Of a stretch of 64,000 nt of DNA, positions 1 through 64,000 are shown piece by piece. Position numbers and translations under genes: made by a program. The notes under the pieces were generated by a model, which worked only from the letters and a program-made list of their open reading frames with translations, was not told where the DNA came from and did no database searches. Source of the stretch: Acuticoccus mangrovi. Its GTDB lineage: Bacteria; Pseudomonadota; Alphaproteobacteria; Rhizobiales; Amorphaceae. The stretch covers positions 124,001 through 188,000 of the forward strand of contig NZ_JAEKJA010000006.1 in the NCBI RefSeq assembly GCF_016411865.1, read 5' to 3'. Each line of letters opens with the position of its first letter. Within the stretch, counting starts at the first letter, position 1.

Positions 1-774
1 GCCGACGAAGAGGATCAGGTGGGAGAGGCTGTCGGCGTCGAGGCCCTCGGTGGCGCGCTCCAGCACCGTGCGGCCGGCGCGCAGGATCGTGACGCTGTCG
101 GCGACGGCCACCACGTCGGCCATGTTGTGGCTGATGAGGATGACGGTGACGCCCTGCTCGCGCAGCCGGCGGATCAGGGCGAGCACCTGCGCCGTCTCGC
201 GCACGCCGAGCGCGGCGGTGGGCTCGTCCATGATGATCGTCTCGGCCTTCCAGCGCAGCGCCCGGCAGATGGCGACCGCCTGGCGCTGGCCGCCGGAGAG
301 GGTGTCGACCGGCACCGTCATGTCGGTGATCGCCGAGTTGAGCTGGGCGAGGAACTCCGCCGACCGCGCGATCATCGCGCGGCGCCGCAGCACCGGCACG
401 CCGAGGATGCGGCGCGTCAGCTCCGACCCCATGAAGATGTTCTGGTAGATCGCCATGCGCGGGGCGAGGCCGAGGTCCTGGTGGATCGTGGCGATGCCCG
501 CCGCGAGGGCGGCGTGGGGGTCGGCGAAGTGCACCGGCCGCCCGTCCACCGAGATCTCGCCGCCGTCGGGCGCCTCCACCCCCGAGATCAGCTTGATGAG
601 GGTGGACTTGCCGGCGCCGTTGTCGCCGCACACCGCGTGCACCGTGCCGCGCCTGACGGTGAGGTCGGCGCCGCGCAAGGCTTCCACGGCGCCGTAGGTC
701 TTGGTGGCGCCGCGGACGCGAAGGGCCTCGCTCGTCGCAAGGCCCGGCGCGGCTGCCGCGTCGGTGAGGCTCAC
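1..774 (-). CDS. Sugar ABC transporter ATP-binding protein (3' end outside window)
   Basis: This is the ATPase of a carbohydrate ABC importer, acting on the cytoplasmic face of the membrane. The visible 258 codons carry a Walker A motif GDNGAGKST (Lys56), a Q-loop region (TIHQDLG), the signature LSGGQRQ, a Walker B segment IIMDEP and a switch histidine in LISHNMAD. Such single-cassette proteins are usually about 250-260 residues, so little is missing beyond position 1. The GTG start at 774 overlaps the TGA of the binding-protein gene in a GTGA junction, which indicates translational coupling and makes this the last visible gene of the minus-strand operon. Sequence alone does not fix the sugar. 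Confidence 0.93.
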   Translation of the reverse strand, partial: MSLTDAAAAPGLATSEALRVRGATKTYGAVEALRGADLTVRRGTVHAVCGDNGAGKSTLIKLISGVEAPDGGEISVDGRPVHFADPHAALAAGIATIHQDLGLAPRMAIYQNIFMGSELTRRILGVPVLRRRAMIARSAEFLAQLNSAITDMTVPVDTLSGGQRQAVAICRALRWKAETIIMDEPTAALGVRETAQVLALIRRLREQGVTVILISHNMADVVAVADSVTILRAGRTVLERATEGLDADSLSHLILFVG

Positions 775-1721
775 TCGGTGAACTCGTCGACGTTCGATTG
801 ATCGACCAGCACCGCGTTCATGTAGAGATAGGGGCCGCTGGCGACGGCATCGACCGGCTCGCCGCCCACCGCGATGCGGTCGATCGCCTCCACGGCGGCC
901 GCGCCCATCGCCTCGAAGGGGATCGCCACGCTCGCCATCAGCATGGAGTCGGGCGAGGCGATGCGGCGGAAGGTCTCCTTGCCGCCGTCCACCGAGACGA
1001 GCACCACATCGCCCTTCGACATGCCCTGCTCGGCGAGGAGGTCGTCGATGATGAAGGCCTGACCGTCGAACGACGCCCAGATGCCGTCGAAGTTGCCGGC
1101 GTTCTGCAGGATCAGCGCGCTCATGCCGTTGCGCACGTCGTCCTGCCAGGACTGGGTGCGGGCCATGGAGTGGCTGCCGACCTCTTCGACGGCGGTGTTC
1201 TCCGACAGCACCACGTCGAGCACCTTGCCGCGGATGCGGGTGCCGACGTTGGATTCGAAGCGCTGCGTCAGGATCTTGCCCTCGTAGTTGAGCTGACCGA
1301 GGAGGTAGAGGGCGGCCTCGGCGCCGACGGCGTACTCGTTCACCTGGATGTCGAAGAGCGCGTAGGGGGAGGAGCCGCTCATCACCGTGATGAGGGGGAT
1401 GCCGGCGTCGGACACGGCCTCCATCTGGGCGTCGAACTGCACCGGCTTCGACATCGCGAGGATGATGGCGTCGACGCCGCGCTGCACCAGGTTCTCGATC
1501 TGCTCGGCGTGGGTGGGCAGGGCGCCGTTGGAGTTGAGCACCGTCACGTCCCAACCCTTCTCCTTGGCGGCGGCCTCGGCGGCGTTGGCGACGCGGGCGT
1601 GGGTCTCGGCCGACATCTGGAAGGCGACGATGCCGAGCTCGAAAGCGTCGGCGGTGGTGGCATGGGCGCCCGCGAGGGCGAGCGCGCCGGCCGCGAGAAG
1701 GTGTTTCAGCGTCATGGACAT
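771..1721 (-). CDS. Periplasmic sugar-binding protein of ABC transporter
   Basis: A 316-residue periplasmic binding protein of the ribose/xylose-binding (Peripla_BP_4) type. The N-terminus is a typical Sec signal: a short charged start, a hydrophobic stretch (LLAAGALALAGA) and an Ala-rich cleavage region near residues 22-26. The mature part begins with ELGIVAFQMSAETHARVANA, as in family members that open with a substrate-loop segment, and has SVDGG late in the chain. It lies 22 bases after the permease stop and overlaps the ATPase start, so permease, binding protein and ATPase are one operon. A second ATG at 1715 is better spaced from the GAGAG ribosome site and may be the true start. Confidence 0.93.
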   Translation of the reverse strand: MSMTLKHLLAAGALALAGAHATTADAFELGIVAFQMSAETHARVANAAEAAAKEKGWDVTVLNSNGALPTHAEQIENLVQRGVDAIILAMSKPVQFDAQMEAVSDAGIPLITVMSGSSPYALFDIQVNEYAVGAEAALYLLGQLNYEGKILTQRFESNVGTRIRGKVLDVVLSENTAVEEVGSHSMARTQSWQDDVRNGMSALILQNAGNFDGIWASFDGQAFIIDDLLAEQGMSKGDVVLVSVDGGKETFRRIASPDSMLMASVAIPFEAMGAAAVEAIDRIAVGGEPVDAVASGPYLYMNAVLVDQSNVDEFTE

Positions 1722-1743
1722 GTCTCTCGTTGGGGGTGGGTCA

Positions 1744-2685
1744 TCATACCGAGAAGGCCGCCTTCTTGAGGACGCTCGCCGAGACGCTGACGGAGCCGAT
1801 CACGATCAGCCCGAGCATGATGTCCTGGAGATAATAGGGCGCGCCGAGGAGGACGAGGCCGTTGTCGAGCACGCTGATGATCAGCGCGCCCACGAAAGTG
1901 CCGGCGATGTTGGGCCGGCCCGGCTCGAACATCGTCATGCCGAGGAGGACGGCGGCGATGGCGTTGAGGAGATAGTCGCCGGCCATCTGCGGGGCCGCCG
2001 AGGAGAGGCTCGCGACGAGGAGGACGGCGGCGATCCCCGCCGCGAGGCCCGACAGGGTGAGGCCGATGCGCTTCATGCGCCGCGTCGCGATGCCGGCCCG
2101 GTGCGCCGCCTCGGTCGCCTCGCCGGTTGCGAGCATGTGCACCCCGAGCGGCGTCTTGCGCGACACGAACCATCCCGCGATCACCACCGCCGCCATGAAG
2201 AAGATGAGCACCGGCACCGGCCCCACCTTGCCGCGTGCGAGCGACAGGAACACCGGATCCCACCGCCCCACGAAGGCGACGCCGCCCGTCAGCATGAAGG
2301 CGAGGCCGCCGGCTATCGAGGCGGTGCCGAGGGTCGCGATCAGCGAGGGGACCTTGGCGACCGTCACCACGAGGCCGTTGACGTAGCCGGCGACGAGGCC
2401 GACGGCGAGCCCCGCGAGGGCGGCGAGCGGCCAGGCGATGCCGGAATAGATCATGCCACCCGTCACCACCGCCGCGAGGCTCGCGATGTTGGCGAAGGAG
2501 AGGTCGAGCTCGGAGGTGATGAGGGCGAACGTGAAGCCGACCGCGAGGATGGTGAGAAAGCTCGTATTCTTCAATACGTTGAGCATGTTGGCGCTCGACG
2601 CGAAGTTGCGGGCGAAGAGGATCAGCACCACGAGGATGACGAGCCCCGTGATCGCCGTTCCATACTTCGCGATGATGGTCTTCAC
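1744..2685 (-). CDS. Sugar ABC transporter permease (RbsC family)
   Basis: A 313-residue integral membrane permease of the ribose/xylose/galactose class (BPD_transp_2). It is rich in hydrophobic segments and contains family landmarks: TSELDLSFANIASLAA in the first third, VPSLIATLGT, and MLATGEATEAAHRAGI followed by GLAAGIAAVLL, the region that couples to the ATPase. The GTG start at 2685 overlaps the TGA of the upstream dehydrogenase (GTGA). The expected partners, a binding protein and an ATPase, follow directly. The full transporter has one permease gene here, so a homodimer is likely. Confidence 0.93.
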   Translation of the reverse strand: MKTIIAKYGTAITGLVILVVLILFARNFASSANMLNVLKNTSFLTILAVGFTFALITSELDLSFANIASLAAVVTGGMIYSGIAWPLAALAGLAVGLVAGYVNGLVVTVAKVPSLIATLGTASIAGGLAFMLTGGVAFVGRWDPVFLSLARGKVGPVPVLIFFMAAVVIAGWFVSRKTPLGVHMLATGEATEAAHRAGIATRRMKRIGLTLSGLAAGIAAVLLVASLSSAAPQMAGDYLLNAIAAVLLGMTMFEPGRPNIAGTFVGALIISVLDNGLVLLGAPYYLQDIMLGLIVIGSVSVSASVLKKAAFSV

Positions 2686-3455
2686 GATCCGCTTCTCGCC
2701 ATCTGGCCGATCGGCGGGATGAGCTCCAGCCCGCCGGTGACAGGGATCACCGCCCCGGTGACGAAGGCGGCGCGGGGCGACATCAGAAAAGCCGCGACCT
2801 CGGCGACGTCCTCCGGCTCGCCGAGCCGGCGCAGCGGGGTGCGGGCCGACGCCGCCTTCTCCAGCTTTCCGAAAGCCTCGCCCGGGAAGGCGCCGCGCAA
2901 CATGTTGGTCGCGATGATGCCGGGGGCGATGGCATTCGCCCGCCCGCCGTGGGGGCCGAGCGTCTGGGCGATGTTGAACACCATCGTGTTGACCCCGCCC
3001 TTCGCGGCGCCGTAGGCGGGGTTGGCGCCGCCGGAGAGCCAGGCGATGGAGGAGATGAACACCATCGCCCCGCCGCGCCCGCCGGCGATCAGCGCCCGCG
3101 CCACGGCACGCGCCATGCGGTGGGCCGAGCCGATGTTGATGTCCATCACGCGGTCCCAGTCGGCGTCCTCCTGGTCGGGAAAGCCGGCGACGTGGGAGGT
3201 GCCGGCGCAGTGGACGAGCCCGTCGACGCGGCCGAACCGGCCGAGGGCGTCGGCGACGATCGCCTCGGGCGCGGCGCGGTCGGCGAGATCGTGGGGCACG
3301 AAGACGTCGTCCTCGCCGAGGGTTCCCTCGGGCGGGGCGGGCTCGGCGAGGCCGGTGGCGAAGACGCGCCATCCGTCTCGCCGCAGCGCCACCGCGGTGG
3401 CCGCGCCGATGCCGCCGTTGGCGCCGGTCAGGATGGCGACGGGGGTCTCGCTCAC
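2682..3455 (-). CDS. SDR family NAD(P)-dependent oxidoreductase
   Basis: A 257-residue classical short-chain dehydrogenase. The nucleotide-binding motif TGANGGIGAA is at residues 9-18, the HCAG segment (family NNAG) is in the middle, the catalytic Ser lies in FISSIAW and the Tyr/Lys pair is YGAAKGG. The C-terminal FVTGAVIPVTGG is standard. Position between an FGGY kinase and a sugar ABC transporter suggests it oxidises or reduces the imported polyol or sugar before or after phosphorylation (inference). Start is GTG at 3455; no in-frame ATG lies upstream with a ribosome site. The end overlaps the permease start by 4 bases. Confidence 0.9.
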   Translation of the reverse strand: MSETPVAILTGANGGIGAATAVALRRDGWRVFATGLAEPAPPEGTLGEDDVFVPHDLADRAAPEAIVADALGRFGRVDGLVHCAGTSHVAGFPDQEDADWDRVMDINIGSAHRMARAVARALIAGGRGGAMVFISSIAWLSGGANPAYGAAKGGVNTMVFNIAQTLGPHGGRANAIAPGIIATNMLRGAFPGEAFGKLEKAASARTPLRRLGEPEDVAEVAAFLMSPRAAFVTGAVIPVTGGLELIPPIGQMARSGS

Positions 3456-3502
3456 GCCGCTCTCTGCGGAATGGAGACGGGAGAGGCGGGGTGATGGGGC
3501 AT
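3452..3502 (-). CDS. Possible 16-codon leader ORF coupled to the SDR gene
   Basis: In the gap between the kinase stop and the SDR start, an ATG at 3502 opens a 16-residue frame (MPHHPASPVSIPQRAA) preceded by GAGG at a spacing of nine bases. Its TGA overlaps the GTG start of the SDR gene, the same GTGA junction used throughout this operon. It could be a translational-coupling leader that lets ribosomes reach the weakly signalled GTG. Codon content cannot be judged on 16 codons, and chance is a real alternative. Confidence 0.2.
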   Translation of the reverse strand: MPHHPASPVSIPQRAA

Positions 3503-3532
3503 CGGGAACGTCCTCGGGTCGTGGCGGCAATG

Positions 3533-4999
3533 TTAGCGTGCGTCGTCGAAGCGCGCGAGACGGCGGGAGAGGTCGGCGAGGCGGTCGTGGGCCTTGCCGA
3601 AGAGCGGGAAGAGGGCGTCGGCGCGCCGCATCGCCTCCGGCGAGGGGGCGAAGAGGGTGCTGTCGCCGGAACGGTCCGCCGCCGCCGCGAGCGAGGGGGC
3701 GAGGCCGAGGCCGACGCGGGCGATGGCGAATGCGCCGGCGAGCCCCATCTCGCGGCCTCCGAAGGTGCGCACCGGGCGGCCGAGCACGTCGGCGCGGATC
3801 TGGCTCCAGGTGTCGGAAAGGGCGCCGCCGCCGGCGATGCGCACCTCGTCGGCGCGGCAGCCCGTCGCCGCCTCGGCGCGCCCGAGCACGGTGCGGTTGA
3901 CGAACGCGACCCCCTCCATCACCGCCCGCACCATGTCGCCGGGCCCGTGGCTCGCCGAGAGGCCGACGAAGGCGGCGCGCAGATCGGCGTCCCAATGGGG
4001 CACGCGCTCGCCGTGGAGGAAGGGCAGGAAGAGGAGCGGCTCGGGGCTCACGGGCTGCGCGAGGAGCGCGGCGAGTCGGTCGGCGAAGGGCGCCTCGCCC
4101 GGCGCGAGGCGGTCGACGATGAAGGCGAGGGCGTTCGCCCCGTTCTGCCCCGGCCCGCCGATCTGCCACATGCCGGCGCCCCAAGGCAGGGTGATCAGCC
4201 CTTCGGCCGGGGCGGCGCGGTCGGCGATGAGGCCGAACACCTCCGAGGAGCCGGAGATGCAGTAGGCGCGCCCGGGCGTCAGCGCGCCGAGGCCGGCGAC
4301 GGCGGTCCAGGTGTCGTTGGAGCCTGAGAGGACGCGTGCGCCGGCGAGCCGGCCGAGCGCGCCCGGCAGGCCCGGCCGGACGGTGCCGACGACGTCGGTG
4401 GGCGTGCCGATCGGCGGCAGGATCGACGAGGCGATGCCGAGGCGCGGGCCGAGCGGGTCGTCGCCGCGCATGACGCCGAGGAGCTGGTGCATCGAGATGG
4501 CGTCGGAGCGTGCGGTGCCGGTGAGGGCGAAGTTGATCGCGTCTTTCGGCTCGAGCACCAGCCGCGTGGCGGCCCAAGTCGATGGCTCGTGGGCGCGCAC
4601 CCACAGGAGCCGGGCGAGGGGGTGGAAGGGATTGAGGCCGGCCGTGCCCGGATGGTCGACGCCGGCGAGCGCCTCGCGCAGCACGTCGCCGGCGCGCGCG
4701 TCGCGAAAGCCGATCGCGGGACGCAGCACCGCGCCGTCGCCGTCGAGGAGCACTTGGGTCCGGGTGAGGCCGCAGACCGCGACGGCCGTGACGGCGGCAA
4801 GATCCGCCTCGGCGCCGAGGCGCTCCGCGACCTCCCCGAGGGCGGCCCACCACCTGCCGACGTCGGCCTCCGAGCGCCCGCTGCCGTCCTCGTCGAACGC
4901 GAGGGCGGCGCTCGCTTCGGCGAGGATGGCGCCGTCGTCGCCGAAGAGGGCGGCCTTCATGCCGGAGCCGCCGAGATCGACGGCGAGGATGGTGTTCAC
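3533..4999 (-). CDS. FGGY-family carbohydrate kinase (xylulokinase-like)
   Basis: A 488-residue cytoplasmic kinase of the FGGY family, which phosphorylates pentuloses, hexuloses or polyols with ATP. The N-terminal phosphate-binding loop AVDLGGSGMKAALF is at residues 5-18, the hinge region has EPKDAINFALTG, and the C-terminal actin-like domain has a GSNDTWTAVAGLGAL segment and IAGGGALSDTWSQI with the adenosine-binding glycines. Length is normal for xylulokinases (480-500). It is the first gene of the minus-strand operon and is followed 77 bases later by the SDR and the ABC importer, implying that the imported sugar or its oxidation product is phosphorylated here. The exact substrate is unknown. 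Confidence 0.88.
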   Translation of the reverse strand: MNTILAVDLGGSGMKAALFGDDGAILAEASAALAFDEDGSGRSEADVGRWWAALGEVAERLGAEADLAAVTAVAVCGLTRTQVLLDGDGAVLRPAIGFRDARAGDVLREALAGVDHPGTAGLNPFHPLARLLWVRAHEPSTWAATRLVLEPKDAINFALTGTARSDAISMHQLLGVMRGDDPLGPRLGIASSILPPIGTPTDVVGTVRPGLPGALGRLAGARVLSGSNDTWTAVAGLGALTPGRAYCISGSSEVFGLIADRAAPAEGLITLPWGAGMWQIGGPGQNGANALAFIVDRLAPGEAPFADRLAALLAQPVSPEPLLFLPFLHGERVPHWDADLRAAFVGLSASHGPGDMVRAVMEGVAFVNRTVLGRAEAATGCRADEVRIAGGGALSDTWSQIRADVLGRPVRTFGGREMGLAGAFAIARVGLGLAPSLAAAADRSGDSTLFAPSPEAMRRADALFPLFGKAHDRLADLSRRLARFDDAR

Positions 5000-5305
5000 A
5001 GGGGCGCGGCCTTGGGCGGGATGGCGGACGACATGCCGGAGCGCGGCGGGGGGACGAACGCTGGCATGACGCTCCGTCGGGGTCGGAGGGGCGGACGGTG
5101 GCGCCCGACCTTACGATGTTGCAACCCGACAGGCCAGATTTCCACGGCCGCACCGTCGCGGTGCGGCTGCGCGCCGCGACCCCCGCCCCAGCCGAGCGAA
5201 ACCTCGCCGAGGCGAGCCCGGGCGAACGAAGAGACGCCCCGGAGGTTGAGCATCGAGGCGGGATCTGGGAAGGGATGGGCGACACGAAGGGGGCTCGGCA
5301 CCGCC
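5000..5305. other. Divergent intergenic region, kinase operon / cyclase
   Basis: About 306 bases between the divergent starts of the kinase and cyclase genes. It must contain the promoter of the minus-strand sugar operon and that of the cyclase. I see no convincing -35/-10 pair, no long palindrome and no ORF with a ribosome site. Confidence 0.5.
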
Positions 5306-6532
5306 ATGGCGGACGGGGCGGACGGCATGCGTGAGGATGCGGTGCTCGACTGGCTGGTGCGCGAGGGGCTCGCCGGCACGGCCGAGGTCGCCCTTCTGGA
5401 AGGCTTCTGCGAGCGCTGCATCGCGGCGGGCCTGCCGCTCGCCCGCAGCACGGTGTTCGTCGACATGCTCGACCCCAGCCTCGAAGGCCGTGGCGCCGCC
5501 TGGCGGGACGACGCGCCGGCCTACGGCTTCGAATATGGCAGCACCCGGGAGGGGGAGGGGCAGGACGCCTGGCAGCGCACGCCCTTCTTCACCCTCTACG
5601 AAGCCGGCGGTGGCGAGATGCGGGTGCGGCTCGGCGAGGGGGAGCGGACCGCCTCGCGGATGCTCGAAAGCCTCGCCGAGGAGGGGATGACCGACTACGT
5701 CGCCCACGTCTGCCGCATCCCCGACGACACGGTGATCGGCGAGATGGACGGCGTCTTCCTGCACTTCGCGACGCGCGCCGAGGGAGGCTTTTCCGAGGCG
5801 GGGCTCGCGCGCCTGCGCCGTCTCGTTCCGGCGCTGGCGCTCGCCTTGAAGTCGCTCGCCCTCGCGCGGGTGGCGCGCACGCTGGCGCACGTCTATCTCG
5901 GCCATGGCGCGGCGCGGACGGTGCTGCACGGCAGCATCCTGCGCGGCCTCGCCGAGCGGATCGACACGGTGCTCTGGTTCTCCGACCTGCGCGGCTACAC
6001 CCAGATCGCCGAGCGGGCGGACCCGACCGAGCTCATCCCGCTCCTCAACGCCTACGCCGCGGCGGCGATCACCGCCGTGCACGGGGCGGGCGGCGAGACG
6101 CTGAAGTTCATCGGCGACGGCGTGCTCGCCGTGTTCCGCGACGGCGACCGGGCGGACTGCGCGCGCCGGGCGCTCGACGCGGAGGCTCACTTCCGCGGCC
6201 TCGTGCGCGAGGTGTCGGCGGCGCGCCGGACGGAGGGTAAGCCCGCCACCTCCGCCTACGTCGCCCTCCATGTGGGCGAGGTCTACTACGGCAACATCGG
6301 CGCCCGCGAGAGGCTCGACTTCACCGTTGTCGGACCGGCGGTGAACGAGGTGAGCCGCATCGCCGCGATGTCGCGCTCGGTCGACCGCGATCTTCTGGTG
6401 TCGGAGGCCTTCCACGACGCGCTGGCCGCGGACCTTCGCGAGCGCTTCGTCTCGGCCGGCCGCTTCGTGCTGCGCGGGGTCGGCGAGGCGCAGCACCTCT
6501 TCACGCTCGATCCGGCGCTCAAATCCGGCTGA
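5306..6532 (+). CDS. Class III adenylate/guanylate cyclase
   Basis: A 408-residue protein with a C-terminal class III cyclase domain that makes a cyclic nucleotide from ATP or GTP. The first metal-binding Asp is D227 in FSDLRGYT and the second is D271 in FIGDGVLAVF. Further family segments are HVGEVYYGNIGARERLDFTV and GPAVNEVSRIA. The N-terminal 200 residues have no motif I recognise and probably form a sensory domain. No transmembrane segment is apparent. Start is taken at the ATG at 5306; a second ATG at 5327 is also in frame. It stands alone, divergent from the sugar operon and convergent with the IclR gene 5 bases after its stop. Confidence 0.88.
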   Translation: MADGADGMREDAVLDWLVREGLAGTAEVALLEGFCERCIAAGLPLARSTVFVDMLDPSLEGRGAAWRDDAPAYGFEYGSTREGEGQDAWQRTPFFTLYEAGGGEMRVRLGEGERTASRMLESLAEEGMTDYVAHVCRIPDDTVIGEMDGVFLHFATRAEGGFSEAGLARLRRLVPALALALKSLALARVARTLAHVYLGHGAARTVLHGSILRGLAERIDTVLWFSDLRGYTQIAERADPTELIPLLNAYAAAAITAVHGAGGETLKFIGDGVLAVFRDGDRADCARRALDAEAHFRGLVREVSAARRTEGKPATSAYVALHVGEVYYGNIGARERLDFTVVGPAVNEVSRIAAMSRSVDRDLLVSEAFHDALAADLRERFVSAGRFVLRGVGEAQHLFTLDPALKSG

Positions 6533-6537
6533 GCGCG

Positions 6538-7323
6538 TCAGGCGGGAGGGGTCGCCGGCTCGCCGCCGAGGCTCGCGGTGAGGTCCGCGGCCGCGGCGAT
6601 CACGCGGGCGCCGATCTCGGGCACCCGCTCCGCCGTGAGGCGCATCGCAAGGCCCGACACCGAGATGGCGCACACCGCCTCGCCCTGCGGCGAGAACACG
6701 GCGGCCGCGATGCAGCGCAGCCCCGCGAGATATTCCTCGTCGTCCACCGCGTAGCCGCGGGCGCGGGTCGCGGCGATGTCGGCCATCGCCGCGCCGTCCT
6801 CGACGAGGCTCTTCGCCGTCATCGCGCCGAGGCCGTGGCGGGCGATGAAGTCGCTCACCTCCGCATCGGGCCAGGTGGCAAGGATCGCCTTGCCCATGCC
6901 GGAGCAGAAGGCCGGCACCACGCCGCCCGGCGGCGAGATCGCCCGCATGATCTCCCGGCTTTCCACCTGGCTCACCGTGACGAGGCGGCCGCCCTCCAAG
7001 ACGCCGAGATTGGCCGTCTCGCGGGTCGCGTCGCGCAGACGGCGCAGGTGCGGCAGCGCCGGGGCCACGAAGTTGCGGCGTCGGCCGAAGGCGGCCCCCA
7101 CGGCGAACGCCTCGCGGCCGACATTCCACAGCGCGGCATCGGGGTCGAACTGGGCGAAGCCGTGCTGCTCCAGCGTGGTGAGGAGGCGATGGGTGGTGGA
7201 GACGGCGAGCCCCGCCTCACGCGCGAGGGTGGAGACGCGCATACCTTCCTCCGTCCGGCCGAGCAGGCTCAACAGCGTCAGCGCCCGTCCCACCGACTGC
7301 ACGCCGCCCTTTGCTTCCGTCAT
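6538..7323 (-). CDS. IclR-family transcriptional regulator (probable glyoxylate regulator)
   Basis: A 261-residue IclR regulator. The N-terminal winged helix covers roughly residues 8-70 ([14 protein letters not shown], then [20 protein letters not shown] as the recognition region) and the effector domain follows, with [13 protein letters not shown] and the closing [13 protein letters not shown]. The ATG at 7323 is chosen over the one at 7329 because AGGAG lies six bases before it. It is transcribed divergently from malate synthase G, and a 15-base sequence matching the E. coli IclR box at 14 of 15 defined or free positions lies in the shared promoter. Control of glcB and its own gene is therefore likely; effector probably glyoxylate or a related acid (inference). 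Confidence 0.92.
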
Positions 7324-7343
7324 CGGCATCTCCTTTCCGCATG

Positions 7344-7360
7344 ATGGAAAACATTTCCAT
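7344..7360. promoter_or_regulatory. IclR-type operator between iclR-like gene and glcB
   Basis: Perfect inverted repeat ATGGAAA-ACA-TTTCCAT. The core TGGAAAACATTTCCA at 7345-7359 differs at one position from the E. coli IclR consensus TGGAAATNATTTCCA. It is 21 bases from the regulator start and 59 bases from the malate synthase start, where a bound protein would affect both promoters. Confidence 0.75.
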
Positions 7361-7418
7361 CGCCGATGCACAACGCCGGCGCGTGCGTTACCACCGACCA
7401 AAACCAGAAAGGACGGCC

Positions 7419-9569
7419 ATGACCGACTATGTGGACCGCCACGGCCTCAGCGTGGCCGCGCCGCTTGCGGCGCTGATCGAGAACGAGGTGCTGACGGGCG
7501 TTTCAGCCGACGACTTTTGGCGCGGCTACGCGGCCCTTCTGCGCGATCTGGTGCCCGAGAACCGCCGTCTCCTCGCCGAGCGCGACCGCCTCCAGGCGGC
7601 GATCGACGAATGGCACGCCGCGCGGGTCGGCCAGCCCTACGACACCGCGGCCGAGATCGCCTTCCTGAAGGAGATCGGCTATCTGGTGCCCGAGCCCGCC
7701 CCCTTCACCATCGGCACCGAGAATGTCGACCCCGAGATCTGCGAGATCGCCGGGCCGCAGCTCGTGGTGCCGGTGTCGAACGCCCGCTTCGCGCTCAACG
7801 CCGCCAACGCCCGCTGGGGCAGCCTCTACGATGCGCTCTACGGCACCGACGCGCTGCCCGGCGCGCCGAAGGGCCCGGGCTACGATCCGCAGCGGGGCGC
7901 CGAGGCCGTCGCCTGGGCGGCGGATTTTCTCGACCGTGCCGTGCCGCTCGAAGGTGCCTCCCACGCCGACGTGACCGCCTATCGGCGCGACGGCGACGCC
8001 TTCGTCGCCGACACGAAGGCGGGCACCGTGCCGCTCGCCGATCCGGCGGGCTTCGTCGGCAGCCGGACGGACGGCGGGCGGACCGGGTATGTGCTCGCCC
8101 ACCACAATCTCCACGTCGAGCTCGTGGTGGACCCCTCGGGCCCGGTGGGGGCGGCCCATCCCGCGGGGCTCGCCGACGTGGTGCTCGAGGCCGCGATCAC
8201 CGCCATCCAGGACTGCGAGGATTCGGTCGCGGCGGTCGATGCCGAGGACAAGGTGCTCGTCTATCGCAACTGGCTCGGCCTCATGAACGGCGACCTCGAG
8301 GAGACCTTCGAGAAGGGTGGCCGCATGATGACGCGCCGGCTCAACCCGGACGTGACGCTCGACGCGGTCGGCGGCGGCACGCTGACGCTGCCCGGTCGCG
8401 CGCTGCTTCTGGTGCGCAATGTCGGCCACCTCATGACCACCGACGCGGTGCTTCTCGACGGCGAGGAGACGCCCGAGGGCATGCTCGACGCCGCCGTGAC
8501 GGTCGCCGCGGCGATGCACGACCTCAACAAGACCTCCGGTCCGCGCAACTCGCGCGCCGGCTCCGTCTACGTGGTCAAGCCCAAGATGCACGGGCCGGAG
8601 GAGGTCGCCTTCGCCGACACTCTCTATGGCCGCGTCGAGGAGATCCTGGGCCTGCCGAAGAACACCGTGAAGCTCGGCGTGATGGACGAGGAGCGCCGCA
8701 CCTCGGCGAACCTTCTGGCGGCGATGGCCGCCACCAAGGACCGCCTGGTGTTCATCAACACCGGCTTCCTCGATCGTACCGGCGACGAGATCCACACCGC
8801 GATGAAGGCGGGGCCGGTCATCCCGAAGACGGAGATGAAGGACGCGCCCTGGCTGAAGGCCTACGAGGACGGCAACGTGGATGCGGGCCTTGCCGCCGGC
8901 ATGCGCGGGCGCGGCCAGATCGGTAAGGGCATGTGGGCGAAGCCCGACGCCATGGCCGAGATGCTGGAGGCGAAGATCGGCCACCCGATGGCCGGCGCCA
9001 ACACCGCCTGGGTGCCTTCGCCGACGGCGGCGACGCTGCACGCGACGCACTACCATCAGGTCGACGTGAAGGCCCGCCAGGAGGAGATCGCCTCGCGCGC
9101 CCCCGCCTCCAAGACGGTGCTTCTGACGCCGCCCCTCCTCGCCGGCCGCAACCTCGAGAGCGAGACGGTGAAGCGCGCCCTCGACGACAGCGCCCAGTCG
9201 ATGCTCGGCTACGTTGTGCGCTGGGTCGACCAGGGCATCGGCTGCTCCAAGGTGCCCGACATCAACGACGTGGGGCTGATGGAGGATCGCGCGACCCTGC
9301 GCATCTCCGCCCAGCTCCTCGCCAACTGGCTGATGCACGGGGTGATCACCGAGGAGGAGGTCGACGACGCGCTGCGCCGCATGGCGGTGAAGGTCGACGC
9401 CCAGAACGCCGGCGATCCCGCCTATCGGGCAATGGCGCCGGGCTACGACGGTCCCGCCTTCGCGGCGACGCGCGCTCTCATCCTCGACGGCGCCAAGGAG
9501 CCGTCGGGCTACACCGAGCCGATCCTGCACCGCTACCGCCGTACCGCGAAGAAGATGGAGTCCGTCTGA
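7419..9569 (+). CDS. glcB: Malate synthase G
   Basis: A 716-residue malate synthase G, close to the 723 residues of the E. coli enzyme. It condenses glyoxylate with acetyl-CoA to give malate in the cytoplasm. Family segments include [21 protein letters not shown] cut here to its core NWLGLMNG, the stretch [15 protein letters not shown], the catalytic-loop region [16 protein letters not shown] and [20 protein letters not shown]. An ATG at 7419 follows a GAAAGGA ribosome site. The gene overlaps the following glcG-like gene (TGATG) and is divergent from an IclR regulator with an IclR box between them, so induction by glyoxylate or glycolate growth is likely. No isocitrate lyase is in the window. 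Confidence 0.97.
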
Positions 9570-9991
9570 TGCTCACCACCACTCGGCTCGATGCCGCGGA
9601 CGCGCGCATCCTCATAGAAGGCGCGGCCGCCAAGGCGCGCGAGATCGGCCGTCCGATGAACATCGCCATCACCTGCGACGACGGCCACCTCATCGCCTTC
9701 GAGAGGATGGACGGGGCGAAGATCACCTCGATCACCATCGCCATCGACAAGGCGTTCACCGCGGCGGCGGCGCGCGCGGCGACCCACGACATCGGCGCCG
9801 GCTGTCAGCCCGGCGGCCCGGCTTGGGGTCTCGCCAACGCGGTCGGGGGCCGGCTGATCGTGGTGGGCGGGGGCATGCCCGTGGTGGTCGACGACGTGGT
9901 GGTCGGCGGCATCGGCGTCTCATCGGGCACACCGATGCAGGACCGCGAGGTGGCCGAGGCGGGCCTTGCGGCCTTCTTCGCCGCGCGCTGA
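9569..9991 (+). CDS. glcG: GlcG/HbpS-family protein (DUF336-type, heme-degrading-like)
   Basis: A 140-residue small cytoplasmic protein of the GlcG/HbpS family. It shows the usual sequence order: an N-terminal helix with AAKAREIGRPMNIAI, then LIAFERMDGAKITSI, IAIDKAFTAAAA and a glycine-rich C-terminal half (VVGGGMPVVVDD, GGIGVSSGTPMQDREVA). GlcG genes commonly accompany glycolate or malate synthase genes, as here, but their biochemical role is unsettled. The start ATG overlaps the glcB TGA, so it is co-translated. A strong hairpin follows 30 bases after the stop. Confidence 0.88.
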   Translation: MLTTTRLDAADARILIEGAAAKAREIGRPMNIAITCDDGHLIAFERMDGAKITSITIAIDKAFTAAAARAATHDIGAGCQPGGPAWGLANAVGGRLIVVGGGMPVVVDDVVVGGIGVSSGTPMQDREVAEAGLAAFFAAR

Positions 9992-10021
9992 CCGCCCGCG
10001 AACTCTGGAGCCCGGCGAGAA

Positions 10022-10046
10022 AGCGGCGGATCGCGCATCCGCCGCT
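10022..10046. terminator. Bidirectional hairpin terminator
   Basis: Perfect ten-base inverted repeat AGCGGCGGAT / ATCCGCCGCT with a five-base loop CGCGC, placed between the convergent glcG-like and glyoxalase-like genes. It lacks a long T tract, so it may need Rho or act as a 3' stabiliser. Confidence 0.65.
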
Positions 10047-10067
10047 CCTGCCGCGCCGAGCCGGGTT

Positions 10068-10544
10068 CTAAGCGCCGCACTCCATGGGATTGTTGGCGAG
10101 GAATTCGTAGATCTCCTCGTTGCTCACCGCGCGCACCGGCGTCGCGATCGACCAGGCATGGCCGAACGGATCCTCGACGAGGCCGTAGCGGTCGCCCCAG
10201 AACATCTCGGACACCGGCAGCCTGACGGTGGCGCCGGCCTCGGCGGCCCGGGCGACCGCCGCGTCGGCGTCGGGAACGGTGAGGTGGATCGTGACCGGCG
10301 AGCCGCCCAGCGTCTTCGGGCCGAGCGCGCCCCACGCGGGGACCTCGTCGACGAGCATCACCGACGAGCCGTTGATCGTCAGCAACGCGTGCATGATCGC
10401 CCCGTTCTGGCCTTCGATGCGGCGGACCTCCTCGGCGCCGAAGGCCTTCTCGTAGAAGGCGATCGCCGCGGCCGCGTCGGCGCACACGAGGTGCGGCGTG
10501 ACCGGGTGGATCGGGGCGGCGGACGTGTCGTTCATCTCGGCCAT
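10068..10544 (-). CDS. VOC-family protein (PhnB/glyoxalase-like)
   Basis: A 158-residue vicinal-oxygen-chelate protein with two beta-alpha-beta-beta-beta repeats. The first repeat opens with HPVTPHLVCADAAAAIAFYE and the second with VTIHLTVPDADAAVARA; EMFWGDRYGLVEDPFGHAWSI is the closing PhnB-type segment. Proteins of this subgroup often have unknown substrates. Start ATG at 10544 is preceded by GGGAGA. It diverges from a MarR regulator with a perfect palindrome between them, so MarR control is likely. Resistance or detoxification is one plausible role; the sequence does not decide it. Confidence 0.85.
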   Translation of the reverse strand: MAEMNDTSAAPIHPVTPHLVCADAAAAIAFYEKAFGAEEVRRIEGQNGAIMHALLTINGSSVMLVDEVPAWGALGPKTLGGSPVTIHLTVPDADAAVARAAEAGATVRLPVSEMFWGDRYGLVEDPFGHAWSIATPVRAVSNEEIYEFLANNPMECGA

Positions 10545-10593
10545 GGTGGTCTCCCTCTTGCCGTGCCGGTTGCTCCGGCGTTTGCTCATATAG

Positions 10594-10605
10594 ATTGATA
10601 TCAAT
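10594..10605. promoter_or_regulatory. Probable MarR operator
   Basis: Perfect 12-base palindrome ATTGATATCAAT in the short AT-rich gap between the divergent VOC and MarR genes, 11 bases before the MarR start. The size, symmetry and AT-rich core are typical of MarR-family operators. Confidence 0.7.
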
Positions 10606-10616
10606 ATAATGGCGAC

Positions 10617-11075
10617 ATGATGTCAACCGCACCCGAGATTCCGTTCGAGACGACGCTCTTCGTGAGGGATCATTGTCTCTGTCTTCACCTGCAGCGGGCG
10701 GCGCGCGCGCTGGCGCGCCGGTTCGACGCGGCGTTGAAGCCGGTGGGGCTCACCAACGGGCAGTTCTCCTTGCTGATGTCGCTCAATCGTCCGCAGCCGC
10801 CACGCATGGGCGAGGTGGCGAGCGTCCTCGCCATGGATTCCACCACCCTGACGGCGGCGATGAAGCCGCTGCTGCGGCGCGCTCTGGTGGAGATGCGGCC
10901 CGACGAGAAGGATCGTCGCTCGCGCCGCGTCGCCCTCACCGACGCGGGGAGGGCGCTGCTCGCCGAGGCTCTGCCGATCTGGCGCGAGACCCACGCCGAG
11001 ATCGACGCGCTCCTCGCCGGCGTCGGCGCGGGAGACGGCGAGCCGCTTCGCCAGACGCTGCGGGCGATCCTGTAG
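10617..11075 (+). CDS. MarR-family transcriptional regulator
   Basis: A 152-residue winged-helix regulator. The central DNA-binding domain runs through LTNGQFSLLMSL, MGEVASVLAMDSTTLTAAMKPL (recognition helix) and the wing EMRPDEKDRRSRRVALTDAG, the hallmark DxRxxR region of MarR proteins. Two adjacent ATGs at 10617 and 10620 are possible starts. It diverges from the VOC gene and overlaps the palindrome-bearing promoter, which suggests autoregulation and control of the VOC gene. The inducing ligand is unknown. After its stop, 206 bases of non-coding sequence lead to the CoA-transferase operon. Confidence 0.92.
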   Translation: MMSTAPEIPFETTLFVRDHCLCLHLQRAARALARRFDAALKPVGLTNGQFSLLMSLNRPQPPRMGEVASVLAMDSTTLTAAMKPLLRRALVEMRPDEKDRRSRRVALTDAGRALLAEALPIWRETHAEIDALLAGVGAGDGEPLRQTLRAIL

Positions 11076-11183
11076 CGCACGCCCGGCCGAGGGGTGCGCG
11101 ATGGGGACGGATCGAGGGCGCGACAACGCGAACGGAGCATCGCGTTGACAGCGTCGGGGCGTCACTGCTAGGTGCTTATAGCG

Positions 11184-11206
11184 GACGCATAGTGCGTCTA
11201 GCAGAC
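11184..11206. promoter_or_regulatory. Operator-like double inverted repeat before the CoA-transferase operon
   Basis: Two overlapping inverted repeats sit 76 to 98 bases before the CoA-transferase start: GACGCA-TAG-TGCGTC (11184-11198) and GTCT-AGC-AGAC (11196-11206). The second resembles GTCTG-N5-CAGAC found before the HMG-CoA-lyase-like gene, so one regulator, perhaps the IclR protein encoded at 19044-19772, may bind both. This link is inference. Confidence 0.35.
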
Positions 11207-11281
11207 ATATAAGGCCCGGCGGCGATCGTCCGCACAAGGCCGACCCCGGATCGTCCGATCCGGATGAGGGAAGGAGACGAG

Positions 11282-12493
11282 ATGGCGTCCGACGCGCAAC
11301 AGAGCTTGCCGCTTGCGGGCATTCGCGTCGTTGAGTTCGCGCACATGGTGATGGGTCCGACCTGCGGGCTGGTCCTCGCCGACCTCGGTGCCGAGGTGAT
11401 CAAGATCGAACCCGTCGGAGAGGGCGACAAGACGCGCCGGCTGACGGGGTCCGGCACAGGCTTCTTCCCGACCTACAACCGCAACAAGAAGAGCCTCGCC
11501 GTCGACATCAAGTCGGAGGCCGGCCGCGAGGCGGTGCTGAAGCTGATCGACACCGCCGACGTCTTCGCCGAGAATTTCCGTCCCGGCGCCATGGACCGTG
11601 CGGGCTTCGGCTACGAAACCCTCTCAGAGCGCAACCCGCGTCTCGTCTACGTGTCCCACAAGGGCTTCCTCGACGGACCCTACCAGGACCGCACCGCCCT
11701 CGACGAGGTGGTGCAGATGATGACGGGCCTTGCTTACATGACCGGCCTGCCGGGTCGGCCGCTACGGGCCGGCGCATCGGTCAACGACGTGATGGGCGGC
11801 ATGTTCGGCGCCATCGCGACGCTCGCGGCGCTGCGCCGTCGCGACGCCACCGGCAAGGGCGAGTTCGTCACCTCCGGCCTCTTTGAGAATTCAGTGTTCC
11901 TCGTCGGCCAGCACATGGCCCAGGCGGAAATCACCGGGCAGAAGCTCAACCCGATGTCGGTGCGCTCGCCGGCGTGGGGCATCTACGACATCTTCGAGAC
12001 CTCCGACGGGGAGATGGTGTTCGCCTCCGTCGTCACCGACATCCAGTGGCGCAAGTTCTGCGACGAGTTCGAGCTTCCCGAGCTCGCTGCCGATCCCGAT
12101 CTCGACACCAACCCCAAGCGCTGCGCGGCGCGGCCGACGCTGATCCCCCGCGTCGCCGAGATCCTCGCGCGCTATACCAAGGCGGACCTCATCGATCGCC
12201 TCGCCCGCGCCGGTCTCCCCCATGCCGACGTCGCAACCCCCGAGGCGATGATCGACGACCCGCATCTCAAGGCGTCCGACGGTCTCGTCGAGGTCACCCT
12301 CGACGAAGGCAAGTCCATCGTCGTGCCGGCGCTTCCCGTCGCCTTCTCCGGCGAGCGGCTGCACGCCTATTCCGATCTGCCGGGCATCGGCGAGCACGGA
12401 CCCGCGCTTCTCGCCGACATCGGCTACTCCGCCGAGGAGATCGCCGAGCTCACCGACGCCGGCGTGATCTCCGTGTCGACGAGGAAGCGCTGA
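11282..12493 (+). CDS. CaiB/BaiF family (class III) CoA-transferase
   Basis: A 403-residue class III CoA-transferase, which moves CoA from a donor thioester to a carboxylic acid through an enzyme-bound anhydride. The N-terminus has GIRVVEFAHMVMGPTCG and DLGAEVIKIEP, typical of the family. The catalytic Asp is D169 in SVNDVMGGMFG, the same number as D169 of formyl-CoA transferase and CaiB. Start ATG at 11282 follows AAGGAG with good spacing; an upstream in-frame ATG at 11264 lacks a site. It opens an operon with a lactonase-like protein, a second CoA-transferase and a TRAP transporter. Likely substrate: the organic acid brought in by the TRAP system. Confidence 0.93.
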   Translation: MASDAQQSLPLAGIRVVEFAHMVMGPTCGLVLADLGAEVIKIEPVGEGDKTRRLTGSGTGFFPTYNRNKKSLAVDIKSEAGREAVLKLIDTADVFAENFRPGAMDRAGFGYETLSERNPRLVYVSHKGFLDGPYQDRTALDEVVQMMTGLAYMTGLPGRPLRAGASVNDVMGGMFGAIATLAALRRRDATGKGEFVTSGLFENSVFLVGQHMAQAEITGQKLNPMSVRSPAWGIYDIFETSDGEMVFASVVTDIQWRKFCDEFELPELAADPDLDTNPKRCAARPTLIPRVAEILARYTKADLIDRLARAGLPHADVATPEAMIDDPHLKASDGLVEVTLDEGKSIVVPALPVAFSGERLHAYSDLPGIGEHGPALLADIGYSAEEIAELTDAGVISVSTRKR

Positions 12494-13425
12494 TGTCCCT
12501 CTACCCGCCACCCGAATTGATCCAGGCCGAGCCCTTCTTCCGCGTGCCCGATGCGCTGCGCATCAAGAACACGGCACCCGACTGGGCCCGCGCCAACAAG
12601 CCGGGCCACATGCTCGACTGCTTCCTGGAAGGACCGTCGTTCGACAAGGACGGCAACCTCTGGCTCACCGACATTCCCTACGGGCGCATCTTCAAGGTGA
12701 CACCGTCCGGCGACTGGAGCGTCGTCGCCGAGTATGACGGCTGGCCCAACGGGCTGAAGCTTCATCCGGACGGCAGCGCCTGGCTCGCCGACTATCGCCA
12801 CGGCATCATGCGGCTCGATCCGGCGACGGGTGAGGTGAAGCCAGTCCTCACCCACCGCTATTCGGAGCACTTCCGCGGCTGCAACGATCTGGTCTTCGAC
12901 AGCGCCGGCCGCCTCTACTTCACCGACCAGGGCCAGAGCGGCCTGCACATGCCCAACGGGCGCGTCTATCGCTATGATCCCGCGAGCGAGGTGCTCGACC
13001 TCCTGATCGACACCGGCCAGAGCCCCAACGGTCTCGTCCTCAACCTCAAGGAAGACGTGCTGTTCGTCGCGATGACGCGCGGCAACTCCGTCTGGCGCCT
13101 GCCGCTGATGGCGGACGGCGGGGTGTCGAAGGTCGGCATCTTCATCCAGCTCTCCGGTGGCCTTTCGGGGCCGGACGGCCTCGCTCTCGACGAGAGCGGT
13201 GGCGTTTGGATCGCCCACGCCGGCAACGGCTGCGTGTGGGGTTTCTCCGCCATGGGCGAGCCCAAGTGGCGCATCGTCGGCGGTAAGGGTCTCACCACCA
13301 CCAACATCGCGTTCGGCGGGGAGGGGAACCGCTACGTCTACGTGACCGAGTCGGACACGGGCACCGTGCTGCGCGCCGAGGTGCCGGTGGCGGGCCGGCC
13401 GATGTATTCCCACACGGGTGAGTAG
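12493..13425 (+). CDS. SMP-30/gluconolactonase/LRE family protein
   Basis: A 310-residue beta-propeller of the SMP-30/gluconolactonase family, whose members hydrolyse lactones using one divalent metal. The expected metal-binding features are visible: an acidic residue in LEGPSFDKDGNLWLTDI, NGLKLHPDGSAWLADYRHGI, a CNDLVFDSAGRLYFTDQG segment, SPNGLVLNLKEDVLF and the closing GPDGLALDESGGVWIA. No signal peptide is seen, so it is probably cytoplasmic. The ATG overlaps the TGA of the CoA-transferase (TGATG), so the two are coupled. Lying between two CoA-transferases, it may open a lactone form of the substrate acid before CoA activation (inference). Confidence 0.9.
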   Translation: MSLYPPPELIQAEPFFRVPDALRIKNTAPDWARANKPGHMLDCFLEGPSFDKDGNLWLTDIPYGRIFKVTPSGDWSVVAEYDGWPNGLKLHPDGSAWLADYRHGIMRLDPATGEVKPVLTHRYSEHFRGCNDLVFDSAGRLYFTDQGQSGLHMPNGRVYRYDPASEVLDLLIDTGQSPNGLVLNLKEDVLFVAMTRGNSVWRLPLMADGGVSKVGIFIQLSGGLSGPDGLALDESGGVWIAHAGNGCVWGFSAMGEPKWRIVGGKGLTTTNIAFGGEGNRYVYVTESDTGTVLRAEVPVAGRPMYSHTGE

Positions 13426-13426
13426 C

Positions 13427-14851
13427 ATGACAATCGACGGAACCGCCCCTGCCGCCTTCGACGAGCTGATGGCTCTGCGCGACCGCTCCGCCCCGCCTGC
13501 GGGCGAGGTGACGATCGTGCCCGGCGACACCATTCTGCCCTCGCGCTTTCTGATCGGCGAGACCGCCGCCTCGATCATGAGCGCCATCGGCATCGTCCTC
13601 TCCGACATCCACGAGGATGCGCGCGGCAAGCGGCTGCCCTTCACCATCAATCGCCGGCACCTCGAGGCGAACCTGATGGCCGACCGCTTCGCCGCGATTC
13701 GTGGCGGCGACGGCGCGCTGACCCAGGCCCCGCAGGATCCGTGGATGGACAAGATGCGGCAGTGCACGCAGCCCTTCCGTACGGCCGACGGGCGCTATTT
13801 CCTCCCGCATCTCAACCTCGACCACCTGAAGGCGCGTGTCCTCGGGGTGCTCCAGGCCGAGGACGAGGTGGACGACATCGTCGCCGCCGTCGCCCGCCGC
13901 AACGCGCTGGAGCTCGAGGACGAGATCGCCGCCGCCCGCGCCTGCGGCGGCATGGTGCGCACCGAGGCCGAGTGGCTCGCCCATCCGCACGGCGCCCACC
14001 TCGCGGCAATGCCGGTCGTGAGGATCACGAGGGTGGGCGACGGGCCGAAGATCCCGCTCGGCGAGGGGGCTCGCCTCCTCTCCGGCGTGCGCGTGCTCGA
14101 CCTGACGCGGATCCTCGCCGGCCCCGTCGCCGCCCGCACGCTGGCGGAGGAGGGGGCGGACGTCCTGATGGTCACCGCTCCTCACCTGCCGCAGGTCCCC
14201 CAGCACGTGCGCGACACGAGCCACGGCAAGCGCTCAACCTACGCCGACCTCGAGACCGCCGAAGGGCGCGCGACGCTCACCCGCCTCGTGGAGGGGGCCG
14301 ACGTGTTCTCGCAGGGCTACCGTCCCGGCGTCCTGGAGGCGCGCGGTTTCGGGCCCCACGACCTCGCCCGCATCAAGCCGGGCATGGTGTCGGTGTCGAT
14401 CACCTGCTTCGGGCCGGACGGGCCGTTCTCCGACCGCGCCGGATGGGAGCAGGTGGCGCAGGTCGTCACCGGCATCGCCGCCGCCAACGGTGGCGATGGT
14501 CCGCCGAAGCTCATCCCCGTGCCGGCATGCGACTACATGACGGGCTATCTCGGGGCCTACGGCGCCCTCGTCGCGCTCTCCCGCCGGGCGCACGAAGGCG
14601 GCAGCTGGCACGTCGACGTGTCGCTCTGCCAGGCCGGCATGATGCTCCTGCGCCAGGGCGTCCTGCCCGAAGAGCGCCCCGTGGTGCCGCTGACCGAGGC
14701 CGAGCTCGCCGCCTTCCGCACCGAGACCGACACGCCATACGGCGACCTCGTGCACCTCAAGCCGGTGCTCGACATGCCCGGGGCGCCCGCCTACTGGGAG
14801 CGCCCCACCACCACCATCGGCGCTCATCCGCCCGAGTGGCTCGCTGCCTGA
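13427..14851 (+). CDS. Class III CoA-transferase with rearranged domain order
   Basis: A 474-residue CaiB-related protein. The core family N-terminus (RVLDLTRILAGPVAARTLAEEGADVLMV) only begins near residue 215, after about 200 residues that include YFLPHLNLDHLKARVLGVL and WLAHPHGAHL, which look like the family's usual C-terminal lobe. The chain stops soon after the large-lobe segment SWHVDVSLCQAGMML. The catalytic Asp appears as D369 in ACDYMTGYLGAYGA. This is consistent with a circular permutation or a fusion of lobes. It starts one base after the lactonase stop and precedes the TRAP genes, so it belongs to the same acid-utilising operon. Substrate unknown. Confidence 0.82.
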   Translation: MTIDGTAPAAFDELMALRDRSAPPAGEVTIVPGDTILPSRFLIGETAASIMSAIGIVLSDIHEDARGKRLPFTINRRHLEANLMADRFAAIRGGDGALTQAPQDPWMDKMRQCTQPFRTADGRYFLPHLNLDHLKARVLGVLQAEDEVDDIVAAVARRNALELEDEIAAARACGGMVRTEAEWLAHPHGAHLAAMPVVRITRVGDGPKIPLGEGARLLSGVRVLDLTRILAGPVAARTLAEEGADVLMVTAPHLPQVPQHVRDTSHGKRSTYADLETAEGRATLTRLVEGADVFSQGYRPGVLEARGFGPHDLARIKPGMVSVSITCFGPDGPFSDRAGWEQVAQVVTGIAAANGGDGPPKLIPVPACDYMTGYLGAYGALVALSRRAHEGGSWHVDVSLCQAGMMLLRQGVLPEERPVVPLTEAELAAFRTETDTPYGDLVHLKPVLDMPGAPAYWERPTTTIGAHPPEWLAA

Positions 14852-14895
14852 CCGACTTCCGCCTACCGACACAACAACACGCACTGGAGGAATCC

Positions 14896-15894
14896 ATGAC
14901 TGATCGCCGCACACTCCTGAAGACAGCCGTCGCGCTGAGCGTCGGCTTGCCGCTCGCGTTCGGCGCCAGCATCGCGTCCGCCGCCACGTATCAGGCGATG
15001 ACCTACCTGAACGTCGCCGAGAAGCCGGGCGTGCGCGGTCTCCAGCACATCGTCGACAAGGTCGCAGAAGCCTCCGACGGCAGCATCACCTTCCAGATCA
15101 ATCTCGCCGGCTCGCTGTCGATCAAGGCGTCCGACACCACCCAGGCGCTGGGCGACGGCGTCGTGCAGCTCGCGGACAACCAGTATTATCTCGGCGTTGT
15201 GCCGATCGCCGGCGTGCTGCGTCTGCCGGCCCTCATCGAGACGCCGGACGAGTACGAGACCGCCTACAAGATCGTCGAGCCCTACATGAAGAAGGGCTTC
15301 GATCGCCAGGGCGTGAAGATGATCGGCCACTATCTCTATCCGGAGCAGACGATCTGGGGTGTGGGCTCGATCACCTCGCTCGCCGATCTCCAAGGCAAGA
15401 AGATCCGCGTGACCTCGGCCGAGCAGGGCAAGCTCGTCGAAGCCTTCGGCGGCTTCCCGATCACCATCCCCTCGGCGGAAATCGCGCCGGCGATCCAGCG
15501 CAACCTGATCGACGGCTTCATCACCGCCTCCGCGGGTGGCGCGCGCACCCTTGCCGAGCTGGTCGAGACCAACTATCGCCTCAACACGTCGACCGTGGAC
15601 TCCTTCTACATGGTCAACCAGGACTTCTACGACATGCTGCCCCCCGCGGTGCAGACGGCGCTCGACGAAGCCGGCGCGGAAGCTGGTGAACTCGCCTCCA
15701 GCCTGCTCGCCGAGGAGGAGCCCGCCTGGACGAAGAAGCACCAGGAGACCGGCGTGACCGTGACCCCGGCCAGCGACGCCGACAAGAAGGCGGCGGTGGA
15801 AGCCATGGTGCCGGTGTGGGAAGAGTGGGCGACCAACACCGGCGGCGACGCGCCGGCGGTCCTGGCCGAGATCCGCAAAGCCCTCGGCAAGTAA
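14896..15894 (+). CDS. dctP: TRAP transporter substrate-binding protein (DctP)
   Basis: A 332-residue periplasmic solute-binding protein of a tripartite ATP-independent transporter. It has a Tat-like or Sec signal (MTDRRTLLKTAVALSVGLPL, then an ASIASA cleavage region) and the family core: GVRGLQHIVDKVAEASDGSITFQI, the conserved Arg in KKIRVTSAEQGKLVEAFGG, and DGFITASAGGA. The ATG is preceded by GGAGG. DctP proteins usually bind carboxylates through that Arg, which fits the two CoA-transferases just upstream: import of an organic acid followed by activation to its CoA thioester. The small and large membrane subunits follow. Confidence 0.93.
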   Translation: MTDRRTLLKTAVALSVGLPLAFGASIASAATYQAMTYLNVAEKPGVRGLQHIVDKVAEASDGSITFQINLAGSLSIKASDTTQALGDGVVQLADNQYYLGVVPIAGVLRLPALIETPDEYETAYKIVEPYMKKGFDRQGVKMIGHYLYPEQTIWGVGSITSLADLQGKKIRVTSAEQGKLVEAFGGFPITIPSAEIAPAIQRNLIDGFITASAGGARTLAELVETNYRLNTSTVDSFYMVNQDFYDMLPPAVQTALDEAGAEAGELASSLLAEEEPAWTKKHQETGVTVTPASDADKKAAVEAMVPVWEEWATNTGGDAPAVLAEIRKALGK

Positions 15895-15907
15895 GATCGA
15901 GACACGG

Positions 15908-16411
15908 GTGGCCGAAACGACCATGCGCATGTTGAAACGCATCCTCGACGGCATCTTCGGCGTCGCCGCGGCGATCGGCGACATCGCCGTCGCCGGAATG
16001 GTGATCGTCATGTTTTCCGAGATCGTGATGCGTCAGGGGTTCAACACGTCCCTGCGCGTCGCGGACGAGGTGTCCGGCTATCTCCTCGTTTCGGCCACCT
16101 TCTTCGGCCTTTCGGCGGCGATCCGCCGGGGGGCCCTGTTCCGCTTCGAAAATGTCGTGACGGCGCTGCCGTTGGGCTTGAAGCGCATCTATGAGCGCTT
16201 TCTCTATCTCCTCGCCTTCGGCGTGGGGGCGGTGCTGTTCTGGCGCCTCTACATCTACACCGCCCGGTCCTTCACCCGTGGCGTCGTGTCCGAGGGCTAC
16301 TACGCGATCCCGGTCTGGCTGGTGCAGATCGCGATGCCGCTGGGCCTTGCCGTCATGCTGCTCGCGATCCTCGAACGGCTCGTGCGCCCGATCCAGGATC
16401 CCGCATCGTGA
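15908..16411 (+). CDS. dctQ: TRAP transporter small membrane subunit (DctQ)
   Basis: A 167-residue integral membrane protein with four hydrophobic segments, matching the DctQ family (DUF-like, low conservation). The segment FSEIVMRQGFNTSLRVADEVSGYLLVSATFFGLSAAIR, here cited by its ends only, is the usual EhhRY.f..s...aeEls.y..vw..f.G...a.r region. It pairs with the large DctM subunit, whose GTG start overlaps its TGA. Start is uncertain: GTG at 15908 or ATG at 15923, neither with a strong ribosome site. Confidence 0.9.
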   Translation: MAETTMRMLKRILDGIFGVAAAIGDIAVAGMVIVMFSEIVMRQGFNTSLRVADEVSGYLLVSATFFGLSAAIRRGALFRFENVVTALPLGLKRIYERFLYLLAFGVGAVLFWRLYIYTARSFTRGVVSEGYYAIPVWLVQIAMPLGLAVMLLAILERLVRPIQDPAS

Positions 16412-17712
16412 CCAACATTCTCATCGCCATGGCCCTCTTCGGGGTGATGCTGATCGGCGGACTGTGGATTCCGTTCGCCATCGGCCTCACCTCGCTCGTC
16501 TACATCTACCTGGTGCAGGGTCCGTTCGGGATGAACGCCATCGGCTTCATCGCCTGGGACGCGACCAACTCCTTCACCCTGACGGCGATCCCGCTGTTCA
16601 TCCTCCTCGCCGAGCTGTTGATCCGCTCGGGCGTCGCGACCCGCGTCTATGACGGTCTGTCGCGTATGGTGCGCTTCCTGCCGGGCGGGCTCCTGCAGAC
16701 CAACATCGCGGGCTGCGCCGTGTTCTCCGCCATCTCCGGCTCGTCGGTGGCGACGGCGGCGGGCATCGGCTCCGTCGCCATGCCGCAGCTCCTGGCCCGC
16801 GGCTACTCGCGGCCGATGGCGGCCGGCAGCCTCGCCGCAGGTGGTACGCTCGGCATCCTCATCCCGCCGTCGATCGCCATGATCGTCTACGGCTCCTTCA
16901 CCGAGACCTCGGTGGCCCAGCTCTTCTTCGCCGGCCTGATCCCGGGCCTGATGATGGCCGGCCTGTTCATGCTCTATATCGGCATCCGCGCCATTCTCGT
17001 GCCGTCGGTGGCGCCGCGCGAGACGGTGGAGGAGGGCGACCACATTCCGGCACTCTCCTGGCGCACGGCGGCGGACATTCTCCCCTTCGCGGTGCTGATC
17101 GGCCTGACGCTCGGCTCGATCTATCAGGGGATCGTGACGCCGACGGAGGCGGCCGCGTTCGGCTGCGTGGTGACGCTCCTCATCGCCGCCATCTGGGGAA
17201 AGTTCAACTTCACCGTTCTGCGCGAGAGCCTCCGTGCGGCGATGATCACGTCGGCCTCGCTGATGTTCATCATCCTGTCGGCCCACTTCTTCGCCTATGC
17301 CGTCAGCGTCGACGGGCTCGGCCAGCGCCTCACCGACACCCTGCTCGGCATGGACCTGTCGAAGACCCAGCTCCTTTTCGCCATCGTGGTGCTGTTCCTG
17401 GTGATGGGCTGCTTCGTGGAGGCGATCGGCATCATGGTGATCACCCTGCCGGTGCTCTATCCGGTGCTGACGGGCTTCGGCATCGACCTCGTGTGGTTCG
17501 GGGTGATGATGGTGATCCTCATCGAGATCGGCCAGCTCACCCCGCCGCTCGGGATCAACATCTTCGTCATCCAGGGCATCTGGGACGGGCGATTGCCGGA
17601 GGTGATCCGCGGCGTCGTGCCCTTCTTCTTCCTGATGCTCCTGGCGCTGGCACTGGTGTGGATCTTCCCCGACATCGCGACCTACCTGCCTCGCAACATC
17701 ACCAGTCGCTAG
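16408..17712 (+). CDS. dctM: TRAP transporter large permease (DctM)
   Basis: A 434-residue inner-membrane subunit that forms the sodium-coupled translocation path of a TRAP transporter. It has about a dozen hydrophobic segments and the family hallmarks AISGSSVATAAGIGSVAMPQL, GGTLGILIPPSIAMIVYG and TPTEAAAFG, plus LTPPLGINIFVIQGI near the C-terminus. The GTG start overlaps the dctQ stop as GTGA. It is the last gene of the CoA-transferase/TRAP operon; two hairpins follow it. Substrate is presumably the acid activated by the upstream CoA-transferases. Confidence 0.95.
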   Translation: MTNILIAMALFGVMLIGGLWIPFAIGLTSLVYIYLVQGPFGMNAIGFIAWDATNSFTLTAIPLFILLAELLIRSGVATRVYDGLSRMVRFLPGGLLQTNIAGCAVFSAISGSSVATAAGIGSVAMPQLLARGYSRPMAAGSLAAGGTLGILIPPSIAMIVYGSFTETSVAQLFFAGLIPGLMMAGLFMLYIGIRAILVPSVAPRETVEEGDHIPALSWRTAADILPFAVLIGLTLGSIYQGIVTPTEAAAFGCVVTLLIAAIWGKFNFTVLRESLRAAMITSASLMFIILSAHFFAYAVSVDGLGQRLTDTLLGMDLSKTQLLFAIVVLFLVMGCFVEAIGIMVITLPVLYPVLTGFGIDLVWFGVMMVILIEIGQLTPPLGINIFVIQGIWDGRLPEVIRGVVPFFFLMLLALALVWIFPDIATYLPRNITSR

Positions 17713-17733
17713 TGGATCGACCGAGCCATTTGA

Positions 17734-17763
17734 GGCCCGCCTCTCGGTTCGAGAGCGTGGGCC
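17734..17763 (+). terminator. Hairpin after TRAP operon
   Basis: A two-part hairpin starting 22 bases after the dctM stop: inner stem CTCTCG / CGAGAG with loop GTT, outer stem GGCCC / GGGCC. No T tract follows. It is the first of two hairpins that probably end the TRAP operon transcript. Confidence 0.5.
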
Positions 17764-17807
17764 CAAGCCACTCGAATGTCTGGAAAAGTCGATCCATTAG
17801 ACAATAG

Positions 17808-17845
17808 GCCGAGTGGTTCGATCCGCTTCGATCGAACCACTCGGC
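17808..17845. terminator. Perfect 15-bp stem-loop
   Basis: Inverted repeat GCCGAGTGGTTCGAT / ATCGAACCACTCGGC with an eight-base loop CCGCTTCG. All fifteen pairs match, which is far beyond chance for this spacing. It may be a second terminator of the TRAP operon or a copy of a dispersed element. The word CCACTCG also occurs at 17767, just before it. Confidence 0.5.
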
Positions 17846-18122
17846 GAAACACCCCGCCCGCCGAGACCGTGGCCGCACGCCCCCCGTGCGGCCACTTTGC
17901 GTTTGGTCGCATGCCAGACTGTCTATCGAATACGTCGAGACTGATGTTGAACCAGTAAGATTTGCAAATATGATTGGAAGTAACTCAATATCTTCTCGTA
18001 TTGTTTAAAGTAATCTATAGGGACTCGCTACAACAGCGTCCGGATTTCTGATTGGATTCTGTGTTATCGCTATGATGAGACTGAAGGGCGTCGAGATGAG
18101 ACGTGCTTCAGGAGAAATCGTC
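17846..18122. other. AT-rich intergenic region before manganese catalase
   Basis: The gap from dctM to the catalase is 410 bases. The two hairpins take up its first part; the rest has no gene, and the stretch 17930-18070 is clearly AT-rich against the surrounding GC-rich coding DNA. It presumably holds the catalase promoter. TATAGG at 18016-18021 could be a -10 element, but the matching -35 position (TTCTCG) is weak. A short frame opened by an ATG at 18072 only extends the catalase gene upstream and lacks a ribosome site. Confidence 0.45.
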
Positions 18123-19025
18123 ATGTTCATGCGCATCGATCGGCTGCAGGTGGAGATGCCTGTGCCGAAGGATCCCGATCCCACCGCGGCCGCGGCCGTT
18201 CAAGAGCTGATGGGCGGCCGCTTCGGCGAGATGTCCACGCTGATGAACTACATGTTCCAGTCGATGAACTTCCGCAACAAAGAGAAGCTCAAGCCCTACT
18301 ACGCGCTGATCTCCAACATCTGCACAGAAGAGCTCGGTCACGTCGAGCTGATCGCGGCGACCGTCAACGGATGCCTGAGTGGGGTGGGATCGACCGGCGA
18401 CATCACCCAGGGGGACGCGGGCTTCGCGCACATGAAGGAGGCCGGACTTCTCGGCCAGTTCATCAATTTCGGCGCCCAGGCGATGCCGACCGACTCGCGC
18501 GGCGAGGGATGGCACGGCTCCTACGTGTTCAACTCCGGCAACCTGATCCTCGACCTGTTGCACAACTTCTTCCTGGAGAACGGGGCGCGGACGGCGAAGC
18601 TGCGCGTCTACCAGATGACCGACAACCCGGCGGCGCGGCAGATGCTCGGCTACCTCTTCACCCGCGGCGGGGTGCACGCGCACGCCTACGCGCTGGCGCT
18701 CGAGAAGCTGACCGGCGTCGAGATGCGGAAGATGCTGCCCATCCCGGCGGTCGAGGACATTCAGCTGCCCGAATCGCGGAAGTTCATGGAGGAGGGCTGG
18801 CACCGCCGCCTCTACCGCTTCAGCCCCGGCGACTATAAGGACATCGCCGAGATCTGGACCGGCAACCACATGGACGGTCAGCCGCTCGAGGTCGTCGACG
18901 GCCCGCCGCAGGGGGGCGACATGAACGACTACGAGGGGATCTCGGAGGCGTTCACGCCGGAATATCACCCCGAGGAGATCTTCGAGATGGCGCAGAAGCT
19001 CTATAAGCAGGCGGGCGGCGTCTAG
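18123..19025 (+). CDS. Manganese (non-heme) catalase
   Basis: A 300-residue dimanganese catalase, which splits hydrogen peroxide into water and oxygen without heme. All five expected metal ligands are present with family spacing: E36 in GRFGEMSTL, E70 and H73 in EELGHVEL, E152 in NFFLENGAR and H185 in GGVHAHAY (E35, E66, H69, E148, H181 in the Lactobacillus enzyme). Length is normal. ATG at 18123 is chosen because AGGAG lies eight bases before it. It stands alone, after an AT-rich spacer and convergent with the IclR gene. Regulation by peroxide or stationary phase is possible, but no site was identified. Confidence 0.95.
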   Translation: MFMRIDRLQVEMPVPKDPDPTAAAAVQELMGGRFGEMSTLMNYMFQSMNFRNKEKLKPYYALISNICTEELGHVELIAATVNGCLSGVGSTGDITQGDAGFAHMKEAGLLGQFINFGAQAMPTDSRGEGWHGSYVFNSGNLILDLLHNFFLENGARTAKLRVYQMTDNPAARQMLGYLFTRGGVHAHAYALALEKLTGVEMRKMLPIPAVEDIQLPESRKFMEEGWHRRLYRFSPGDYKDIAEIWTGNHMDGQPLEVVDGPPQGGDMNDYEGISEAFTPEYHPEEIFEMAQKLYKQAGGV

Positions 19026-19043
19026 GCTCGGTTCCCGACCCCG

Positions 19044-19772
19044 TCAGACGTTGGCGAGGCGCCGGCCGAGGGCCTGCGCCTCCTCTTGCAGGATGGGCAG
19101 GAGCCGCTCGACCGCCCCCGGCGCCTCGAACCGGCTCTTCAGCCCCGACACGTTGAGCGCGCCGACGAGCGCGCCGCCGGTGGCGAGCACCGGCACCGAC
19201 AGGCCGGCGATGTCGGGGTCGCGCTCGCCGAGCGAGAGATAGTAGCCCGCCTCGCGGATCGCCTCGAAGAAGGGCCCCTCGCCGCCGGAGTAGGCGATGA
19301 GCACCCGTCCGCTCGCGCCCCGGTCGATCGGCAGCATCGCCCCTTCCTCCAACACGTGGCGGATGGTGCGGCTCGAATGCTGGCGATATAGGCAGAGCCG
19401 CATGTTGCCCCGGCGGACGTAGAAGGTGGCGGTCTCGCCCGTCTCTTCGGCGATGCGGGCGAGCACGGGGCGGACGCGGTCCGCGAGGTTGAAGGCGCTC
19501 TGGTAGAGATTGCCGAGTCGCCACAGGCTGGGGCCGAGGCGGAAGTGGCCGTCCTCGTCGCGGTGGAGATAGTCGAAGCGGGCGAGCGAGGCATAGAGGC
19601 GCAGCACCGTGCTGCGGTAGAAGCCGGTGCGCTTGGTGATCTCGCTCAGCGTCAGGCGCGGCGAGCCGTCCGCGAACGCCTCCAGAATGGTCAGCGCGCG
19701 CTCCACGGCCTCCACCTTCTGCTCCTTGTGAGCGTCGGCTGGCGTTCCGGGAGAGGGGGCGGGGTCCTTCAT
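19044..19772 (-). CDS. IclR-family transcriptional regulator
   Basis: A 242-residue IclR regulator. The winged helix covers about residues 18-82 (VEAVERALTILEAFADG, then LSEITKRTGFYRSTVLRLYASL) and the effector-binding domain follows (TATFYVRRGNMRLCLYR, ASGRVLIAYSGG, GLSVPVLATGGALVGALNVSG). ATG at 19772 follows GAAGAGG. It sits 31 bases after the enoyl-CoA-hydratase-like gene on the same strand, so it is probably the third gene of that operon and regulates it. A palindromic site upstream of the first gene (21542-21556) is a candidate target. The nearby CoA-transferase/TRAP operon may also be under its control (inference). Confidence 0.92.
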   Translation of the reverse strand: MKDPAPSPGTPADAHKEQKVEAVERALTILEAFADGSPRLTLSEITKRTGFYRSTVLRLYASLARFDYLHRDEDGHFRLGPSLWRLGNLYQSAFNLADRVRPVLARIAEETGETATFYVRRGNMRLCLYRQHSSRTIRHVLEEGAMLPIDRGASGRVLIAYSGGEGPFFEAIREAGYYLSLGERDPDIAGLSVPVLATGGALVGALNVSGLKSRFEAPGAVERLLPILQEEAQALGRRLANV

Positions 19773-19803
19773 GGTCGCCTCTTCGAAGGAGACGGGCGCC
19801 GCG

Positions 19804-20568
19804 TCAAGAGCGCGCGGTACCGGAGGCAAAGGCGGCGAGGGCGCGATCGGCGGCGTCGGTGGTGCGGCGCAGCGCCCGGTTCACCTCGCGGCCGAAGGCG
19901 AGCGAGGCGGCAAGGTTGCGCTCCGCGCCGGGCGCGGCGTCGAGGGCGCGCTTGATGGCGGTCACCACGGCCGGATCGTAGCCGGCGACACGGGCGGCGA
20001 GCTGTTCGGCCCGCGCCACCACGCCGTCGTCGCGCACCTCGTTGACGAGGCCCCAGCCGCACGCGGTGGCCGCATCGAGCCGCTCGTCGGACAGGAGCAG
20101 AAACGCGGCCTGCTTGCGCGTCAGCTCCGGCTGGGAGGTCGGGCCGGAGAGGGAGGCATAGCTTCCAAGCCGGGCCTCGGGGAGGGCAAAGGTCGCATCG
20201 CGATGCGCGATCGCGAGGTCGGCGACGTTGACGAGGGTCATCCCGGCGCCGATCGCCATCCCCTCCACCGCGGCGATGAGCACCGCCGGATGGCCGCGCA
20301 GGGCGAGGACGAGGCGGCGCCATTCCTCGTCCGCGCCGGTCATGTTGCCGGCCGCCTTGTCGGCCTCGCGCTCCTTGAGGTCGAGGCCGGCGCAGAAGGC
20401 GGGCCCTTCAGCGTCGATCACGATTGCGCGAGCTTGACCCTCGAGCGCCTCCAGCGCGTCGATCAGGGCGAGGCGAAGGGCCCGGTTCAGCGCGTTGCGT
20501 TTCTTCGAGCGCTGCAGGGTGAGGCGAGCCCAGCCCTCGCCTCGCGTGATGGCGAGGGGGGCATCCAT
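19804..20568 (-). CDS. Enoyl-CoA hydratase/isomerase family protein
   Basis: A 254-residue crotonase-superfamily enzyme acting on acyl-CoA thioesters. The oxyanion-hole segments are present (GPAFCAGLDLKE and AVEGMAIGAGMT), and the second catalytic Glu position is kept in LPEARLG. The first catalytic Glu of enoyl-CoA hydratases, normally in a GxGxELA segment, is replaced: the sequence reads GAGMTLVNVAD, with Thr at the expected position. It may therefore be an isomerase, a hydrolase or a specialised hydratase rather than a standard fatty-acid enzyme. The gene starts two bases before the end of the lyase gene's stop region (20570), so the two are tightly coupled. Confidence 0.9.
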   Translation of the reverse strand: MDAPLAITRGEGWARLTLQRSKKRNALNRALRLALIDALEALEGQARAIVIDAEGPAFCAGLDLKEREADKAAGNMTGADEEWRRLVLALRGHPAVLIAAVEGMAIGAGMTLVNVADLAIAHRDATFALPEARLGSYASLSGPTSQPELTRKQAAFLLLSDERLDAATACGWGLVNEVRDDGVVARAEQLAARVAGYDPAVVTAIKRALDAAPGAERNLAASLAFGREVNRALRRTTDAADRALAAFASGTARS

Positions 20569-20569
20569 C

Positions 20570-21493
20570 TCAGGCCGCCCGCGCGTAGTGGAAGCCTTTG
20601 GGAAGCCCCGCGTCCGGCACGTTGCCGTAGAGCGGCTCGCCCGGCAGGCCCTTCAGGATGATCTGGCGCGCGTCGAGGAGCTTGTCGATGTCGACGCCGG
20701 TGTCGAGCCCCATCGATTCCAGGAGGAAGACGAGGTCTTCCGTCACGATGTTGCCGGTGGCGCCGGGCGCGTAGGGGCAGCCGCCGAGGCCGGCTTGCGA
20801 GGAATCGAAAGTCGTCACCCCGACCTCCAGCGCGGCGACGACGTTGGCGAGACCCTGGCCGCGGGTGTTGTGGAAGTGGGCGCCGCCCGCCTTGTCGCCC
20901 ACCTCGGCGATCAGGCGCTTGAAGAGGCGGCGCACCTGGGCCGGATTGCCGTAGCCGGTGGTGTCGGAGAGGCCGATATTGTCGGCGCCGGCCTTGGCGA
21001 GGGCGACGGCGATCTCGATCACCCGGTCCTCGTCCACCGCCCCTTCCATGGTGCAGCCGAAGGCGGTGGAGACGCCGGCGTCGATCTCGCGATAGGGCCC
21101 GTCGAGGCTGTCGCGCAGGGCGCAGACCCGGGCGACGTCGGCGATGGCTTCGTCGGTGGTGCGGTTGATGTTCTTGCGCGAGTGGGTCTCGGAGGCCGAG
21201 ATCGGCATGGTGATGCGCAGGGCGCCCGCCTCGAAGGCCCGCTCCGCACCCTTGAGGTTCGGTACCAGAGCGAGAACGCCGAGGCCGGGGATCGCGTTGG
21301 CCGCCTGCACGAGCTCGGCGCAGTCGGCCATCTGCGGCAACAGCCGGGGCGAGACGAACGAGCCCACCTCGATCTCGGGCAGTCCGGCGGCGGCGAGCGC
21401 GGTGATCCACTCGATCTTGATGGCGGTGGGCATCGTGCGGTCGATGCTCTGCAACCCGTCGCGGGGGCCGACTTCGCTGACGATGACGTCCAT
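20570..21493 (-). CDS. Hydroxymethylglutaryl-CoA lyase family protein
   Basis: A 307-residue TIM-barrel lyase of the DRE/HMGL superfamily. It has EVGPRDGLQS at the N-terminus (Arg-Asp pair for substrate and metal), the metal-binding HFHNTRGQG, and the catalytic Cys loop GLGGCPYAPGATGN. Authentic HMG-CoA lyases carry HCHD at the metal site; here the last Asp is Asn, so the preferred acyl-CoA may differ. HMG-CoA lyase splits 3-hydroxy-3-methylglutaryl-CoA into acetoacetate and acetyl-CoA. It is the first gene of a three-gene operon with an enoyl-CoA-hydratase-like gene and an IclR regulator. No biotin carboxylase for leucine breakdown is nearby. Confidence 0.92.
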   Translation of the reverse strand: MDVIVSEVGPRDGLQSIDRTMPTAIKIEWITALAAAGLPEIEVGSFVSPRLLPQMADCAELVQAANAIPGLGVLALVPNLKGAERAFEAGALRITMPISASETHSRKNINRTTDEAIADVARVCALRDSLDGPYREIDAGVSTAFGCTMEGAVDEDRVIEIAVALAKAGADNIGLSDTTGYGNPAQVRRLFKRLIAEVGDKAGGAHFHNTRGQGLANVVAALEVGVTTFDSSQAGLGGCPYAPGATGNIVTEDLVFLLESMGLDTGVDIDKLLDARQIILKGLPGEPLYGNVPDAGLPKGFHYARAA

Positions 21494-21541
21494 ACCGGAC
21501 TCCTTGGCTTCCTCGCAGAGAGTGCGTTGTTCGCTCTCTTA

Positions 21542-21556
21542 GTCTGTCAGGCAGAC
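21542..21556. promoter_or_regulatory. Operator-like palindrome before the HMG-CoA-lyase-like gene
   Basis: Inverted repeat GTCTG-TCAGG-CAGAC, 49 bases upstream of the lyase start, in the promoter region of the minus-strand operon. Its arms resemble the GTCT-AGC-AGAC site before the CoA-transferase operon. The IclR protein encoded in the same operon is the likeliest binder (inference). Confidence 0.45.
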
Positions 21557-21630
21557 AAGTGTCACTCTCGGGCCCATCTGTCAATGTCGCCGACGGCCGC
21601 GCGGCCGGGTCGGGCGGTGGACGGGGGCAC

Positions 21631-21702
21631 GGAGGGGTGCGGGTGGGTCAAGGCCGGCGAAGCCGCCCGAAGGGCTTGGCCTTGACGCGCCCGCACCCCT
21701 CC
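21631..21702. repeat. Long imperfect inverted repeat (25-base arms)
   Basis: Arm 21631-21655 and arm 21678-21702 are reverse complements with two mismatches in 25 bases; an inner AAGCC / GGCTT pair lies in the loop. It is the first of several adjacent hairpins in the 373-base gene-free stretch 21494-21866, between the ArgE-type gene stop and the HMG-CoA-lyase-like gene start. The whole stretch carries no ORF with a ribosome site. Confidence 0.8.
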
Positions 21703-21715
21703 CCAGCCTCATCGG

Positions 21716-21766
21716 CAAGGGGTCAGGAGAGGCGGACGCGAAGCGTCGGTCTCACCTGAACCCTTG
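21716..21766. repeat. Second inverted repeat of the stacked block
   Basis: Outer arms CAAGGGGTCAGG (21716-21727) and CCTGAACCCTTG (21755-21766) pair with one mismatch. An inner perfect hairpin GACGC-GAA-GCGTC lies at 21735-21747. The element directly follows the 25-base inverted repeat. Confidence 0.75.
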
Positions 21767-21788
21767 GCCGCCGCCGAGGCGGGGGAGC

Positions 21789-21824
21789 GCGAGGGGGAAC
21801 ACCCTCGCTTTCTGAAGAAGAAAG
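21789..21824. repeat. Two adjoining hairpins, one terminator-like
   Basis: GCGAGGG-GGAACA-CCCTCGC (21789-21808) is a perfect seven-base stem followed on the plus strand by TTTCT. It is joined to CTTTCT-GAAGA-AGAAAG (21808-21824). On the minus strand these lie just after the ArgE-type gene and could end that transcript; on the plus strand the first looks like an intrinsic terminator but no plus-strand gene precedes it. Confidence 0.6.
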
Positions 21825-21866
21825 TCGGCGCGACGCGCCGTCCGCCTCGAGGTCGCGGCGCGCGCC

Positions 21867-23027
21867 TCAGATGCCGGCGCGGCAGAGCGAGGCGAGGCGG
21901 CTCATCATCGCGGCGCCGTCGTCGAGCTCGTCGAGCCCGATCCATTCGTCGGCCTTGTGGGCCCGGCCGATGTCGCCGGGGCCGCAGACGAGGGAGGGGA
22001 CGCCAGCGGCGGAGAAGACGCCGCCCTCGGTGCCGAAGGAGACGGCGCCGGGCGGCACGTCGGTGCCGGCGATGCGGGCGAGAAGGGCGGCGGCCGCCTC
22101 GTCGCGCGTGTCGAGCCCCGGATAGGCGGAGAGTTCCTCGACGAGGATGTCGGCCTCGGGAGCCCGGGCCTTGAGGGCGGCCCGCTGGGCGGCGACGAGC
22201 GCGTCGATGCGGTCGAGGAAGAGGCGGGGATCGCTCGCCGGAAGATAGCGGATCTCGAAGTCGAGCGTCGCCGTGTCCGGCACGAGGTTCACCGCCGAGC
22301 CGCCGTGGAGGGCGCCGACGTGGATCGTGGTGTAGCCCGGCTCGAAGCGCTCGTCGCCGGGGACCTCGGCCGCCTCGCGGGCGAGGGCGGCGAGACCGAC
22401 GGCGATTTCGGCGGCCGCATCGACGGCGTTCGCCGCCCGGTGGGGCATCGCCGAGTGGCCGGCCCGCCCGCGGACGCGGATGCGGCGGGCGATCTTGCCC
22501 TTGTGGGCGGAGGCGATGCGCATCGAGGTCGGCTCGCCGATGATTGCGAGCACCGGCGGTGCCACCGCCGCGACGAGGGCGGCGGCGAGGTCCGGAACCC
22601 CGCGGCAGCCGACCTCCTCGTCGTAGGAGAAGGCGATGTGGATCGGCGTCTGGAGCGGCCGTTCGGTGAATTCGGGAAGATGGGCGAGGGCGAGGGCGAG
22701 GAAGCCCTTCATGTCGCTCGTCCCGCGGCCGTAGACGCGGCCGTCCTTCGTCAGCCCGTCGAACGGGGGAACGGACCAGTCCTGCCCCTCCACCGGCACC
22801 ACGTCCATGTGGCCGGATAGGACGATGCCGGGCACCGTGGGATCGCCGATGGTGGCGAGGAGCGAGGTCTTCGCCCGATCGGCGGAGGGCACGCGGGTGA
22901 CGGCGAGTCCCGCCTCCGCCATCGCCTCCTCGCAATAGGCGGCGATGTCGAGGTTGGAGACGTCGCTGACCGAGGCGAAGCGCACCAGGTCGACGAGACG
23001 GGCGTGGATGCGCTCGCGGGCCGACAC
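21867..23027 (-). CDS. argE: Acetylornithine deacetylase-type M20 amidohydrolase
   Basis: A 386-residue zinc amidohydrolase of the M20 family, closest in layout and length to ArgE (383 residues in E. coli). Metal-binding segments are all present: LSGHMDVVP with His and Asp, GRGTSDMKG, the catalytic DEEVGCRG, GEPTSMRI, and a late His in GRAHKADEW. GTG at 23027 is the start; the upstream flavin reductase stops five bases earlier. As the last gene of a catabolic operon (RidA, DUF1028, HpaB, HpaC) it probably removes an acyl or carbamoyl group from a pathway intermediate rather than serving arginine synthesis (inference). Stacked hairpins follow its stop. Confidence 0.88.
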   Translation of the reverse strand: MSARERIHARLVDLVRFASVSDVSNLDIAAYCEEAMAEAGLAVTRVPSADRAKTSLLATIGDPTVPGIVLSGHMDVVPVEGQDWSVPPFDGLTKDGRVYGRGTSDMKGFLALALAHLPEFTERPLQTPIHIAFSYDEEVGCRGVPDLAAALVAAVAPPVLAIIGEPTSMRIASAHKGKIARRIRVRGRAGHSAMPHRAANAVDAAAEIAVGLAALAREAAEVPGDERFEPGYTTIHVGALHGGSAVNLVPDTATLDFEIRYLPASDPRLFLDRIDALVAAQRAALKARAPEADILVEELSAYPGLDTRDEAAAALLARIAGTDVPPGAVSFGTEGGVFSAAGVPSLVCGPGDIGRAHKADEWIGLDELDDGAAMMSRLASLCRAGI

Positions 23028-23032
23028 GGGCC

Positions 23033-23542
23033 TCAGACCGGCAGCCGGTGGAAGGCGCGGTCGGAGAAGACCAGCGGTCGTGCCTCGTTCTCGCGCACCG
23101 CGGTCACCGCGCCCACCACGATGGCGTGGGAGCCGAACTCGCACACGTGAGCCACCGTGCAGGCGATGTTTGAGAGGGCGCCCTCGAGCGCCGGCGCCGT
23201 CCCCTCGATAGGGCTCCAGCCGTGGGCGGAGAATTTGTCGTCCCTCAGATGGGGCACCATGCCGGCGAACACCTTCGCCACCTCCTCCTGCTCGCCGGAG
23301 AGGATGTTCGCGACAAACGTCCCGTTGCGCACGATCGTGTCGTAAGAGCGGGCGTTCTGGTGCACGCAGAACATCACCGAGGGCGGCTCCATCGAGACGG
23401 ACGTGAAGGAGGAGACGGTGAGCCCCGCCCGTCCCCCCACGCCGTCGGTGGTGATGACGGCGACGCCGGCGGCGGTACGGCGCATCGCGCTGCGGAAGGC
23501 CGCCTCGTCGACGGCGGGCGGGGTGGGAAGCGCGCGCGCCAT
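23033..23542 (-). CDS. hpaC: Flavin reductase (HpaC family)
   Basis: A 169-residue NAD(P)H:flavin oxidoreductase of the HpaC/RutF type. It supplies reduced flavin to a partner monooxygenase. Family landmarks are FRSAMRRTAAGVAVITT, GLTVSSFTSVSMEPP (flavin phosphate binding), VMFCVHQNARS, FVANILSGEQEEVAKVF and a C-terminal HAIVVGAV. The ATG overlaps the hpaB TGA (ATGA), so the two components of the monooxygenase are co-translated. It could also feed the luciferase-like monooxygenase encoded on the other strand at 28870. Confidence 0.92.
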   Translation of the reverse strand: MARALPTPPAVDEAAFRSAMRRTAAGVAVITTDGVGGRAGLTVSSFTSVSMEPPSVMFCVHQNARSYDTIVRNGTFVANILSGEQEEVAKVFAGMVPHLRDDKFSAHGWSPIEGTAPALEGALSNIACTVAHVCEFGSHAIVVGAVTAVRENEARPLVFSDRAFHRLPV

Positions 23543-24990
23543 CACGATCCCTTCACCCGGTCGGAGAGGCCGGCGGCGCGGCGGACGAAGTCGAGCGGGC
23601 CGTCGAAGTCGAAGTTCTGATAGAGGGCGTTCAGGTGGTTGAAGTGCGGCGCCTGGGCGAACTGCACGAAGGTCAGCCGGTGCCCCGCATAGTCGGAGTT
23701 GAGGAGGTCGCGGGCGAAGGCGAGGAGCTTGCGCCGATCGTCGGCCTGCCAGGTGTCGTTGAGCGAATAGAATTTCTTGAGCCAGTCGCCGCTGCCTTCG
23801 GCGTCGAAGGAGGCGGCGTTGGGGGTGACGCAGATCTGGCCGCCGCAGAGCTCGCGGGCGATGTGCATCATCGTCGGCAGCTGCGAGCAGGCGAGGATGC
23901 GGCCGGCGTAGAGGAGCGACTGGTTCGGCATCAACAGGCCGCCGGGGCTCGTCTCGGCGAGGGCGATCGAGGCGGTGAGGTGCGCGTTGATGCCTTCGCG
24001 GTAGCAGGCGAGCTCGGCGAGCTTCTCGCGCACCCCCTGGAGCTTGTCGAGGCCGGTCTGCTTGGCGTTCCACATCGCCGCGCCGATCATCATGTCGGCG
24101 ACGTAGAGGATGCGCAGCACGTAGGGGAAGGCGGAGTAGCGGTGGAGCGTGGAGCGGATGAACTGCGCGGCCTTGGTGTGGCGATAGAAGAAGACGTCCT
24201 CCCAGGGGATCAGGACGTCGTCGAACACCACCAGCGCCTCCACCTCGTCGAAGCGGTTGGAGAGGGGGTAGTCGCGCGGATCGCTGCGCCCGGCAAAGCC
24301 GGTGCGGCAGATGTGCTTGACGCCCGGCGCGCCCATCTGGACGACGCAGCCGACGGCGTAGTCGGATAGCTCCTCGTCGCGCCACGCGCCGACGGTGGGC
24401 TTCAGGAAGGCCTGATCGGCGTAGGCGGCGGCGGTCTCGTACTTCGCGCCGCGGATGACGATGCCGGCGTCGGTCTCCTTGGTGACGTGCACCATGAAGT
24501 CCGGGTCCTGCTCCTGCGGCGGGCGCGAGCGGTCGCCCTTCGGGTCGGTGTTCGCCGAGACGTGGAAGACGTCCTTCTCGATCACCTTGCGGATGTTGCG
24601 ATCGATGTTGTCGGCGAAGCGCGGGTCGATCGAGGCGAGCACGTCGCGCCCGTCCATCAGCGACCACATCTCGCCGATGGTCTCGTCGCCGACGCGCGTC
24701 ACGACGCCGCCGATGTCTTTCATGACGTGGTCGATGGCGACGCGCTTGTCGTCCCAGTCCTTCGTCTCGCGCGGCGGGCGGTTGAAGATGGAGTGGAGCT
24801 CGTTGTCCTCGGCGTAGGTGAGGGCGCTCGCGAACTCGCCGTCGTGCGCCATGTCGAACATGCGCGCCTTGATGTCGATGATCGGCTTCATCGCCGGGTG
24901 GGTCGTGACGTCCTTGACGCGCTCACCGTCGACCCAGACCTCGCGGCCGTCGCGGAGCCCTTCCTTGTATTGTTCACCCGTGCGGATCAT
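23542..24990 (-). CDS. hpaB: 4-hydroxyphenylacetate 3-monooxygenase family oxygenase (HpaB)
   Basis: A 482-residue reduced-flavin-dependent oxygenase of the HpaB family, which adds an oxygen atom to aromatic or heteroaromatic rings. It has the family opening MIRTGEQYKEGLRDGREVWV, HSIFNRPPRETKDWDDKR in the N-terminal domain, TDAGIVIRGAKYETAAAYADQ, and IPWEDVFFYRHTKAAQF with PHFNHLNALY near the end. ATG at 24990 is preferred to GTG at 24996 because AAGGGA is then well spaced. The reductase HpaC follows with an ATGA overlap. 4-Hydroxyphenylacetate itself is doubtful: no hpa ring-cleavage genes accompany it, and the upstream genes suggest a nitrogen compound. Confidence 0.92.
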   Translation of the reverse strand: MIRTGEQYKEGLRDGREVWVDGERVKDVTTHPAMKPIIDIKARMFDMAHDGEFASALTYAEDNELHSIFNRPPRETKDWDDKRVAIDHVMKDIGGVVTRVGDETIGEMWSLMDGRDVLASIDPRFADNIDRNIRKVIEKDVFHVSANTDPKGDRSRPPQEQDPDFMVHVTKETDAGIVIRGAKYETAAAYADQAFLKPTVGAWRDEELSDYAVGCVVQMGAPGVKHICRTGFAGRSDPRDYPLSNRFDEVEALVVFDDVLIPWEDVFFYRHTKAAQFIRSTLHRYSAFPYVLRILYVADMMIGAAMWNAKQTGLDKLQGVREKLAELACYREGINAHLTASIALAETSPGGLLMPNQSLLYAGRILACSQLPTMMHIARELCGGQICVTPNAASFDAEGSGDWLKKFYSLNDTWQADDRRKLLAFARDLLNSDYAGHRLTFVQFAQAPHFNHLNALYQNFDFDGPLDFVRRAAGLSDRVKGS

Positions 24991-25045
24991 GCGCACCGTC
25001 CCTTGGTGGATGGAGCCTGAACGATAGGACGAGGCCTAGCCTCAG

Positions 25046-25057
25046 GAAAATATTTTC
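25046..25057. promoter_or_regulatory. Palindrome in AT-rich gap before hpaB
   Basis: Perfect 12-base palindrome GAAAATATTTTC within a 95-base AT-rich gap between the 2-hydroxyacid dehydrogenase stop and the hpaB start. A second palindrome, GATTAATC, lies at 25073-25080. Other junctions in this operon overlap, so the gap probably holds an internal promoter with an operator for hpaB, hpaC and the ArgE-type gene. Confidence 0.5.
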
Positions 25058-25085
25058 ATTGTGTCGATTGGATCGATTAATCCGA

Positions 25086-26018
25086 TCAATAGCCGCGTGC
25101 CACGTCGATCTGGTTGGTCAGAGGCTCGCCGGCTTCGAAGCGGCGGATGGTGTCTATCACCTGCTCGGCCGCCGAGGTGGCGCTGGCAACGGAGGCAAGG
25201 TGCGGCGTGATGAGCACGTTCTCCATGGCCCAGAGGGGGCTGTCGGCGGGCAGCGGCTCGGTCTCGAAGACGTCGAGCGTCGCCTCGCCCACCTGGCCGC
25301 TCGCGAGGGCGTCGACGAGGGCCGGCTCGTCGATGATCGCGCCGCGCGCCACGTTGATGACCTTGGCTCCGCGCGGCAGCATCGCGAGGCGTTTCGCGTC
25401 GAGGAGGTGCGTGGTCTCTGGCGTCTGCGGCAGCACGACCACCAGAATGTCGCTGGTCGCGAGGAAGTCCGGCAGCGCGTCGAGGCCGTGGACCGAGCGC
25501 ACGCCCGGCACCTCCTTCGGCGTGCGCGACCAGCCCTGCACCTGAAGCCCCTGGCGGGCGACCTCGGCGGCGGCGTGCGCGCCGAGATGGCCGAGGCCGA
25601 GGATGCCGACGCGGATGCGGTCCGGATCCGTCGGATGCACGTAGTACCACTCGCCGCGGCGCTGGGCGCGCTCGAACACGGGAATGTCGCGGGCGTAGCG
25701 CAGCACGGCGAAGAGCACGTAGCCCGCCATCGTGCGCTTCATGTTGGTGTCGGCGAGGCGGCAGATCGGCAGGTCGGGCAGGTCGTCGCGCGCGAGAAGG
25801 GCGTCAACGCCCGCCCCGAGATTGATGACGAGCTTCAGATTGGGGAACTGCGCGAAAAAGCCGTGCGGGGCGTTGAAGACGAGGGCGTAGTGCACCGTCT
25901 CGGGGTCGAGATCGTCGGCCCGCGCGAGCGTGACGCCCGGCAGGCCCGCCGCGACGGCGTCGGCCCAGCCGGAGATGTCCTTCATCGTGGTGTCTCGGAA
26001 GACGATCGAATAGCTCAT
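25086..26018 (-). CDS. D-isomer-specific 2-hydroxyacid dehydrogenase (GhrA-like)
   Basis: A 310-residue NAD(P)H-dependent dehydrogenase of the glyoxylate/hydroxypyruvate reductase A type. It reduces a 2-oxoacid to a D-2-hydroxyacid or the reverse. The nucleotide-binding motif is [13 protein letters not shown], the substrate-binding Arg is in [14 protein letters not shown], the Glu is in DVFETEPLP and the catalytic His is in ITPHLAS. The start overlaps the stop of the dehydroquinase-like gene (ATGA). In this operon it may handle a 2-oxoacid released by RidA-assisted imine hydrolysis (inference). Confidence 0.92.
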
Positions 26019-26461
26019 TCGGCGGTCTCTGCGATGAGGTGGGCAAGGGCGGTCAGCGCCAGCTCGTAGCCGAGAGCCCCGAGCCCGGCGATCACGCCGG
26101 TGGCGGCGCGCGACACGTACGAATGATGGCGGAAGGGCTCGCGCTTCCAGATGTTCGACATGTGCGCTTCGATGATCGGCCCGTCGAAGGCGAGGAGGGC
26201 GTCGAGGATCGCGACCGAGGTGTAGGTGAGCCCGGCGGCGTTGATGATGATGCCGGCGGCGCTCCCCCGCGCCTCCTGGATCCAGTCGACGAGGACGCCC
26301 TCGTGGTTCGACTGGCGAAAGTCGAGGGCGAGGCCGAGGCGTTCGGCGTGACGCTCACAGCGCGCCTTGATCGCGGGAAAGCTCTCGCTGCCGTAGGTGC
26401 CGGAGGGGTCGAGGCCGTAGAGGTTCGCGTTGGGACCGTTGAGGAAGAACACGGTCGTCAT
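26015..26461 (-). CDS. Type II 3-dehydroquinate dehydratase-like protein, key Arg and His changed
   Basis: A 148-residue protein with the type II dehydroquinase fold signature: [10 protein letters not shown] at the N-terminus, the catalytic-type Tyr (Y23, in GTYG), QSNHEG, INAAG and [18 protein letters not shown] with H100. Two residues of the true enzyme are altered: the lid-loop Arg (TREP in family members) is Asp18, and the His of THTSVA is Tyr80. Normal shikimate-pathway activity is therefore unlikely. Its genes upstream and downstream overlap by four bases (DUF1028 and GhrA-like), placing it in a catabolic operon. It may dehydrate or isomerise a different compound. Confidence 0.85.
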
Positions 26462-27135
26462 GCGGGGTCGCCGGGCACGCCGAAGGAGGGGGCCTCGCCG
26501 GGAGCGATCGCCCGGTTGACGTAGTCCTCCATCTGCGGGGCGAACACCTCCCACGTGGTAGCGAGATCGGCGATGGGGGCGTCGGACCAGTCGATCCGGA
26601 GGTCGACGAGCGGCCATTCGAGGTCGCGCACCACCTTGAGGCCCGCCGAGTGGACGGGCCCCGCTTCGCCGCCGGCGGCAAGGCCTGCCTCGAGCGCGGC
26701 GAGGAGGCGGCCCGGGAAGGGAACCGACGACGCCGCCTCGAACGCGGCGACGATCGCCGCGGGCACGCCCTCGTCGGCGAGGAGGTTGCCGGCGGAGATC
26801 GCCCCCGTGCCCTTTGCGATGGCGTGGATGCCGAGGGCGCCCGATCCCGAATAGCCGGCCGTGGCGCCGGTGTTGTCGACCACGGTGAGCTGGCGGAAGG
26901 CGGCGTAGGGGGTGGAGGCGACGAGGGTGTCGATCACGTCGGCGGCGCTCATCCCGGCGGCGAGATGGTCGAGGCCGTTGATGCCGAGCATCGGGTCGGT
27001 GACGTTCTGGCTCGCGATCACCCCGACGCCGGCCCGGGTGTGGCTGCAGCGGGCGGCGACGGCGGGGGAGGAGGAGGAGATGGCGATGCCGAACATCCCC
27101 GTCTCGGGGCAGCGGGCGGAGATCGAGAAGGTCAT
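26458..27135 (-). CDS. DUF1028 family protein (Ntn-hydrolase-like)
   Basis: A 225-residue DUF1028 protein. The family begins, as here, with [30 protein letters not shown] (ends cited: TFSI and RCS), followed by [31 protein letters not shown] and [12 protein letters not shown]1028 proteins resemble Ntn hydrolases and are often encoded beside RidA or amidohydrolases; no activity is firmly established. Both junctions are ATGA overlaps, with RidA before and the dehydroquinase-like gene after, so the three proteins are made together. An amide-cleaving role in nitrogen-compound breakdown is a reasonable guess. Confidence 0.88.
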
Positions 27136-27557
27136 GCCGCGGCCTCGTCGGGAATGACGGCGATGGCGTCGATCTCGACGACCCACTCCGGCCGCGCGAG
27201 CGCCGACACGACGATGCCGGTCGATACCGGATAGACGCCCTTCAGCCACTTGCCGACCACGCGGTAGACCGCCTCGCGGTAGCGCGGATCGATGATGTAG
27301 ATGGTGATCTTGCACACGTGGGCGAGCTCGGAGCCGGCCTCCTCGAGCAGCATCTTGATGTTCGTCATCGCCTGCTCGGCCTGGGCGGTGGCGTCGCCCA
27401 CGCCGACACTCTCGGAGGTGTCGAGGTCTTGGCCGATCTGGCCGCGGACGAACACCATCTGGCCCCGCGCCACCACCGTCTGGCAGAGGTCGTTGTCGAG
27501 CTGCTGCTCGGGGTAGGTGTCGCGGGTGTTGAACTTGCGGATGCGGGTATGGGCCAT
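27132..27557 (-). CDS. RidA family protein
   Basis: A 141-residue protein of the RidA/YjgF/UK114 family, trimeric proteins that hydrolyse reactive enamines and imines. It has [50 protein letters not shown] and the C-terminal [18 protein letters not shown], where family members often have R and E for the active site (Arg in [12 protein letters not shown], Glu close after). ATG at 27557 follows CGAGG. It is the first gene of the chain of four overlapping genes and lies 131 bases after the LysR gene on the same strand. In this setting it likely processes an imine formed by the monooxygenase steps. Confidence 0.92.
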
Positions 27558-27688
27558 CGGTTGCCTCGGGTGGGGCGCTGTCGCGGGACATGCAGGATGC
27601 GGGCCTTGTTGCGCCCGCGGTGCGCGCACCACTATGGCGAGGCCGCCGGGCCGCCGGCCAATAGGAAAATCCTTGCCCTTGAAGAGCC

Positions 27689-28729
27689 TCAGCCGAGGCC
27701 GGGCTCGCCCTTGCCCGCCTCGACCTTGCCCGCCTCGCCGACCGCCGTCGTCTCGGTGGAGGACACCGGCTGGTCGCTGCCGGAGAGGAGGGCCGGCGAC
27801 GTCGGCGTGAGCGAGCCGGGCGCGAAGATGCCGCCGGGGGAGAAGGCGCTTCGCAGATAGCGCGAGAACGCCTCCATCGCCGGCCGCGACACCTGCCGGC
27901 CGAGCGCCAGCCCGACGATGCGCACCGGCTCCGGCGAGCCGGCGATGGGGATCGTGGCGATGCGTCCGCCGTCGACGCTGGCATCGGTCTTCGGCACGGC
28001 GTTGTGCAGCGTGTAGCCCTGGCGATGGCCGACGAGGCCGCGGATGAGGTCGGCCGACTGCGAGCGCAGCGCCACCTTCGGCTCGACCCCGGCGGTGGCG
28101 AAGAGGCTGAGGAAGTAGTCCCGCGTATGCGGCAGGTCGAGGAGGAGGAAGGGTTCGTCGGCGAGCGCGGCGAGCTCGATGGCGGGCTGGCCGGCGAGCG
28201 GGTGGTCGGCGGACAGAAGCACGTAGGGCCGCAGATCGGCGAGCGGGAACCTGGTGATGTCGTCGGGCAGTGCGTAGGCGTAGGAGAGGGCGAACTCGAT
28301 GCGGCCGGAGCGCAGCAAGCCGATGATCTCGTCCTGGTTTCCCTCGCGGATGGTGAGCGTGATGCCCGGGTATTTGTGGCGAAAGTCGGTGAAGAGGGCG
28401 GGCATGAAGCGCGCGGCGAGGGTGACGAAGCAGCCGATGGAGATCTCGCCGGACAGCTCCTCGCCGAGGGAGCGGGCGTCCCGTTCGAAATCGGCCGCGT
28501 GCTTCAGGAGGAGGCGTGCCTCCCCGATGATGCGCAGCCCCGCCGGCGTCGGCGTGACGCCGCGCGCGTGGTGGCGCACGAAGATCGACACGGAGAACTC
28601 GTGCTCGAGCTGCGCGACGGCGGCCGAGACCGAGGGTTGCGAGATGTTGAGCATCCGCGCCGCCTCGGTGATGTTGCCGCAGTCTGCGGTCGCCACGAGG
28701 TAGCGCAGCGCCCTCAACGTGACGGTCAT
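27689..28729 (-). CDS. LysR-family transcriptional regulator with unusual C-terminal tail
   Basis: A 346-residue LysR regulator. The helix-turn-helix is in residues 3-62 (LRALRYLVATADCGNITEAA, LNISQPSVSAAVAQLE) and the effector domain follows to about residue 298. About 45 further residues, rich in Ser, Pro, Gly and Thr, extend beyond the usual end of the family (around 300) and look disordered. It is divergent from the luciferase-like monooxygenase and is followed on its own strand by the RidA operon, so it is the probable regulator of both. The 140-base gap to the monooxygenase gene should contain its site; no clean T-N11-A palindrome stands out. Confidence 0.92.
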   Translation of the reverse strand: MTVTLRALRYLVATADCGNITEAARMLNISQPSVSAAVAQLEHEFSVSIFVRHHARGVTPTPAGLRIIGEARLLLKHAADFERDARSLGEELSGEISIGCFVTLAARFMPALFTDFRHKYPGITLTIREGNQDEIIGLLRSGRIEFALSYAYALPDDITRFPLADLRPYVLLSADHPLAGQPAIELAALADEPFLLLDLPHTRDYFLSLFATAGVEPKVALRSQSADLIRGLVGHRQGYTLHNAVPKTDASVDGGRIATIPIAGSPEPVRIVGLALGRQVSRPAMEAFSRYLRSAFSPGGIFAPGSLTPTSPALLSGSDQPVSSTETTAVGEAGKVEAGKGEPGLG

Positions 28730-28869
28730 CGGAAAAAACTCTGTTTCCTGGTTCCTTTCCGTTGTTTTAGCGATGCATGATCGTTGCGCAACCGGGCGCA
28801 CTTCGTCGCCGCTCGCGCGCACCGCCCGGACGCCGGCAGAGGGCCGCGGGGCGGCCATGGAGAGGCACG

Positions 28870-30219
28870 ATGACGAAGAAGACGATGGCACTCGCCGTGC
28901 TGGTGCAGGGGACGGGCGCCCACCCCGCGTCGTGGATGGAGACCGGCGCGCGCCGCGATCTCGCCACCGACATCGACTACTATGCCGACCTCGCGGCGAT
29001 CGCCGAGCGCGGCCGCTTCGACCTCTTCTTCATCGCCGACACCCCCGGCGCGCGCACCACCGATCTCCACGCCTGGAGCCGCTTTCCGCTCTTCATGAAC
29101 GTGTTCGAGCCGGTGACGCTGCTGTCGGCCCTGTCGGCGCGCACCTCGCGCATCGGCCTCGGCGCGACGGCCTCTACGAGCTTCTACGAGCCCTACAACG
29201 TCGCGCGCCTGTTCGCCTCGCTCGATCACCTGTCGCACGGCCGGGCGGCGTGGAACGTGGTGACCTCGGCGAACGACTTCGCCGCCCGCAATTTCGGCCT
29301 CGACATGCTGCCGCCGCACGACGACCGCTATGCCCGCGCCCGCGAGTTCCTCGAGGTGGTGGAGGCGCTGTGGGACACCTGGGAGGACGACGCCTTCGTC
29401 AACGATCTCGACGCACAGCTCTATTTCGATCCCGAGAAATTCCACCCGATCGCCCACGAGGGCGAGCATTTCCGGGTGAATGGGGGCCTCAACATCGCCC
29501 GCCCGCCTCAGGGGCGCCCGGTGATCATCCAGGCCGGCGCGTCGGAGGCGGGCAAGGCGTTCGCCGCCGAGCATGCCGAGGTAGCGTTCGGGATCGCCGA
29601 CACGGTAGACAAGGGCAAGCGCTTCTACGCCGACCTCAAGGGGCGGATGGCGGCGTTCGGGCGGCATCCGGACGAATTGAAGCTCCTTGCGGGCATGTCC
29701 GTCGTGGTGGGGGATACCAAGGCGGAGGCGGAGGCGGAGTTCGCCCGCCAGCAGGCGCGCATTCACCCGATCGTGGGGGTGATGCGGATCTCCGCCGATC
29801 TCGAGACCGACCTCTCCGATCTTCCCCTCGACGAGCCCGTGCCGGTGGAGCGCATTCCGCAGACGTCCAACCTGCACCAGGCCTATTTCGACAATATCGC
29901 CGGCATGATCCGCTCCGGCATGACGCTGCGGGAGGTGGCGATGGCCTATCAGCGCGGCCGCAACACCTTCTGCGGCTCGCCGGTGGAGGTCGCCGACCAT
30001 CTGGAAGCCTGGATCGACGAGGGCGCCGCCGACGGGTTCATGATGGTGCTGCCGACGATGCCGGAGAGCCTCGCCGCGTTCGTCGACAAGGTGGTGCCGG
30101 AGCTGCAGCGGCGCGGCCGCGTGCGGCGGGAGTATCAAGGCACGACCCTGCGCGAGCATCTGGGCCTCGCCCGGCCGCCGCATCCGCGGGCGCGCGCGAT
30201 CGCGTCCGCGGCCGAGTAG
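28870..30219 (+). CDS. Luciferase-like monooxygenase, NtaA/SnaA/DszA type
   Basis: A 449-residue reduced-FMN-dependent monooxygenase of the NtaA/SnaA/DszA/SoxA family, which includes nitrilotriacetate and dibenzothiophene-sulfone oxygenases. Typical segments are HPASW near residue 20, GRFDLFFIADTP, EPVTLLSALSARTSRIGLGATASTSFYEPYNVAR (ends cited EPVT and NVAR), WNVVTSANDFAARNFG and PVIIQAGASEAG. Length fits the family. It diverges from a LysR gene whose other neighbour is the RidA/HpaB operon. The flavin reductase HpaC could supply it. Substrate unknown; heteroatom-carbon bond cleavage is the family theme. Confidence 0.92.
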   Translation: MTKKTMALAVLVQGTGAHPASWMETGARRDLATDIDYYADLAAIAERGRFDLFFIADTPGARTTDLHAWSRFPLFMNVFEPVTLLSALSARTSRIGLGATASTSFYEPYNVARLFASLDHLSHGRAAWNVVTSANDFAARNFGLDMLPPHDDRYARAREFLEVVEALWDTWEDDAFVNDLDAQLYFDPEKFHPIAHEGEHFRVNGGLNIARPPQGRPVIIQAGASEAGKAFAAEHAEVAFGIADTVDKGKRFYADLKGRMAAFGRHPDELKLLAGMSVVVGDTKAEAEAEFARQQARIHPIVGVMRISADLETDLSDLPLDEPVPVERIPQTSNLHQAYFDNIAGMIRSGMTLREVAMAYQRGRNTFCGSPVEVADHLEAWIDEGAADGFMMVLPTMPESLAAFVDKVVPELQRRGRVRREYQGTTLREHLGLARPPHPRARAIASAAE

Positions 30220-30231
30220 GCCCGCCGCCGA

Positions 30232-31131
30232 CTACTCGGCGGCGACCGGCAGCTCGGCTGAGCAGAAGCCCATCGACGGGCCGCACTGCCACTTCTCGCG
30301 CACGATGTCGGCGAGCTTCTGGGCCAGCGCGGCCTTCGCCCCATCGGTGACGTAGAGGCCGATATAGGTCTCCGGCAGCGCCGGAAGCACGTCCTCGTGG
30401 TCGATCTTCTCGAGGTGCGGCGGGTTCATCGCCTCGATGCCCGCATGCACGGCGAAGTCGGCCGACACGCTCGCCTCGACGGTGCGGATCGACATGGAAT
30501 CGACCGCCATCACCCACGGAATGCCCACGTCGTCGAGGGCGCGCTGCACCCAGGGGCGGAAGATGCACCCCGCCTCGAAGGCGAGCGGCAGCGGCCGGCG
30601 CCGCCACGCCGTGCCGCCGATGGCACCAACCCAGACGAGGCGGCTGCGCTGCAGGATCTCCGCCGAAGGGTCCGCATGGGTCTCGGTGGTGAGGATCACG
30701 TCCACCTCGCCGCGGGCGAACTGCTCTTTCAGCTGCGAGGTGTAGGACGATTGCAGCGATACCCGCACCCGCGGAAAGGCGCGGGCGAAGGCGCGCAGGA
30801 CCTCCGGCACGTTGGGATAGACCACGTCGTGCGGCGCGCCGAGGGTGAGCTCGCCCTGGTAGCCCTCGTCGGTCATGCGCAGCCAGATCTCGTCGTTCAG
30901 CTCCAGCATGCGGCGAGCGTAGGACATCAGTTGCTGGCCGGCGGAGGTCAGCGTCATGCCTTTGCGCGAGCGCTCGAGCAGCGTCTGGCCGAGGCCCTCC
31001 TCGAGCCGCTTCAGCTGCATCGACACGGCCGACTGGGTGAGGTTGAGCCGCGCCGCGGCACGGGTCACGCCGCCGGTCTCGGCGATCGCCACGAAGCTAC
31101 GCAGGGCGGACAGGTCGAGGGTTCGAACCAC
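30232..31131 (-). CDS. LysR-family transcriptional regulator
   Basis: A 299-residue LysR regulator with the DNA-binding region in residues 3-62 (LDLSALRSFVAIAETGGVTRAA, LNLTQSAVSMQLKRLEEGLG) and a normal effector domain ending near the C-terminus. The sequence resembles HdfR/CbbR-like members, but no target is evident. GTG at 31131 is chosen over TTG at 31137 because AGGA is then nine bases upstream. It is convergent with the luciferase-like monooxygenase gene (12 bases apart) and divergent from the small DUF1127 gene, which may be a target or a bystander. Confidence 0.92.
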   Translation of the reverse strand: MVRTLDLSALRSFVAIAETGGVTRAAARLNLTQSAVSMQLKRLEEGLGQTLLERSRKGMTLTSAGQQLMSYARRMLELNDEIWLRMTDEGYQGELTLGAPHDVVYPNVPEVLRAFARAFPRVRVSLQSSYTSQLKEQFARGEVDVILTTETHADPSAEILQRSRLVWVGAIGGTAWRRRPLPLAFEAGCIFRPWVQRALDDVGIPWVMAVDSMSIRTVEASVSADFAVHAGIEAMNPPHLEKIDHEDVLPALPETYIGLYVTDGAKAALAQKLADIVREKWQCGPSMGFCSAELPVAAE

Positions 31132-31234
31132 GATCAATTCCTGTGATGGAAACCATCAGAACGTTTCGTTTCACTTATCGAGCTTGCGAGGACAGATCAA
31201 GGGCCACGGTCACGTGGAAGAGGAGGCGAAGGAC

Positions 31235-31456
31235 GTGGAACAGGTGTTGGCTCGGGCCTCTTGGCCCATCCACTGGGGCGCGCGCTCGGTGCGCGGTCTC
31301 GTGCGGCTCTGGCTCGATGTGTGGAGCGAGCGGCAGGCGTTGCAGCGACTCGATGATCGCATGCTCGCCGACATCGGCATCACCCCCGAGGTGGCCGCCC
31401 GCGAGGCGGCGCGCACCCCGTGGGATGTGCCGGTGGGGCGTATCAGCGGTCATTGA
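31235..31456 (+). CDS. DUF1127 small protein
   Basis: A 73-residue protein with a C-terminal DUF1127 motif: VWSERQALQRLDDRMLADIGITPEVAAREA matches the family's W..R...R..L..L.d..L.DIGl.r..i..E pattern. Such small arginine-rich proteins are widespread in alphaproteobacteria; some affect RNA turnover and metabolism of phosphate and carbon. A GTG start at 31235 has AGGAGG eight bases upstream. It diverges from the LysR gene and converges on the DUF1232 gene, with a 14-bp hairpin between. Confidence 0.85.
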   Translation: MEQVLARASWPIHWGARSVRGLVRLWLDVWSERQALQRLDDRMLADIGITPEVAAREAARTPWDVPVGRISGH

Positions 31457-31472
31457 GCCTTGATGCGACGGA

Positions 31473-31539
31473 GACGATGGACGGTGCCGGTGGGGCGCGC
31501 CCTTCCCAAGGAGAGCGCGACGGCACACCGTCCATCGTC
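31473..31539. terminator. Bidirectional hairpin with perfect 14-base arms
   Basis: GACGATGGACGGTG (31473-31486) pairs perfectly with CACCGTCCATCGTC (31526-31539), and the loop has further GCCG / CGGC pairing. It lies between the convergent DUF1127 and DUF1232 genes and overlaps the DUF1232 stop codon. Likely ends transcripts from both sides. Confidence 0.65.
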
Positions 31540-31900
31540 AGTCGGTCAGCGCCTTCTTGGCGAGCGCGCGGTGGCGATCGGTGATGTGCGCGGCGACCAT
31601 CGAGATGGCGCCCAACAGGATCGTCGCGTCGTCGGTAAAGCCGATGCCGAGGAGAAGATCGGGAATCGCGTCGATCGGGGCGACGAAGTAGGCGAGGGCG
31701 CCGAGCAGCGTCGCGCGGACGCGCAGCGGCACGTCCGGGTCGATGGCGCAGTAGTAGGCGGCCACGAGGTCGTGGGTGAAGGGAACCTGGCGCAGCGCCT
31801 TGCGCAGCGTCGGCCAGAATTTGCGGCGGACCCTGTCCTCTGCCGCGCGGGCCTCCTCCGGCCCCAGGATCTCGCCGTCGAGGGGAGCGTGCTCGATCAT
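31538..31900 (-). CDS. YkvA family (DUF1232) membrane protein
   Basis: A 120-residue protein with the DUF1232 core: [51 protein letters not shown] (ends cited LVAAYYC and DDATIL), in which the APIDAIPD loop and two flanking hydrophobic segments are diagnostic. Function is unknown for the family. It overlaps the pterin dehydratase stop (ATGA) and is probably translated with it. Confidence 0.88.
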
Positions 31901-32187
31901 GCCGCTGCTCCATCGATCGCCTGGGCGAGGGCGATGTCCTTTCGGGTGAGCCCGCCCGCGTCGTGGGTGGTGAGGCGCACCGACACGCGGTTGTAGACGT
32001 TCGACCATTCGGGATGGTGATCCATCTTGTCGGCGGTGATCGCGATCTCGCTCATGAAGGCGAACGCCTTGGCGAACGAGGCGAATTTCAGGTCGCGACG
32101 GATCGCGGTACCGGCCTCCTCCAGCTCCCACATCGGCAGCGTCTCGAGTGCCCGGCGCATCTCCTCGATGCTCATCGGTTCGGCCAT
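31897..32187 (-). CDS. phhB: 4a-hydroxytetrahydrobiopterin dehydratase
   Basis: A 96-residue pterin-4a-carbinolamine dehydratase. It recycles the pterin cofactor of aromatic amino acid hydroxylases. The signature [26 protein letters not shown] contains the conserved catalytic His pair and the following His; [15 protein letters not shown] is normal for the family. ATG at 32187 has AGGAG eight bases upstream. No phenylalanine hydroxylase is in the window. It overlaps the DUF1232 gene. Confidence 0.94.
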
Positions 32188-32248
32188 CGGTCAATCTCCT
32201 CGATGAGATCGAGATAGTGCCTTTCGGCGCGGGCGGTAGGGGAGGGGG

Positions 32249-32761
32249 TCAGGGCGCCGGCGTGGCCACCTTCTTGGCGGTGAAGGAGAAGCTCGTCGCG
32301 TCGGTGGCCGCGCCATCGTCCGTCGGGTCGCCGTGGAGGGGGAAGAAGGACAGCGTTGTCTCGCCGGTGAGCGCGCCGTCGTCGTAGGTGCCGGTGGTGG
32401 CAAGCTTGGCGAGACGCTGCTCCGACGCACCCGCCGGGGCGAAGGTGAAGTCGAGGAGCACGGCGCTGAAGGCGCCGCCCTCGTCCTTCGGCTCGCACGA
32501 CCAGGCGCCGGACGCGTCGCTGAAGGGCTGCCAGTCGCTCCCGCCCGCCTGCGCCGAATCGCTCATCAGGACCACGCCGCCCGGCAAGATGGTGAGGAGG
32601 CTGCGGTTGGAGGTGGGGTCCACCGCCTCGCCCGGCTTGCCCTTGGAGGTGAGATAGGTGCCGATGATCGCCTCGCAGGGGCCGAGATCCTGGGCGGCGG
32701 CGGGCAAGGTCGCAGCGAGCACGGCGAGGGCGGGGAGGAGACGGAGCGGCAGGCGCGTCAT
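32249..32761 (-). CDS. Exported protein of unknown function
   Basis: A 170-residue protein with a clear signal peptide (LPLRLLPALAVLAATLPAAAQ, cleavage after AAA-Q region near residue 23). The mature part contains CEAIIGTYLTSKG, LTILPGGVVLMSDSAQAGG and GAWSCEPKDEGG with two Cys residues that may form a disulfide, and repeated beta-strand-like stretches suggesting a small beta-barrel or lipocalin-like fold. I do not recognise a family. It is a single gene between the pterin dehydratase and ispG, 39 bases after the ispG-side promoter region. Confidence 0.75.
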   Translation of the reverse strand: MTRLPLRLLPALAVLAATLPAAAQDLGPCEAIIGTYLTSKGKPGEAVDPTSNRSLLTILPGGVVLMSDSAQAGGSDWQPFSDASGAWSCEPKDEGGAFSAVLLDFTFAPAGASEQRLAKLATTGTYDDGALTGETTLSFFPLHGDPTDDGAATDATSFSFTAKKVATPAP

Positions 32762-32800
32762 GGGTGGGTCCTCTCGAAGCGATCCCGGTGAGGTCCGCTG

Positions 32801-34060
<1,260 letters not shown>

Positions 34061-34202
34061 TAGACACCCCATACCTTTTAAGGGGCACGCGCGCCCCGCC
34101 TCTGGCATATATCGGCGCAAGGGGCGGGCGACAACGGGCTCCGCTCTTGTGCACTGCAACACATGCGCTAGCTTTGGTCTGGCGAGCACCTGGGAGATGA
34201 GA

Positions 34203-34979
34203 ATGTTGAAGGGCAAGTCAGCCGTCATTACCGGATCGACCTCCGGCATCGGACTGGAATATGCGAAGGTGCTCGCGTCAGAAGGCGTCAACGTCGTCAT
34301 CAACGGCTTCGGCGACGCCGGTGCGATCGAGAAAGAGCGCGCCGCCATCGAAGCGAAGGGCGTCAAGGCGCTCTATTCGCCAGCCGACATGACCAAGCCC
34401 GACGAGATCGCCGGCATGATCAAGCTGGCCGAGACCGAGCTCGGCGGCTGCGATATCCTCATCAACAACGCCGGCATCCAGTACGTGTCGCCGGTGGAGG
34501 ACTTCCCCGACGAGAAGTGGAACGCGATCATCGCGATCAACCTGTCGAGCGCCTTCCACACCGTGAAGCACGCGGTGCCGCTGATGCGCAAGGCGGGCTG
34601 GGGCCGCATCATCAACACCGCCTCGGCCCACGCCAAGGTGGCCTCGCCGGACAAGGTGGCCTACGTCGCCGCCAAGCACGGCATCGCCGGCCTCACCAAG
34701 ACCATCGCGCTCGAGACGGCGCAGGACAACATCACCGTCAACGCCATCTGCCCCGGCTACGTGTGGACGCCGCTGGTGGAAAAGCAGATTCCCGACACTG
34801 CGAAGGCCCGCGGCATCAGCGAGGAAGAGGTGAAGCGCGACGTTATCCTCGCCGCTCAGCCCACCAAGCAGTTCGTTACGGTGGAGCAGGTGGCGGCCCT
34901 CGCCCTGTTCCTGTGCCGCGACGAGGCGGCCTCGATCACCGGGGCGCTGCTCTCCGTCGACGGTGGCTGGACCGCCTGA
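34203..34979 (+). CDS. bdhA: 3-hydroxybutyrate dehydrogenase
   Basis: A 258-residue SDR enzyme closely matching bacterial D-3-hydroxybutyrate dehydrogenases, which oxidise 3-hydroxybutyrate to acetoacetate with NAD. It has [30 protein letters not shown], the catalytic Ser region [19 protein letters not shown] and [17 protein letters not shown], the last being diagnostic. ATG at 34203 follows GGGAG. The patatin-like gene starts six bases after its stop. The pair may serve mobilisation of polyhydroxybutyrate (inference). Confidence 0.94.
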
Positions 34980-34985
34980 GCGCCC

Positions 34986-35993
34986 ATGGCGAAGACCATC
35001 AATGTCGCGCTGCAGGGGGGAGGCGCCCACGGCGCCTTCACCTGGGGCGTGCTCGACGTGCTCCTGCATCAGCCCGACCTCGTCATCGAGGGGGTGACGG
35101 GCACGTCGGCCGGCGCCATGAACGCGGCGGTGGTGGCGAGCCACTACGGCAGCGGCGGCGCGGAGGCGGCATCCGAAGCGCTGGAGGCGTTCTGGCGGGA
35201 GGTGTCGGAGGCGGCACGCTTCTCCCCCTTCCGCCGCACGCTGATGGACCGGGTGCTCGGCAACTGGAGCCTCGACACCTCGCCCTTCTACCTCGCCTAC
35301 GACATCGCCTCGCGCGTGGTCTCCCCCGCCTTCGCCAACCCGCTCGACATCAATCCGCTGCGCCCGCTGGTGGAAAAATACGTGCGCTTCGACGTGCTCA
35401 ACGGGGTGTGCGCCCACAAGATCTTCATCGCCGCCACCAACGTGTGGACCGGCAAGGTGCGGATCTTCGAGCACGGCGAGATCAGCGTCGACGCACTGCT
35501 CGCCTCGGCCTGCATTCCGGAGCTCTTCGCGCCGGTCTTCATCGATGGCGTGCCCTATTGGGACGGCGGCTTCATGGGCAACCCGCCGCTCTTTCCGCTG
35601 TTCTACGGCACCGACACCGCCGATACGCTGATCGTGCAGATCAACCCGATCGAGCGGCAGAAGACGCCGGTGACGGCGCGCGAGATCGTCAACCGCGTCA
35701 ACGAGATCACCTTCAACGCCTCGCTCTTGAAGGAGCTGCGGGCGATCCGCTTCGTGGCCCGCCTCGTCGACGAGGGCAAGCTCGATCCGAGCGAATATAA
35801 GCGCGTCCGGATGCACCGGATCGCGAGCCCCGAGCTGAAGCCGCTCTCGGCCTCCTCCAAGCTCAACGGCGAGTGGACCTTCCTGCGCCATGTCCGCGAC
35901 ATCGGCCGCCGCGCCGCCGAACAATGGCTCGCGGCGCACTTCGACGACATTGGCGAACGCGATACGATCGACATTGCACGAGAGATCGCCTGA
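34986..35993 (+). CDS. Patatin-like phospholipase family protein (DUF3734 type)
   Basis: A 335-residue patatin-fold hydrolase. The oxyanion motif GGGAHGAF is at residues 11-18, the nucleophile is in GTSAG and the catalytic Asp is in DGGFMGNPP. The C-terminal half (NEITFNASLLKELRAIRFVARL, KRVRMHRI) matches the DUF3734 extension seen in alphaproteobacterial members. No signal peptide, so cytoplasmic. Immediately downstream of bdhA and likely co-transcribed. Substrates could be lipids or, given bdhA, poly- or oligo-hydroxybutyrate; this is not shown by sequence. Confidence 0.9.
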   Translation: MAKTINVALQGGGAHGAFTWGVLDVLLHQPDLVIEGVTGTSAGAMNAAVVASHYGSGGAEAASEALEAFWREVSEAARFSPFRRTLMDRVLGNWSLDTSPFYLAYDIASRVVSPAFANPLDINPLRPLVEKYVRFDVLNGVCAHKIFIAATNVWTGKVRIFEHGEISVDALLASACIPELFAPVFIDGVPYWDGGFMGNPPLFPLFYGTDTADTLIVQINPIERQKTPVTAREIVNRVNEITFNASLLKELRAIRFVARLVDEGKLDPSEYKRVRMHRIASPELKPLSASSKLNGEWTFLRHVRDIGRRAAEQWLAAHFDDIGERDTIDIAREIA

Positions 35994-36047
35994 TCATCGC
36001 GGCCCGCGCCGGGCCGGCGGATCGGCGGCGGAGGCACCGGCAGGCGG

Positions 36048-37853
36048 ATGGATCACGGCGTTTCTTTCCTGATGATCATTGCGCTGCTCGCCGGCGCGGT
36101 GATCTTCGTGCCGGTGTTCAAGCGGCTCGGCCTCGGCGCGGTGCTCGGCTATCTCTGCGCGGGGGTGGTGCTCGGTCCCTCCTTCCTCTCCGTCAGTGAG
36201 GAGCCGGAGGCGATCATGGAGGTCGCCGAGCTCGGCGTGGTGTTCCTCCTCTTCCTCATCGGGCTGGAGCTGAACCCGCACCGGCTGTGGTTGATGCGAC
36301 GGGACATCTTCGGCCTCGGCGCCCTGCAGGTGGTGGTGTGCGGGGGGCTCATCATGCTCTATCCGCTCTTCGTCACGGGCCGGTCGTGGGAAACGGCGCT
36401 GGTGGCGGGTCTCGGCCTCGCCCTCTCCTCCACGGCACTGGTGATGCAGCTCATCGAGGAGCGCGGCTCGATGCGGCTGCCCTACGGGCAGAAGACCTTC
36501 GCCGTTCTCTTGATGCAGGACATCGCCATCGTCCCCCTCCTGGTGGTGGTGACGCTGCTGTCGCCCGGCGGCGACAACATGGACGGGGCGAGCGTCTTTC
36601 TCGATCTCGCCCTCGCGGTGGGGGCGGTGGCGGCGATCGTCGTCATCGGCCACAATCTGCTGTCGCCGATGTTTCGCATTCTCGCCCGCTTCGGCGGCAC
36701 CGAGATCATGACGGCGGCGGCCCTCCTCGTGGTCATCGCCGCGGGCACGGCGATGGTGGCGGTGGGCCTGTCGATGGCGATGGGCGCCTTCATAGCCGGC
36801 GTGCTCCTCGCCGAGAGCAACTATCGCCACGAGCTCGAGGCCGACATCGAGCCGTTCCGCGGCCTGCTCCTCGGGCTGTTCTTCGTCTCGGTGGGCATGT
36901 CGCTCGACCTGCCGCTGATCGCTCAGAATCTCTTGCTGGTCCTCGGCGGGGTGGCGTGCATCCTCGTCGCGAAGTCGGTGGCGGTCTACGGGCTGGTGCG
37001 CGTCTTCGGCGGCGATCACATGACGGGGGTGAAGACGGGCCTTCTCCTATCGCAGGGCGGCGAGTTCGGCTTCGTCCTCTTCACGAGCGCGGCGACACAG
37101 GGGGTGATGACGGCGGAGGTGGCCGGGCTCCTGAGCGCCACGGTGATCCTCTCGATGGTCACGACGCCCTTCCTCGTGCGCTACCTGCCGCCGCTCCTCA
37201 TCCGCGCCCGCCCCAAGCCGGAGCCGACGGAGGACTATTCCGACGCCCAGGGCGACGTGCTCGTGATCGGCTTCGGCCGCTACGGCCAGATCGTGTCGCA
37301 GATGCTGCTCGCCGCGGGCTTCCGGCCGATCCTCCTCGACAACGACGTGGAGCGGGTGACGGAGGCCCGCCGCTTCGGCAGCCGCGTCTACTATGGCGAC
37401 GGATCGCGCCTCGACGTCCTGCGGGCGGCGGGGGCGGGGAAGGCGGCGCTGATCGCCGTGTGCACCGCGCCCAAGGAGCGCACGAGCGCCATCGTCGACC
37501 TGCTGCGCCACGAGTTTCCTCAAGCGCGGATCTTCGCCAGGGCCTACGACCGGCGGCACGCGCTGAACCTCTTCGCCCTCAATGTGGACTATCAGCGGCG
37601 CGAGACCTTCGATTCGGCGTTGCGCTTCGGGCGGGACGCGCTGGTCGCGCTCGGCAAGGAGCCGGGCGATGCCAAGGACGCCGAGATCCTGGTGCGCAAG
37701 CGCGACCGCGAGCGGCTCGAATATCAGCGCATCGAAGGACTGGCCGAGGGACACGCCAAGTGGCGCGAGGTCACCCCCGAGCCCTACATGCCCCCCATCG
37801 AGGACGAGGTGGACGACGACGAGCCTCCCGCCCCGCGCAAGGCCGCCGAATAG
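36048..37853 (+). CDS. Monovalent cation:proton antiporter-2 (KefB/C-like)
   Basis: A 601-residue CPA2 transporter. Residues 1-380 form the antiporter with about twelve hydrophobic segments, including ELGVVFLLFLIGLEL, LGLALSSTALVMQL and the transport-site region QDIAIVPLL, then GGEFGFVLF. Residues from about 400 form a TrkA-N domain starting VIGFGRYGQIVSQML, which binds NAD(H) or a nucleotide and gates transport; a cytoplasmic tail ends in acidic and proline-rich residues. Role: potassium or proton exchange in pH or electrophile stress. It follows the patatin gene by 54 bases and converges on the secretion operon, three bases from its end. Confidence 0.95.
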   Translation: MDHGVSFLMIIALLAGAVIFVPVFKRLGLGAVLGYLCAGVVLGPSFLSVSEEPEAIMEVAELGVVFLLFLIGLELNPHRLWLMRRDIFGLGALQVVVCGGLIMLYPLFVTGRSWETALVAGLGLALSSTALVMQLIEERGSMRLPYGQKTFAVLLMQDIAIVPLLVVVTLLSPGGDNMDGASVFLDLALAVGAVAAIVVIGHNLLSPMFRILARFGGTEIMTAAALLVVIAAGTAMVAVGLSMAMGAFIAGVLLAESNYRHELEADIEPFRGLLLGLFFVSVGMSLDLPLIAQNLLLVLGGVACILVAKSVAVYGLVRVFGGDHMTGVKTGLLLSQGGEFGFVLFTSAATQGVMTAEVAGLLSATVILSMVTTPFLVRYLPPLLIRARPKPEPTEDYSDAQGDVLVIGFGRYGQIVSQMLLAAGFRPILLDNDVERVTEARRFGSRVYYGDGSRLDVLRAAGAGKAALIAVCTAPKERTSAIVDLLRHEFPQARIFARAYDRRHALNLFALNVDYQRRETFDSALRFGRDALVALGKEPGDAKDAEILVRKRDRERLEYQRIEGLAEGHAKWREVTPEPYMPPIEDEVDDDEPPAPRKAAE

Positions 37854-37856
37854 GGC

Positions 37857-39185
37857 TCAGCTCTCGCGCCAGGCCTTGCGGAACTGCTCGGTCAGCGGCT
37901 TCAGCAGATAATGCACCACCGTCTGCTCGCCGGTGGAGATATAGAGCTCGGCCGGCATGCCCGGCAGGAGGACGAGATTTTCGGGCAGCCGGTCGAGCTC
38001 GCCCTCGTTCAGCGTGACCCGCACCACGTAGTAGGTGAAGCCCTGCCGCTCGTCGATGCTGGCGTCGGCCGAGACGAACGACACCGTGCCGTGCAGCTGC
38101 GGCGTGGTGCGGAAGTCGAACGCCGAGAGCACCACGATGGCGTCCTGGCCCATCTTCACGTCGTTGACGTCGGTGGGGGCGAGGCGGGCCTCGATCACCA
38201 GCTGATCGGCGGTCGGCACCACCTGCATGATCGTCTGCGCCGGCTGCACGACGCCGCCGACGGTGTGGACGGCGAGCTCGAACACCGTGCCGTCGGTCGG
38301 CGAGCGGATGTCCATGCGCTTCAGCTGGAAGTCGGCCGCGGCGCGGCGCTCCTTGAGGTTGGCGAGCTCGGGCTTGATCTCGGTGATCTCGGCGAAGGTC
38401 TTCTCGGCGCGGTCGGTGGTGAGCTGCATCACCTCGAGCTCGGTCTCGTTGATGCGGCCTTCGGCCATGGCGATCTGCGAGGTGAGCTCGCCGCGCTCGC
38501 CTTCGAGGCGCAGGCGGTTGCGCTTCAGGTTGACGATCTTGTCGCGCGTGGTGCGCCCGCGGTCGTAGAGGCCGCCGAGCACCTCGAGTTCTTCGTCGAT
38601 GAGGTTGATCTCGCCTTCCTTCGCCTTGCGCTGGGCGGTGAGGCCGTCGATCTGCTGGCGCAGCTGCTTCATGCGCTCGTTGAGCCGGTCGACCTGCCCG
38701 TCGATGGTGGCCCTGCGGGCGTCGAACACCTTCATCTGCGAATCGATCGCCTGCTTCACCAGCGGGTCGTCCTGGCGTTGCTGCAGCTCGCCGGGAACGG
38801 TGATCGCTTCGGCCTCGTCCCGTTCCGCCTCGAGGCGGGCGAGCTGGGCCTCCTTGGCGATGATCTGACCGTCGAGCAGGGCCTGGTTGGCGGCGACGAG
38901 GGTGTCGTCGAGGCGGATGAGGAGGTCGCCCGCCTTCACCTTGTCGCCGTCGGCGACGTTGATCTCGCCGACGATGCCGCCGTCGGGGTGCTGCACTTGC
39001 TTGACGTTCGAGGCGACCACGATCGTGCCGGAGGCGACGATGGCGGAGGCGAGGCGGGCCGTCGCCGCCCAGCCGCCGAGGCCGAACACCAGCGTGCAGC
39101 ACACGACCACTCCGAACAGCACGTAGCGGCGGATCGAGCTCGAGAAGCGCTTGGGCTTGGTGCGCTGAGCGGGAAGGGGGGCCAT
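37857..39185 (-). CDS. Type I secretion periplasmic adaptor (HlyD/PrtE family)
   Basis: A 442-residue membrane-fusion protein. A short cytoplasmic N-terminus precedes one membrane segment at about residues 20-43; a biotinyl-lipoyl-like half follows (VQHPDGGIVGEINVADGDKVKAGDLL), then a long coiled coil (about 95-275) and the second half (MDIRSPTDGTVFELAVHTVGGVVQPAQTIMQVVP, cited by its ends MDIRSP and QVVP). It bridges the inner-membrane ATPase to an outer-membrane TolC-like channel. It starts 15 bases after the ATPase stop. No TolC or secreted substrate gene is visible in the window. Confidence 0.93.
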   Translation of the reverse strand: MAPLPAQRTKPKRFSSSIRRYVLFGVVVCCTLVFGLGGWAATARLASAIVASGTIVVASNVKQVQHPDGGIVGEINVADGDKVKAGDLLIRLDDTLVAANQALLDGQIIAKEAQLARLEAERDEAEAITVPGELQQRQDDPLVKQAIDSQMKVFDARRATIDGQVDRLNERMKQLRQQIDGLTAQRKAKEGEINLIDEELEVLGGLYDRGRTTRDKIVNLKRNRLRLEGERGELTSQIAMAEGRINETELEVMQLTTDRAEKTFAEITEIKPELANLKERRAAADFQLKRMDIRSPTDGTVFELAVHTVGGVVQPAQTIMQVVPTADQLVIEARLAPTDVNDVKMGQDAIVVLSAFDFRTTPQLHGTVSFVSADASIDERQGFTYYVVRVTLNEGELDRLPENLVLLPGMPAELYISTGEQTVVHYLLKPLTEQFRKAWRES

Positions 39186-39200
39186 TGAGATGGTCTCCGC

Positions 39201-40961
39201 TTAGGCGTTCTGGGGAGCGGCGGGCTGGGTCTTCTGCCCCGGCTGCGGCTTCTGGAGTTGGGCTGCGGGGCGCACATTGTCCACCTTCTCGCGCCGCATC
39301 ACCTTCTTCAGCACCTCGTCGCGGTCGCCGAAGTCGGCGAGGCGGCCGTTCTCGATCAGCGCCAGCTTGTCCGTCGCCGACAGCGCCGAGGGGCGGTGGG
39401 CGACGATGATCACCACCGAGCCGCGCTCCTTCATGGTGGCGATGGCGCGGTTGAGGGCGCTGTCGCCGTAGCCGTCGAGGTTGGAGTTGGGCTCGTCGAG
39501 CACGATCAGGAAGGGATCGTCGTAGATCGCGCGGGCGAGGGCGATGCGCTGGCGCTGGCCGGCCGACAGCATCGCCCCCTGGTCGCCGAGCATCGTGGCG
39601 TAGCCGTCCTTCAACGACAGGATCAGCTCGTGGCAGCCGGCGGTCGTGGCGGCGGCGATGACCTTTTCGTCGGTGGCGTCGGGGGAGAAGCGGGCGATGT
39701 TGGCGGCGATGGTGCCCTCGAAGAGCTCCACGTCCTGCGGCAGGTAGCCGAGATGGCGGCCGAGAGCGTCGGGCTTCCACTGGGAGAGCGGGGCACCGTC
39801 GAGATTGACGCTGCCGCGGGCCGGCGGCCAGACGCCGACGAGGACGCGGGCGAGGGTCGACTTGCCCGACCCCGACGGGCCGATGATGCCGAGCGCCGTG
39901 CCGGCTTTGGCGCCGAGGCGGATGTCGATGAGGGTCGGGGTGCGCGAGCCCGGCGGCACCACGGTGATGGTGTCGACCATCAGATCGCGCTTGGGGGCGG
40001 GAAGGTCGACGGGCTCCGCCTCTTCGGGGCGATCGAAGAGGGCGCGCAGGCGGCGATAGGCCTGTTGGGCGGACAGCATCTGGCGCCAGTTCTGCACCGC
40101 CATCTCCACCGGCTGCAGACCGCGCGCCATGATGATCGAGGCGGCGATCATCGCGCCCGGCGAGATCTGCTCCTGGATCGCGAGATAGGCGCCGAGGGCG
40201 AGCACGGCCGACTGCAGGAACAGGCGGAACACCTTCGACAGCACCGAGGAGAGGCCGACGACGTCAGCGGCGCGGGCGTTGGCGGCGAGGAACTTGTCGT
40301 TCACCCCCTCCCACAGCGTGCCGACGGCCGACAGCATGCCCATGCCGTGCAGCACCTCGGCGTTGCGCCGGCCGGCGGACACGATCGAGTTGCGCTGGGC
40401 GGCGAGCTCGCCGCTCTGGCGCATCACCGGCCGCGCCGCCCGATCGGTCAGGAGGGCGATCGAGAAGAGCACGACCGCGCCCAGGACGGCGAGGTAGCCG
40501 AGCCAGGGGTGCACCAGGAAGACGATGCCGACATAGAGCGGCAGCCAGGGCATGTCGAAGATCGCCGTGACGCCCGAGGAGGAGAAGAACTGGCGCAGCT
40601 GGTCGACGTCGCGCACCGGCTCCGACTTGGCGGCCAGCGGCCCGGAGCGGATCGGCGCGCTCACCTGCGACAGGAAGGCGGCGCGGCCCACCTCCTCGTC
40701 GAACCGGTGGCCGACCCGCGTCAGCACGCGGTAGCGCACGAGGTCGATGAGACCCATGAAGACGTAGAGGCCGATGACGAGCACCACCAGGGCGAGCAGC
40801 GTGGGTACGCTGCGGCTCGTCAGGACGCGGTCGTAGACCTGCAGCATGAACAGCGGGCCGGTCAGCATCAAGATATTGACGACACAGCTGAAAATCGCCA
40901 CGGACACGAAGGTCCGTCGCGTGGCCGCGATGGCGCTCGCAAGGATGTTCGACTTCACCAC
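39201..40961 (-). CDS. Type I secretion ATPase/permease (PrtD family)
   Basis: A 586-residue ABC exporter half-transporter of the PrtD/RssB class, shorter than HlyB because it lacks a peptidase-like N-terminal domain. Membrane segments occupy roughly residues 15-290; the ATPase domain has Walker A GPSGSGKST (about 361-369), GYLPQDVELFEG, the signature LSAGQRQRIALARA (Ala in place of the usual second Gly) and Walker B FLIVLDEPNSNLD. The C-terminus is Gln/Pro-rich. Start is GTG. The adaptor gene follows directly, so both are one operon; export of RTX-type or small proteins is expected. Confidence 0.94.
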   Translation of the reverse strand: MVKSNILASAIAATRRTFVSVAIFSCVVNILMLTGPLFMLQVYDRVLTSRSVPTLLALVVLVIGLYVFMGLIDLVRYRVLTRVGHRFDEEVGRAAFLSQVSAPIRSGPLAAKSEPVRDVDQLRQFFSSSGVTAIFDMPWLPLYVGIVFLVHPWLGYLAVLGAVVLFSIALLTDRAARPVMRQSGELAAQRNSIVSAGRRNAEVLHGMGMLSAVGTLWEGVNDKFLAANARAADVVGLSSVLSKVFRLFLQSAVLALGAYLAIQEQISPGAMIAASIIMARGLQPVEMAVQNWRQMLSAQQAYRRLRALFDRPEEAEPVDLPAPKRDLMVDTITVVPPGSRTPTLIDIRLGAKAGTALGIIGPSGSGKSTLARVLVGVWPPARGSVNLDGAPLSQWKPDALGRHLGYLPQDVELFEGTIAANIARFSPDATDEKVIAAATTAGCHELILSLKDGYATMLGDQGAMLSAGQRQRIALARAIYDDPFLIVLDEPNSNLDGYGDSALNRAIATMKERGSVVIIVAHRPSALSATDKLALIENGRLADFGDRDEVLKKVMRREKVDNVRPAAQLQKPQPGQKTQPAAPQNA

Positions 40962-41307
40962 GGTGGGGCCTCAGACAAGCTCGATCGACTTCATAGGGGT
41001 CGCGGCTGCCCCCACCCTATCGGCGAGGGTCCGCTTCGAAAAGGGCGACGCCGGCACGAAGGCGACGGCGTGCGCCGCGCGGGAAGGCAACGACCCGATC
41101 GGTGGTGTGATTCGGGCACGAGTGCGGAACAAATAGGTGTGTGCACTCGACATTCTCGTCCATGTCAATGCACGATCTTGTAGCCGAATGTGAGAGAATT
41201 GTTATCTTGGTCATGAACCCGTTCATGGAGGCGCCCGAGGGATCGATGCGCCGGGGGTGTCTTCTGCTGTTCTTCGCGTGGCCAGGATCGAGGGTGGGCG
41301 GGCCGCA
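40962..41307. other. Divergent intergenic region, secretion operon / GGDEF-EAL gene
   Basis: About 345 bases between divergent genes. It contains one short perfect inverted repeat CATGAA-CCCG-TTCATG at 41212-41227, a possible operator, and an AT-richer stretch near 41190-41210. An in-frame GTG at 41257 could extend the GGDEF-EAL protein by 17 residues. No other gene is supported. Confidence 0.45.
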
Positions 41308-43362
41308 ATGATCGATCACCGACAGGATAGGGCGCTGCTCGGCCTCGCCATGACAGCGGGCGGGTTCACGCGCGCCCTGTTGTGTCCCTCGCTCGAGCGG
41401 ATCACCGCCGACGGGGATGCGGCGATCTCGCAGGAGGAGAACGTGCTCGCCGCGGCGAGCTTCGCCGAGGCTGTGGACGTGCCGGCGGCCGAGGTCGCCG
41501 CGCTGCCGCCGCGGGGCGACTGGCTGCGCTATTGCGACCGCCGGGGCCATGCGCCGGTGCTCCTCCTCCTGCGGCGCGGTTCGACCTCGCCGACCGACGC
41601 GACGCGGATCGCGGAGGTGGTGTTCAACGACCATGCCGCCCGCGTCGGCCTCGCCGAGGTGCGCAGCGCTCTGCGTCGGCGCAACGCGATCCTGAGCGGC
41701 GTCGAGACGATGACGCACATCGGCATCTGGCAGGTCGGGCTGACGAGCGGGCGCACCTCCTGGTCGGACGAGACCTACCGCATCTGTGGCATCGACCCCT
41801 CGGAGGCGACACCCAGCCTCGACGACGCCATCGCCTTGTTTCCGGAAGAGGTGCGGGGCCTCGTGCGCAACTATCTCGACGATGCGATCGAGCAGAAGTC
41901 GGGCTTCAACTTCGTGCTGCCCTTCCGCCGGGCCGACGGGGTGCTGCGCACCGTGCGCAGCGTCGGCTACGTGGTGACGGACGACGACGCCGAGGATTAT
42001 CTCTTCGGCATCATTCAGGACGTGACCGACGAGCGCGAGGCGCAGCTCCATCTCTGGTGGACGGCCAACCACGACACCCTCACCGGGCTGCCCAACCGGA
42101 TGCTGTGGCAAGAGCGCCTCTCCCATGCGCTGGAGATGGCGCAGAAGCGCAACCAGGCGGTCGGCCTCATCCTCGCCGATCTCGACCATTTCAAGTCGAT
42201 CAACGACGTCTATGGCCACGAGGCGGGCGACGAGGTGCTCAAGGCGGTCGCCGACCGGCTGACCGCCCACATGCGCCAGGGCGATACGCTCGCTCGCCTC
42301 GGCGGTGACGAGTTCGCCATCATCGTCAACGAGCTGGCCGAGCCGGACGACCTCGAGCGGCCGCTCCAGCGCCTCGTCAGCGCCGCCAACGTCGACTTCG
42401 GCTATCGCGGCACCGCCATCCCGGTCACCCTGTCGCTCGGCGCCGCCGTGTTTCCGCGCGACGCCGACGATGCGCGCGAGCTCTACCGCAACGCCGATCT
42501 TGCCCTCTTCCGCACCAAGGCCGACCCGCAGCGGCGCGGCACGCTCTACGATCCGCGCTACGGGCTCGAGCAGGAGGGGCGCGAGAAGCGGGTGCGGCTG
42601 ATCCGCGAGGCGATCGACGCGCAGGAGATCGTGCCGTGCTACCAGCCGGTCGTGCATCTCGGCACCGGCCGGCCGGCCTGCGTCGAGGCGCTGACGCGGT
42701 GGCGCGACGGCGAGCGCCTGCTCGACGTGAGTGCCTTCCCCACCGCCTTCGAGGATGCCGAGCTCGCCCCGCTCCTGGGGCTCACCCTGATCGACCAGAT
42801 CTCGCGCGACTGGCGCATCATGCGGGCCGAGCTCGGCGACGTGCCCGCTCTCAGCCTCAACGTGTCGCTGCGCCAGCTCCAGAACCTCTCCTTCGTCTCG
42901 GCGATCAACCGGATGCTCGACGAGGGCGTGGTCAAGGGTCCCGACCTCATCCTGGAGGTGAAGGTGGATCCGCTCGCCTCGCTGAGCCGCCACGTGCGTC
43001 CGGCCTTCCTGCAGCTCCTGAAGCGGGGGGTGTCGATCTCCTTCGACAGCCTCGTGAGCGGGGTCTCGGTGCTGGTGGAGCCCGGCGCGCTCGCCGTGCG
43101 CCAGATCAAGGTGAGCTGGGCGGCGATCGAGCAGTCGGAGGAGAAGGGACGGGCCGGGCCGGTGATCCGCGGCATGATCGACACCTGTCGCAATCTCGGC
43201 ATCGAGCTCGTCGCCTGCGAGATCGAGACGCAGGAGGAGCTGCGCCGGGTGCGCGGCATGGGGTTCCGCCTCGCCCAGGGCTTCCAGTTCGCCCGCCCGA
43301 TGCGGTTCGATGTGCTGCTCGGCTGGTTGCGGCAGGTCGAGCCGGTGGCGAGCGAGCGCTGA
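41308..43362 (+). CDS. PAS-GGDEF-EAL protein with degenerate EAL domain
   Basis: A 684-residue cytoplasmic c-di-GMP protein. A PAS-like segment lies around residues 130-235 (GIWQVGLTSGRTSWSDETYRI, then DGVLRTVRSVGYVV). The GGDEF domain is complete, with GGDEF at 332-336 and LILADLDHFKSIND for metal and nucleotide binding, so cyclase activity is likely. The EAL motif itself is at 460-462, but the other catalytic positions are changed: the usual DDFG is FDSL, LE.TE is LEVKV, and K.D is KVS. Phosphodiesterase activity is therefore improbable. Start ATG at 41308 follows GAGGGTGGG. A hairpin follows the stop. Confidence 0.9.
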   Translation: MIDHRQDRALLGLAMTAGGFTRALLCPSLERITADGDAAISQEENVLAAASFAEAVDVPAAEVAALPPRGDWLRYCDRRGHAPVLLLLRRGSTSPTDATRIAEVVFNDHAARVGLAEVRSALRRRNAILSGVETMTHIGIWQVGLTSGRTSWSDETYRICGIDPSEATPSLDDAIALFPEEVRGLVRNYLDDAIEQKSGFNFVLPFRRADGVLRTVRSVGYVVTDDDAEDYLFGIIQDVTDEREAQLHLWWTANHDTLTGLPNRMLWQERLSHALEMAQKRNQAVGLILADLDHFKSINDVYGHEAGDEVLKAVADRLTAHMRQGDTLARLGGDEFAIIVNELAEPDDLERPLQRLVSAANVDFGYRGTAIPVTLSLGAAVFPRDADDARELYRNADLALFRTKADPQRRGTLYDPRYGLEQEGREKRVRLIREAIDAQEIVPCYQPVVHLGTGRPACVEALTRWRDGERLLDVSAFPTAFEDAELAPLLGLTLIDQISRDWRIMRAELGDVPALSLNVSLRQLQNLSFVSAINRMLDEGVVKGPDLILEVKVDPLASLSRHVRPAFLQLLKRGVSISFDSLVSGVSVLVEPGALAVRQIKVSWAAIEQSEEKGRAGPVIRGMIDTCRNLGIELVACEIETQEELRRVRGMGFRLAQGFQFARPMRFDVLLGWLRQVEPVASER

Positions 43363-43380
43363 ACTCGGCGGATGGGCTGT

Positions 43381-43403
43381 GGCGCGGCTGCCGCAGCCGC
43401 GCC
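43381..43403 (+). terminator. GC-rich hairpin after GGDEF-EAL gene
   Basis: GGCGCGGCTGC-C-GCAGCCGCGCC, eleven-base perfect arms, starting 19 bases after the stop codon. The one-base centre means a few inner pairs open to form the loop. No T tract. Confidence 0.55.
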
Positions 43404-43525
43404 GGAAACGCCCCGGCGGCCCGGCCCGGCGCGGCCTCTCGCTCGGGCGTGCCCTTTTCGCCCCGTCGGAGCCGCGATAGGTACGTGCCACAGGTGCCCG
43501 TGTCGGCTCGGAGGGGACAACGCTC

Positions 43526-43975
43526 ATGCCGCCTATCCAGCATCATCATTGGCCGGGATGCTCGACGGTCAGCCCTTTCATCGTGTCCGACCGGGCGCTC
43601 GAGATCGTCGACTTCATCCGGACGGTGTTCGACGCCGACACGCTGGAGCCGCCCCTCATGCGGGGCGACGGGACGCTGTCCCACGCGGTGGTGAAGATCG
43701 GCGACACCACCATCATGCTGGGCGATCCGCGCGATCCGAACAGCCACCACAAGGCGTTCCTGCACATCTACGTGCCGGACTGCGACGAGACCTACGGCCG
43801 GGCGCTCGAGGCCGGCGCGACGAGCGTGATGGAGCCGGCCGACCACTTCTACGGCGACCGGGCGGGCGGGGTCGTCGACATCGCCGGCAACACCTGGTGG
43901 ATCGCCACCCACGTGCGCTCCCTCTCGCGCAGCGAGATCGAGCGCTTGGCGCGCGACGCGGAGGCCGCCGGCTGA
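43526..43975 (+). CDS. VOC-family protein (PhnB-like)
   Basis: A 149-residue vicinal-oxygen-chelate protein. The first repeat begins VSPFIVSDRALEIVDFIRTVF and the second AFLHIYVPDCDETYGRALEAG; the closing segment is FYGDRAGGVVDIAGNTWWIATHVR, the PhnB-type end. The N-terminus carries three His residues (QHHHW). Function unknown. It is a single gene between the GGDEF-EAL gene and the ABC permease gene 113 bases downstream. Confidence 0.85.
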   Translation: MPPIQHHHWPGCSTVSPFIVSDRALEIVDFIRTVFDADTLEPPLMRGDGTLSHAVVKIGDTTIMLGDPRDPNSHHKAFLHIYVPDCDETYGRALEAGATSVMEPADHFYGDRAGGVVDIAGNTWWIATHVRSLSRSEIERLARDAEAAG

Positions 43976-44087
43976 GCCCTCGCCGCCTGCGACAAAATCG
44001 CTTGCGGCGACACCGGGCGCCCCGCAGGATGGGCGCCCACCGCGGCCCGGGGGCCGGGTGGCGAATGCCCGGCGCCGAGGTCTTGCC

Positions 44088-45065
44088 ATGGACATCCTCT
44101 ACCGCATCGTCATCGACCCGTTCGTGCAGATGGTGGCGACGCCCGACTTCCTCATCCAGGTCCTGTGGGAGGGCTTCGTCGCGGGGGTGCTCTACGCGCT
44201 GATCGCGCTCGGCTTCGTGCTCATCTTCAAGGCGTCGGGCGTGTTCAACTTCGCCCAGGGCATCATGGTGGTGTTCGCGGCCCTCTCGCTGGTGGGCTTC
44301 GTGGAGGTGGGGGTGCCGGCGCCGATCGCCTTCGTGCTCTGCCTCGGGGTGATGCTGGTGCTCGCGGTCGGGGTGGAGCGCCTGGTGCTGCGCCCGCTCG
44401 TCAACCAGCCCGACATCATCCTCTTCATGGCCACCATCGGCCTCACCTTCTTCCTGATCGGGCTCGGCGAATTGATCTTCGGCGGCGAGCCGAAGACGAT
44501 GGTCACCGAGGAGCTGTTCCTGCCCACCGGGTCCTCGGTGTGGGAGCCCGCCGGCCTCGGTCCGGACGGGGCGCCGGGCTTCATCCTCTTCCAGCACCTC
44601 GACGTGGCGGCTGCGGCGATCGCGCTCGCCCTCGTCGCCGCCCTCGGCTTCTTCTTCTCCAAGACGCGCATCGGCCGGGCGCTGCGAGCCGTCGCCGACG
44701 ATCATCAGGCGGCTCTCTCGGTCGGCATCTCGCTCAACCAGATCTGGGTCATCGTCTGGTTCGCGGCCGGCGTGGTGGCGCTCTTCACCGGCATCATGTG
44801 GGGGGCGCGGTCGGACGTCTCGTTCGCGCTCGAGATCATCGCCTTCAAGGCGCTGCCCGTCCTGATCCTCGGCGGCTTCACCTCCATCCCCGGGGCGATC
44901 GTCGGCGGCCTGATCATCGGCATCGGCGAGAAGCTCGGCGAGATCTATTGGGGCCCGCTGGTGGGTGGCGGCATCGAGAGCTGGCTCGCCTACATGATCG
45001 CGCTGGTGTTCCTGCTCTTCCGGCCGCAGGGGCTGTTCGGCGAACGGATCATCGAGCGCATATGA
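44088..45065 (+). CDS. livH: Branched-chain amino acid-type ABC permease (LivH)
   Basis: A 325-residue inner-membrane permease of the LivH family. Family segments are EGFVAGVLYALIALGFVLIFKASGVFNFAQG (ends cited EGFVAG and NFAQG), the coupling region RIGRALRAVADDHQAALSVGI and AIVGGLIIGIGEKLGE. It forms a heterodimer with LivM, encoded 1.2 kb downstream. ATG at 44088 follows GAGG. Substrates of such systems include amino acids, amides, urea and aromatic acids; the genes do not say which. AzlC and AzlD genes separate it from livM. Confidence 0.93.
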   Translation: MDILYRIVIDPFVQMVATPDFLIQVLWEGFVAGVLYALIALGFVLIFKASGVFNFAQGIMVVFAALSLVGFVEVGVPAPIAFVLCLGVMLVLAVGVERLVLRPLVNQPDIILFMATIGLTFFLIGLGELIFGGEPKTMVTEELFLPTGSSVWEPAGLGPDGAPGFILFQHLDVAAAAIALALVAALGFFFSKTRIGRALRAVADDHQAALSVGISLNQIWVIVWFAAGVVALFTGIMWGARSDVSFALEIIAFKALPVLILGGFTSIPGAIVGGLIIGIGEKLGEIYWGPLVGGGIESWLAYMIALVFLLFRPQGLFGERIIERI

Positions 45066-45110
45066 GATCTGCGTAGGCGCATGGCCGGCCCGCTTTGCGC
45101 TCCCTTGTCG

Positions 45111-45127
45111 CACTGCGGGGGGCAGTG
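45111..45127 (+). promoter_or_regulatory. Small hairpin before azlC
   Basis: CACTGC-GGGGG-GCAGTG, six-base perfect arms, ending 12 bases before the azlC GTG. It would mask or position the ribosome site, or partly end livH transcripts. Confidence 0.4.
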
Positions 45128-45139
45128 TACGGGGCGTAG

Positions 45140-45949
45140 GTGAGCATTTGCGCATCCCCCACAGTTTCGAGCACCGGGTCCGAGTTTCGCGCCGGAATGG
45201 TCGCGTCCTTGCCGGTCGTGTCGGCGATCGCGCCGGTCGGCATGCTGTTCGGCGCGGTGAGCGTCAATCACGGCCTCTCCACCCTCGATGCGGCGCTGAT
45301 GAGCGCGCTGGTCTTCGCCGGCGCGAGCCAGTTCATCGCGGTCGACCTCTTCGGCCACCAGGTGCCGATATGGTCGCTGGCGCTCGCGGTGTTCGCGGTG
45401 AACTTTCGCCATATCCTCTATTCGGCGGCGCTCGCGAGCGCGCTGCGGCCCTTTCGCTGGCTCACCAAGGTCTCGATCTTCGCCGTCCTCACCGATCCCG
45501 CCTTCGCCTATGCCGAGCACCGGGTGGAGCAGGACAAGCGCTTCTCGGTCGCGGCCTACATGGGCATCGGCCTGACGCTCTATGTGGTCTGGTTCCTGTC
45601 GACCGTCGTCGGCGCCCTGTTCGGCCAGCTCATCGAGGATCCGTCGGCCTTCGGCCTCGACCTCCTGTTGCCGATCTACTTCCTCACCCTGGTGATGGGC
45701 TTCCGCAGCCGGCCGGGCTGGGGGCTCACCGTGATCGTGAGCGGCGCGCTGTCGACCCTCATCTACGCCTTCCCGATGCTCGGAGTGCCCTTCCTCGGCC
45801 CGCCGTGGCACATCACCATCGGCGCGCTGGGCGGCATCCTCGCGAGCGTCCTCTTCGTGAAGCGGGACAAGGACGTGCCGATCGTGGAGGCGGCGGAAGA
45901 GCTCGCCCACACCGACGCCGGCGATCCGCACGAGCGGAGGACGATGTGA
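45140..45949 (+). CDS. azlC: AzlC family branched-chain amino acid exporter subunit
   Basis: A 269-residue membrane protein of the AzlC family, the large subunit of a branched-chain amino acid or azaleucine exporter. It has FRAGMVASLPVVSAIAPVGMLFGAV, ALMSALVFAGASQFIAVDL, AVNFRHILYSAAL and FAVLTDPAFAYAEH, all typical. The GTG start follows a short GC-rich spacer. The azlD start overlaps its TGA (GTGA). Its position inside an importer operon is unusual: import and export of similar amino acids would be under one transcript. Confidence 0.93.
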   Translation: MSICASPTVSSTGSEFRAGMVASLPVVSAIAPVGMLFGAVSVNHGLSTLDAALMSALVFAGASQFIAVDLFGHQVPIWSLALAVFAVNFRHILYSAALASALRPFRWLTKVSIFAVLTDPAFAYAEHRVEQDKRFSVAAYMGIGLTLYVVWFLSTVVGALFGQLIEDPSAFGLDLLLPIYFLTLVMGFRSRPGWGLTVIVSGALSTLIYAFPMLGVPFLGPPWHITIGALGGILASVLFVKRDKDVPIVEAAEELAHTDAGDPHERRTM

Positions 45950-46239
45950 ACGAGGACTTTTTCGTCGTCACCATCGTCTGCGCGGTGATGACGATCCTCA
46001 CCCGCAGCGGCGGCTATCTCCTCCTGTCGCGCTTCACCCGGCTGCCACCGCGCGTCGACGCGGCGCTCGAGGCGGTGCCGGCCGCGGTGATGACCACGCT
46101 GTTCGCCCCCGCCATCCTGTCGGGCGGCTGGCGCGAGGCCGTCGCGATGGGCGTCGCCGTGCTCGTCGCCCTGCGCCTGGGGCCGACCGCGACGCTCGTC
46201 ATCTGCGTCACCGTCCTCGTCACTCTGCGCTCGCTCTGA
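45946..46239 (+). CDS. azlD: AzlD family branched-chain amino acid exporter subunit
   Basis: A 97-residue membrane protein with four hydrophobic segments, the small partner of AzlC. The segment TILTRSGGYLLLSRF followed by DAALEAVPAAVMTTLFAPAIL is the family core. GTG start overlaps the azlC stop. The livM gene starts 65 bases later. Confidence 0.92.
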   Translation: MNEDFFVVTIVCAVMTILTRSGGYLLLSRFTRLPPRVDAALEAVPAAVMTTLFAPAILSGGWREAVAMGVAVLVALRLGPTATLVICVTVLVTLRSL

Positions 46240-46304
46240 TCCCCATTGCCCCGGCGTCGCTTCTCGGCGACACTTCGCGGCAAAAATACGGGGAAACGCC
46301 GCGG

Positions 46305-47381
46305 ATGTTCTACCGTGAAGCCGGCCAGTTCAAGACGAACTACGCCGACGACCAGGCTGCTTTTCCGGTCCGCGAGGACCGGATCGGCATTATACTGCTT
46401 GCTGTGCTTGCCGCCGTGGTGGTGCCGATCGTCGCCAGCGACTTCGTGCTCAACACCATCATGATCCCGTTTCTGATCTTCGCGCTCGCGACGATCGGAC
46501 TCAACGTCTTGACGGGCTATTGCGGCCAGCTCTCGCTCGGCACCGGCGCCTTCATGGGGGTCGGCGCCTACGCCTGCTACAAGCTGACGTCGATCTTTCC
46601 GGACGTGAACATCGTCCTGTGGGTGTTGTGCTCGGGGGTGTTCTCGGCCGCCGTCGGGGTGGTCTTCGGGCTGCCGTCGCTGCGCATCAAGGGCTTCTAC
46701 CTGGCGGTGGCGACGCTCGCGGCCCAGTTCTTCCTCGAGTGGTGCTTCATCCGCATCCCCTGGCTCTACAACAACAACGCCTCCGGGGCGATCGAGGTGC
46801 CGACGCGCGAGGCCTTCGGCGTCGCCTTGACGGGACCGACGGCAGAACCCCTCACGCGCTACCTGATCGTGCTCGCCATCGTGGTGGTGATGACCTTCCT
46901 CGTCGGCAACCTCCTGCGCGGCCGGATCGGGCGCACCTGGATGATGATCCGCGACATGGACATCGCCGCCGAGCTGATCGGCGTCCGGCCGCTCTACGCC
47001 AAGCTCTCCGCCTTCGCCGTGTCCTCCTTCGTGTGCGGCGTGGCGGGGGCGATGTTCGTGTTCTTCTGGCTCGGGGCGGCGGAGCCGGCGAGCTTCAACA
47101 TCCGCCTCTCGTTCCAGGTCCTCTTCATGGTGATCCTCGGCGGGCTCGGCTCGATGGCCGGATCCTTCATGGGCGCCGCCTTCATCTTCATCATGCCCAT
47201 CCTGATCCGCATGGTGCCGGCTGCCTTCGGCCTCGACGTCGACGCGGCGACGGTGGAGCACCTCAACTTCGTGATCATCGGCGCCCTGATCATCGGCATC
47301 CTGATCGCCGAACCCCACGGCCTCGCGCGTCTCTGGTCGGTGCTGCGCCAGAAACTGAGGGTTTGGCCTTTTCCGTATTGA
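46305..47381 (+). CDS. livM: Branched-chain amino acid-type ABC permease (LivM)
   Basis: A 358-residue permease of the LivM family. Family segments are LNVLTGYCGQLSLGTGAFMGVGAYACYKL (ends cited LNVLTG and CYKL), GLPSLRIKGFYLAVATLAAQF, GRTWMMIRDMDIAAELIGV, and GLGSMAGSFMGAAFI. The N-terminal 30 residues form a hydrophilic extension before the first membrane segment. Pairs with LivH. A possible switch of alternative hairpins lies between its stop and the binding-protein gene. Confidence 0.94.
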   Translation: MFYREAGQFKTNYADDQAAFPVREDRIGIILLAVLAAVVVPIVASDFVLNTIMIPFLIFALATIGLNVLTGYCGQLSLGTGAFMGVGAYACYKLTSIFPDVNIVLWVLCSGVFSAAVGVVFGLPSLRIKGFYLAVATLAAQFFLEWCFIRIPWLYNNNASGAIEVPTREAFGVALTGPTAEPLTRYLIVLAIVVVMTFLVGNLLRGRIGRTWMMIRDMDIAAELIGVRPLYAKLSAFAVSSFVCGVAGAMFVFFWLGAAEPASFNIRLSFQVLFMVILGGLGSMAGSFMGAAFIFIMPILIRMVPAAFGLDVDAATVEHLNFVIIGALIIGILIAEPHGLARLWSVLRQKLRVWPFPY

Positions 47382-47391
47382 GTATAGTCTT

Positions 47392-47419
47392 CGTCCCGAG
47401 AGGGACGATGAAACGTCCC
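47392..47419 (+). promoter_or_regulatory. Mutually exclusive small hairpins before binding-protein gene
   Basis: Three related six-base words lie in order: CGTCCC (47392-47397), GGGACG (47402-47407), CGTCCC (47414-47419). The middle word can pair with either neighbour, giving two exclusive hairpins with loops GAGA or ATGAAA. It ends 36 bases before the binding-protein start. It may simply be a stabilising or processing hairpin that raises binding-protein level. Confidence 0.4.
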
Positions 47420-47455
47420 CGTGCATAAGAACAGACAAAGTCATAGGGAGAGATC

Positions 47456-48775
47456 ATGAAACGGACACTCGGAGCCGCCTTGGGGGTGCTTCTGGCCGGA
47501 TCGACGGTGGCCCCGGCGCTGGCCCAAGAGGGCGAACTCTTCCTGCCGCTCTTGACCTATCGGACCGGCCCCTTCGCCGGCTCCGGCATCCCCATCGCCG
47601 ACGGCATGCGCGACTATCTGACGATGCTCAACGAGCGCGACGGCGGCATCGGCGGCGCCAAGATCTACATCGAGGAGTGCGAGACGGGCTACAACACCCA
47701 GAAGGGCGTCGAGTGCTACGACAGCCTCAAGGGCCGCGACCCGCTGGTGGTCAATCCCTATTCCACCGGCATCACGCTGCAGCTCATCCCGAAGGCGAGC
47801 GTCGACGGCATCCCGGTGCTGTCCATGGCCTACGGTCTCTCCGCCGCGGCGGACGGGACGGTGTTTCCCTGGGTGTTCAACCCGCCGCTCAGCTACTGGG
47901 ACGGCGCGTCGGCCGCCATCAAATATATCGGCGAGCAGGAGGGCGGCCTCGAAGGGCTGAAGGGCAAGAAGATCGGCTACATCTTCCTCGACGCCGGCTA
48001 CGGCCGCGAGCCGATCCCGCTGCTGGAGGATTTCGCCAAGGAGTACGGCTTCACGCTGACGCAGTATCCCGTGCCCTTCGACACGATGCAGAACCAGTCG
48101 TCCCAATGGCTCAACGTGCGCCGCGACCGGCCCGACTACATGATCATGTGGGGCTGGGGCGCGATGAACCCCACCGCCGTGCGCGAGGCGGCCAAGGTGC
48201 GCTATCCGATGGAGAAGTTCATCGGCACCTGGTGGTCGGGTGGTGAGGACGACGCCCGTCCCGCCGGCGGCGGCGCCAAGGGCTACAAGACGATGAACTT
48301 CAACGGCGTCGGCACCGACTTCCCGGTCATCGCGGACATCACCACCCACGTCTACGACAAGGGCCTCTCCAAGGTGTCCGACAAGTCGCGTATCGGCGAG
48401 AACCTATATAATCGCGGCGTGATGAACTCGTTCCTGATGGCCGAGGCGGTGCGCAACGCCCAGGCCGCCACCGGCAAGACGCTGGTGACGCCCGCCGAGG
48501 TGCGTGCCGGCTTCGAAGCGCTCGACATCACCGCGGAGCGGCTGAAGGAGGCGGGCATGGAGGGCTTCATGAAGCCGCTCAAGCTCTCCTGCACCGACCA
48601 TGCCGGCCAGAGCGACGTCTACGTGCAGGAGTGGACCGGCGAGGCCTGGCAGCCGGCGTCCGACTGGTTCTCGCCGATGGTGGAGAAGGTGCGCCCGATG
48701 CTGGAGAAGGCGGCCGAGGAGTACGTCGCCGCCAACCAGCCCTGGCCCAAGCGCGAGGTGCCCTGCGCGGACTGA
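47456..48775 (+). CDS. ABC transporter substrate-binding protein, branched-chain type
   Basis: A 439-residue periplasmic binding protein of the LivK-like Peripla_BP_6 family. Signal peptide: MKRTLGAALGVLLAGSTVAP with cleavage after ALA at about residue 23. The mature protein shows LTYRTGPFAGSGIPIADGMRDYLTMLNERDGGI (ends cited LTYRTG and DGGI), ECETGYNTQKGVECYD with a Cys pair, and GWGAMNPTAVREAAK. It is longer than LivJ/LivK (about 370) and resembles uncharacterised members linked to aromatic or amide uptake. RBS AGGGAGAGATC precedes ATG. A terminator hairpin follows. Confidence 0.93.
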   Translation: MKRTLGAALGVLLAGSTVAPALAQEGELFLPLLTYRTGPFAGSGIPIADGMRDYLTMLNERDGGIGGAKIYIEECETGYNTQKGVECYDSLKGRDPLVVNPYSTGITLQLIPKASVDGIPVLSMAYGLSAAADGTVFPWVFNPPLSYWDGASAAIKYIGEQEGGLEGLKGKKIGYIFLDAGYGREPIPLLEDFAKEYGFTLTQYPVPFDTMQNQSSQWLNVRRDRPDYMIMWGWGAMNPTAVREAAKVRYPMEKFIGTWWSGGEDDARPAGGGAKGYKTMNFNGVGTDFPVIADITTHVYDKGLSKVSDKSRIGENLYNRGVMNSFLMAEAVRNAQAATGKTLVTPAEVRAGFEALDITAERLKEAGMEGFMKPLKLSCTDHAGQSDVYVQEWTGEAWQPASDWFSPMVEKVRPMLEKAAEEYVAANQPWPKREVPCAD

Positions 48776-48789
48776 TTTAACCATCAGGT

Positions 48790-48822
48790 ATCCGTCCACG
48801 GCCACTATGGTTGTGGACGGAT
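48790..48822 (+). terminator. Terminator after binding-protein gene
   Basis: ATCCGTCCAC (48790-48799) pairs perfectly with GTGGACGGAT (48813-48822); inner CCA / TGG pairs shorten the loop. TT follows. It lies 14 bases after the stop codon and would reduce read-through to livF. Confidence 0.65.
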
Positions 48823-48930
48823 TTGACGGAACGGCCATATGATTAACGGACCGTCATCGACCAAGGCGGGGCAAAGCACCGCGGACTAAGGAACGACTTT
48901 TGCGATAACGGGATTAGGAGCCATCGGCAC

Positions 48931-49398
48931 GTGAGCTTTGATAGTTTGGGCTATGCGCGCCGTTTGCGCGATGACGGTGGTGTGGAGCAGAAGCAGGCGG
49001 AGGCGCATGCAGCTGCGGTACAGGAGTTCGTTGTGAAGGATCTTGTCACCAAGGACGACCTTGGTGTCAGCTTCGCCAAGCTGGACGCCTCTCTTGGCGA
49101 GCGTCTCAGCTCTGTCGAGGATCGCGTCAGGCACCAGTTCTCGACGTTGCACTCAGATCTTGCCACCGTCCGCGAGAAGCTCAACTCCTTCGATAGCCGC
49201 TTTGCTCCGATTGATCAGAGAGGCTCGCTGATCGACCAACGCATGCAGCACCTCACGGAGCGGATGACGGAGCTCACGCGGAGCCTCGAGCGCTCGCAGA
49301 GCGTCGTCATGGACAAGCTGACCCTTCGGTTTGGCGCGATGTTCCTGACGCTCGCTCTTTCGCTCGTCGTCATCTATTTCCGCAAAGCGCTGTTCTAG
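48931..49398 (+). CDS. Coiled-coil membrane-anchored protein (DUF1640/CCDC90-like)
   Basis: A 155-residue protein of the DUF1640-like type: an N-terminal part with QAEAHAAAVQEFVVKDLVTKDDL, a long helical, heptad-like coiled coil (about residues 40-128) and one C-terminal membrane segment (MFLTLALSLVVIYF) ending in a short tail. Similar genes are common, often in several copies, in Rhizobiales; function unknown. Codon use includes more T- and A-ending codons and its GC content is visibly lower than the neighbours, which fits recent transfer. It sits alone between the binding-protein terminator and livF. GTG start at 48931. Confidence 0.82.
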   Translation: MSFDSLGYARRLRDDGGVEQKQAEAHAAAVQEFVVKDLVTKDDLGVSFAKLDASLGERLSSVEDRVRHQFSTLHSDLATVREKLNSFDSRFAPIDQRGSLIDQRMQHLTERMTELTRSLERSQSVVMDKLTLRFGAMFLTLALSLVVIYFRKALF

Positions 49399-49410
49399 AA
49401 CGGGCAGAGC

Positions 49411-50250
49411 ATGACGACCGCGTCGCTCCCCCACGCCTCGGGCTCTTCCGCGCCGATCCTCGACGTCGCCAACATCGAGGTGATCTACGACCATGTGATC
49501 CTCGTCCTGAAGGGGGTGTCGCTCACCGTCCAGCAGGGCGGCATCGTGGCGCTGCTCGGGGCGAACGGGGCGGGCAAGACCACCACGCTCAAGGCGATCT
49601 CCAACCTCTTGCGCGCTGAGCGGGGCGACGTGACGAAGGGTGCCATCCTCTTCGACGGGGAGGAGGTGCAGGCGCTCTCGCCCAACGCTCTCGTCACCCG
49701 CGGCTGCATCCAGGTGATGGAGGGGCGCCACTGCTTCGGCCATCTGACGGTGGAGGAGAACCTTCTCACCGGCGCCTTCACCCGGCACGACGGATGGGGT
49801 GCGGTGAAGGCCGATCTCGAAAAGGTGTACGACTACTTTCCCCGCCTGCGCGAGCGGCGCTCGAGCCAGGCGGGCTACACCTCCGGCGGCGAGCAGCAGA
49901 TGTGCGCCATCGGTCGCGCCCTGATGAGCCGTCCGAAGATGATCCTCCTCGACGAGCCCTCGATGGGCCTCGCCCCGCAGCTCGTGGAGCAGATCTTCGA
50001 GATCGTGAAGGAGATCAACGCCAAGGAGGGGGTGTCGATCCTCCTCGCCGAGCAGAACACCAACGTCGCCCTGCGCTACGCCACCTACGGCTACATCCTG
50101 GAATCGGGACGCGTGGTGATGGACGGCGACGCCGACGCGCTGCGCCAGAACGAGGACGTGAAGGAGTTCTACCTCGGGGTCGCCGGCGACGGCCGCAAGT
50201 CGTTCCGCGAGGTGAAGCACTACAAGCGGCGCAAGCGCTGGCTCAACTGA
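49411..50250 (+). CDS. livF: Branched-chain amino acid-type ABC ATPase (LivF)
   Basis: A 279-residue ATPase of the LivF family. Walker A GANGAGKTTT (Lys56), the Q-loop region IQVMEGRHCFGHLTVEENLL, signature SGGEQQMCAIGRAL and Walker B MILLDEPSMGLAP are intact. A C-terminal extension of about 35 residues, rich in Lys and Arg (FREVKHYKRRKRW), goes beyond the usual 235-240. It should form a heterodimer with LivG, but no livG gene is found in this cluster; LivF may act as a homodimer or LivG is encoded elsewhere. It starts 12 bases after the coiled-coil gene. Confidence 0.93.
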   Translation: MTTASLPHASGSSAPILDVANIEVIYDHVILVLKGVSLTVQQGGIVALLGANGAGKTTTLKAISNLLRAERGDVTKGAILFDGEEVQALSPNALVTRGCIQVMEGRHCFGHLTVEENLLTGAFTRHDGWGAVKADLEKVYDYFPRLRERRSSQAGYTSGGEQQMCAIGRALMSRPKMILLDEPSMGLAPQLVEQIFEIVKEINAKEGVSILLAEQNTNVALRYATYGYILESGRVVMDGDADALRQNEDVKEFYLGVAGDGRKSFREVKHYKRRKRWLN

Positions 50251-50423
50251 CGCTGTCCACACCGACGCTGTCCACCGTCCTCGACGGCCGAACGGTTGGT
50301 GTTCGCACCGAAGACCGATAGGGTGCGCCATCATCTCCGAGCCGAGCGTGCCGTCTCCTTCTATGCTCCGACCCTCGATCCGCGCTGCAGCGCTGCCGCT
50401 CCCCACGAGGCGGGCGAGCGGCA

Positions 50424-52034
50424 ATGAGTGAGCGGCTGCACCCGCAGGAGGCGGCGCGGGCGCGGCAGACCCCGGTGCCGTGGGGCGACTTCTGGCGCGT
50501 GTTTCCGCTCCTCGCGCTGGTGCCCATCGGCATCTTGTGGCTCTACGCCGACTGGATCAGCGAGCGCCGATACGGCGACCTCCTGCGCGCCGAGCGCATC
50601 GCGGTGTCGATGCAGGTGGCGGCGGTCTCGCGCGGGCTGCGCGACGTCTCCGTCGGCGTCTGCACGCTCGCCGAGCAGAACGAGCTCGGCGCCTATCTCG
50701 AATCACCCGATCCGAAGATGCTGGCAGCCATCGCCAACGAATATCGCTCCGTCGCCCGCCACGGCGCCCTCGTCAGCGACGTCCATCTCCTCGACAAAAG
50801 CGGCAGTCAGCTCGTCCACGTGCTGCGCATGGGGGCGGGCGAGGAACCGCGGGTCATGTCGACCGACGAGCTGCAGCAGCTCTCCGACGCCTTCTACGAC
50901 GACGTCGCCTCGGCGAAGCGGACGGGGGAGCTCTTCGTTTCCCCTCTGAAGCGGGACGCCGACGGCAAGGGGGTGACGATCCGCTTCGGCACGCCCGTCT
51001 TCAGCGAGGATGGTGGCGACAAGGCGATGGTGGTGATCGGCTACAATGCCGCGCCGATCCTCGACAGTGCGGCGGCCGCCGGCGCCGCTTCACTGGGCGT
51101 GCCGATCATCATGGACAGCGACGGGATGCTGCTGATCACGCCCGACATCGACGGCGGCATCGGCTTCGGCGATCCAGCCGATCCCGCGCACGGCCTCGCC
51201 CTCGGCCTGCCGGACGAGTGGCGCACCATGGCCAACACCGACATCGGCAGCGTGCGCACCGAGGCGGGCCTCTTCACCTTCGAGGCCTACCGCCCGCTCG
51301 CCGACCTCAAGGGCTGCGAGGGCGATCCGGCGAACGCCGCGGGGGCCGACGGCGAGCGCTATCGCTGGGTGGTCGCCTCCCACGTGCCCGACCCGGTGCT
51401 CGACGACATCCGCGAGGACGCCTACATCACCGCCGCGGCGATCGGCGCCCCCATCCTGCTCCTCCTCGCGGTGGCGACGCGGACGGTGGGGGTGATCGTC
51501 GGCAATCGGCGCATCTACCGCGCCGAGCTCGAAGCGATGGCGCGTCGCGATGCCTTGACCGGGCTCGCCAACCGCATCGCCTTCGAGGAGGCGCTGACGG
51601 AGGCGTGCCAGCGGGCCGAGGACGAGGCCACCCGCTTTGCGGTGATCTTCATGGATCTCGACGGCTTCAAGGGCGTGAACGACGCGCTCGGCCACTTCGC
51701 CGGCGATCTGGTGCTGCGCCGCATCGCCCGCCTGCTCTCCGAGAACTGTCGCGACGGCGACACCGCGGCGCGCGTCGGCGGCGACGAATTCGTGGTGCTG
51801 ATGCCGGGCGCCGATCATCAGGGGGCGCACGGTTTCGCCGAGCGGGTGAAGGACCGCGTCATCGCCGCGGGCTCGCCGGAGCGTCCCATCGGCGTCAGCA
51901 TCGGCATCGCCATCTGGCCGGACGACGGCGGCGATGCCGAGACGATTGTCGTGCGGGCCGATCAGGCGATGTATGAAGCGAAGCGGGCGGGCAAGAACAC
52001 CATCCGTCATGCATCCGCGACCGGCGTCGCGTAG
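50424..52034 (+). CDS. Membrane diguanylate cyclase with periplasmic sensor
   Basis: A 536-residue GGDEF protein. Membrane segments near residues 26-44 and 335-360 enclose a periplasmic region of about 290 residues that has the features of a double-Cache sensor (VSDVHLLDKSGSQLVHV, VTIRFGTPVFSEDGGDKAMVVIGYN, cited by their ends). The C-terminal GGDEF domain is complete: ALTGLANRIAFEEAL, IFMDLDGFKGVNDALGH and GGDEF at residues 452-456. It should make c-di-GMP in response to an external ligand. It follows livF by 173 bases, so a ligand taken up by the liv system is possible (inference). Confidence 0.93.
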   Translation: MSERLHPQEAARARQTPVPWGDFWRVFPLLALVPIGILWLYADWISERRYGDLLRAERIAVSMQVAAVSRGLRDVSVGVCTLAEQNELGAYLESPDPKMLAAIANEYRSVARHGALVSDVHLLDKSGSQLVHVLRMGAGEEPRVMSTDELQQLSDAFYDDVASAKRTGELFVSPLKRDADGKGVTIRFGTPVFSEDGGDKAMVVIGYNAAPILDSAAAAGAASLGVPIIMDSDGMLLITPDIDGGIGFGDPADPAHGLALGLPDEWRTMANTDIGSVRTEAGLFTFEAYRPLADLKGCEGDPANAAGADGERYRWVVASHVPDPVLDDIREDAYITAAAIGAPILLLLAVATRTVGVIVGNRRIYRAELEAMARRDALTGLANRIAFEEALTEACQRAEDEATRFAVIFMDLDGFKGVNDALGHFAGDLVLRRIARLLSENCRDGDTAARVGGDEFVVLMPGADHQGAHGFAERVKDRVIAAGSPERPIGVSIGIAIWPDDGGDAETIVVRADQAMYEAKRAGKNTIRHASATGVA

Positions 52035-52063
52035 CGGCGCGGCGACGGGCAGGGCAAGCGGGG

Positions 52064-52993
52064 ATGCCGATGCGGATCGAACTCCAGACATGCTCCTACG
52101 CGGGCGACTTCGGCCTCTGCGAGATGCTGTGCGAGACGATCGACCGCTTCGCCCCCGCCGACATGCGGCACGTGCTCATCGTGCCCACCGCCGACCTTGC
52201 GGTGTTCCGCCCGCTGGAGCGCTCGGGCCGCGAGGTCCGCTCCGAGGACGAGTATCTGCCGCGCTGGCTCCACCGGCTGCCGATCCCGCGCGGATCGTGG
52301 CGGCGCTACCTGATGCTGCCGCGCCGCGACATCTTCCTCTCCTTCCGCAGCGCGCCGGTGCGGGGCTGGATCGTGCAGCAGATGATCAAGATCGGCGCCA
52401 CCCGCGCCTCGGAGGCCGACGTGGTGCTGCACGTCGATTCCGACACCGCCTTCGTACGCCCCTTCACCGAGGAAAGCCTCGTGGTGGACGGCAAGGTGCG
52501 CTGCTATCGCAATCCCGGCGCCGGCATCCTCGATACGCACGCACTGTGGCACGAGGCGGCCTCGCGCCTCCTCGGCCTGCCGCCGACCCCCTACCACGGT
52601 GCCGACTTCATCGACGCCATGGTGACGTGGCGGCGCGATACGGCGCGGGCGATGATCGACCGCATCGAGAGCACGACGGGCGTCGACTGGCAGGTGGCGC
52701 TCGCCCGCACCCCGCACTTTTCCGAGTACATCCTCTACGGCGTCTATGCCACGAAGATCGCCGAGGCCGAGCCGGCCACCGCGGGCCGTCTCTGGTTTAC
52801 CGAGCGCTCTCTCAGCCGCTCGCTGTGGACGGAGGGGCTGGCGGACGAGGCGCACAAGGCCGCCTTCGTCGCGAGCCTCGAGCCCGACGAGATCGCCTGC
52901 CTGGTGCAGTCCACCCTGCCGATGAGCGCGGCGGAGCGGCGGGCGCTGATCGAGGACCTCGCGGCGGTCGCAGCGCGGCAGCAGGCGGGCTGA
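52064..52993 (+). CDS. Glycosyltransferase-like protein (DUF6492 type)
   Basis: A 309-residue cytoplasmic protein with features of a nucleotide-sugar-dependent glycosyltransferase: a DxD motif in LHVDSDTAFVRPF, a beta-alpha start IELQTCSYAGDFGLCEMLCETIDRF (ends cited IELQTC and TIDRF) and YHGADFIDAMVTWRRD. It resembles the DUF6492 group of sugar-transfer-like proteins. Acceptor unknown. It lies 29 bases after the GGDEF gene and converges on a GT2 gene 4 bases later, so the c-di-GMP protein may sit with exopolysaccharide functions (inference). Confidence 0.7.
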   Translation: MPMRIELQTCSYAGDFGLCEMLCETIDRFAPADMRHVLIVPTADLAVFRPLERSGREVRSEDEYLPRWLHRLPIPRGSWRRYLMLPRRDIFLSFRSAPVRGWIVQQMIKIGATRASEADVVLHVDSDTAFVRPFTEESLVVDGKVRCYRNPGAGILDTHALWHEAASRLLGLPPTPYHGADFIDAMVTWRRDTARAMIDRIESTTGVDWQVALARTPHFSEYILYGVYATKIAEAEPATAGRLWFTERSLSRSLWTEGLADEAHKAAFVASLEPDEIACLVQSTLPMSAAERRALIEDLAAVAARQQAG

Positions 52994-52997
52994 CCGC

Positions 52998-54053
52998 TCA
53001 GCCGGCCGGGACCCGCGTCGCGTCCTCGTGGCGGTAGAGGGGGACGCGGCGGCTGAAGAAGGTGAGCTTGCCCCACTGGCCGGCAAGGCGCATCGCGAGC
53101 GACCGGCGGCGCTCCGTGGAGCCGGTGACGGCGGCAAGGCACCACGCCGCGGCGAGGAGGACGAGCTTCACCGCCGCCCCCGCCATCAGCTTCGCCGCGG
53201 CGAGCCGCCGGTCGGGGGCGGTGAGGTAGATCACCCAGGCGTAGCTCTGCCCTCCGGCGAGGAGGCGGCGCCGTAGGTAGGCGGGTTCGGTGCGGCTCGC
53301 CGGCACGACATCGCGGGCACCGGCCTCGGCGAGCCAACCGAAGCGGCTTCCGGCCTGATGCATCCGGTGGAAGAGCAGGAGGTCTTCCCCGCCATTGGCG
53401 CCGAGATAGAAGTCGAACGGATCGTGGTCGGGGATCGCGGCGCGGCGCAGGATGCAGTTGGAGGTGGCGAGCACGAAGCCCTGGCGGTGCCGCTCGGGAC
53501 CGTCGACGGCGAGCTCGGTCCCGTCGGGAAGGTCCGGCTCGCGCTCGTAGAGGCCGCGGGCGATGGGGCCGACCCCGTCGGGGTTGCCATAGATCGGCTC
53601 CACCGGGCCGAAGAAGCCGTCATAGGGCAGCCGCGCCACGCCCTGGCGCACGGCGCGGATCCAGGTCGGTACCACGGCCTGATCGTCGTCGAGGAAAGCG
53701 ACGAACTCGGCTTTGGAGGCGGCTATGCCGGCGTTGCGCGCGACGGAGATGTTGGGCGGGTGCGCCTCGACGTAGCGCACCGGGTAGGGTAGGCGCGGGG
53801 CGGCCGAGGCCACCGCACGGCGCGCCGTCGCTCCGTCGGAGTTGTCGACGACGATGATGCCGAGGTCGGCGCGCGGGTCCGCCGTCGCGGCGCCGATGCT
53901 CGCGAGGAGGGCGACGAGCAGGTCCTCTCGGTGGAAGGTGCAGATGATGATGTCGATGCCGACGCGGCGCTCCGCCGCGATCCGGTCGGCCGTCGTCGGG
54001 CGGCCCGTGCCCGCATCGCTCGCTCCGACGCCGCTCGTCGCCGCGTCGCTCAT
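52998..54053 (-). CDS. Glycosyltransferase family 2 protein
   Basis: A 351-residue GT2 enzyme. The nucleotide-binding start is IDIIICTFHREDLLVALLAS, the catalytic DxD-type motif is FVAFLDDDQAVVP and the acceptor region includes GFVLATSNCILRRAAI and GANGGEDLLLFHRMHQAG. A C-terminal hydrophobic segment (KLVLLAAAWCLAAV) may associate it with the membrane. The ATG overlaps the upstream epimerase stop (ATGA). It is the last gene of a four-gene-coupled chain: Gfo/Idh, epimerase, GT2. Confidence 0.92.
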   Translation of the reverse strand: MSDAATSGVGASDAGTGRPTTADRIAAERRVGIDIIICTFHREDLLVALLASIGAATADPRADLGIIVVDNSDGATARRAVASAAPRLPYPVRYVEAHPPNISVARNAGIAASKAEFVAFLDDDQAVVPTWIRAVRQGVARLPYDGFFGPVEPIYGNPDGVGPIARGLYEREPDLPDGTELAVDGPERHRQGFVLATSNCILRRAAIPDHDPFDFYLGANGGEDLLLFHRMHQAGSRFGWLAEAGARDVVPASRTEPAYLRRRLLAGGQSYAWVIYLTAPDRRLAAAKLMAGAAVKLVLLAAAWCLAAVTGSTERRRSLAMRLAGQWGKLTFFSRRVPLYRHEDATRVPAG

Positions 54054-55030
54054 GGTCGCACCGCCGCGACGGCGGGGCCGATCGCCTCCTCGAGCCGTAC
54101 GCGGGGCTCCCACCCGATGGTCTCGGCGGCCGCGTCGGTCAGGTAGCGCGCGTCGCGGCGGAAGAGGGCGAGCTCGCCGCGCGCCGGCGCGAGGGCGGCT
54201 CGCTCGAGCCCCGGCAGGCCGAGCCGGCGCCACGCCTTGGCGGGGAGGCTCGCCGCGACCTCCGCGGTAAGCCGCGACGGCGACACGCGGCGCAGCGGCG
54301 GCGCCCCCGCCGCGGCGGCGAGGCGGGCGAAATAGTCGTTCCAGCTCATCCTGTCCGGCCCGTCGATGTTGAGGGGGAGGAAGCCGTCGGGCCCGGCGAG
54401 GATCGCGGCGGCCGCGGCGCGCGCCACGTCGTCGACGTGGACGAGGGGGGCGCGGGCGGCGGCGGCGCTGCCGAAGTCGCCCCAGGCGCCGGCGCGGATG
54501 CGGTGCACCATCTTGTCCACCCACAGCGTGCTGCCGGGCCCGTAGACGGCGCTCGCCCGCAGCGCCACCGCGCTGCGGTTGGGACCCGCCGCGGTCCATT
54601 CCGCGAGGCGGGCCTCGGCCGCGACCTTCGCCGCGCCGTAGTCGCCGACGGGGGGGACCGGAGGATCGTCCTCGCGCACCTCTCCGGTGCGGGCGCCGTA
54701 GACCTCGATGGAGCTCAGATAGACGACGCGGGCGACGCCTGCGGCCGACGCCGCCTTGGTGAGGCGCACGACGTCGTCGGCAAGGCTCGAGGTCGCGCCG
54801 CCGTAGGCCGCGTGGACGACTCCTGTGGTACCGGCCATCGCGGCGGCGAGCGCCTTGGCGTCGTCGAGCGGCGCCGAGGCGGTGGCGACGCCGCGCGCCG
54901 CGAGCGAGGCGGTAAGCGGGCTGTGGTGGAGCCCCGCCCGCACCGGCGCGCCGCGATCGAGGAGGGCGGCGCACACCGCGCGGCCGATGAAGCCGGCGGC
55001 GCCGGTGACGAGGACCGGGCCCGCCGTCAT
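54050..55030 (-). CDS. NAD-dependent epimerase/dehydratase family protein
   Basis: A 326-residue extended-SDR protein. The NAD motif is VTGAAGFIGRAV (residues 7-18), the catalytic region has YLSSIEVYGA and the Tyr/Lys pair is YGAAKVAAE. It likely acts on a nucleotide sugar or a free sugar acid. ATG overlaps the Gfo/Idh stop (ATGA). Together with the oxidoreductase and the GT2 it suggests synthesis and transfer of a modified sugar. Confidence 0.9.
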   Translation of the reverse strand: MTAGPVLVTGAAGFIGRAVCAALLDRGAPVRAGLHHSPLTASLAARGVATASAPLDDAKALAAAMAGTTGVVHAAYGGATSSLADDVVRLTKAASAAGVARVVYLSSIEVYGARTGEVREDDPPVPPVGDYGAAKVAAEARLAEWTAAGPNRSAVALRASAVYGPGSTLWVDKMVHRIRAGAWGDFGSAAAARAPLVHVDDVARAAAAAILAGPDGFLPLNIDGPDRMSWNDYFARLAAAAGAPPLRRVSPSRLTAEVAASLPAKAWRRLGLPGLERAALAPARGELALFRRDARYLTDAAAETIGWEPRVRLEEAIGPAVAAVRP

Positions 55031-56175
55031 GCAGCCGCCCACGGCATCGGTGCGATGGGGGGAACGGTGCTCGTCACGCTATAGGGCATCGCGAATCGGT
55101 CGGGATGCTGCACCACCTCGGTCACCTCGGTGATGTGCACCGCGAGCTCGGAGGAGAGGCGGCAGGGGCGCCCCTCGCGCAGCGCGTCCGCGAGCTCGGC
55201 GACGCCGCGCATGAAGTCCATCGTCGGCACGCCCCGGCGCGTCGGCAGCGCGGGCTTGCGCACCGGCGGCACGGTCTCGGTCGGGCGCCAGCCGAGGCGC
55301 CGCTCGGCGAGGCGGGCGAGGCGGCTCGTCGCCGGCCGCGACAGCCGCACCGGCGAGGCGTAGGTCCACGGCTCGGCAAGGCTCAGCATGCCGGTTTCGC
55401 CGAAGAGGCGCAGGCGATGGTCGTAGGGGGCGATGACGGAGTTCGTCATGCGGGCGGTGACCCCGCCGTCGAAGGTGAGGAGGGCGACCGACATGTCGGG
55501 GGCGGGGTCCGGCAGCGGCGGGTCGGTCTGCTTGTCGGCGATCACCAGGGCGGAATGGGCCGTGACTGTGCGCACCGGCCCGAAGAGGGCGACGAGGGGG
55601 CCGAGCGTGTAGCCCGCGTGCTCGAAGGTGCAGCCGACCTGGAACTCGCCCCGGGCCGGCCACGGCGCGCCGGAGCGGTTCGCCCAGTCGCGATAGGCGG
55701 TCCGGTGGATCATGCCGTCGTCCATCTCGGCATAGACGAGGCCGATCTTGCCCGCGAGCCCGTCCCGCGCCGCCTTCATCAGCGTCTGCGAGTGCTCGCC
55801 GAGGAAGTTGCAGGGGGCGGCGGCGAGGGCGACGCCGCGTGCCTCGGCCGCGGCGGCGAGGCGCTTGGCGGCCGCCCCGGTCATCGCCAGCGGCTTCTCC
55901 GAGTAGACGTGCTTGCCGGCCGCGATCGCCGCCGCGCTGACGGCCTCGTGGTTGTGCGGGTCGGTGAGGTTGACGACGATCTCCACCGCCGGATCGGCGA
56001 GCATCGCCTTGAGCGAGGCCGCCGTCGGCAGCGACCAGGTGGCCGAGGTGCGGGCGAGGCGATCGGGATCGCGGTCGTAGACCGCGCGGATCGCCACCCC
56101 GTCGTGGAAGGGGGCGGTCGCGGCGTAGCTGTCGGCGATATAGCCGCAGCCAACGATGCCAAGTCCCGTCGCCAC
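55027..56175 (-). CDS. Gfo/Idh/MocA family oxidoreductase
   Basis: A 382-residue NAD(P)-dependent sugar dehydrogenase. The dinucleotide fold begins GIVGCGYIADSYA; NLTDPHNHEAV and the catalytic YSEKPLAM are family hallmarks, and the C-terminal domain contains EFQVGCTFEHAGYTLGPLVALFGPV (ends cited EFQVGC and FGPV). It overlaps the epimerase gene, suggesting a two-step change of a sugar. Confidence 0.93.
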   Translation of the reverse strand: MATGLGIVGCGYIADSYAATAPFHDGVAIRAVYDRDPDRLARTSATWSLPTAASLKAMLADPAVEIVVNLTDPHNHEAVSAAAIAAGKHVYSEKPLAMTGAAAKRLAAAAEARGVALAAAPCNFLGEHSQTLMKAARDGLAGKIGLVYAEMDDGMIHRTAYRDWANRSGAPWPARGEFQVGCTFEHAGYTLGPLVALFGPVRTVTAHSALVIADKQTDPPLPDPAPDMSVALLTFDGGVTARMTNSVIAPYDHRLRLFGETGMLSLAEPWTYASPVRLSRPATSRLARLAERRLGWRPTETVPPVRKPALPTRRGVPTMDFMRGVAELADALREGRPCRLSSELAVHITEVTEVVQHPDRFAMPYSVTSTVPPIAPMPWAAA

Positions 56176-56244
56176 TCCGATCTCCTCCCGCCATAGGTGC
56201 GGCGAGGAGATTGCACACCCGCGGCCGCCGAATAAAGCCTGCCG

Positions 56245-58317
56245 TCAGGCCGAAAGGGCCGCAACGATCGCCTCGCGCGAAAACGGCATCGCCGTGAGGC
56301 GCACGCCGAGCGCTTCGGCGAGGGCGTTGGAGATGGCCGCGGCGGTGGGACCCTGGGCCGCCTCGCCGCATCCGAGCGGCGGCGCGTCCTGCGGGCCGAC
56401 GATCCTCACGGTGATGCGGGGCACCTCGGGGAAGGTGAGGATCGGGTAGGTCTCCCAGTCCCGCGTCGCGACACGATCGCCCTCGTAGCGGACGGCCTCC
56501 TTGAGCGCCCAGCTCGTCGACTGGACGATGCCGCCCTCGATCTGGTTGCGCACCCCGTCGGGGTTGATCGCCTCGCCGACGTCGACGGCGGCCCAGGCGT
56601 CGGTCACCCTGACGTCCTCCTCCACCTCGATGCGCGCCACCACGGCGCAGTAGCCGGCGCGGTTCTTGTAGCGGGCGTAACCGATGCCGTAGGCGGCGCC
56701 GTCGGCGGAGGTGCCCGGCCAGCCGGCGCCGTCGGCCGCGGCCTCCACCACGGCGCGAGCGCGCGGGTCGTCGAGATGGGCGAGGCGGAAGGCGACCGGA
56801 TCCTCGCCGAGCGCGCGGGCGACGTCGTCGACGAGGGTCTCGATGGCGGTCACGTTGAGGAAGGCGCCGAGCCCGCGCATCGCGGAGGTGCGCACGGGAA
56901 TGTCGCCCACCACGCGCTTTGCCACCCGCTGATAGGCGATCGCGTAGGCCGGGATGGCGTTGCGCTCGGCCCCGCCGCCGGCCGCGAGCGGAATGTCGCC
57001 CGGCGTCTCTATCGGAACGCCGTCTTCGATGAGGTAGGCGGAACGCAGGTAGGGCGCGCCGGGGCCGGGGCGGCTCGAATGGGTGAAGCTCGTCGCCGTC
57101 GCCTCGAAGCCTTCGATGCGGCCGTTCGCGACGATGGCGGTGGCGCGCGTCACCATCGGCGCGCCGACGGGGGCGGTGCCGAACTCGTCGGCGCGGCTCC
57201 AGACGACGCGCACCGGTCGGCCGGGAACCGCCCGGGCGAGGAGAGCGGCGTCGAGGGCGACGTCGTCGGCGCCGTTGTGGCCGTAGCAGCCGGCGCCGTT
57301 CCGGTGGATCACGTCGACCGTCGCGGGATCGAGCCCGAGAACCTCGGCGAGCGCCGCCTTGAGGCGATAGACCGCCTGGCTGTGGCAGTGGACGGTGAGG
57401 CGCTCTTCGCTCCATTGCGCGATGGCGCAGGAGGGGCCGATGGAGCCATGCGAGAGGGGCGGGCGCGACACCTCCACCGAGAAGCGGGTTCCTTCGGCGG
57501 GCGGCTCGCCCTTCAAAAGCACCACCTCAGCCTCCCCGTCGGCTGCGGCGAGGTGGGCGACGGGGTCGAGGCTCTCGGCCGGCCCGTCGGACCAGACCGC
57601 GTTCGCCGTGGCCCACGCGACGGCGGCGAGCGCGTCGTCCTCCCGCTCGGCGAGGACGCCGAGGAAGTCGCCGTCGCGCACCACCTTCGCAACGCCCGGC
57701 CGGGCGGCGAGGGCGTCGACGTCGACGCTCAGGAGCCGGGCGTGCAGGGCGGGGGGATGGACGGGCCGGCCGTGCAGCATGCCGGGCAGGCGCATGTCGT
57801 GGATGAAGCCGCCGGCGATGCGCGACAGGAGATCGGCGCGCGGCAGCGGGGCGAGGGTGTGGGGCACGGGCGGCACGTCGGTGGTGATCGCGACGGCGAG
57901 GTCCACCTCCTCGGCGAGGCGCCACAGGGTGAGGTCGCTCGCCATGCCGCTGCGCCGCACCTCGCCGTCGACGATGTCGAGCGCATCGGTGCTCGACTGA
58001 AGGAGGGCGGCGGCCCGCTCCAAGAGGCGCGCGCGGGCGGCGAGCGCGGCAAATCGCAACGAGACGCCGCCGACCGAGACGGAGAGGCTGCCAGCCGTCA
58101 CGCCCTCGTCAGGGGCCTCGCGCGTGTCGCCGGAGACGAGCCGCACCCGCTCCGGCGCGACCGACAGCGCGTCGGCCGCGATCTGGACCATCGCCGTGGC
58201 GATGCCCTGCCCGAGCTCCACCCGCCCGGTCCGCACGCGAAGGGTGCCGTCCGGCTCGAACCGGATCCAGTCGGAGATGAGCGGATAGGCGACGACCGGG
58301 GCGGGGAGGGTGCTCAT
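56245..58317 (-). CDS. Molybdenum hydroxylase large subunit (IorB/xanthine oxidase family)
   Basis: A 690-residue molybdopterin-binding subunit of the xanthine-oxidase family. Its order of segments is that of isoquinoline 1-oxidoreductase beta subunits: the VELGQGIATAMVQIAADAL segment is at the N-terminus rather than late in the chain. Then follow RPVHPPALHARLLSVDVDAL, the pterin region HNGADDVALDAALLAR, TSAMRGLGAFLNVTAIETLVD and the C-terminal catalytic Glu in LGCGEAAQGP. It hydroxylates a heterocycle or aldehyde. ATG overlaps the small-subunit stop (ATGA). No FAD subunit gene is visible, as expected for IorAB-type enzymes that pass electrons to cytochrome or quinone. Confidence 0.9.
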   Translation of the reverse strand: MSTLPAPVVAYPLISDWIRFEPDGTLRVRTGRVELGQGIATAMVQIAADALSVAPERVRLVSGDTREAPDEGVTAGSLSVSVGGVSLRFAALAARARLLERAAALLQSSTDALDIVDGEVRRSGMASDLTLWRLAEEVDLAVAITTDVPPVPHTLAPLPRADLLSRIAGGFIHDMRLPGMLHGRPVHPPALHARLLSVDVDALAARPGVAKVVRDGDFLGVLAEREDDALAAVAWATANAVWSDGPAESLDPVAHLAAADGEAEVVLLKGEPPAEGTRFSVEVSRPPLSHGSIGPSCAIAQWSEERLTVHCHSQAVYRLKAALAEVLGLDPATVDVIHRNGAGCYGHNGADDVALDAALLARAVPGRPVRVVWSRADEFGTAPVGAPMVTRATAIVANGRIEGFEATATSFTHSSRPGPGAPYLRSAYLIEDGVPIETPGDIPLAAGGGAERNAIPAYAIAYQRVAKRVVGDIPVRTSAMRGLGAFLNVTAIETLVDDVARALGEDPVAFRLAHLDDPRARAVVEAAADGAGWPGTSADGAAYGIGYARYKNRAGYCAVVARIEVEEDVRVTDAWAAVDVGEAINPDGVRNQIEGGIVQSTSWALKEAVRYEGDRVATRDWETYPILTFPEVPRITVRIVGPQDAPPLGCGEAAQGPTAAAISNALAEALGVRLTAMPFSREAIVAALSA

Positions 58318-58844
58318 GCCGCCTCGGCGATGGTGCGGGCGGCACGCTCGATGGCGTCGAGGATGCGCCCGTGCGCGCCGCAGCGGCAGAGATTGCCGGC
58401 GAGCGCGGTGGCGATGGCCGCCCGGTCGGGCACCCCGTCCGTCCGGTCGAGGAGGGCGCGCGCCTGCATCAGGATGCCCGAGAGGCAGTAGCCGCATTGG
58501 CCCGCGTTGCCGGCGAGGACTTCGGTGACGAGGGGATGGCGCGGCTCGGCGATGAGCGCCTCCACCGTCTCCACCCGCTTCGCCTCCACCTCCCACACCC
58601 GCAGCTGGCAGGCCCAGCGCGGCTCCCCGTCGACGAGCACGGTGCACACGCCGCACAGCCCGTCGCCGCAGCCGAACCGCGTGCCGGTCAGCGCCAGATC
58701 GTTGCGCAGGGCGTAGAGGAGCGGCGTCTCCGGCGGCACCGTCACGACAATCTCGGCGCCGTTGACGACAAATGCAAACGATTGCATTCTCGGGTCCGAC
58801 GCAGGGGCGTCGCGCTCGACGGATGGCGCACGAGGGTCGTTCAT
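58314..58844 (-). CDS. Molybdenum hydroxylase small [2Fe-2S] subunit
   Basis: A 176-residue iron-sulfur subunit with both clusters complete: FGCGDGLCGVCTV plus WAC for the plant-type cluster and GQCGYCLSG with NLCRCGAH for the second. Start ATG at 58844; a second ATG at 58787 would give a normal-length protein (about 157). It is the first gene of the pair, divergent from the tandem OsmC gene across a 237-base gap in which I see no clear operator. Confidence 0.93.
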   Translation of the reverse strand: MNDPRAPSVERDAPASDPRMQSFAFVVNGAEIVVTVPPETPLLYALRNDLALTGTRFGCGDGLCGVCTVLVDGEPRWACQLRVWEVEAKRVETVEALIAEPRHPLVTEVLAGNAGQCGYCLSGILMQARALLDRTDGVPDRAAIATALAGNLCRCGAHGRILDAIERAARTIAEAA

Positions 58845-59081
58845 AGCGGTCTCGGGGTTCTTCTGATCTCGGTTCGGATGGGACCCGCGTCAGGGCAGGG
58901 TGCGCAACGGTCCGCACCGTCCGCAGGGTTTCGAAGCGACGCCGTCGATCATAGGCGGCTATGCCGATCGTGCAAGGGCGGGTTGCCGGCGAGGGGCCCC
59001 GCGTCGATGATCCGCCGGCGGGGCGTCGTCGCGTCGCCGGCCATAGACGTGGCCGAAGGGCCCGCACCGGGAGGAGCCGAG

Positions 59082-60296
59082 ATGGCGCTGACGCTCGAAG
59101 AGATGACCACACCGCTCACCTATCGGGTCGGCAACGCGTCGGAGGCGGGCTTCGACGCGCCGCCCGACCGGCACGGCCGTTCGATCCGCACCTACGTGCG
59201 CTCGTTGGAGGGCATTCAGAAGGAGGCGGTGACGGTGTCGCGGGCGACCGGCCTCGCCTGGCGCTACGCCTCCGACGAGGGCGTGCACCTCAACGGGCGC
59301 GACGCGGCGACCAATCCCTTGAGCTTCGTCGCGGTGGGGATGGTCGCATCCTACATGAGCGAGCTCCTGGCGCTCGCTGCCGCCCGCGGCATCGCCCTGC
59401 GCGGACCCGAGCTGACGCTGGAGAATTTCTATTATCGCGCCGGCTCCTTCCCGCGGGGGACGATGATCTCCGGCGCGCTGCCGCCCTCGCTCACCCTCGT
59501 CTGCGATACGGACGCGAGCGAGGACGAGATCACCCGCCTCCTCGCCGACGCGGTGGTAGCCTCGCCCCTCAACGGGCTGACGAAGGGGGAGAATGTCAGC
59601 CTCTTCACCATCGTCCACAACGGCCGCGAACTGGTGCCGGCGGGGGTCGCCCCCCTCGGCGCCCCGGCGGAGGCCGACAGAGGCGACCGCTTCGACGCGC
59701 TCGCCCTCGCGCCCGACGCGGAGCGCTTCCAGCCGCTCACCGAGCGCATCGGCTCCGAAGAGGCGATGAAGGCGCGCCTTGCCGCGAGCCCCGAGCCGGC
59801 GCCGAGCGTGGGGGAGGGCGAGGCGCTGCTTCATCTGCGCTCGGTCTGCCGCATCCTGCCGAACGGGGTGAAGGAGATCGTGCGCGAGCAGTACAAGATG
59901 CCGAGCTCCACCTGGCGCTTCCTCTGCGACGAGGCGAAGGGGGAGGGCGGCGAGGGCCGGGCGCCCGACGCGCTCAGCTATTTCGCGGCCGGTCTCGCCT
60001 TCTGCTTCATGACCCAGCTCGGCCGCTACGCCCACATGGCGAAGCTGCCGCTCCACGCCTACCGCGTGATCCAGGACACCCACTTCTCGCCGGGCGGCGG
60101 GTCGGCGGGTACCGGTCGGGCGGGCCGCGGCGATCCGGTGGAAACCCACGTCGCCCTCGAGACCGGGCTGGACGACGCCGCGGCGCAGGATCTGGTGCGG
60201 GTGGGGGAGCGCACCTGCTTCCTCCACGCCCTCTGCCGCGACGACGTGAAGGTGAAGACCCGCTATCGCCGCCGGGGGATGCGCCTCGCGGGCTGA
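59082..60296 (+). CDS. Tandem OsmC-like protein
   Basis: A 404-residue protein containing two OsmC-like halves. The first (residues about 30-230) has NPLSFVAVGMVASYMSEL in the position of the OsmC central helix, without Cys. The second (about 240-404) has DALSYFAAGLAFCFMTQLG with C308 and, 71 residues later, C379 in GERTCFLHAL; the spacing resembles the peroxidatic and resolving Cys pair of OsmC/Ohr peroxidases. The first half has lost both cysteines. Start ATG follows GGGAGGAG. It is divergent from the molybdenum hydroxylase genes; peroxide removal for that enzyme is possible (inference). Confidence 0.85.
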   Translation: MALTLEEMTTPLTYRVGNASEAGFDAPPDRHGRSIRTYVRSLEGIQKEAVTVSRATGLAWRYASDEGVHLNGRDAATNPLSFVAVGMVASYMSELLALAAARGIALRGPELTLENFYYRAGSFPRGTMISGALPPSLTLVCDTDASEDEITRLLADAVVASPLNGLTKGENVSLFTIVHNGRELVPAGVAPLGAPAEADRGDRFDALALAPDAERFQPLTERIGSEEAMKARLAASPEPAPSVGEGEALLHLRSVCRILPNGVKEIVREQYKMPSSTWRFLCDEAKGEGGEGRAPDALSYFAAGLAFCFMTQLGRYAHMAKLPLHAYRVIQDTHFSPGGGSAGTGRAGRGDPVETHVALETGLDDAAAQDLVRVGERTCFLHALCRDDVKVKTRYRRRGMRLAG

Positions 60297-60302
60297 GTGG
60301 CC

Positions 60303-60341
60303 GCCCACCCGCCGCCGCCCGCAACGCGGCCGCGGGTGGGC
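60303..60341. terminator. Bidirectional hairpin between OsmC-like and MetE-like genes
   Basis: GCCCACCCGC (60303-60312) pairs perfectly with GCGGGTGGGC (60332-60341), ten base pairs, in the 53-base gap between convergent genes. Confidence 0.65.
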
Positions 60342-60349
60342 TCCATGCC

Positions 60350-61372
60350 TTAGGAGGCGATGGCGCTGACGCGATCCTCGAAGAGGTCGCGCCCCTTGAC
60401 CAGCGCGGCGATCTTGGCGTCGGCGATGGAGCGCTTCAGCATCCAGAAGCCGCAGTCGGGGTGGACGTAGCGGATGCGGTTCTCGCCGAGGAGCGAGGCG
60501 GCGCGCTCGATGGCGCGGGCGATGCCGTCGGCGCTCTCCACCTCGGTCGCCTTCACGTCCACCACGCCGAGGCCGAGCCCGATCTCCGGCCGCAGCCCGC
60601 GGAACGCCGTGACTTCCTCGGCGGGCCGGTGGGCCATCTCCATCACGATGTGATCCACCTGCAGCGAGTTGAGGTAGCCGATCAGCTTGTCCCAGGTGCC
60701 GCGCTGGATGCTCTGGCCGCCATAGTTGCCGAAGCAGAGGTGGATGGCGGGCGTGGTCTTCACCGCCGAGAGCACGATGTTCGCCGCCTCGGACGCCCAC
60801 TCCCACTCCTCCGGATGGCCGGGAAGGTTCGCCTCGTCGATCTGGATCACGTCGGCGTCGCAGGCGGCGACCTGCTCGGCGAGCACCTCGGCGACCGCCA
60901 TCGCGAGGCGCGGCGTCGAGCCGTAGTGGTGGTCCGACAGCGTCTTGGCGAGCATGTGCGGGCCGGTGAGGGTGAACTTCAGCGGCTTGGTGGCGAGCCC
61001 CTTCGCCCGGGCGCAGGCGTCCGGCAGATCGAGCGTGCCGGAGCTGATCGGCCCGTCGACCACGCCGGCGGGCTGGGTGCGGAAGCCCATCCCCTCCTGC
61101 GAGCGGAAGGACTGGATCTCCTTGAAGGTGAGATCGGCCCGGACGCCCGCCATCGGCCGCACGAAATATTCGATCATCCCGTTGGTCTCGGGATGGTTGA
61201 CGTCGAAGCGGTAGAGCTCGCCGTCGCACACGAGGTCGATGCCGGCCTTCTCCTGGGTCGCGAGCACCACGCGGGTGGCGTCGGCGAGGGCCTGCTCGCT
61301 CGGCGCGGCGGCGAGCCAGTCGGGCACCGGATAGGAGCCCACGACCGTCGTCTTGATCCCTGGCGTTGACAT
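60350..61372 (-). CDS. Cobalamin-independent methionine synthase-like protein (MetE C-terminal family)
   Basis: A 340-residue protein of the short MetE-like family, corresponding to the C-terminal catalytic barrel of MetE. Zinc ligands appear as His and Cys in HLCFGNYGG, and Cys in HPDCGFWMLK. The N-terminus TTVVGSYPVPDWL and the segment IQIDEANLPGHPEEW are family features. Such stand-alone proteins transfer methyl groups, often not to homocysteine with folate as donor but in catabolism or B12-linked routes. ATG at 61372 follows GGGAGG. Divergent from the ABC permease gene; a TetR site lies in the shared region. Confidence 0.88.
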   Translation of the reverse strand: MSTPGIKTTVVGSYPVPDWLAAAPSEQALADATRVVLATQEKAGIDLVCDGELYRFDVNHPETNGMIEYFVRPMAGVRADLTFKEIQSFRSQEGMGFRTQPAGVVDGPISSGTLDLPDACARAKGLATKPLKFTLTGPHMLAKTLSDHHYGSTPRLAMAVAEVLAEQVAACDADVIQIDEANLPGHPEEWEWASEAANIVLSAVKTTPAIHLCFGNYGGQSIQRGTWDKLIGYLNSLQVDHIVMEMAHRPAEEVTAFRGLRPEIGLGLGVVDVKATEVESADGIARAIERAASLLGENRIRYVHPDCGFWMLKRSIADAKIAALVKGRDLFEDRVSAIAS

Positions 61373-61421
61373 TCTCACGCACCTCCCGAGGCTGTTGTCT
61401 TGACCGCGCAGAACGGTCGCC

Positions 61422-61440
61422 GGATTATCTGGTTAGTTAA
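61422..61440. promoter_or_regulatory. TetR-like site before ABC permease
   Basis: The segment around GATTATCTGGTTAGTTA carries the half-site GTTAGTTA that also forms half of the perfect palindrome before the PhyH gene (63077-63096); eleven of seventeen bases agree. It lies 20 bases before the permease start and 50 before the MetE-like start. The TetR regulator of this cluster is the likely binder. Confidence 0.4.
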
Positions 61441-61459
61441 TTCTAGGGACACGCCGCCG

Positions 61460-62332
61460 ATGTCGCAACACGTCACGCTCGCCGCCAGCAACGACACAGC
61501 CTCGGCCGAGGAGGGGGCGCTCGAGCCTCGCAGCCGGCCGATCGAGAAGCCGGGCTTCGCCGCCAACGTCGCGAATTTCGTGGCGCGCAACTGGATCGCC
61601 GTGCTCGCCCACCTCGCGCTGATCGTGGCGTGGCAGCTCTGGGTCACGCTCGGCGACGTGCCGAGCTACGTGATGCCGAGCCCGGTCGAGACCTTCGCCT
61701 CGCTCGGGGAGGGCAACTACGACTGGGTGCGCAACACCCTCGTCACCGCCGGGGAGATTCTGGCCGGCTACTCCGTCGCGGTGGTGTTCGGCGTCGTCGT
61801 GGCGCTGCTGTCATCGTGGTCGCGTATCATCGACCAGGCGGTGATGCCCTTGATGGTGAGCCTCAACATGATCCCGAAGGTGGCGCTCGGCCCTCTCTTC
61901 ATCGTCTGGTTCTCCTACGGGTTCACGCCCAACGTGCTGATCGTGTTCGCGATCTGCGTCCTGCCGATCCTCCTCACCACGGCGCGGGGGCTGAAGGAGG
62001 TGGAGCCGGACCTTCTGGAGCTGGTGCGGGCGCTGAAGGGCTCGCGCTGGCAGATCTTCACCAAGATCCAGCTGCCGTCGGCGCTGCCCTACGTGTTCTC
62101 GGGCATGAAGGTGGCGACGGTGCTCGCCGTCGCCGGCGCCGTGGTGGGCGAGTTCATCGCGTCGCAGGAGGGATTGGGCTACCTGATGTTGCAGGTCCAG
62201 GTGACTTTGGATACAGCGGCGATGTTTATGTCCGTACTCCTGATCACCCTCATCGGCGTGGTTTTGTATGGACTCGTTCAAATTCTGGAGTTCCTGACCG
62301 TGCCAAGAGACAGCCGTGTCGCCACAGCCTAG
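61460..62332 (+). CDS. ABC transporter permease (SsuC/TauC-like, BPD_transp_1)
   Basis: A 290-residue permease of the nitrate/sulfonate/taurine class with six hydrophobic segments. Family segments are TLVTAGEILAGYSVAVVFGV, PLMVSLNMIPKVALGPLFIVWF and the ATPase-coupling ALKGSRWQIFTKIQLPSALPYVFSGMK (ends cited ALKGSR and FSGMK). ATG at 61460 is favoured over TTG at 61400. No ATPase or binding protein is visible in the window; they may lie beyond 64000. The TetR start lies inside its 3' end, so the two are coupled. Confidence 0.92.
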   Translation: MSQHVTLAASNDTASAEEGALEPRSRPIEKPGFAANVANFVARNWIAVLAHLALIVAWQLWVTLGDVPSYVMPSPVETFASLGEGNYDWVRNTLVTAGEILAGYSVAVVFGVVVALLSSWSRIIDQAVMPLMVSLNMIPKVALGPLFIVWFSYGFTPNVLIVFAICVLPILLTTARGLKEVEPDLLELVRALKGSRWQIFTKIQLPSALPYVFSGMKVATVLAVAGAVVGEFIASQEGLGYLMLQVQVTLDTAAMFMSVLLITLIGVVLYGLVQILEFLTVPRDSRVATA

Positions 62333-62978
62333 CGCCGCCTTCGAATCCAAAGTGACACGCCGGAGCACAACCCGAGATCCCGAACGCACCCGCCGCCACA
62401 TTCTGGACGCCGCTCGCGCGGCGTTCGCCCATCAGGGCCTCGACGGGGCGCGAGTCGACGCCATCGCCGAGGCGTCGGGCGTCAACAAGCGGATGATCTA
62501 CTACTATTTCGACGACAAGGAGGGTCTCTTCCTCGCCGTTCTGGAGGAGATCTACGCCGAGCTCTCCGCCGCCGGCGAAGCGATGGACCTCGCCGCCCCG
62601 CCGCTCGACGCGCTCACCCGCTACGTCGACTTCGTGTGGACCTACTATCACGGCCATCCGGAGGTCATCGCGATCCTCAACAACGAGAACCTGCATGGCG
62701 GCGCCCATCTCGCGCGCTCGCTGCATATCCGTGAGCTGGAGCGGCCGTTCATCGACAAGCTCGCGCGCCTCCTCCAGCAGGGCGAGGAGAAGGGCGCCTT
62801 CCGTCCGGGTCTCGACCCCGTGACCATTCACATCACGGTGATCGCCCTCGTCTATCTCTTCCTGGGCAACAACCGCACGCTCTCGATCTTCTTCGACCGC
62901 GACCTCTCCACCGCGGTGGCGAAGAAGAGCTGGCGCGAGCACATCCAATGCTCGGTCCGGGCCATCGTCACCGTCTGA
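62316..62978 (+). CDS. TetR-family transcriptional regulator
   Basis: A 220-residue TetR regulator. The helix-turn-helix is at residues 24-70: RRHILDAARAAFAHQGLDGARVDAIAEASGVNKRMIYYYFDDKEGLF (ends cited RRHILDA and DKEGLF). The C-terminal domain resembles TetR_C of the HexR/NemR-like group (ALTRYVDFVWTYYHGHPEVIAI). GTG start overlaps the permease end by 17 bases. Palindromic sites before the permease and the PhyH gene are probable operators. A 17-base tandem repeat begins at its stop codon. Confidence 0.93.
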   Translation: MSPQPSAAFESKVTRRSTTRDPERTRRHILDAARAAFAHQGLDGARVDAIAEASGVNKRMIYYYFDDKEGLFLAVLEEIYAELSAAGEAMDLAAPPLDALTRYVDFVWTYYHGHPEVIAILNNENLHGGAHLARSLHIRELERPFIDKLARLLQQGEEKGAFRPGLDPVTIHITVIALVYLFLGNNRTLSIFFDRDLSTAVAKKSWREHIQCSVRAIVTV

Positions 62979-63037
62979 GCATCGAAACCGTCTGAGCGTC
63001 GTCACCGCCTGAGCATCGCAACGGTCCGAGGATCAGG
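62970..63037. repeat. 17-bp tandem repeat, four units
   Basis: Units at 62970, 62987, 63004 and 63021 read ACCGTCTGAGCATCGAA, ACCGTCTGAGCGTCGTC, ACCGCCTGAGCATCGCA and a diverged ACGGTCCGAGGATCAGG. The first unit includes the TetR stop codon. Each of the first three units contains TGA in the same phase of the repeat. The array lies between tetR and the PhyH gene. Confidence 0.85.
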
Positions 63038-63076
63038 GGCCTCGTCTATGGGGCCCTTGACATCGTGTGTCTCGTA

Positions 63077-63096
63077 GTAACTAGTCAGTTAGTTAC
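63077..63096. promoter_or_regulatory. TetR-type operator before PhyH gene
   Basis: GTAACTA-GTCAGT-TAGTTAC: perfect seven-base arms with a six-base spacer, in an AT-rich patch 21 bases before the dioxygenase start. Size and position fit a TetR repressor site; a related half-site lies before the ABC permease. Confidence 0.65.
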
Positions 63097-63116
63097 AAAA
63101 TCCAAGGGAGGGGGCG

Positions 63117-63881
63117 ATGCTCGCGAACGACGTGATGACCGCGCGCGACACCAAGGATCTCGTTGCGCTCTACGAGGAGGACGGCCACGCCACCAAGGCC
63201 GGGGTGTTCACGCCGGAGCGGATGGATGCCGCCATCGCCGACGTGATCGCCTGGAGCGACGAGGCGATCGCCGCGATGTCGGAAAAGGATCGTCGCTGGT
63301 TCGTCGACGGGGCGGCCAAGGGCACGGTGCTGCGCAAGCTCGACAACCCGCACACCAAGCGGGCCTTCTTCACCGAGCTTGCGAGCGATCCGGCGATCGT
63401 GGAGCTCGTCGAGGCGCTGGTGGGCAAGGGGGTCTCGGTCTACTTCAGCCAGATCTTCTTCAAGCCGCCGCACGGGGGCGGACCCAAGCCCGCCCACCAG
63501 GATAATTTCTATTTCGGCCCCTCCGATCACGACGGGGTGGTGACGGCCTGGATCGCCCTCGATCAGGCCGACGAGGAGAACGGCTGCCTGCGCTACGGGC
63601 GGGCGACCCATCGGGGTCCGATCATCGGTCACACCGCACCGCAGGATCGGCCGTTCGACCTCCAGATCGCGGCGCCGGACATGGCCGGCATGGAGATGCG
63701 CCCCGCGCCCGTGCCGAAGGGCGGCGTCTCCTTCCACCACGGCGGCACGGTGCACGTCTCCGCCGACAACAACTCCGAGCGCTGGCGGCGCGCGTGCGCC
63801 TTCCACTACGTGCGCAACGACGTGGTTTTCTCCCACCCCGCGCTCCCTTACGATCACTCCCTGGTGCTGCGCGTCTCCTGA
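63117..63881 (+). CDS. Phytanoyl-CoA dioxygenase (PhyH) family protein
   Basis: A 254-residue iron(II)/2-oxoglutarate-type oxygenase. The iron ligands are visible: H127 and D129 in AHQDNFYF, and the distal H213 in GGTVHVSADNNSE, followed by Arg residues in RWRRACAFHYV that would bind 2-oxoglutarate. Members hydroxylate small organic molecules, including ectoine, taurine-like and phosphonate compounds. ATG at 63117 follows AGGGAGGGG. It is preceded by a TetR operator and probably heads a longer operon past the window, with the ABC permease under the same regulator. Confidence 0.92.
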   Translation: MLANDVMTARDTKDLVALYEEDGHATKAGVFTPERMDAAIADVIAWSDEAIAAMSEKDRRWFVDGAAKGTVLRKLDNPHTKRAFFTELASDPAIVELVEALVGKGVSVYFSQIFFKPPHGGGPKPAHQDNFYFGPSDHDGVVTAWIALDQADEENGCLRYGRATHRGPIIGHTAPQDRPFDLQIAAPDMAGMEMRPAPVPKGGVSFHHGGTVHVSADNNSERWRRACAFHYVRNDVVFSHPALPYDHSLVLRVS

Positions 63882-63953
63882 CGCGCGGCGGCCCACGAAA
63901 CGGCAGAACGCCATGCGGCGCGGGCGATGATCCGCGCCCGCCGGAGGACACCC

Positions 63954-64000
63954 ATGGACCAGCTCGCCCCCCGTGCCCCGTTGCCGGACAGCTTCGCCGA
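63954..64000 (+). CDS. Start of next gene, cut by window end
   Basis: ATG at 63954 has GGAGG at a good spacing and opens a frame, MDQLAPRAPLPDSFA, still open at 64000. It follows the PhyH gene by 72 bases on the same strand, so it is probably the next gene of the operon. Too short to identify. Confidence 0.6.
   Translation, partial: MDQLAPRAPLPDSFA

Follow-up and report, generated by a model that had tools for sequence, protein, structure and literature searches.

What compound is degraded by an operon that combines an HpaB-type flavin monooxygenase with a RidA protein, a DUF1028 protein, a dehydroquinase-like protein and an M20 amidohydrolase? Such a gene set is found in the window, a 64,000-nucleotide stretch of the Acuticoccus mangrovi genome. 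A first-pass annotation had described it as an uncharacterised catabolic operon and proposed a nitrogen-containing ring or amide as its substrate. The homologies, gene neighbourhoods and residue changes described below can be read from the sequence, and every reaction is an interpretation of them.

Organization and conservation of the operon

The reverse-strand run begins with a HinK-like LysR regulator (27689..28729), followed by a RidA-family protein of the HinL type (27132..27557), an adjoining DUF1028 protein of the HinH type (26458..27135; Pfam PF06267, 217 bits), a type II dehydroquinase-like protein (AroQ-like) of a distinct subfamily (26015..26461; Pfam PF01220), a GhrA-like D-2-hydroxyacid dehydrogenase (25086..26018; 215 bits, below the GhrA cut-off of 403), the oxygenase component of an HpaB-family flavin monooxygenase (23542..24990; Pfam HpaB_N/HpaB), an HpaC/RutF-like flavin reductase (23033..23542; Pfam Flavin_Reduct) and, as the last gene, an ArgE-like M20 amidohydrolase of the HinG type (21867..23027). 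A divergent FMN monooxygenase of the NtaA/DmoA family (LLM), probably accessory, lies on the forward strand (28870..30219). All of these genes had been named in the first-pass annotation and are present where it placed them. The ATGA overlaps that it reported are borne out at the RidA/DUF1028, DUF1028/AroQ and AroQ/GhrA junctions; its extension of the same motif to HpaB/HpaC is nearly right, as the overlap is real but reads TGATG, or GTGA if a GTG start is used. The spacing is 95 nt between GhrA and HpaB and 5 nt between HpaC and the M20 gene. No LysR box was detected in either of the intergenic stretches, where 229 and 254 of 300 shuffles did as well as the best score.

Conservation of the gene set, which the first-pass annotation had named as a check on its proposal, holds beyond chance. 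When 385 genomes of the class, A. mangrovi included, were drawn evenly, 28 others contained a best HpaB match at least 63% identical to that of the window (two of the 28 being partial). A DUF1028 gene at least 47% identical was located within 5 kb of HpaB on the same contig in 20 of these 28 (matched by hand; one was cut by a contig end), and RidA was present in the stretch fetched around HpaB in 24. RidA and DUF1028 are kept as neighbours of this HpaB subfamily across phyla, and one genome collection held at least 548 stretches encoding HpaB relatives. Among 61 long loci, mostly from the HpaB clade of the window, RidA was absent from 10, as was DUF1028 (10/61).

Relationship to the Hin pathway

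In Pseudomonas, hinFLHG is reported to convert imidazole-4-acetate to aspartate (PMC8231116; PMC6467879), with published roles for HinF (EC 1.14.13.5), HinG (EC 3.5.1.8), HinL, HinH and HinI (PMC6467879). Homologues of HinL, HinH and HinG are encoded together in the window operon: its RidA, DUF1028 and ArgE-like proteins are 68%, 54-55% and 43% identical to the products of a RidA-DUF1028-M20 run of adjacent genes that follows a HinF homologue in Pseudomonas-like genomes and is read here as hinLHG. From this gene order we infer that DUF1028 is the counterpart of HinH, which is termed an amidase in descriptions of the Hin route (PMC8231116; PMC6467879), and the "unknown activity" previously given to DUF1028 no longer applies without qualification. 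Similarly, the window LysR matched two solved structures, 3fzv (E 4e-66) and 6m5f (titled HinK; E 5e-66), far better than the next (3e-26). These were also the top matches of a fold search, and the HinK structure scored 226 bits vs 96 bits for the next solved structure. The label "uncharacterised" is thus too strong, as three enzymes and the regulator have homologues in a genetically studied histamine/imidazole-acetate route.

Flavin-based ring oxygenation would presumably be a further shared feature, but the Hin pathway uses the FAD enzyme HinF, whereas the window operon has the two-component HpaB/HpaC. A HinF query gave no match in the A. mangrovi genome at E 0.001, though HpaB is present; such an empty result means little when taken alone, but the same query identified 14 close HinF proteins in the class genomes. 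Unlike the Hin pathway, the window operon contains neither HinI nor genes for converting histamine to imidazole-acetate, and it has additional AroQ-like, GhrA-like and LLM genes, of which the AroQ-like one lacks a Hin counterpart.

The neighbours of related loci also point to imidazole compounds. Beside HpaB, RidA and DUF1028, L036 and L154 encode a protein that matches solved histamine dehydrogenases, and a histamine dehydrogenase labelled by homology occupies this setting in L037, L115 and L121; HinF was not found by the class search in the genome that carries L154 (G176). In L118, which belongs to the HpaB clade of the window, LysR-HpaB-RidA-DUF1028 come immediately after three hut-type genes, for an amidohydrolase, an aromatic amino acid lyase and urocanase, with no AroQ/GhrA in this stretch. 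At C14 of the A. mangrovi genome, a HinK-like LysR gene adjoins urocanase, and two genes away is an LLM gene whose product is 56% identical to the LLM of the window. HutD-family genes are found near the loci of relatives, and aspartate ammonia-lyase occurs in L034, L040 and L122. The Hin homologues, the HinK-like regulator and these hut-type and histamine neighbours support the nitrogen ring that the first-pass annotation had favoured.

A putative route for imidazole carboxylates

On this evidence, the enzymes of the operon probably degrade an imidazole carboxylate oxidatively, through a variant of the lower Hin pathway in which HpaB/HpaC serves as the ring oxygenase. HpaC would provide reduced flavin, with which HpaB would place oxygen next to an imidazole ring nitrogen, as HinF does in Pseudomonas. 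Opening and further processing of the imidazolone-type product may then fall to the RidA (HinL-type) and DUF1028 (HinH-type) proteins, after which the HinG-type M20 enzyme would remove the N-formyl group to yield an amino acid; with imidazole-4-acetate as substrate, this is predicted to be aspartate. The HinK-like LysR would sense the imidazole acid, the AroQ-like/GhrA-like pair may carry out a step special to the clade, possibly modifying the side chain of some imidazole that is not imidazole-acetate, and a broader substrate range may come from the divergent LLM. Such a route points to a second type of oxygenase for imidazole rings, unrelated to HinF, and offers a testable substrate class for a widespread gene set whose current annotations are 4-hydroxyphenylacetate hydroxylase, type II dehydroquinase, DUF1028 and acetylornithine deacetylase.

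Several observations count against the Hin-like route. Six of the 14 class genomes with close HinF also have HpaB, at separate loci, and L036 and L037 hold both in one cluster; HpaB may therefore differ from HinF in its job. A strict either/or use of the two monooxygenases is ruled out by these six genomes. In a tree of DUF1028 proteins, L164 joins six HinF-linked rows from other classes, in which one gene appears twice, to make a group of seven (support 99/98), but the DUF1028 proteins of alphaproteobacterial genomes with HinF (G107, G117, G379, G303 and others) are placed with HpaB-linked rows, and the tree is therefore not cleanly sorted by monooxygenase. The M20 protein scores above the cut-offs of two acetylornithine deacetylase models, NF005710 (439 vs 412) and TIGR01892 (359 vs 297.7), and below the NF003474 cut-off; given that the equivalog cut-off of TIGR01892 is passed, it could be a plain acetylornithine deacetylase. 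The regulator is only 38.5% identical to the HinK homologue of a Pseudomonas-like genome. HinK itself, as described in PMC8231116, responds to imidazole-4-acetate but binds it weakly, at 1.56 mM. The A. mangrovi genome lacks a close relative of the ABC transporter that is usual in the HpaB clade, with matches to the binding protein reaching only 20-30% identity (best 30%). The long loci without RidA or DUF1028 and the missing LysR box also weigh against the Hin-like route, as do the rarity of histamine-to-imidazole-acetate genes in the 61 long loci (one aminotransferase, one histamine dehydrogenase and one aldehyde dehydrogenase), the absence of aspartase from these loci at the score limits used, and the AroQ-like and GhrA-like proteins, which have no role in Hin.

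The AroQ-like/GhrA-like pair and the choice of imidazole

The lid Arg and a site His define type II dehydroquinase activity. The AroQ-like subfamily shares with these enzymes the Pfam family, the catalytic Tyr and His (Tyr23 and His100, kept in 52/52 rows), and the site Asn and Arg. The window protein scores above three of five NCBIfam dehydroquinase cut-offs (NF003806, NF003807 and NF003805), which itself counts against a Hin-like role. It falls below the other two, NF003804 and the equivalog TIGR01088 (158.5 vs 169.85). In contrast to dehydroquinases, none of the 52 rows, the window included, has the lid Arg or the site His, all 52 carry an extra Tyr15, and the gene sits in catabolic clusters with GhrA. 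The window protein has Asp at the lid position, as the first-pass annotation had noticed. A second change, of the site His to Tyr80, is absent from that annotation. The protein may be an AroQ-family member with a new activity.

Both AroQ-like and GhrA-like genes occur in 45 of the 61 long loci, and neither is ever found there without the other. This strict pairing is consistent with the route acting on another imidazole, for instance imidazole-lactate or an N-substituted compound, where the pair would work on the side chain and an N-substituent would be the target of the LLM. This is a tentative possibility, and the near absence of histamine entry genes from the long loci, the urocanase and the lyase encoded next to HpaB in L118, and Bradyrhizobium L046, L048 and L053 argue for it. 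These three stretches each contain both HpaB types, the window-type copy being the one with AroQ/GhrA, together with one RidA and one DUF1028. The choice of compound and side chain comes from chemical reasoning only. The AroQ-like/GhrA/HpaB clade might, tentatively, represent an undescribed route for some imidazole that is not imidazole-4-acetate. In it, a former dehydroquinase with a new acid-base reaction would be paired with a 2-hydroxyacid dehydrogenase, and an HpaB-type enzyme with Glu for the phenol-binding Tyr would oxygenate imidazole. In searches of open-access papers, the matches listed included none linking HpaB with imidazole, imidazoleacetate with a monooxygenase or RidA, or histamine with HpaB, and no paper was found on DUF1028 with HpaB/RidA or gene clusters.

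Alternatively, within the same proposed route, HpaB/HpaC may simply replace HinF, the cell importing imidazole-4-acetate itself and converting it to aspartate. This is likewise a tentative possibility. The downstream genes and the HinK-like regulator are the same, and HinF and HpaB appear in the same settings, both in histamine clusters and in G663, a genome without HpaB at E 1e-10 whose locus (L164) combines AroQ (77%), GhrA (57%), GST, QOR, ABC, RidA and DUF1028 with a HinF homologue (58%). Simple replacement, however, leaves the AroQ-like/GhrA pair without explanation, and both the lack of aspartase in the long loci and the six class genomes with both monooxygenases speak against it.

Other nitrogen heterocycles

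Enzymes from a common pool could also have been recruited for a different N-heterocycle of the pyrrole-2-carboxylate, hydantoin, pyrimidine or pyridine type. In favour of this, several ring types are among the substrates of HpaB-family and LLM enzymes, and HpaC resembles RutF, its best NCBIfam match (127.1 vs a cut-off of 254.75 bits; the HpaC model is likewise missed, at 126.3 vs 205.95). The first-pass annotation had compared the operon with the Rut pyrimidine pathway, and the general logic of a monooxygenase, a flavin reductase, a Rid protein and a hydrolase is indeed alike. The comparison is otherwise loose, as the window proteins miss the RutA, RutC and RutF cut-offs: RidA scores 39 vs 169.1 bits for RutC, and the LLM, at 62.8 vs 498.3 bits for RutA, is of the NtaA/DmoA type (TIGR03860, 518 vs 279.7 bits). 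On these cut-offs, identity with the Rut pathway was rejected. An LLM with 54-64% identity is encoded at six of the HpaB loci (L033, L093, L095, L100, L117 and L118). Another heterocycle is unlikely, given that the HinK-like regulator, the histamine dehydrogenases and the HutD-family and hut-type genes near relatives all indicate imidazole.

An active-site Arg is essential in RidA imine deaminases. At this position, 112, Arg is found in 0/106 RidA rows and Ser in 97/106, and Ser is likewise present in six HinF-linked rows.

HpaB and phenols

For TtHpaB, PMC10537072 describes a site of Arg100, Tyr104 and His142, of which Tyr104 and His142 hold the phenol hydroxyl. The window HpaB shares the Pfam families and the gene pair with HpaBC 4-hydroxyphenylacetate 3-monooxygenase but keeps other gene company, and in 121/121 HpaB rows the site reads Arg-Glu-Ser, with Tyr104 changed to Glu, His142 to Ser and Arg kept. 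It also scores far below both NCBIfam HpaB cut-offs (HpaB-1, 212.7 vs 480.2 bits; HpaB-2, 165.1 vs 885.2 bits), in agreement with the earlier doubt that it is a plain 4-hydroxyphenylacetate hydroxylase. Degradation of 4-hydroxyphenylacetate or another phenol, with the remaining genes unrelated, is favoured by the Pfam HpaB/HpaC families but is highly improbable and was rejected on these cut-offs and site residues, and the gene set around HpaB is conserved.

A conserved operon

The minus strand of the window at 21867-28729 carries, as the first-pass annotation had named them, genes for a LysR regulator, RidA, a DUF1028 protein, a type II dehydroquinase-like (AroQ-like) protein, a GhrA-like dehydrogenase, HpaB, HpaC and an ArgE-type M20 protein. 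On the opposite strand, a luciferase-like oxygenase of the NtaA/DmoA family (LLM, 28870-30219) starts 140 bases from LysR. Inspection of the junctions in the sequence bore out the proposed ATGA overlaps at three of them; the HpaB/HpaC junction, claimed to be of the same kind, reads TGATG. HpaC and the M20 gene are spaced by 5 nt, and GhrA and HpaB by 95 nt. The operon is flanked at 19044-21493 by an IclR regulator, an enoyl-CoA hydratase and an HMG-CoA-lyase-like gene, which lie outside the conserved set examined, and beyond these by the DctP and DctM components of a TRAP transporter, together with a manganese catalase (13741-17712 and 18072-19025). A second, LrhA-like LysR (139 of 530 bits) at 30232-31137 is convergent with the LLM.

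The operon is real and conserved. A plasmid search returned HpaB at 60-80% identity in 13 records and at about 52% in two, before a drop to 37% and about 30%. Ten records from the 15 were inspected (three unannotated, their genes labelled by homology), and each has RidA and DUF1028 together with HpaB. At least 548 stretches in the genome collection encode HpaB relatives, of which the best 80 were used; these are the ones most similar to the query, not a fair sample. Among the 61 with at least 19.5 kb (long loci), at bit-score limits set by the authors, LysR is found in 54, RidA and DUF1028 in 51 each, the AroQ-like protein and GhrA in the same 45, HpaC in 41, an ABC binding protein in 39, DUF336 in 34, the ArgE-type protein in 29, GST in 24, a HutD-family protein in 13, a quinone-oxidoreductase type in 12, LLM in seven and aspartase in none. 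A fairer sample is an even draw of 385 alphaproteobacterial genomes, 30 of which have HpaB matches at E 1e-60. They comprise the own genome, a single genome matching at 32% identity, and 28 with a best match of at least 63%. By hand matching, 20 of these 28 have a DUF1028 of at least 47% within 5 kb of HpaB on the same contig; in the other eight, a close DUF1028 lies on another contig in five, only a distant one is present in one, and none in two. RidA lies inside the stretch fetched around HpaB in 24 of the 28.

Relation to the histamine pathway

With about 226 bits against 96 for the following hit, 3fzv and 6m5f are the solved structures nearest to the LysR, and a fold search named 6m5f as HinK of P. 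aeruginosa. According to a review (PMC8231116), HinK responds to imidazole-4-acetate, although it was measured to bind it weakly (1.56 mM), and hinFLHG convert this compound to aspartate. Table 3 of PMC6467879 lists HinF as an FAD-monooxygenase (EC 1.14.13.5), HinL as an enamine deaminase, HinH as an amidase, HinG as an amidase (EC 3.5.1.8) and HinI as an aspartate ammonia-lyase. Comparison genomes with a protein 80-90% identical to solved HinK, taken as Pseudomonas, contain a run of FAD monooxygenase, RidA, DUF1028 and M20, which we infer from gene order and product names, rather than from accession sequences, to be hinF, L, H and G; DUF1028 is present in 25 of 25 genomes searched in one genus so taken. 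Compared with this run, the window's RidA is 68%, DUF1028 55% and M20 43% identical. HpaB was not found at E 1e-10 in any of the seven genomes with HinK of at least 80%; of seven others in the same search, two had HpaB, at only 28-30% identity. The operon is probably a variant of the lower histamine (Hin) pathway, new as a variant, in which the ring attacked is an imidazole.

HpaB and HinF in imidazole settings

Two HpaB loci, L036 (Parasedimentitalea) and L154, encode proteins that best match solved histamine dehydrogenases (1253 and 1131 bits, versus 541 and 513 for trimethylamine dehydrogenase). By homology, the gene is also present in L037, L115 and L121, with a more distant one in L160. 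HpaB and HinF are both present in L036 and L037; HinF was not found in the HpaB-bearing stretches L154, L115 and L121 (the latter two SAR324), nor in the L154 genome in the class search. A Bacillus badius plasmid combines HpaB, HpaC, RidA and DUF1028 with a class II deacetylase, a permease, a class III aminotransferase and an aldehyde dehydrogenase, and the same kinds of companion genes adjoin HinK in another locus, L148. In Neoroseomonas alba (L118), within the window's HpaB clade, an amidohydrolase, an aromatic amino acid lyase and urocanase directly precede LysR, HpaB, RidA and DUF1028; AroQ and GhrA were not found in this stretch. L164, from a genome without HpaB, places AroQ-like (77%), GhrA (57%), GST, QOR and ABC genes alongside a HinF homologue (58%). 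These loci show that the HpaB and HinF monooxygenase types occur in common gene settings.

They are not simple alternatives, because HpaB is also present, at a locus apart from HinF, in six of the 14 class genomes with HinF of at least 58% (in-frame stops occur in three of these 14), where about one would be expected if the two were independent. HpaB and HinF may serve different imidazoles and share the later enzymes. The operon's substrate may be an imidazole other than imidazole-4-acetate or, almost as likely, imidazole-4-acetate itself; neither reading reaches even odds. A tree built by a quick method from 122 HpaB rows puts the window's in a group with 69 members and support 100, 49 of them from loci with AroQ/GhrA, and none of the six HpaB rows from histamine-dehydrogenase loci falls in this group.

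In three Bradyrhizobium clusters two HpaB types occur together, and the stretch has a single RidA and a single DUF1028. The HpaB of Halomonas sp. PA16-9 is split across two frames in the record.

Residues and proposed route

PMC10537072 describes the phenol hydroxyl in Thermus HpaB as held by Arg100, Tyr104 and His142, whereas all 121 HpaB rows, the window's included, have Arg, Glu and Ser, as does a distant paralogue on contig C63 of the own genome. On that contig (136000-155000), a distant copy of the theme comprises HpaC, HpaB (39%), GntR, DUF1028, M20 and an ABC transporter at 8240-17771 of the fetched stretch.

The AroQ-like protein had been described as a dehydroquinase relative without key residues, and this holds across 52 rows (an alignment of 19 was also made): the lid Arg is absent from all (Asp in 48), the site His is Tyr in all, and all have Tyr15. 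Catalytic Tyr (23) and His (100), Asn74 and Arg111 are kept in 52 of 52, and the protein is over three of five NCBIfam dehydroquinase cut-offs, which counts against a clean break from dehydroquinases. The usual Arg of RidA is found in none of 106 rows and is likewise absent from the six HinF-linked copies printed, so that the label "enamine deaminase" is doubtful for both sets. Since the score of the M20 protein lies over the equivalog cut-off for acetylornithine deacetylase, it is the gene company that suggests an N-formyl hydrolase.

In the proposed route, HpaC would reduce flavin, with which HpaB and O2 would oxygenate the imidazole ring, Glu105 possibly binding a ring NH. RidA and DUF1028 would open and deaminate the product, and the M20 enzyme would remove an N-formyl group to give a free amino acid. 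As a guess that fits both families, the AroQ-like protein might produce a 2-oxo acid by dehydration or tautomerisation, for reduction by GhrA. The presumed intermediates take their names from the known imidazole-acetate route.

The luciferase-like oxygenase

LLM-type enzymes 54-64% identical to the window's occur in six HpaB loci (L033, L093, L095, L100, L117 and L118); L058, L082 and L097 encode more distant ones. On contig C14 of the own genome (16000-33000, at 5414-10814 of the fetched stretch), an LLM 56% identical to the window's lies two genes from urocanase, separated from it by an acyl-CoA-dehydrogenase-like gene and by a LysR of HinK-like type, in what looks like a second imidazole locus. 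Because LLMs occur in HpaB loci and the own copy lies near urocanase, a role in imidazole metabolism is supported, short of proof. Two Rieske ring-hydroxylase genes lie downstream of the HpaB/LLM cluster in L095 (16750-20017).
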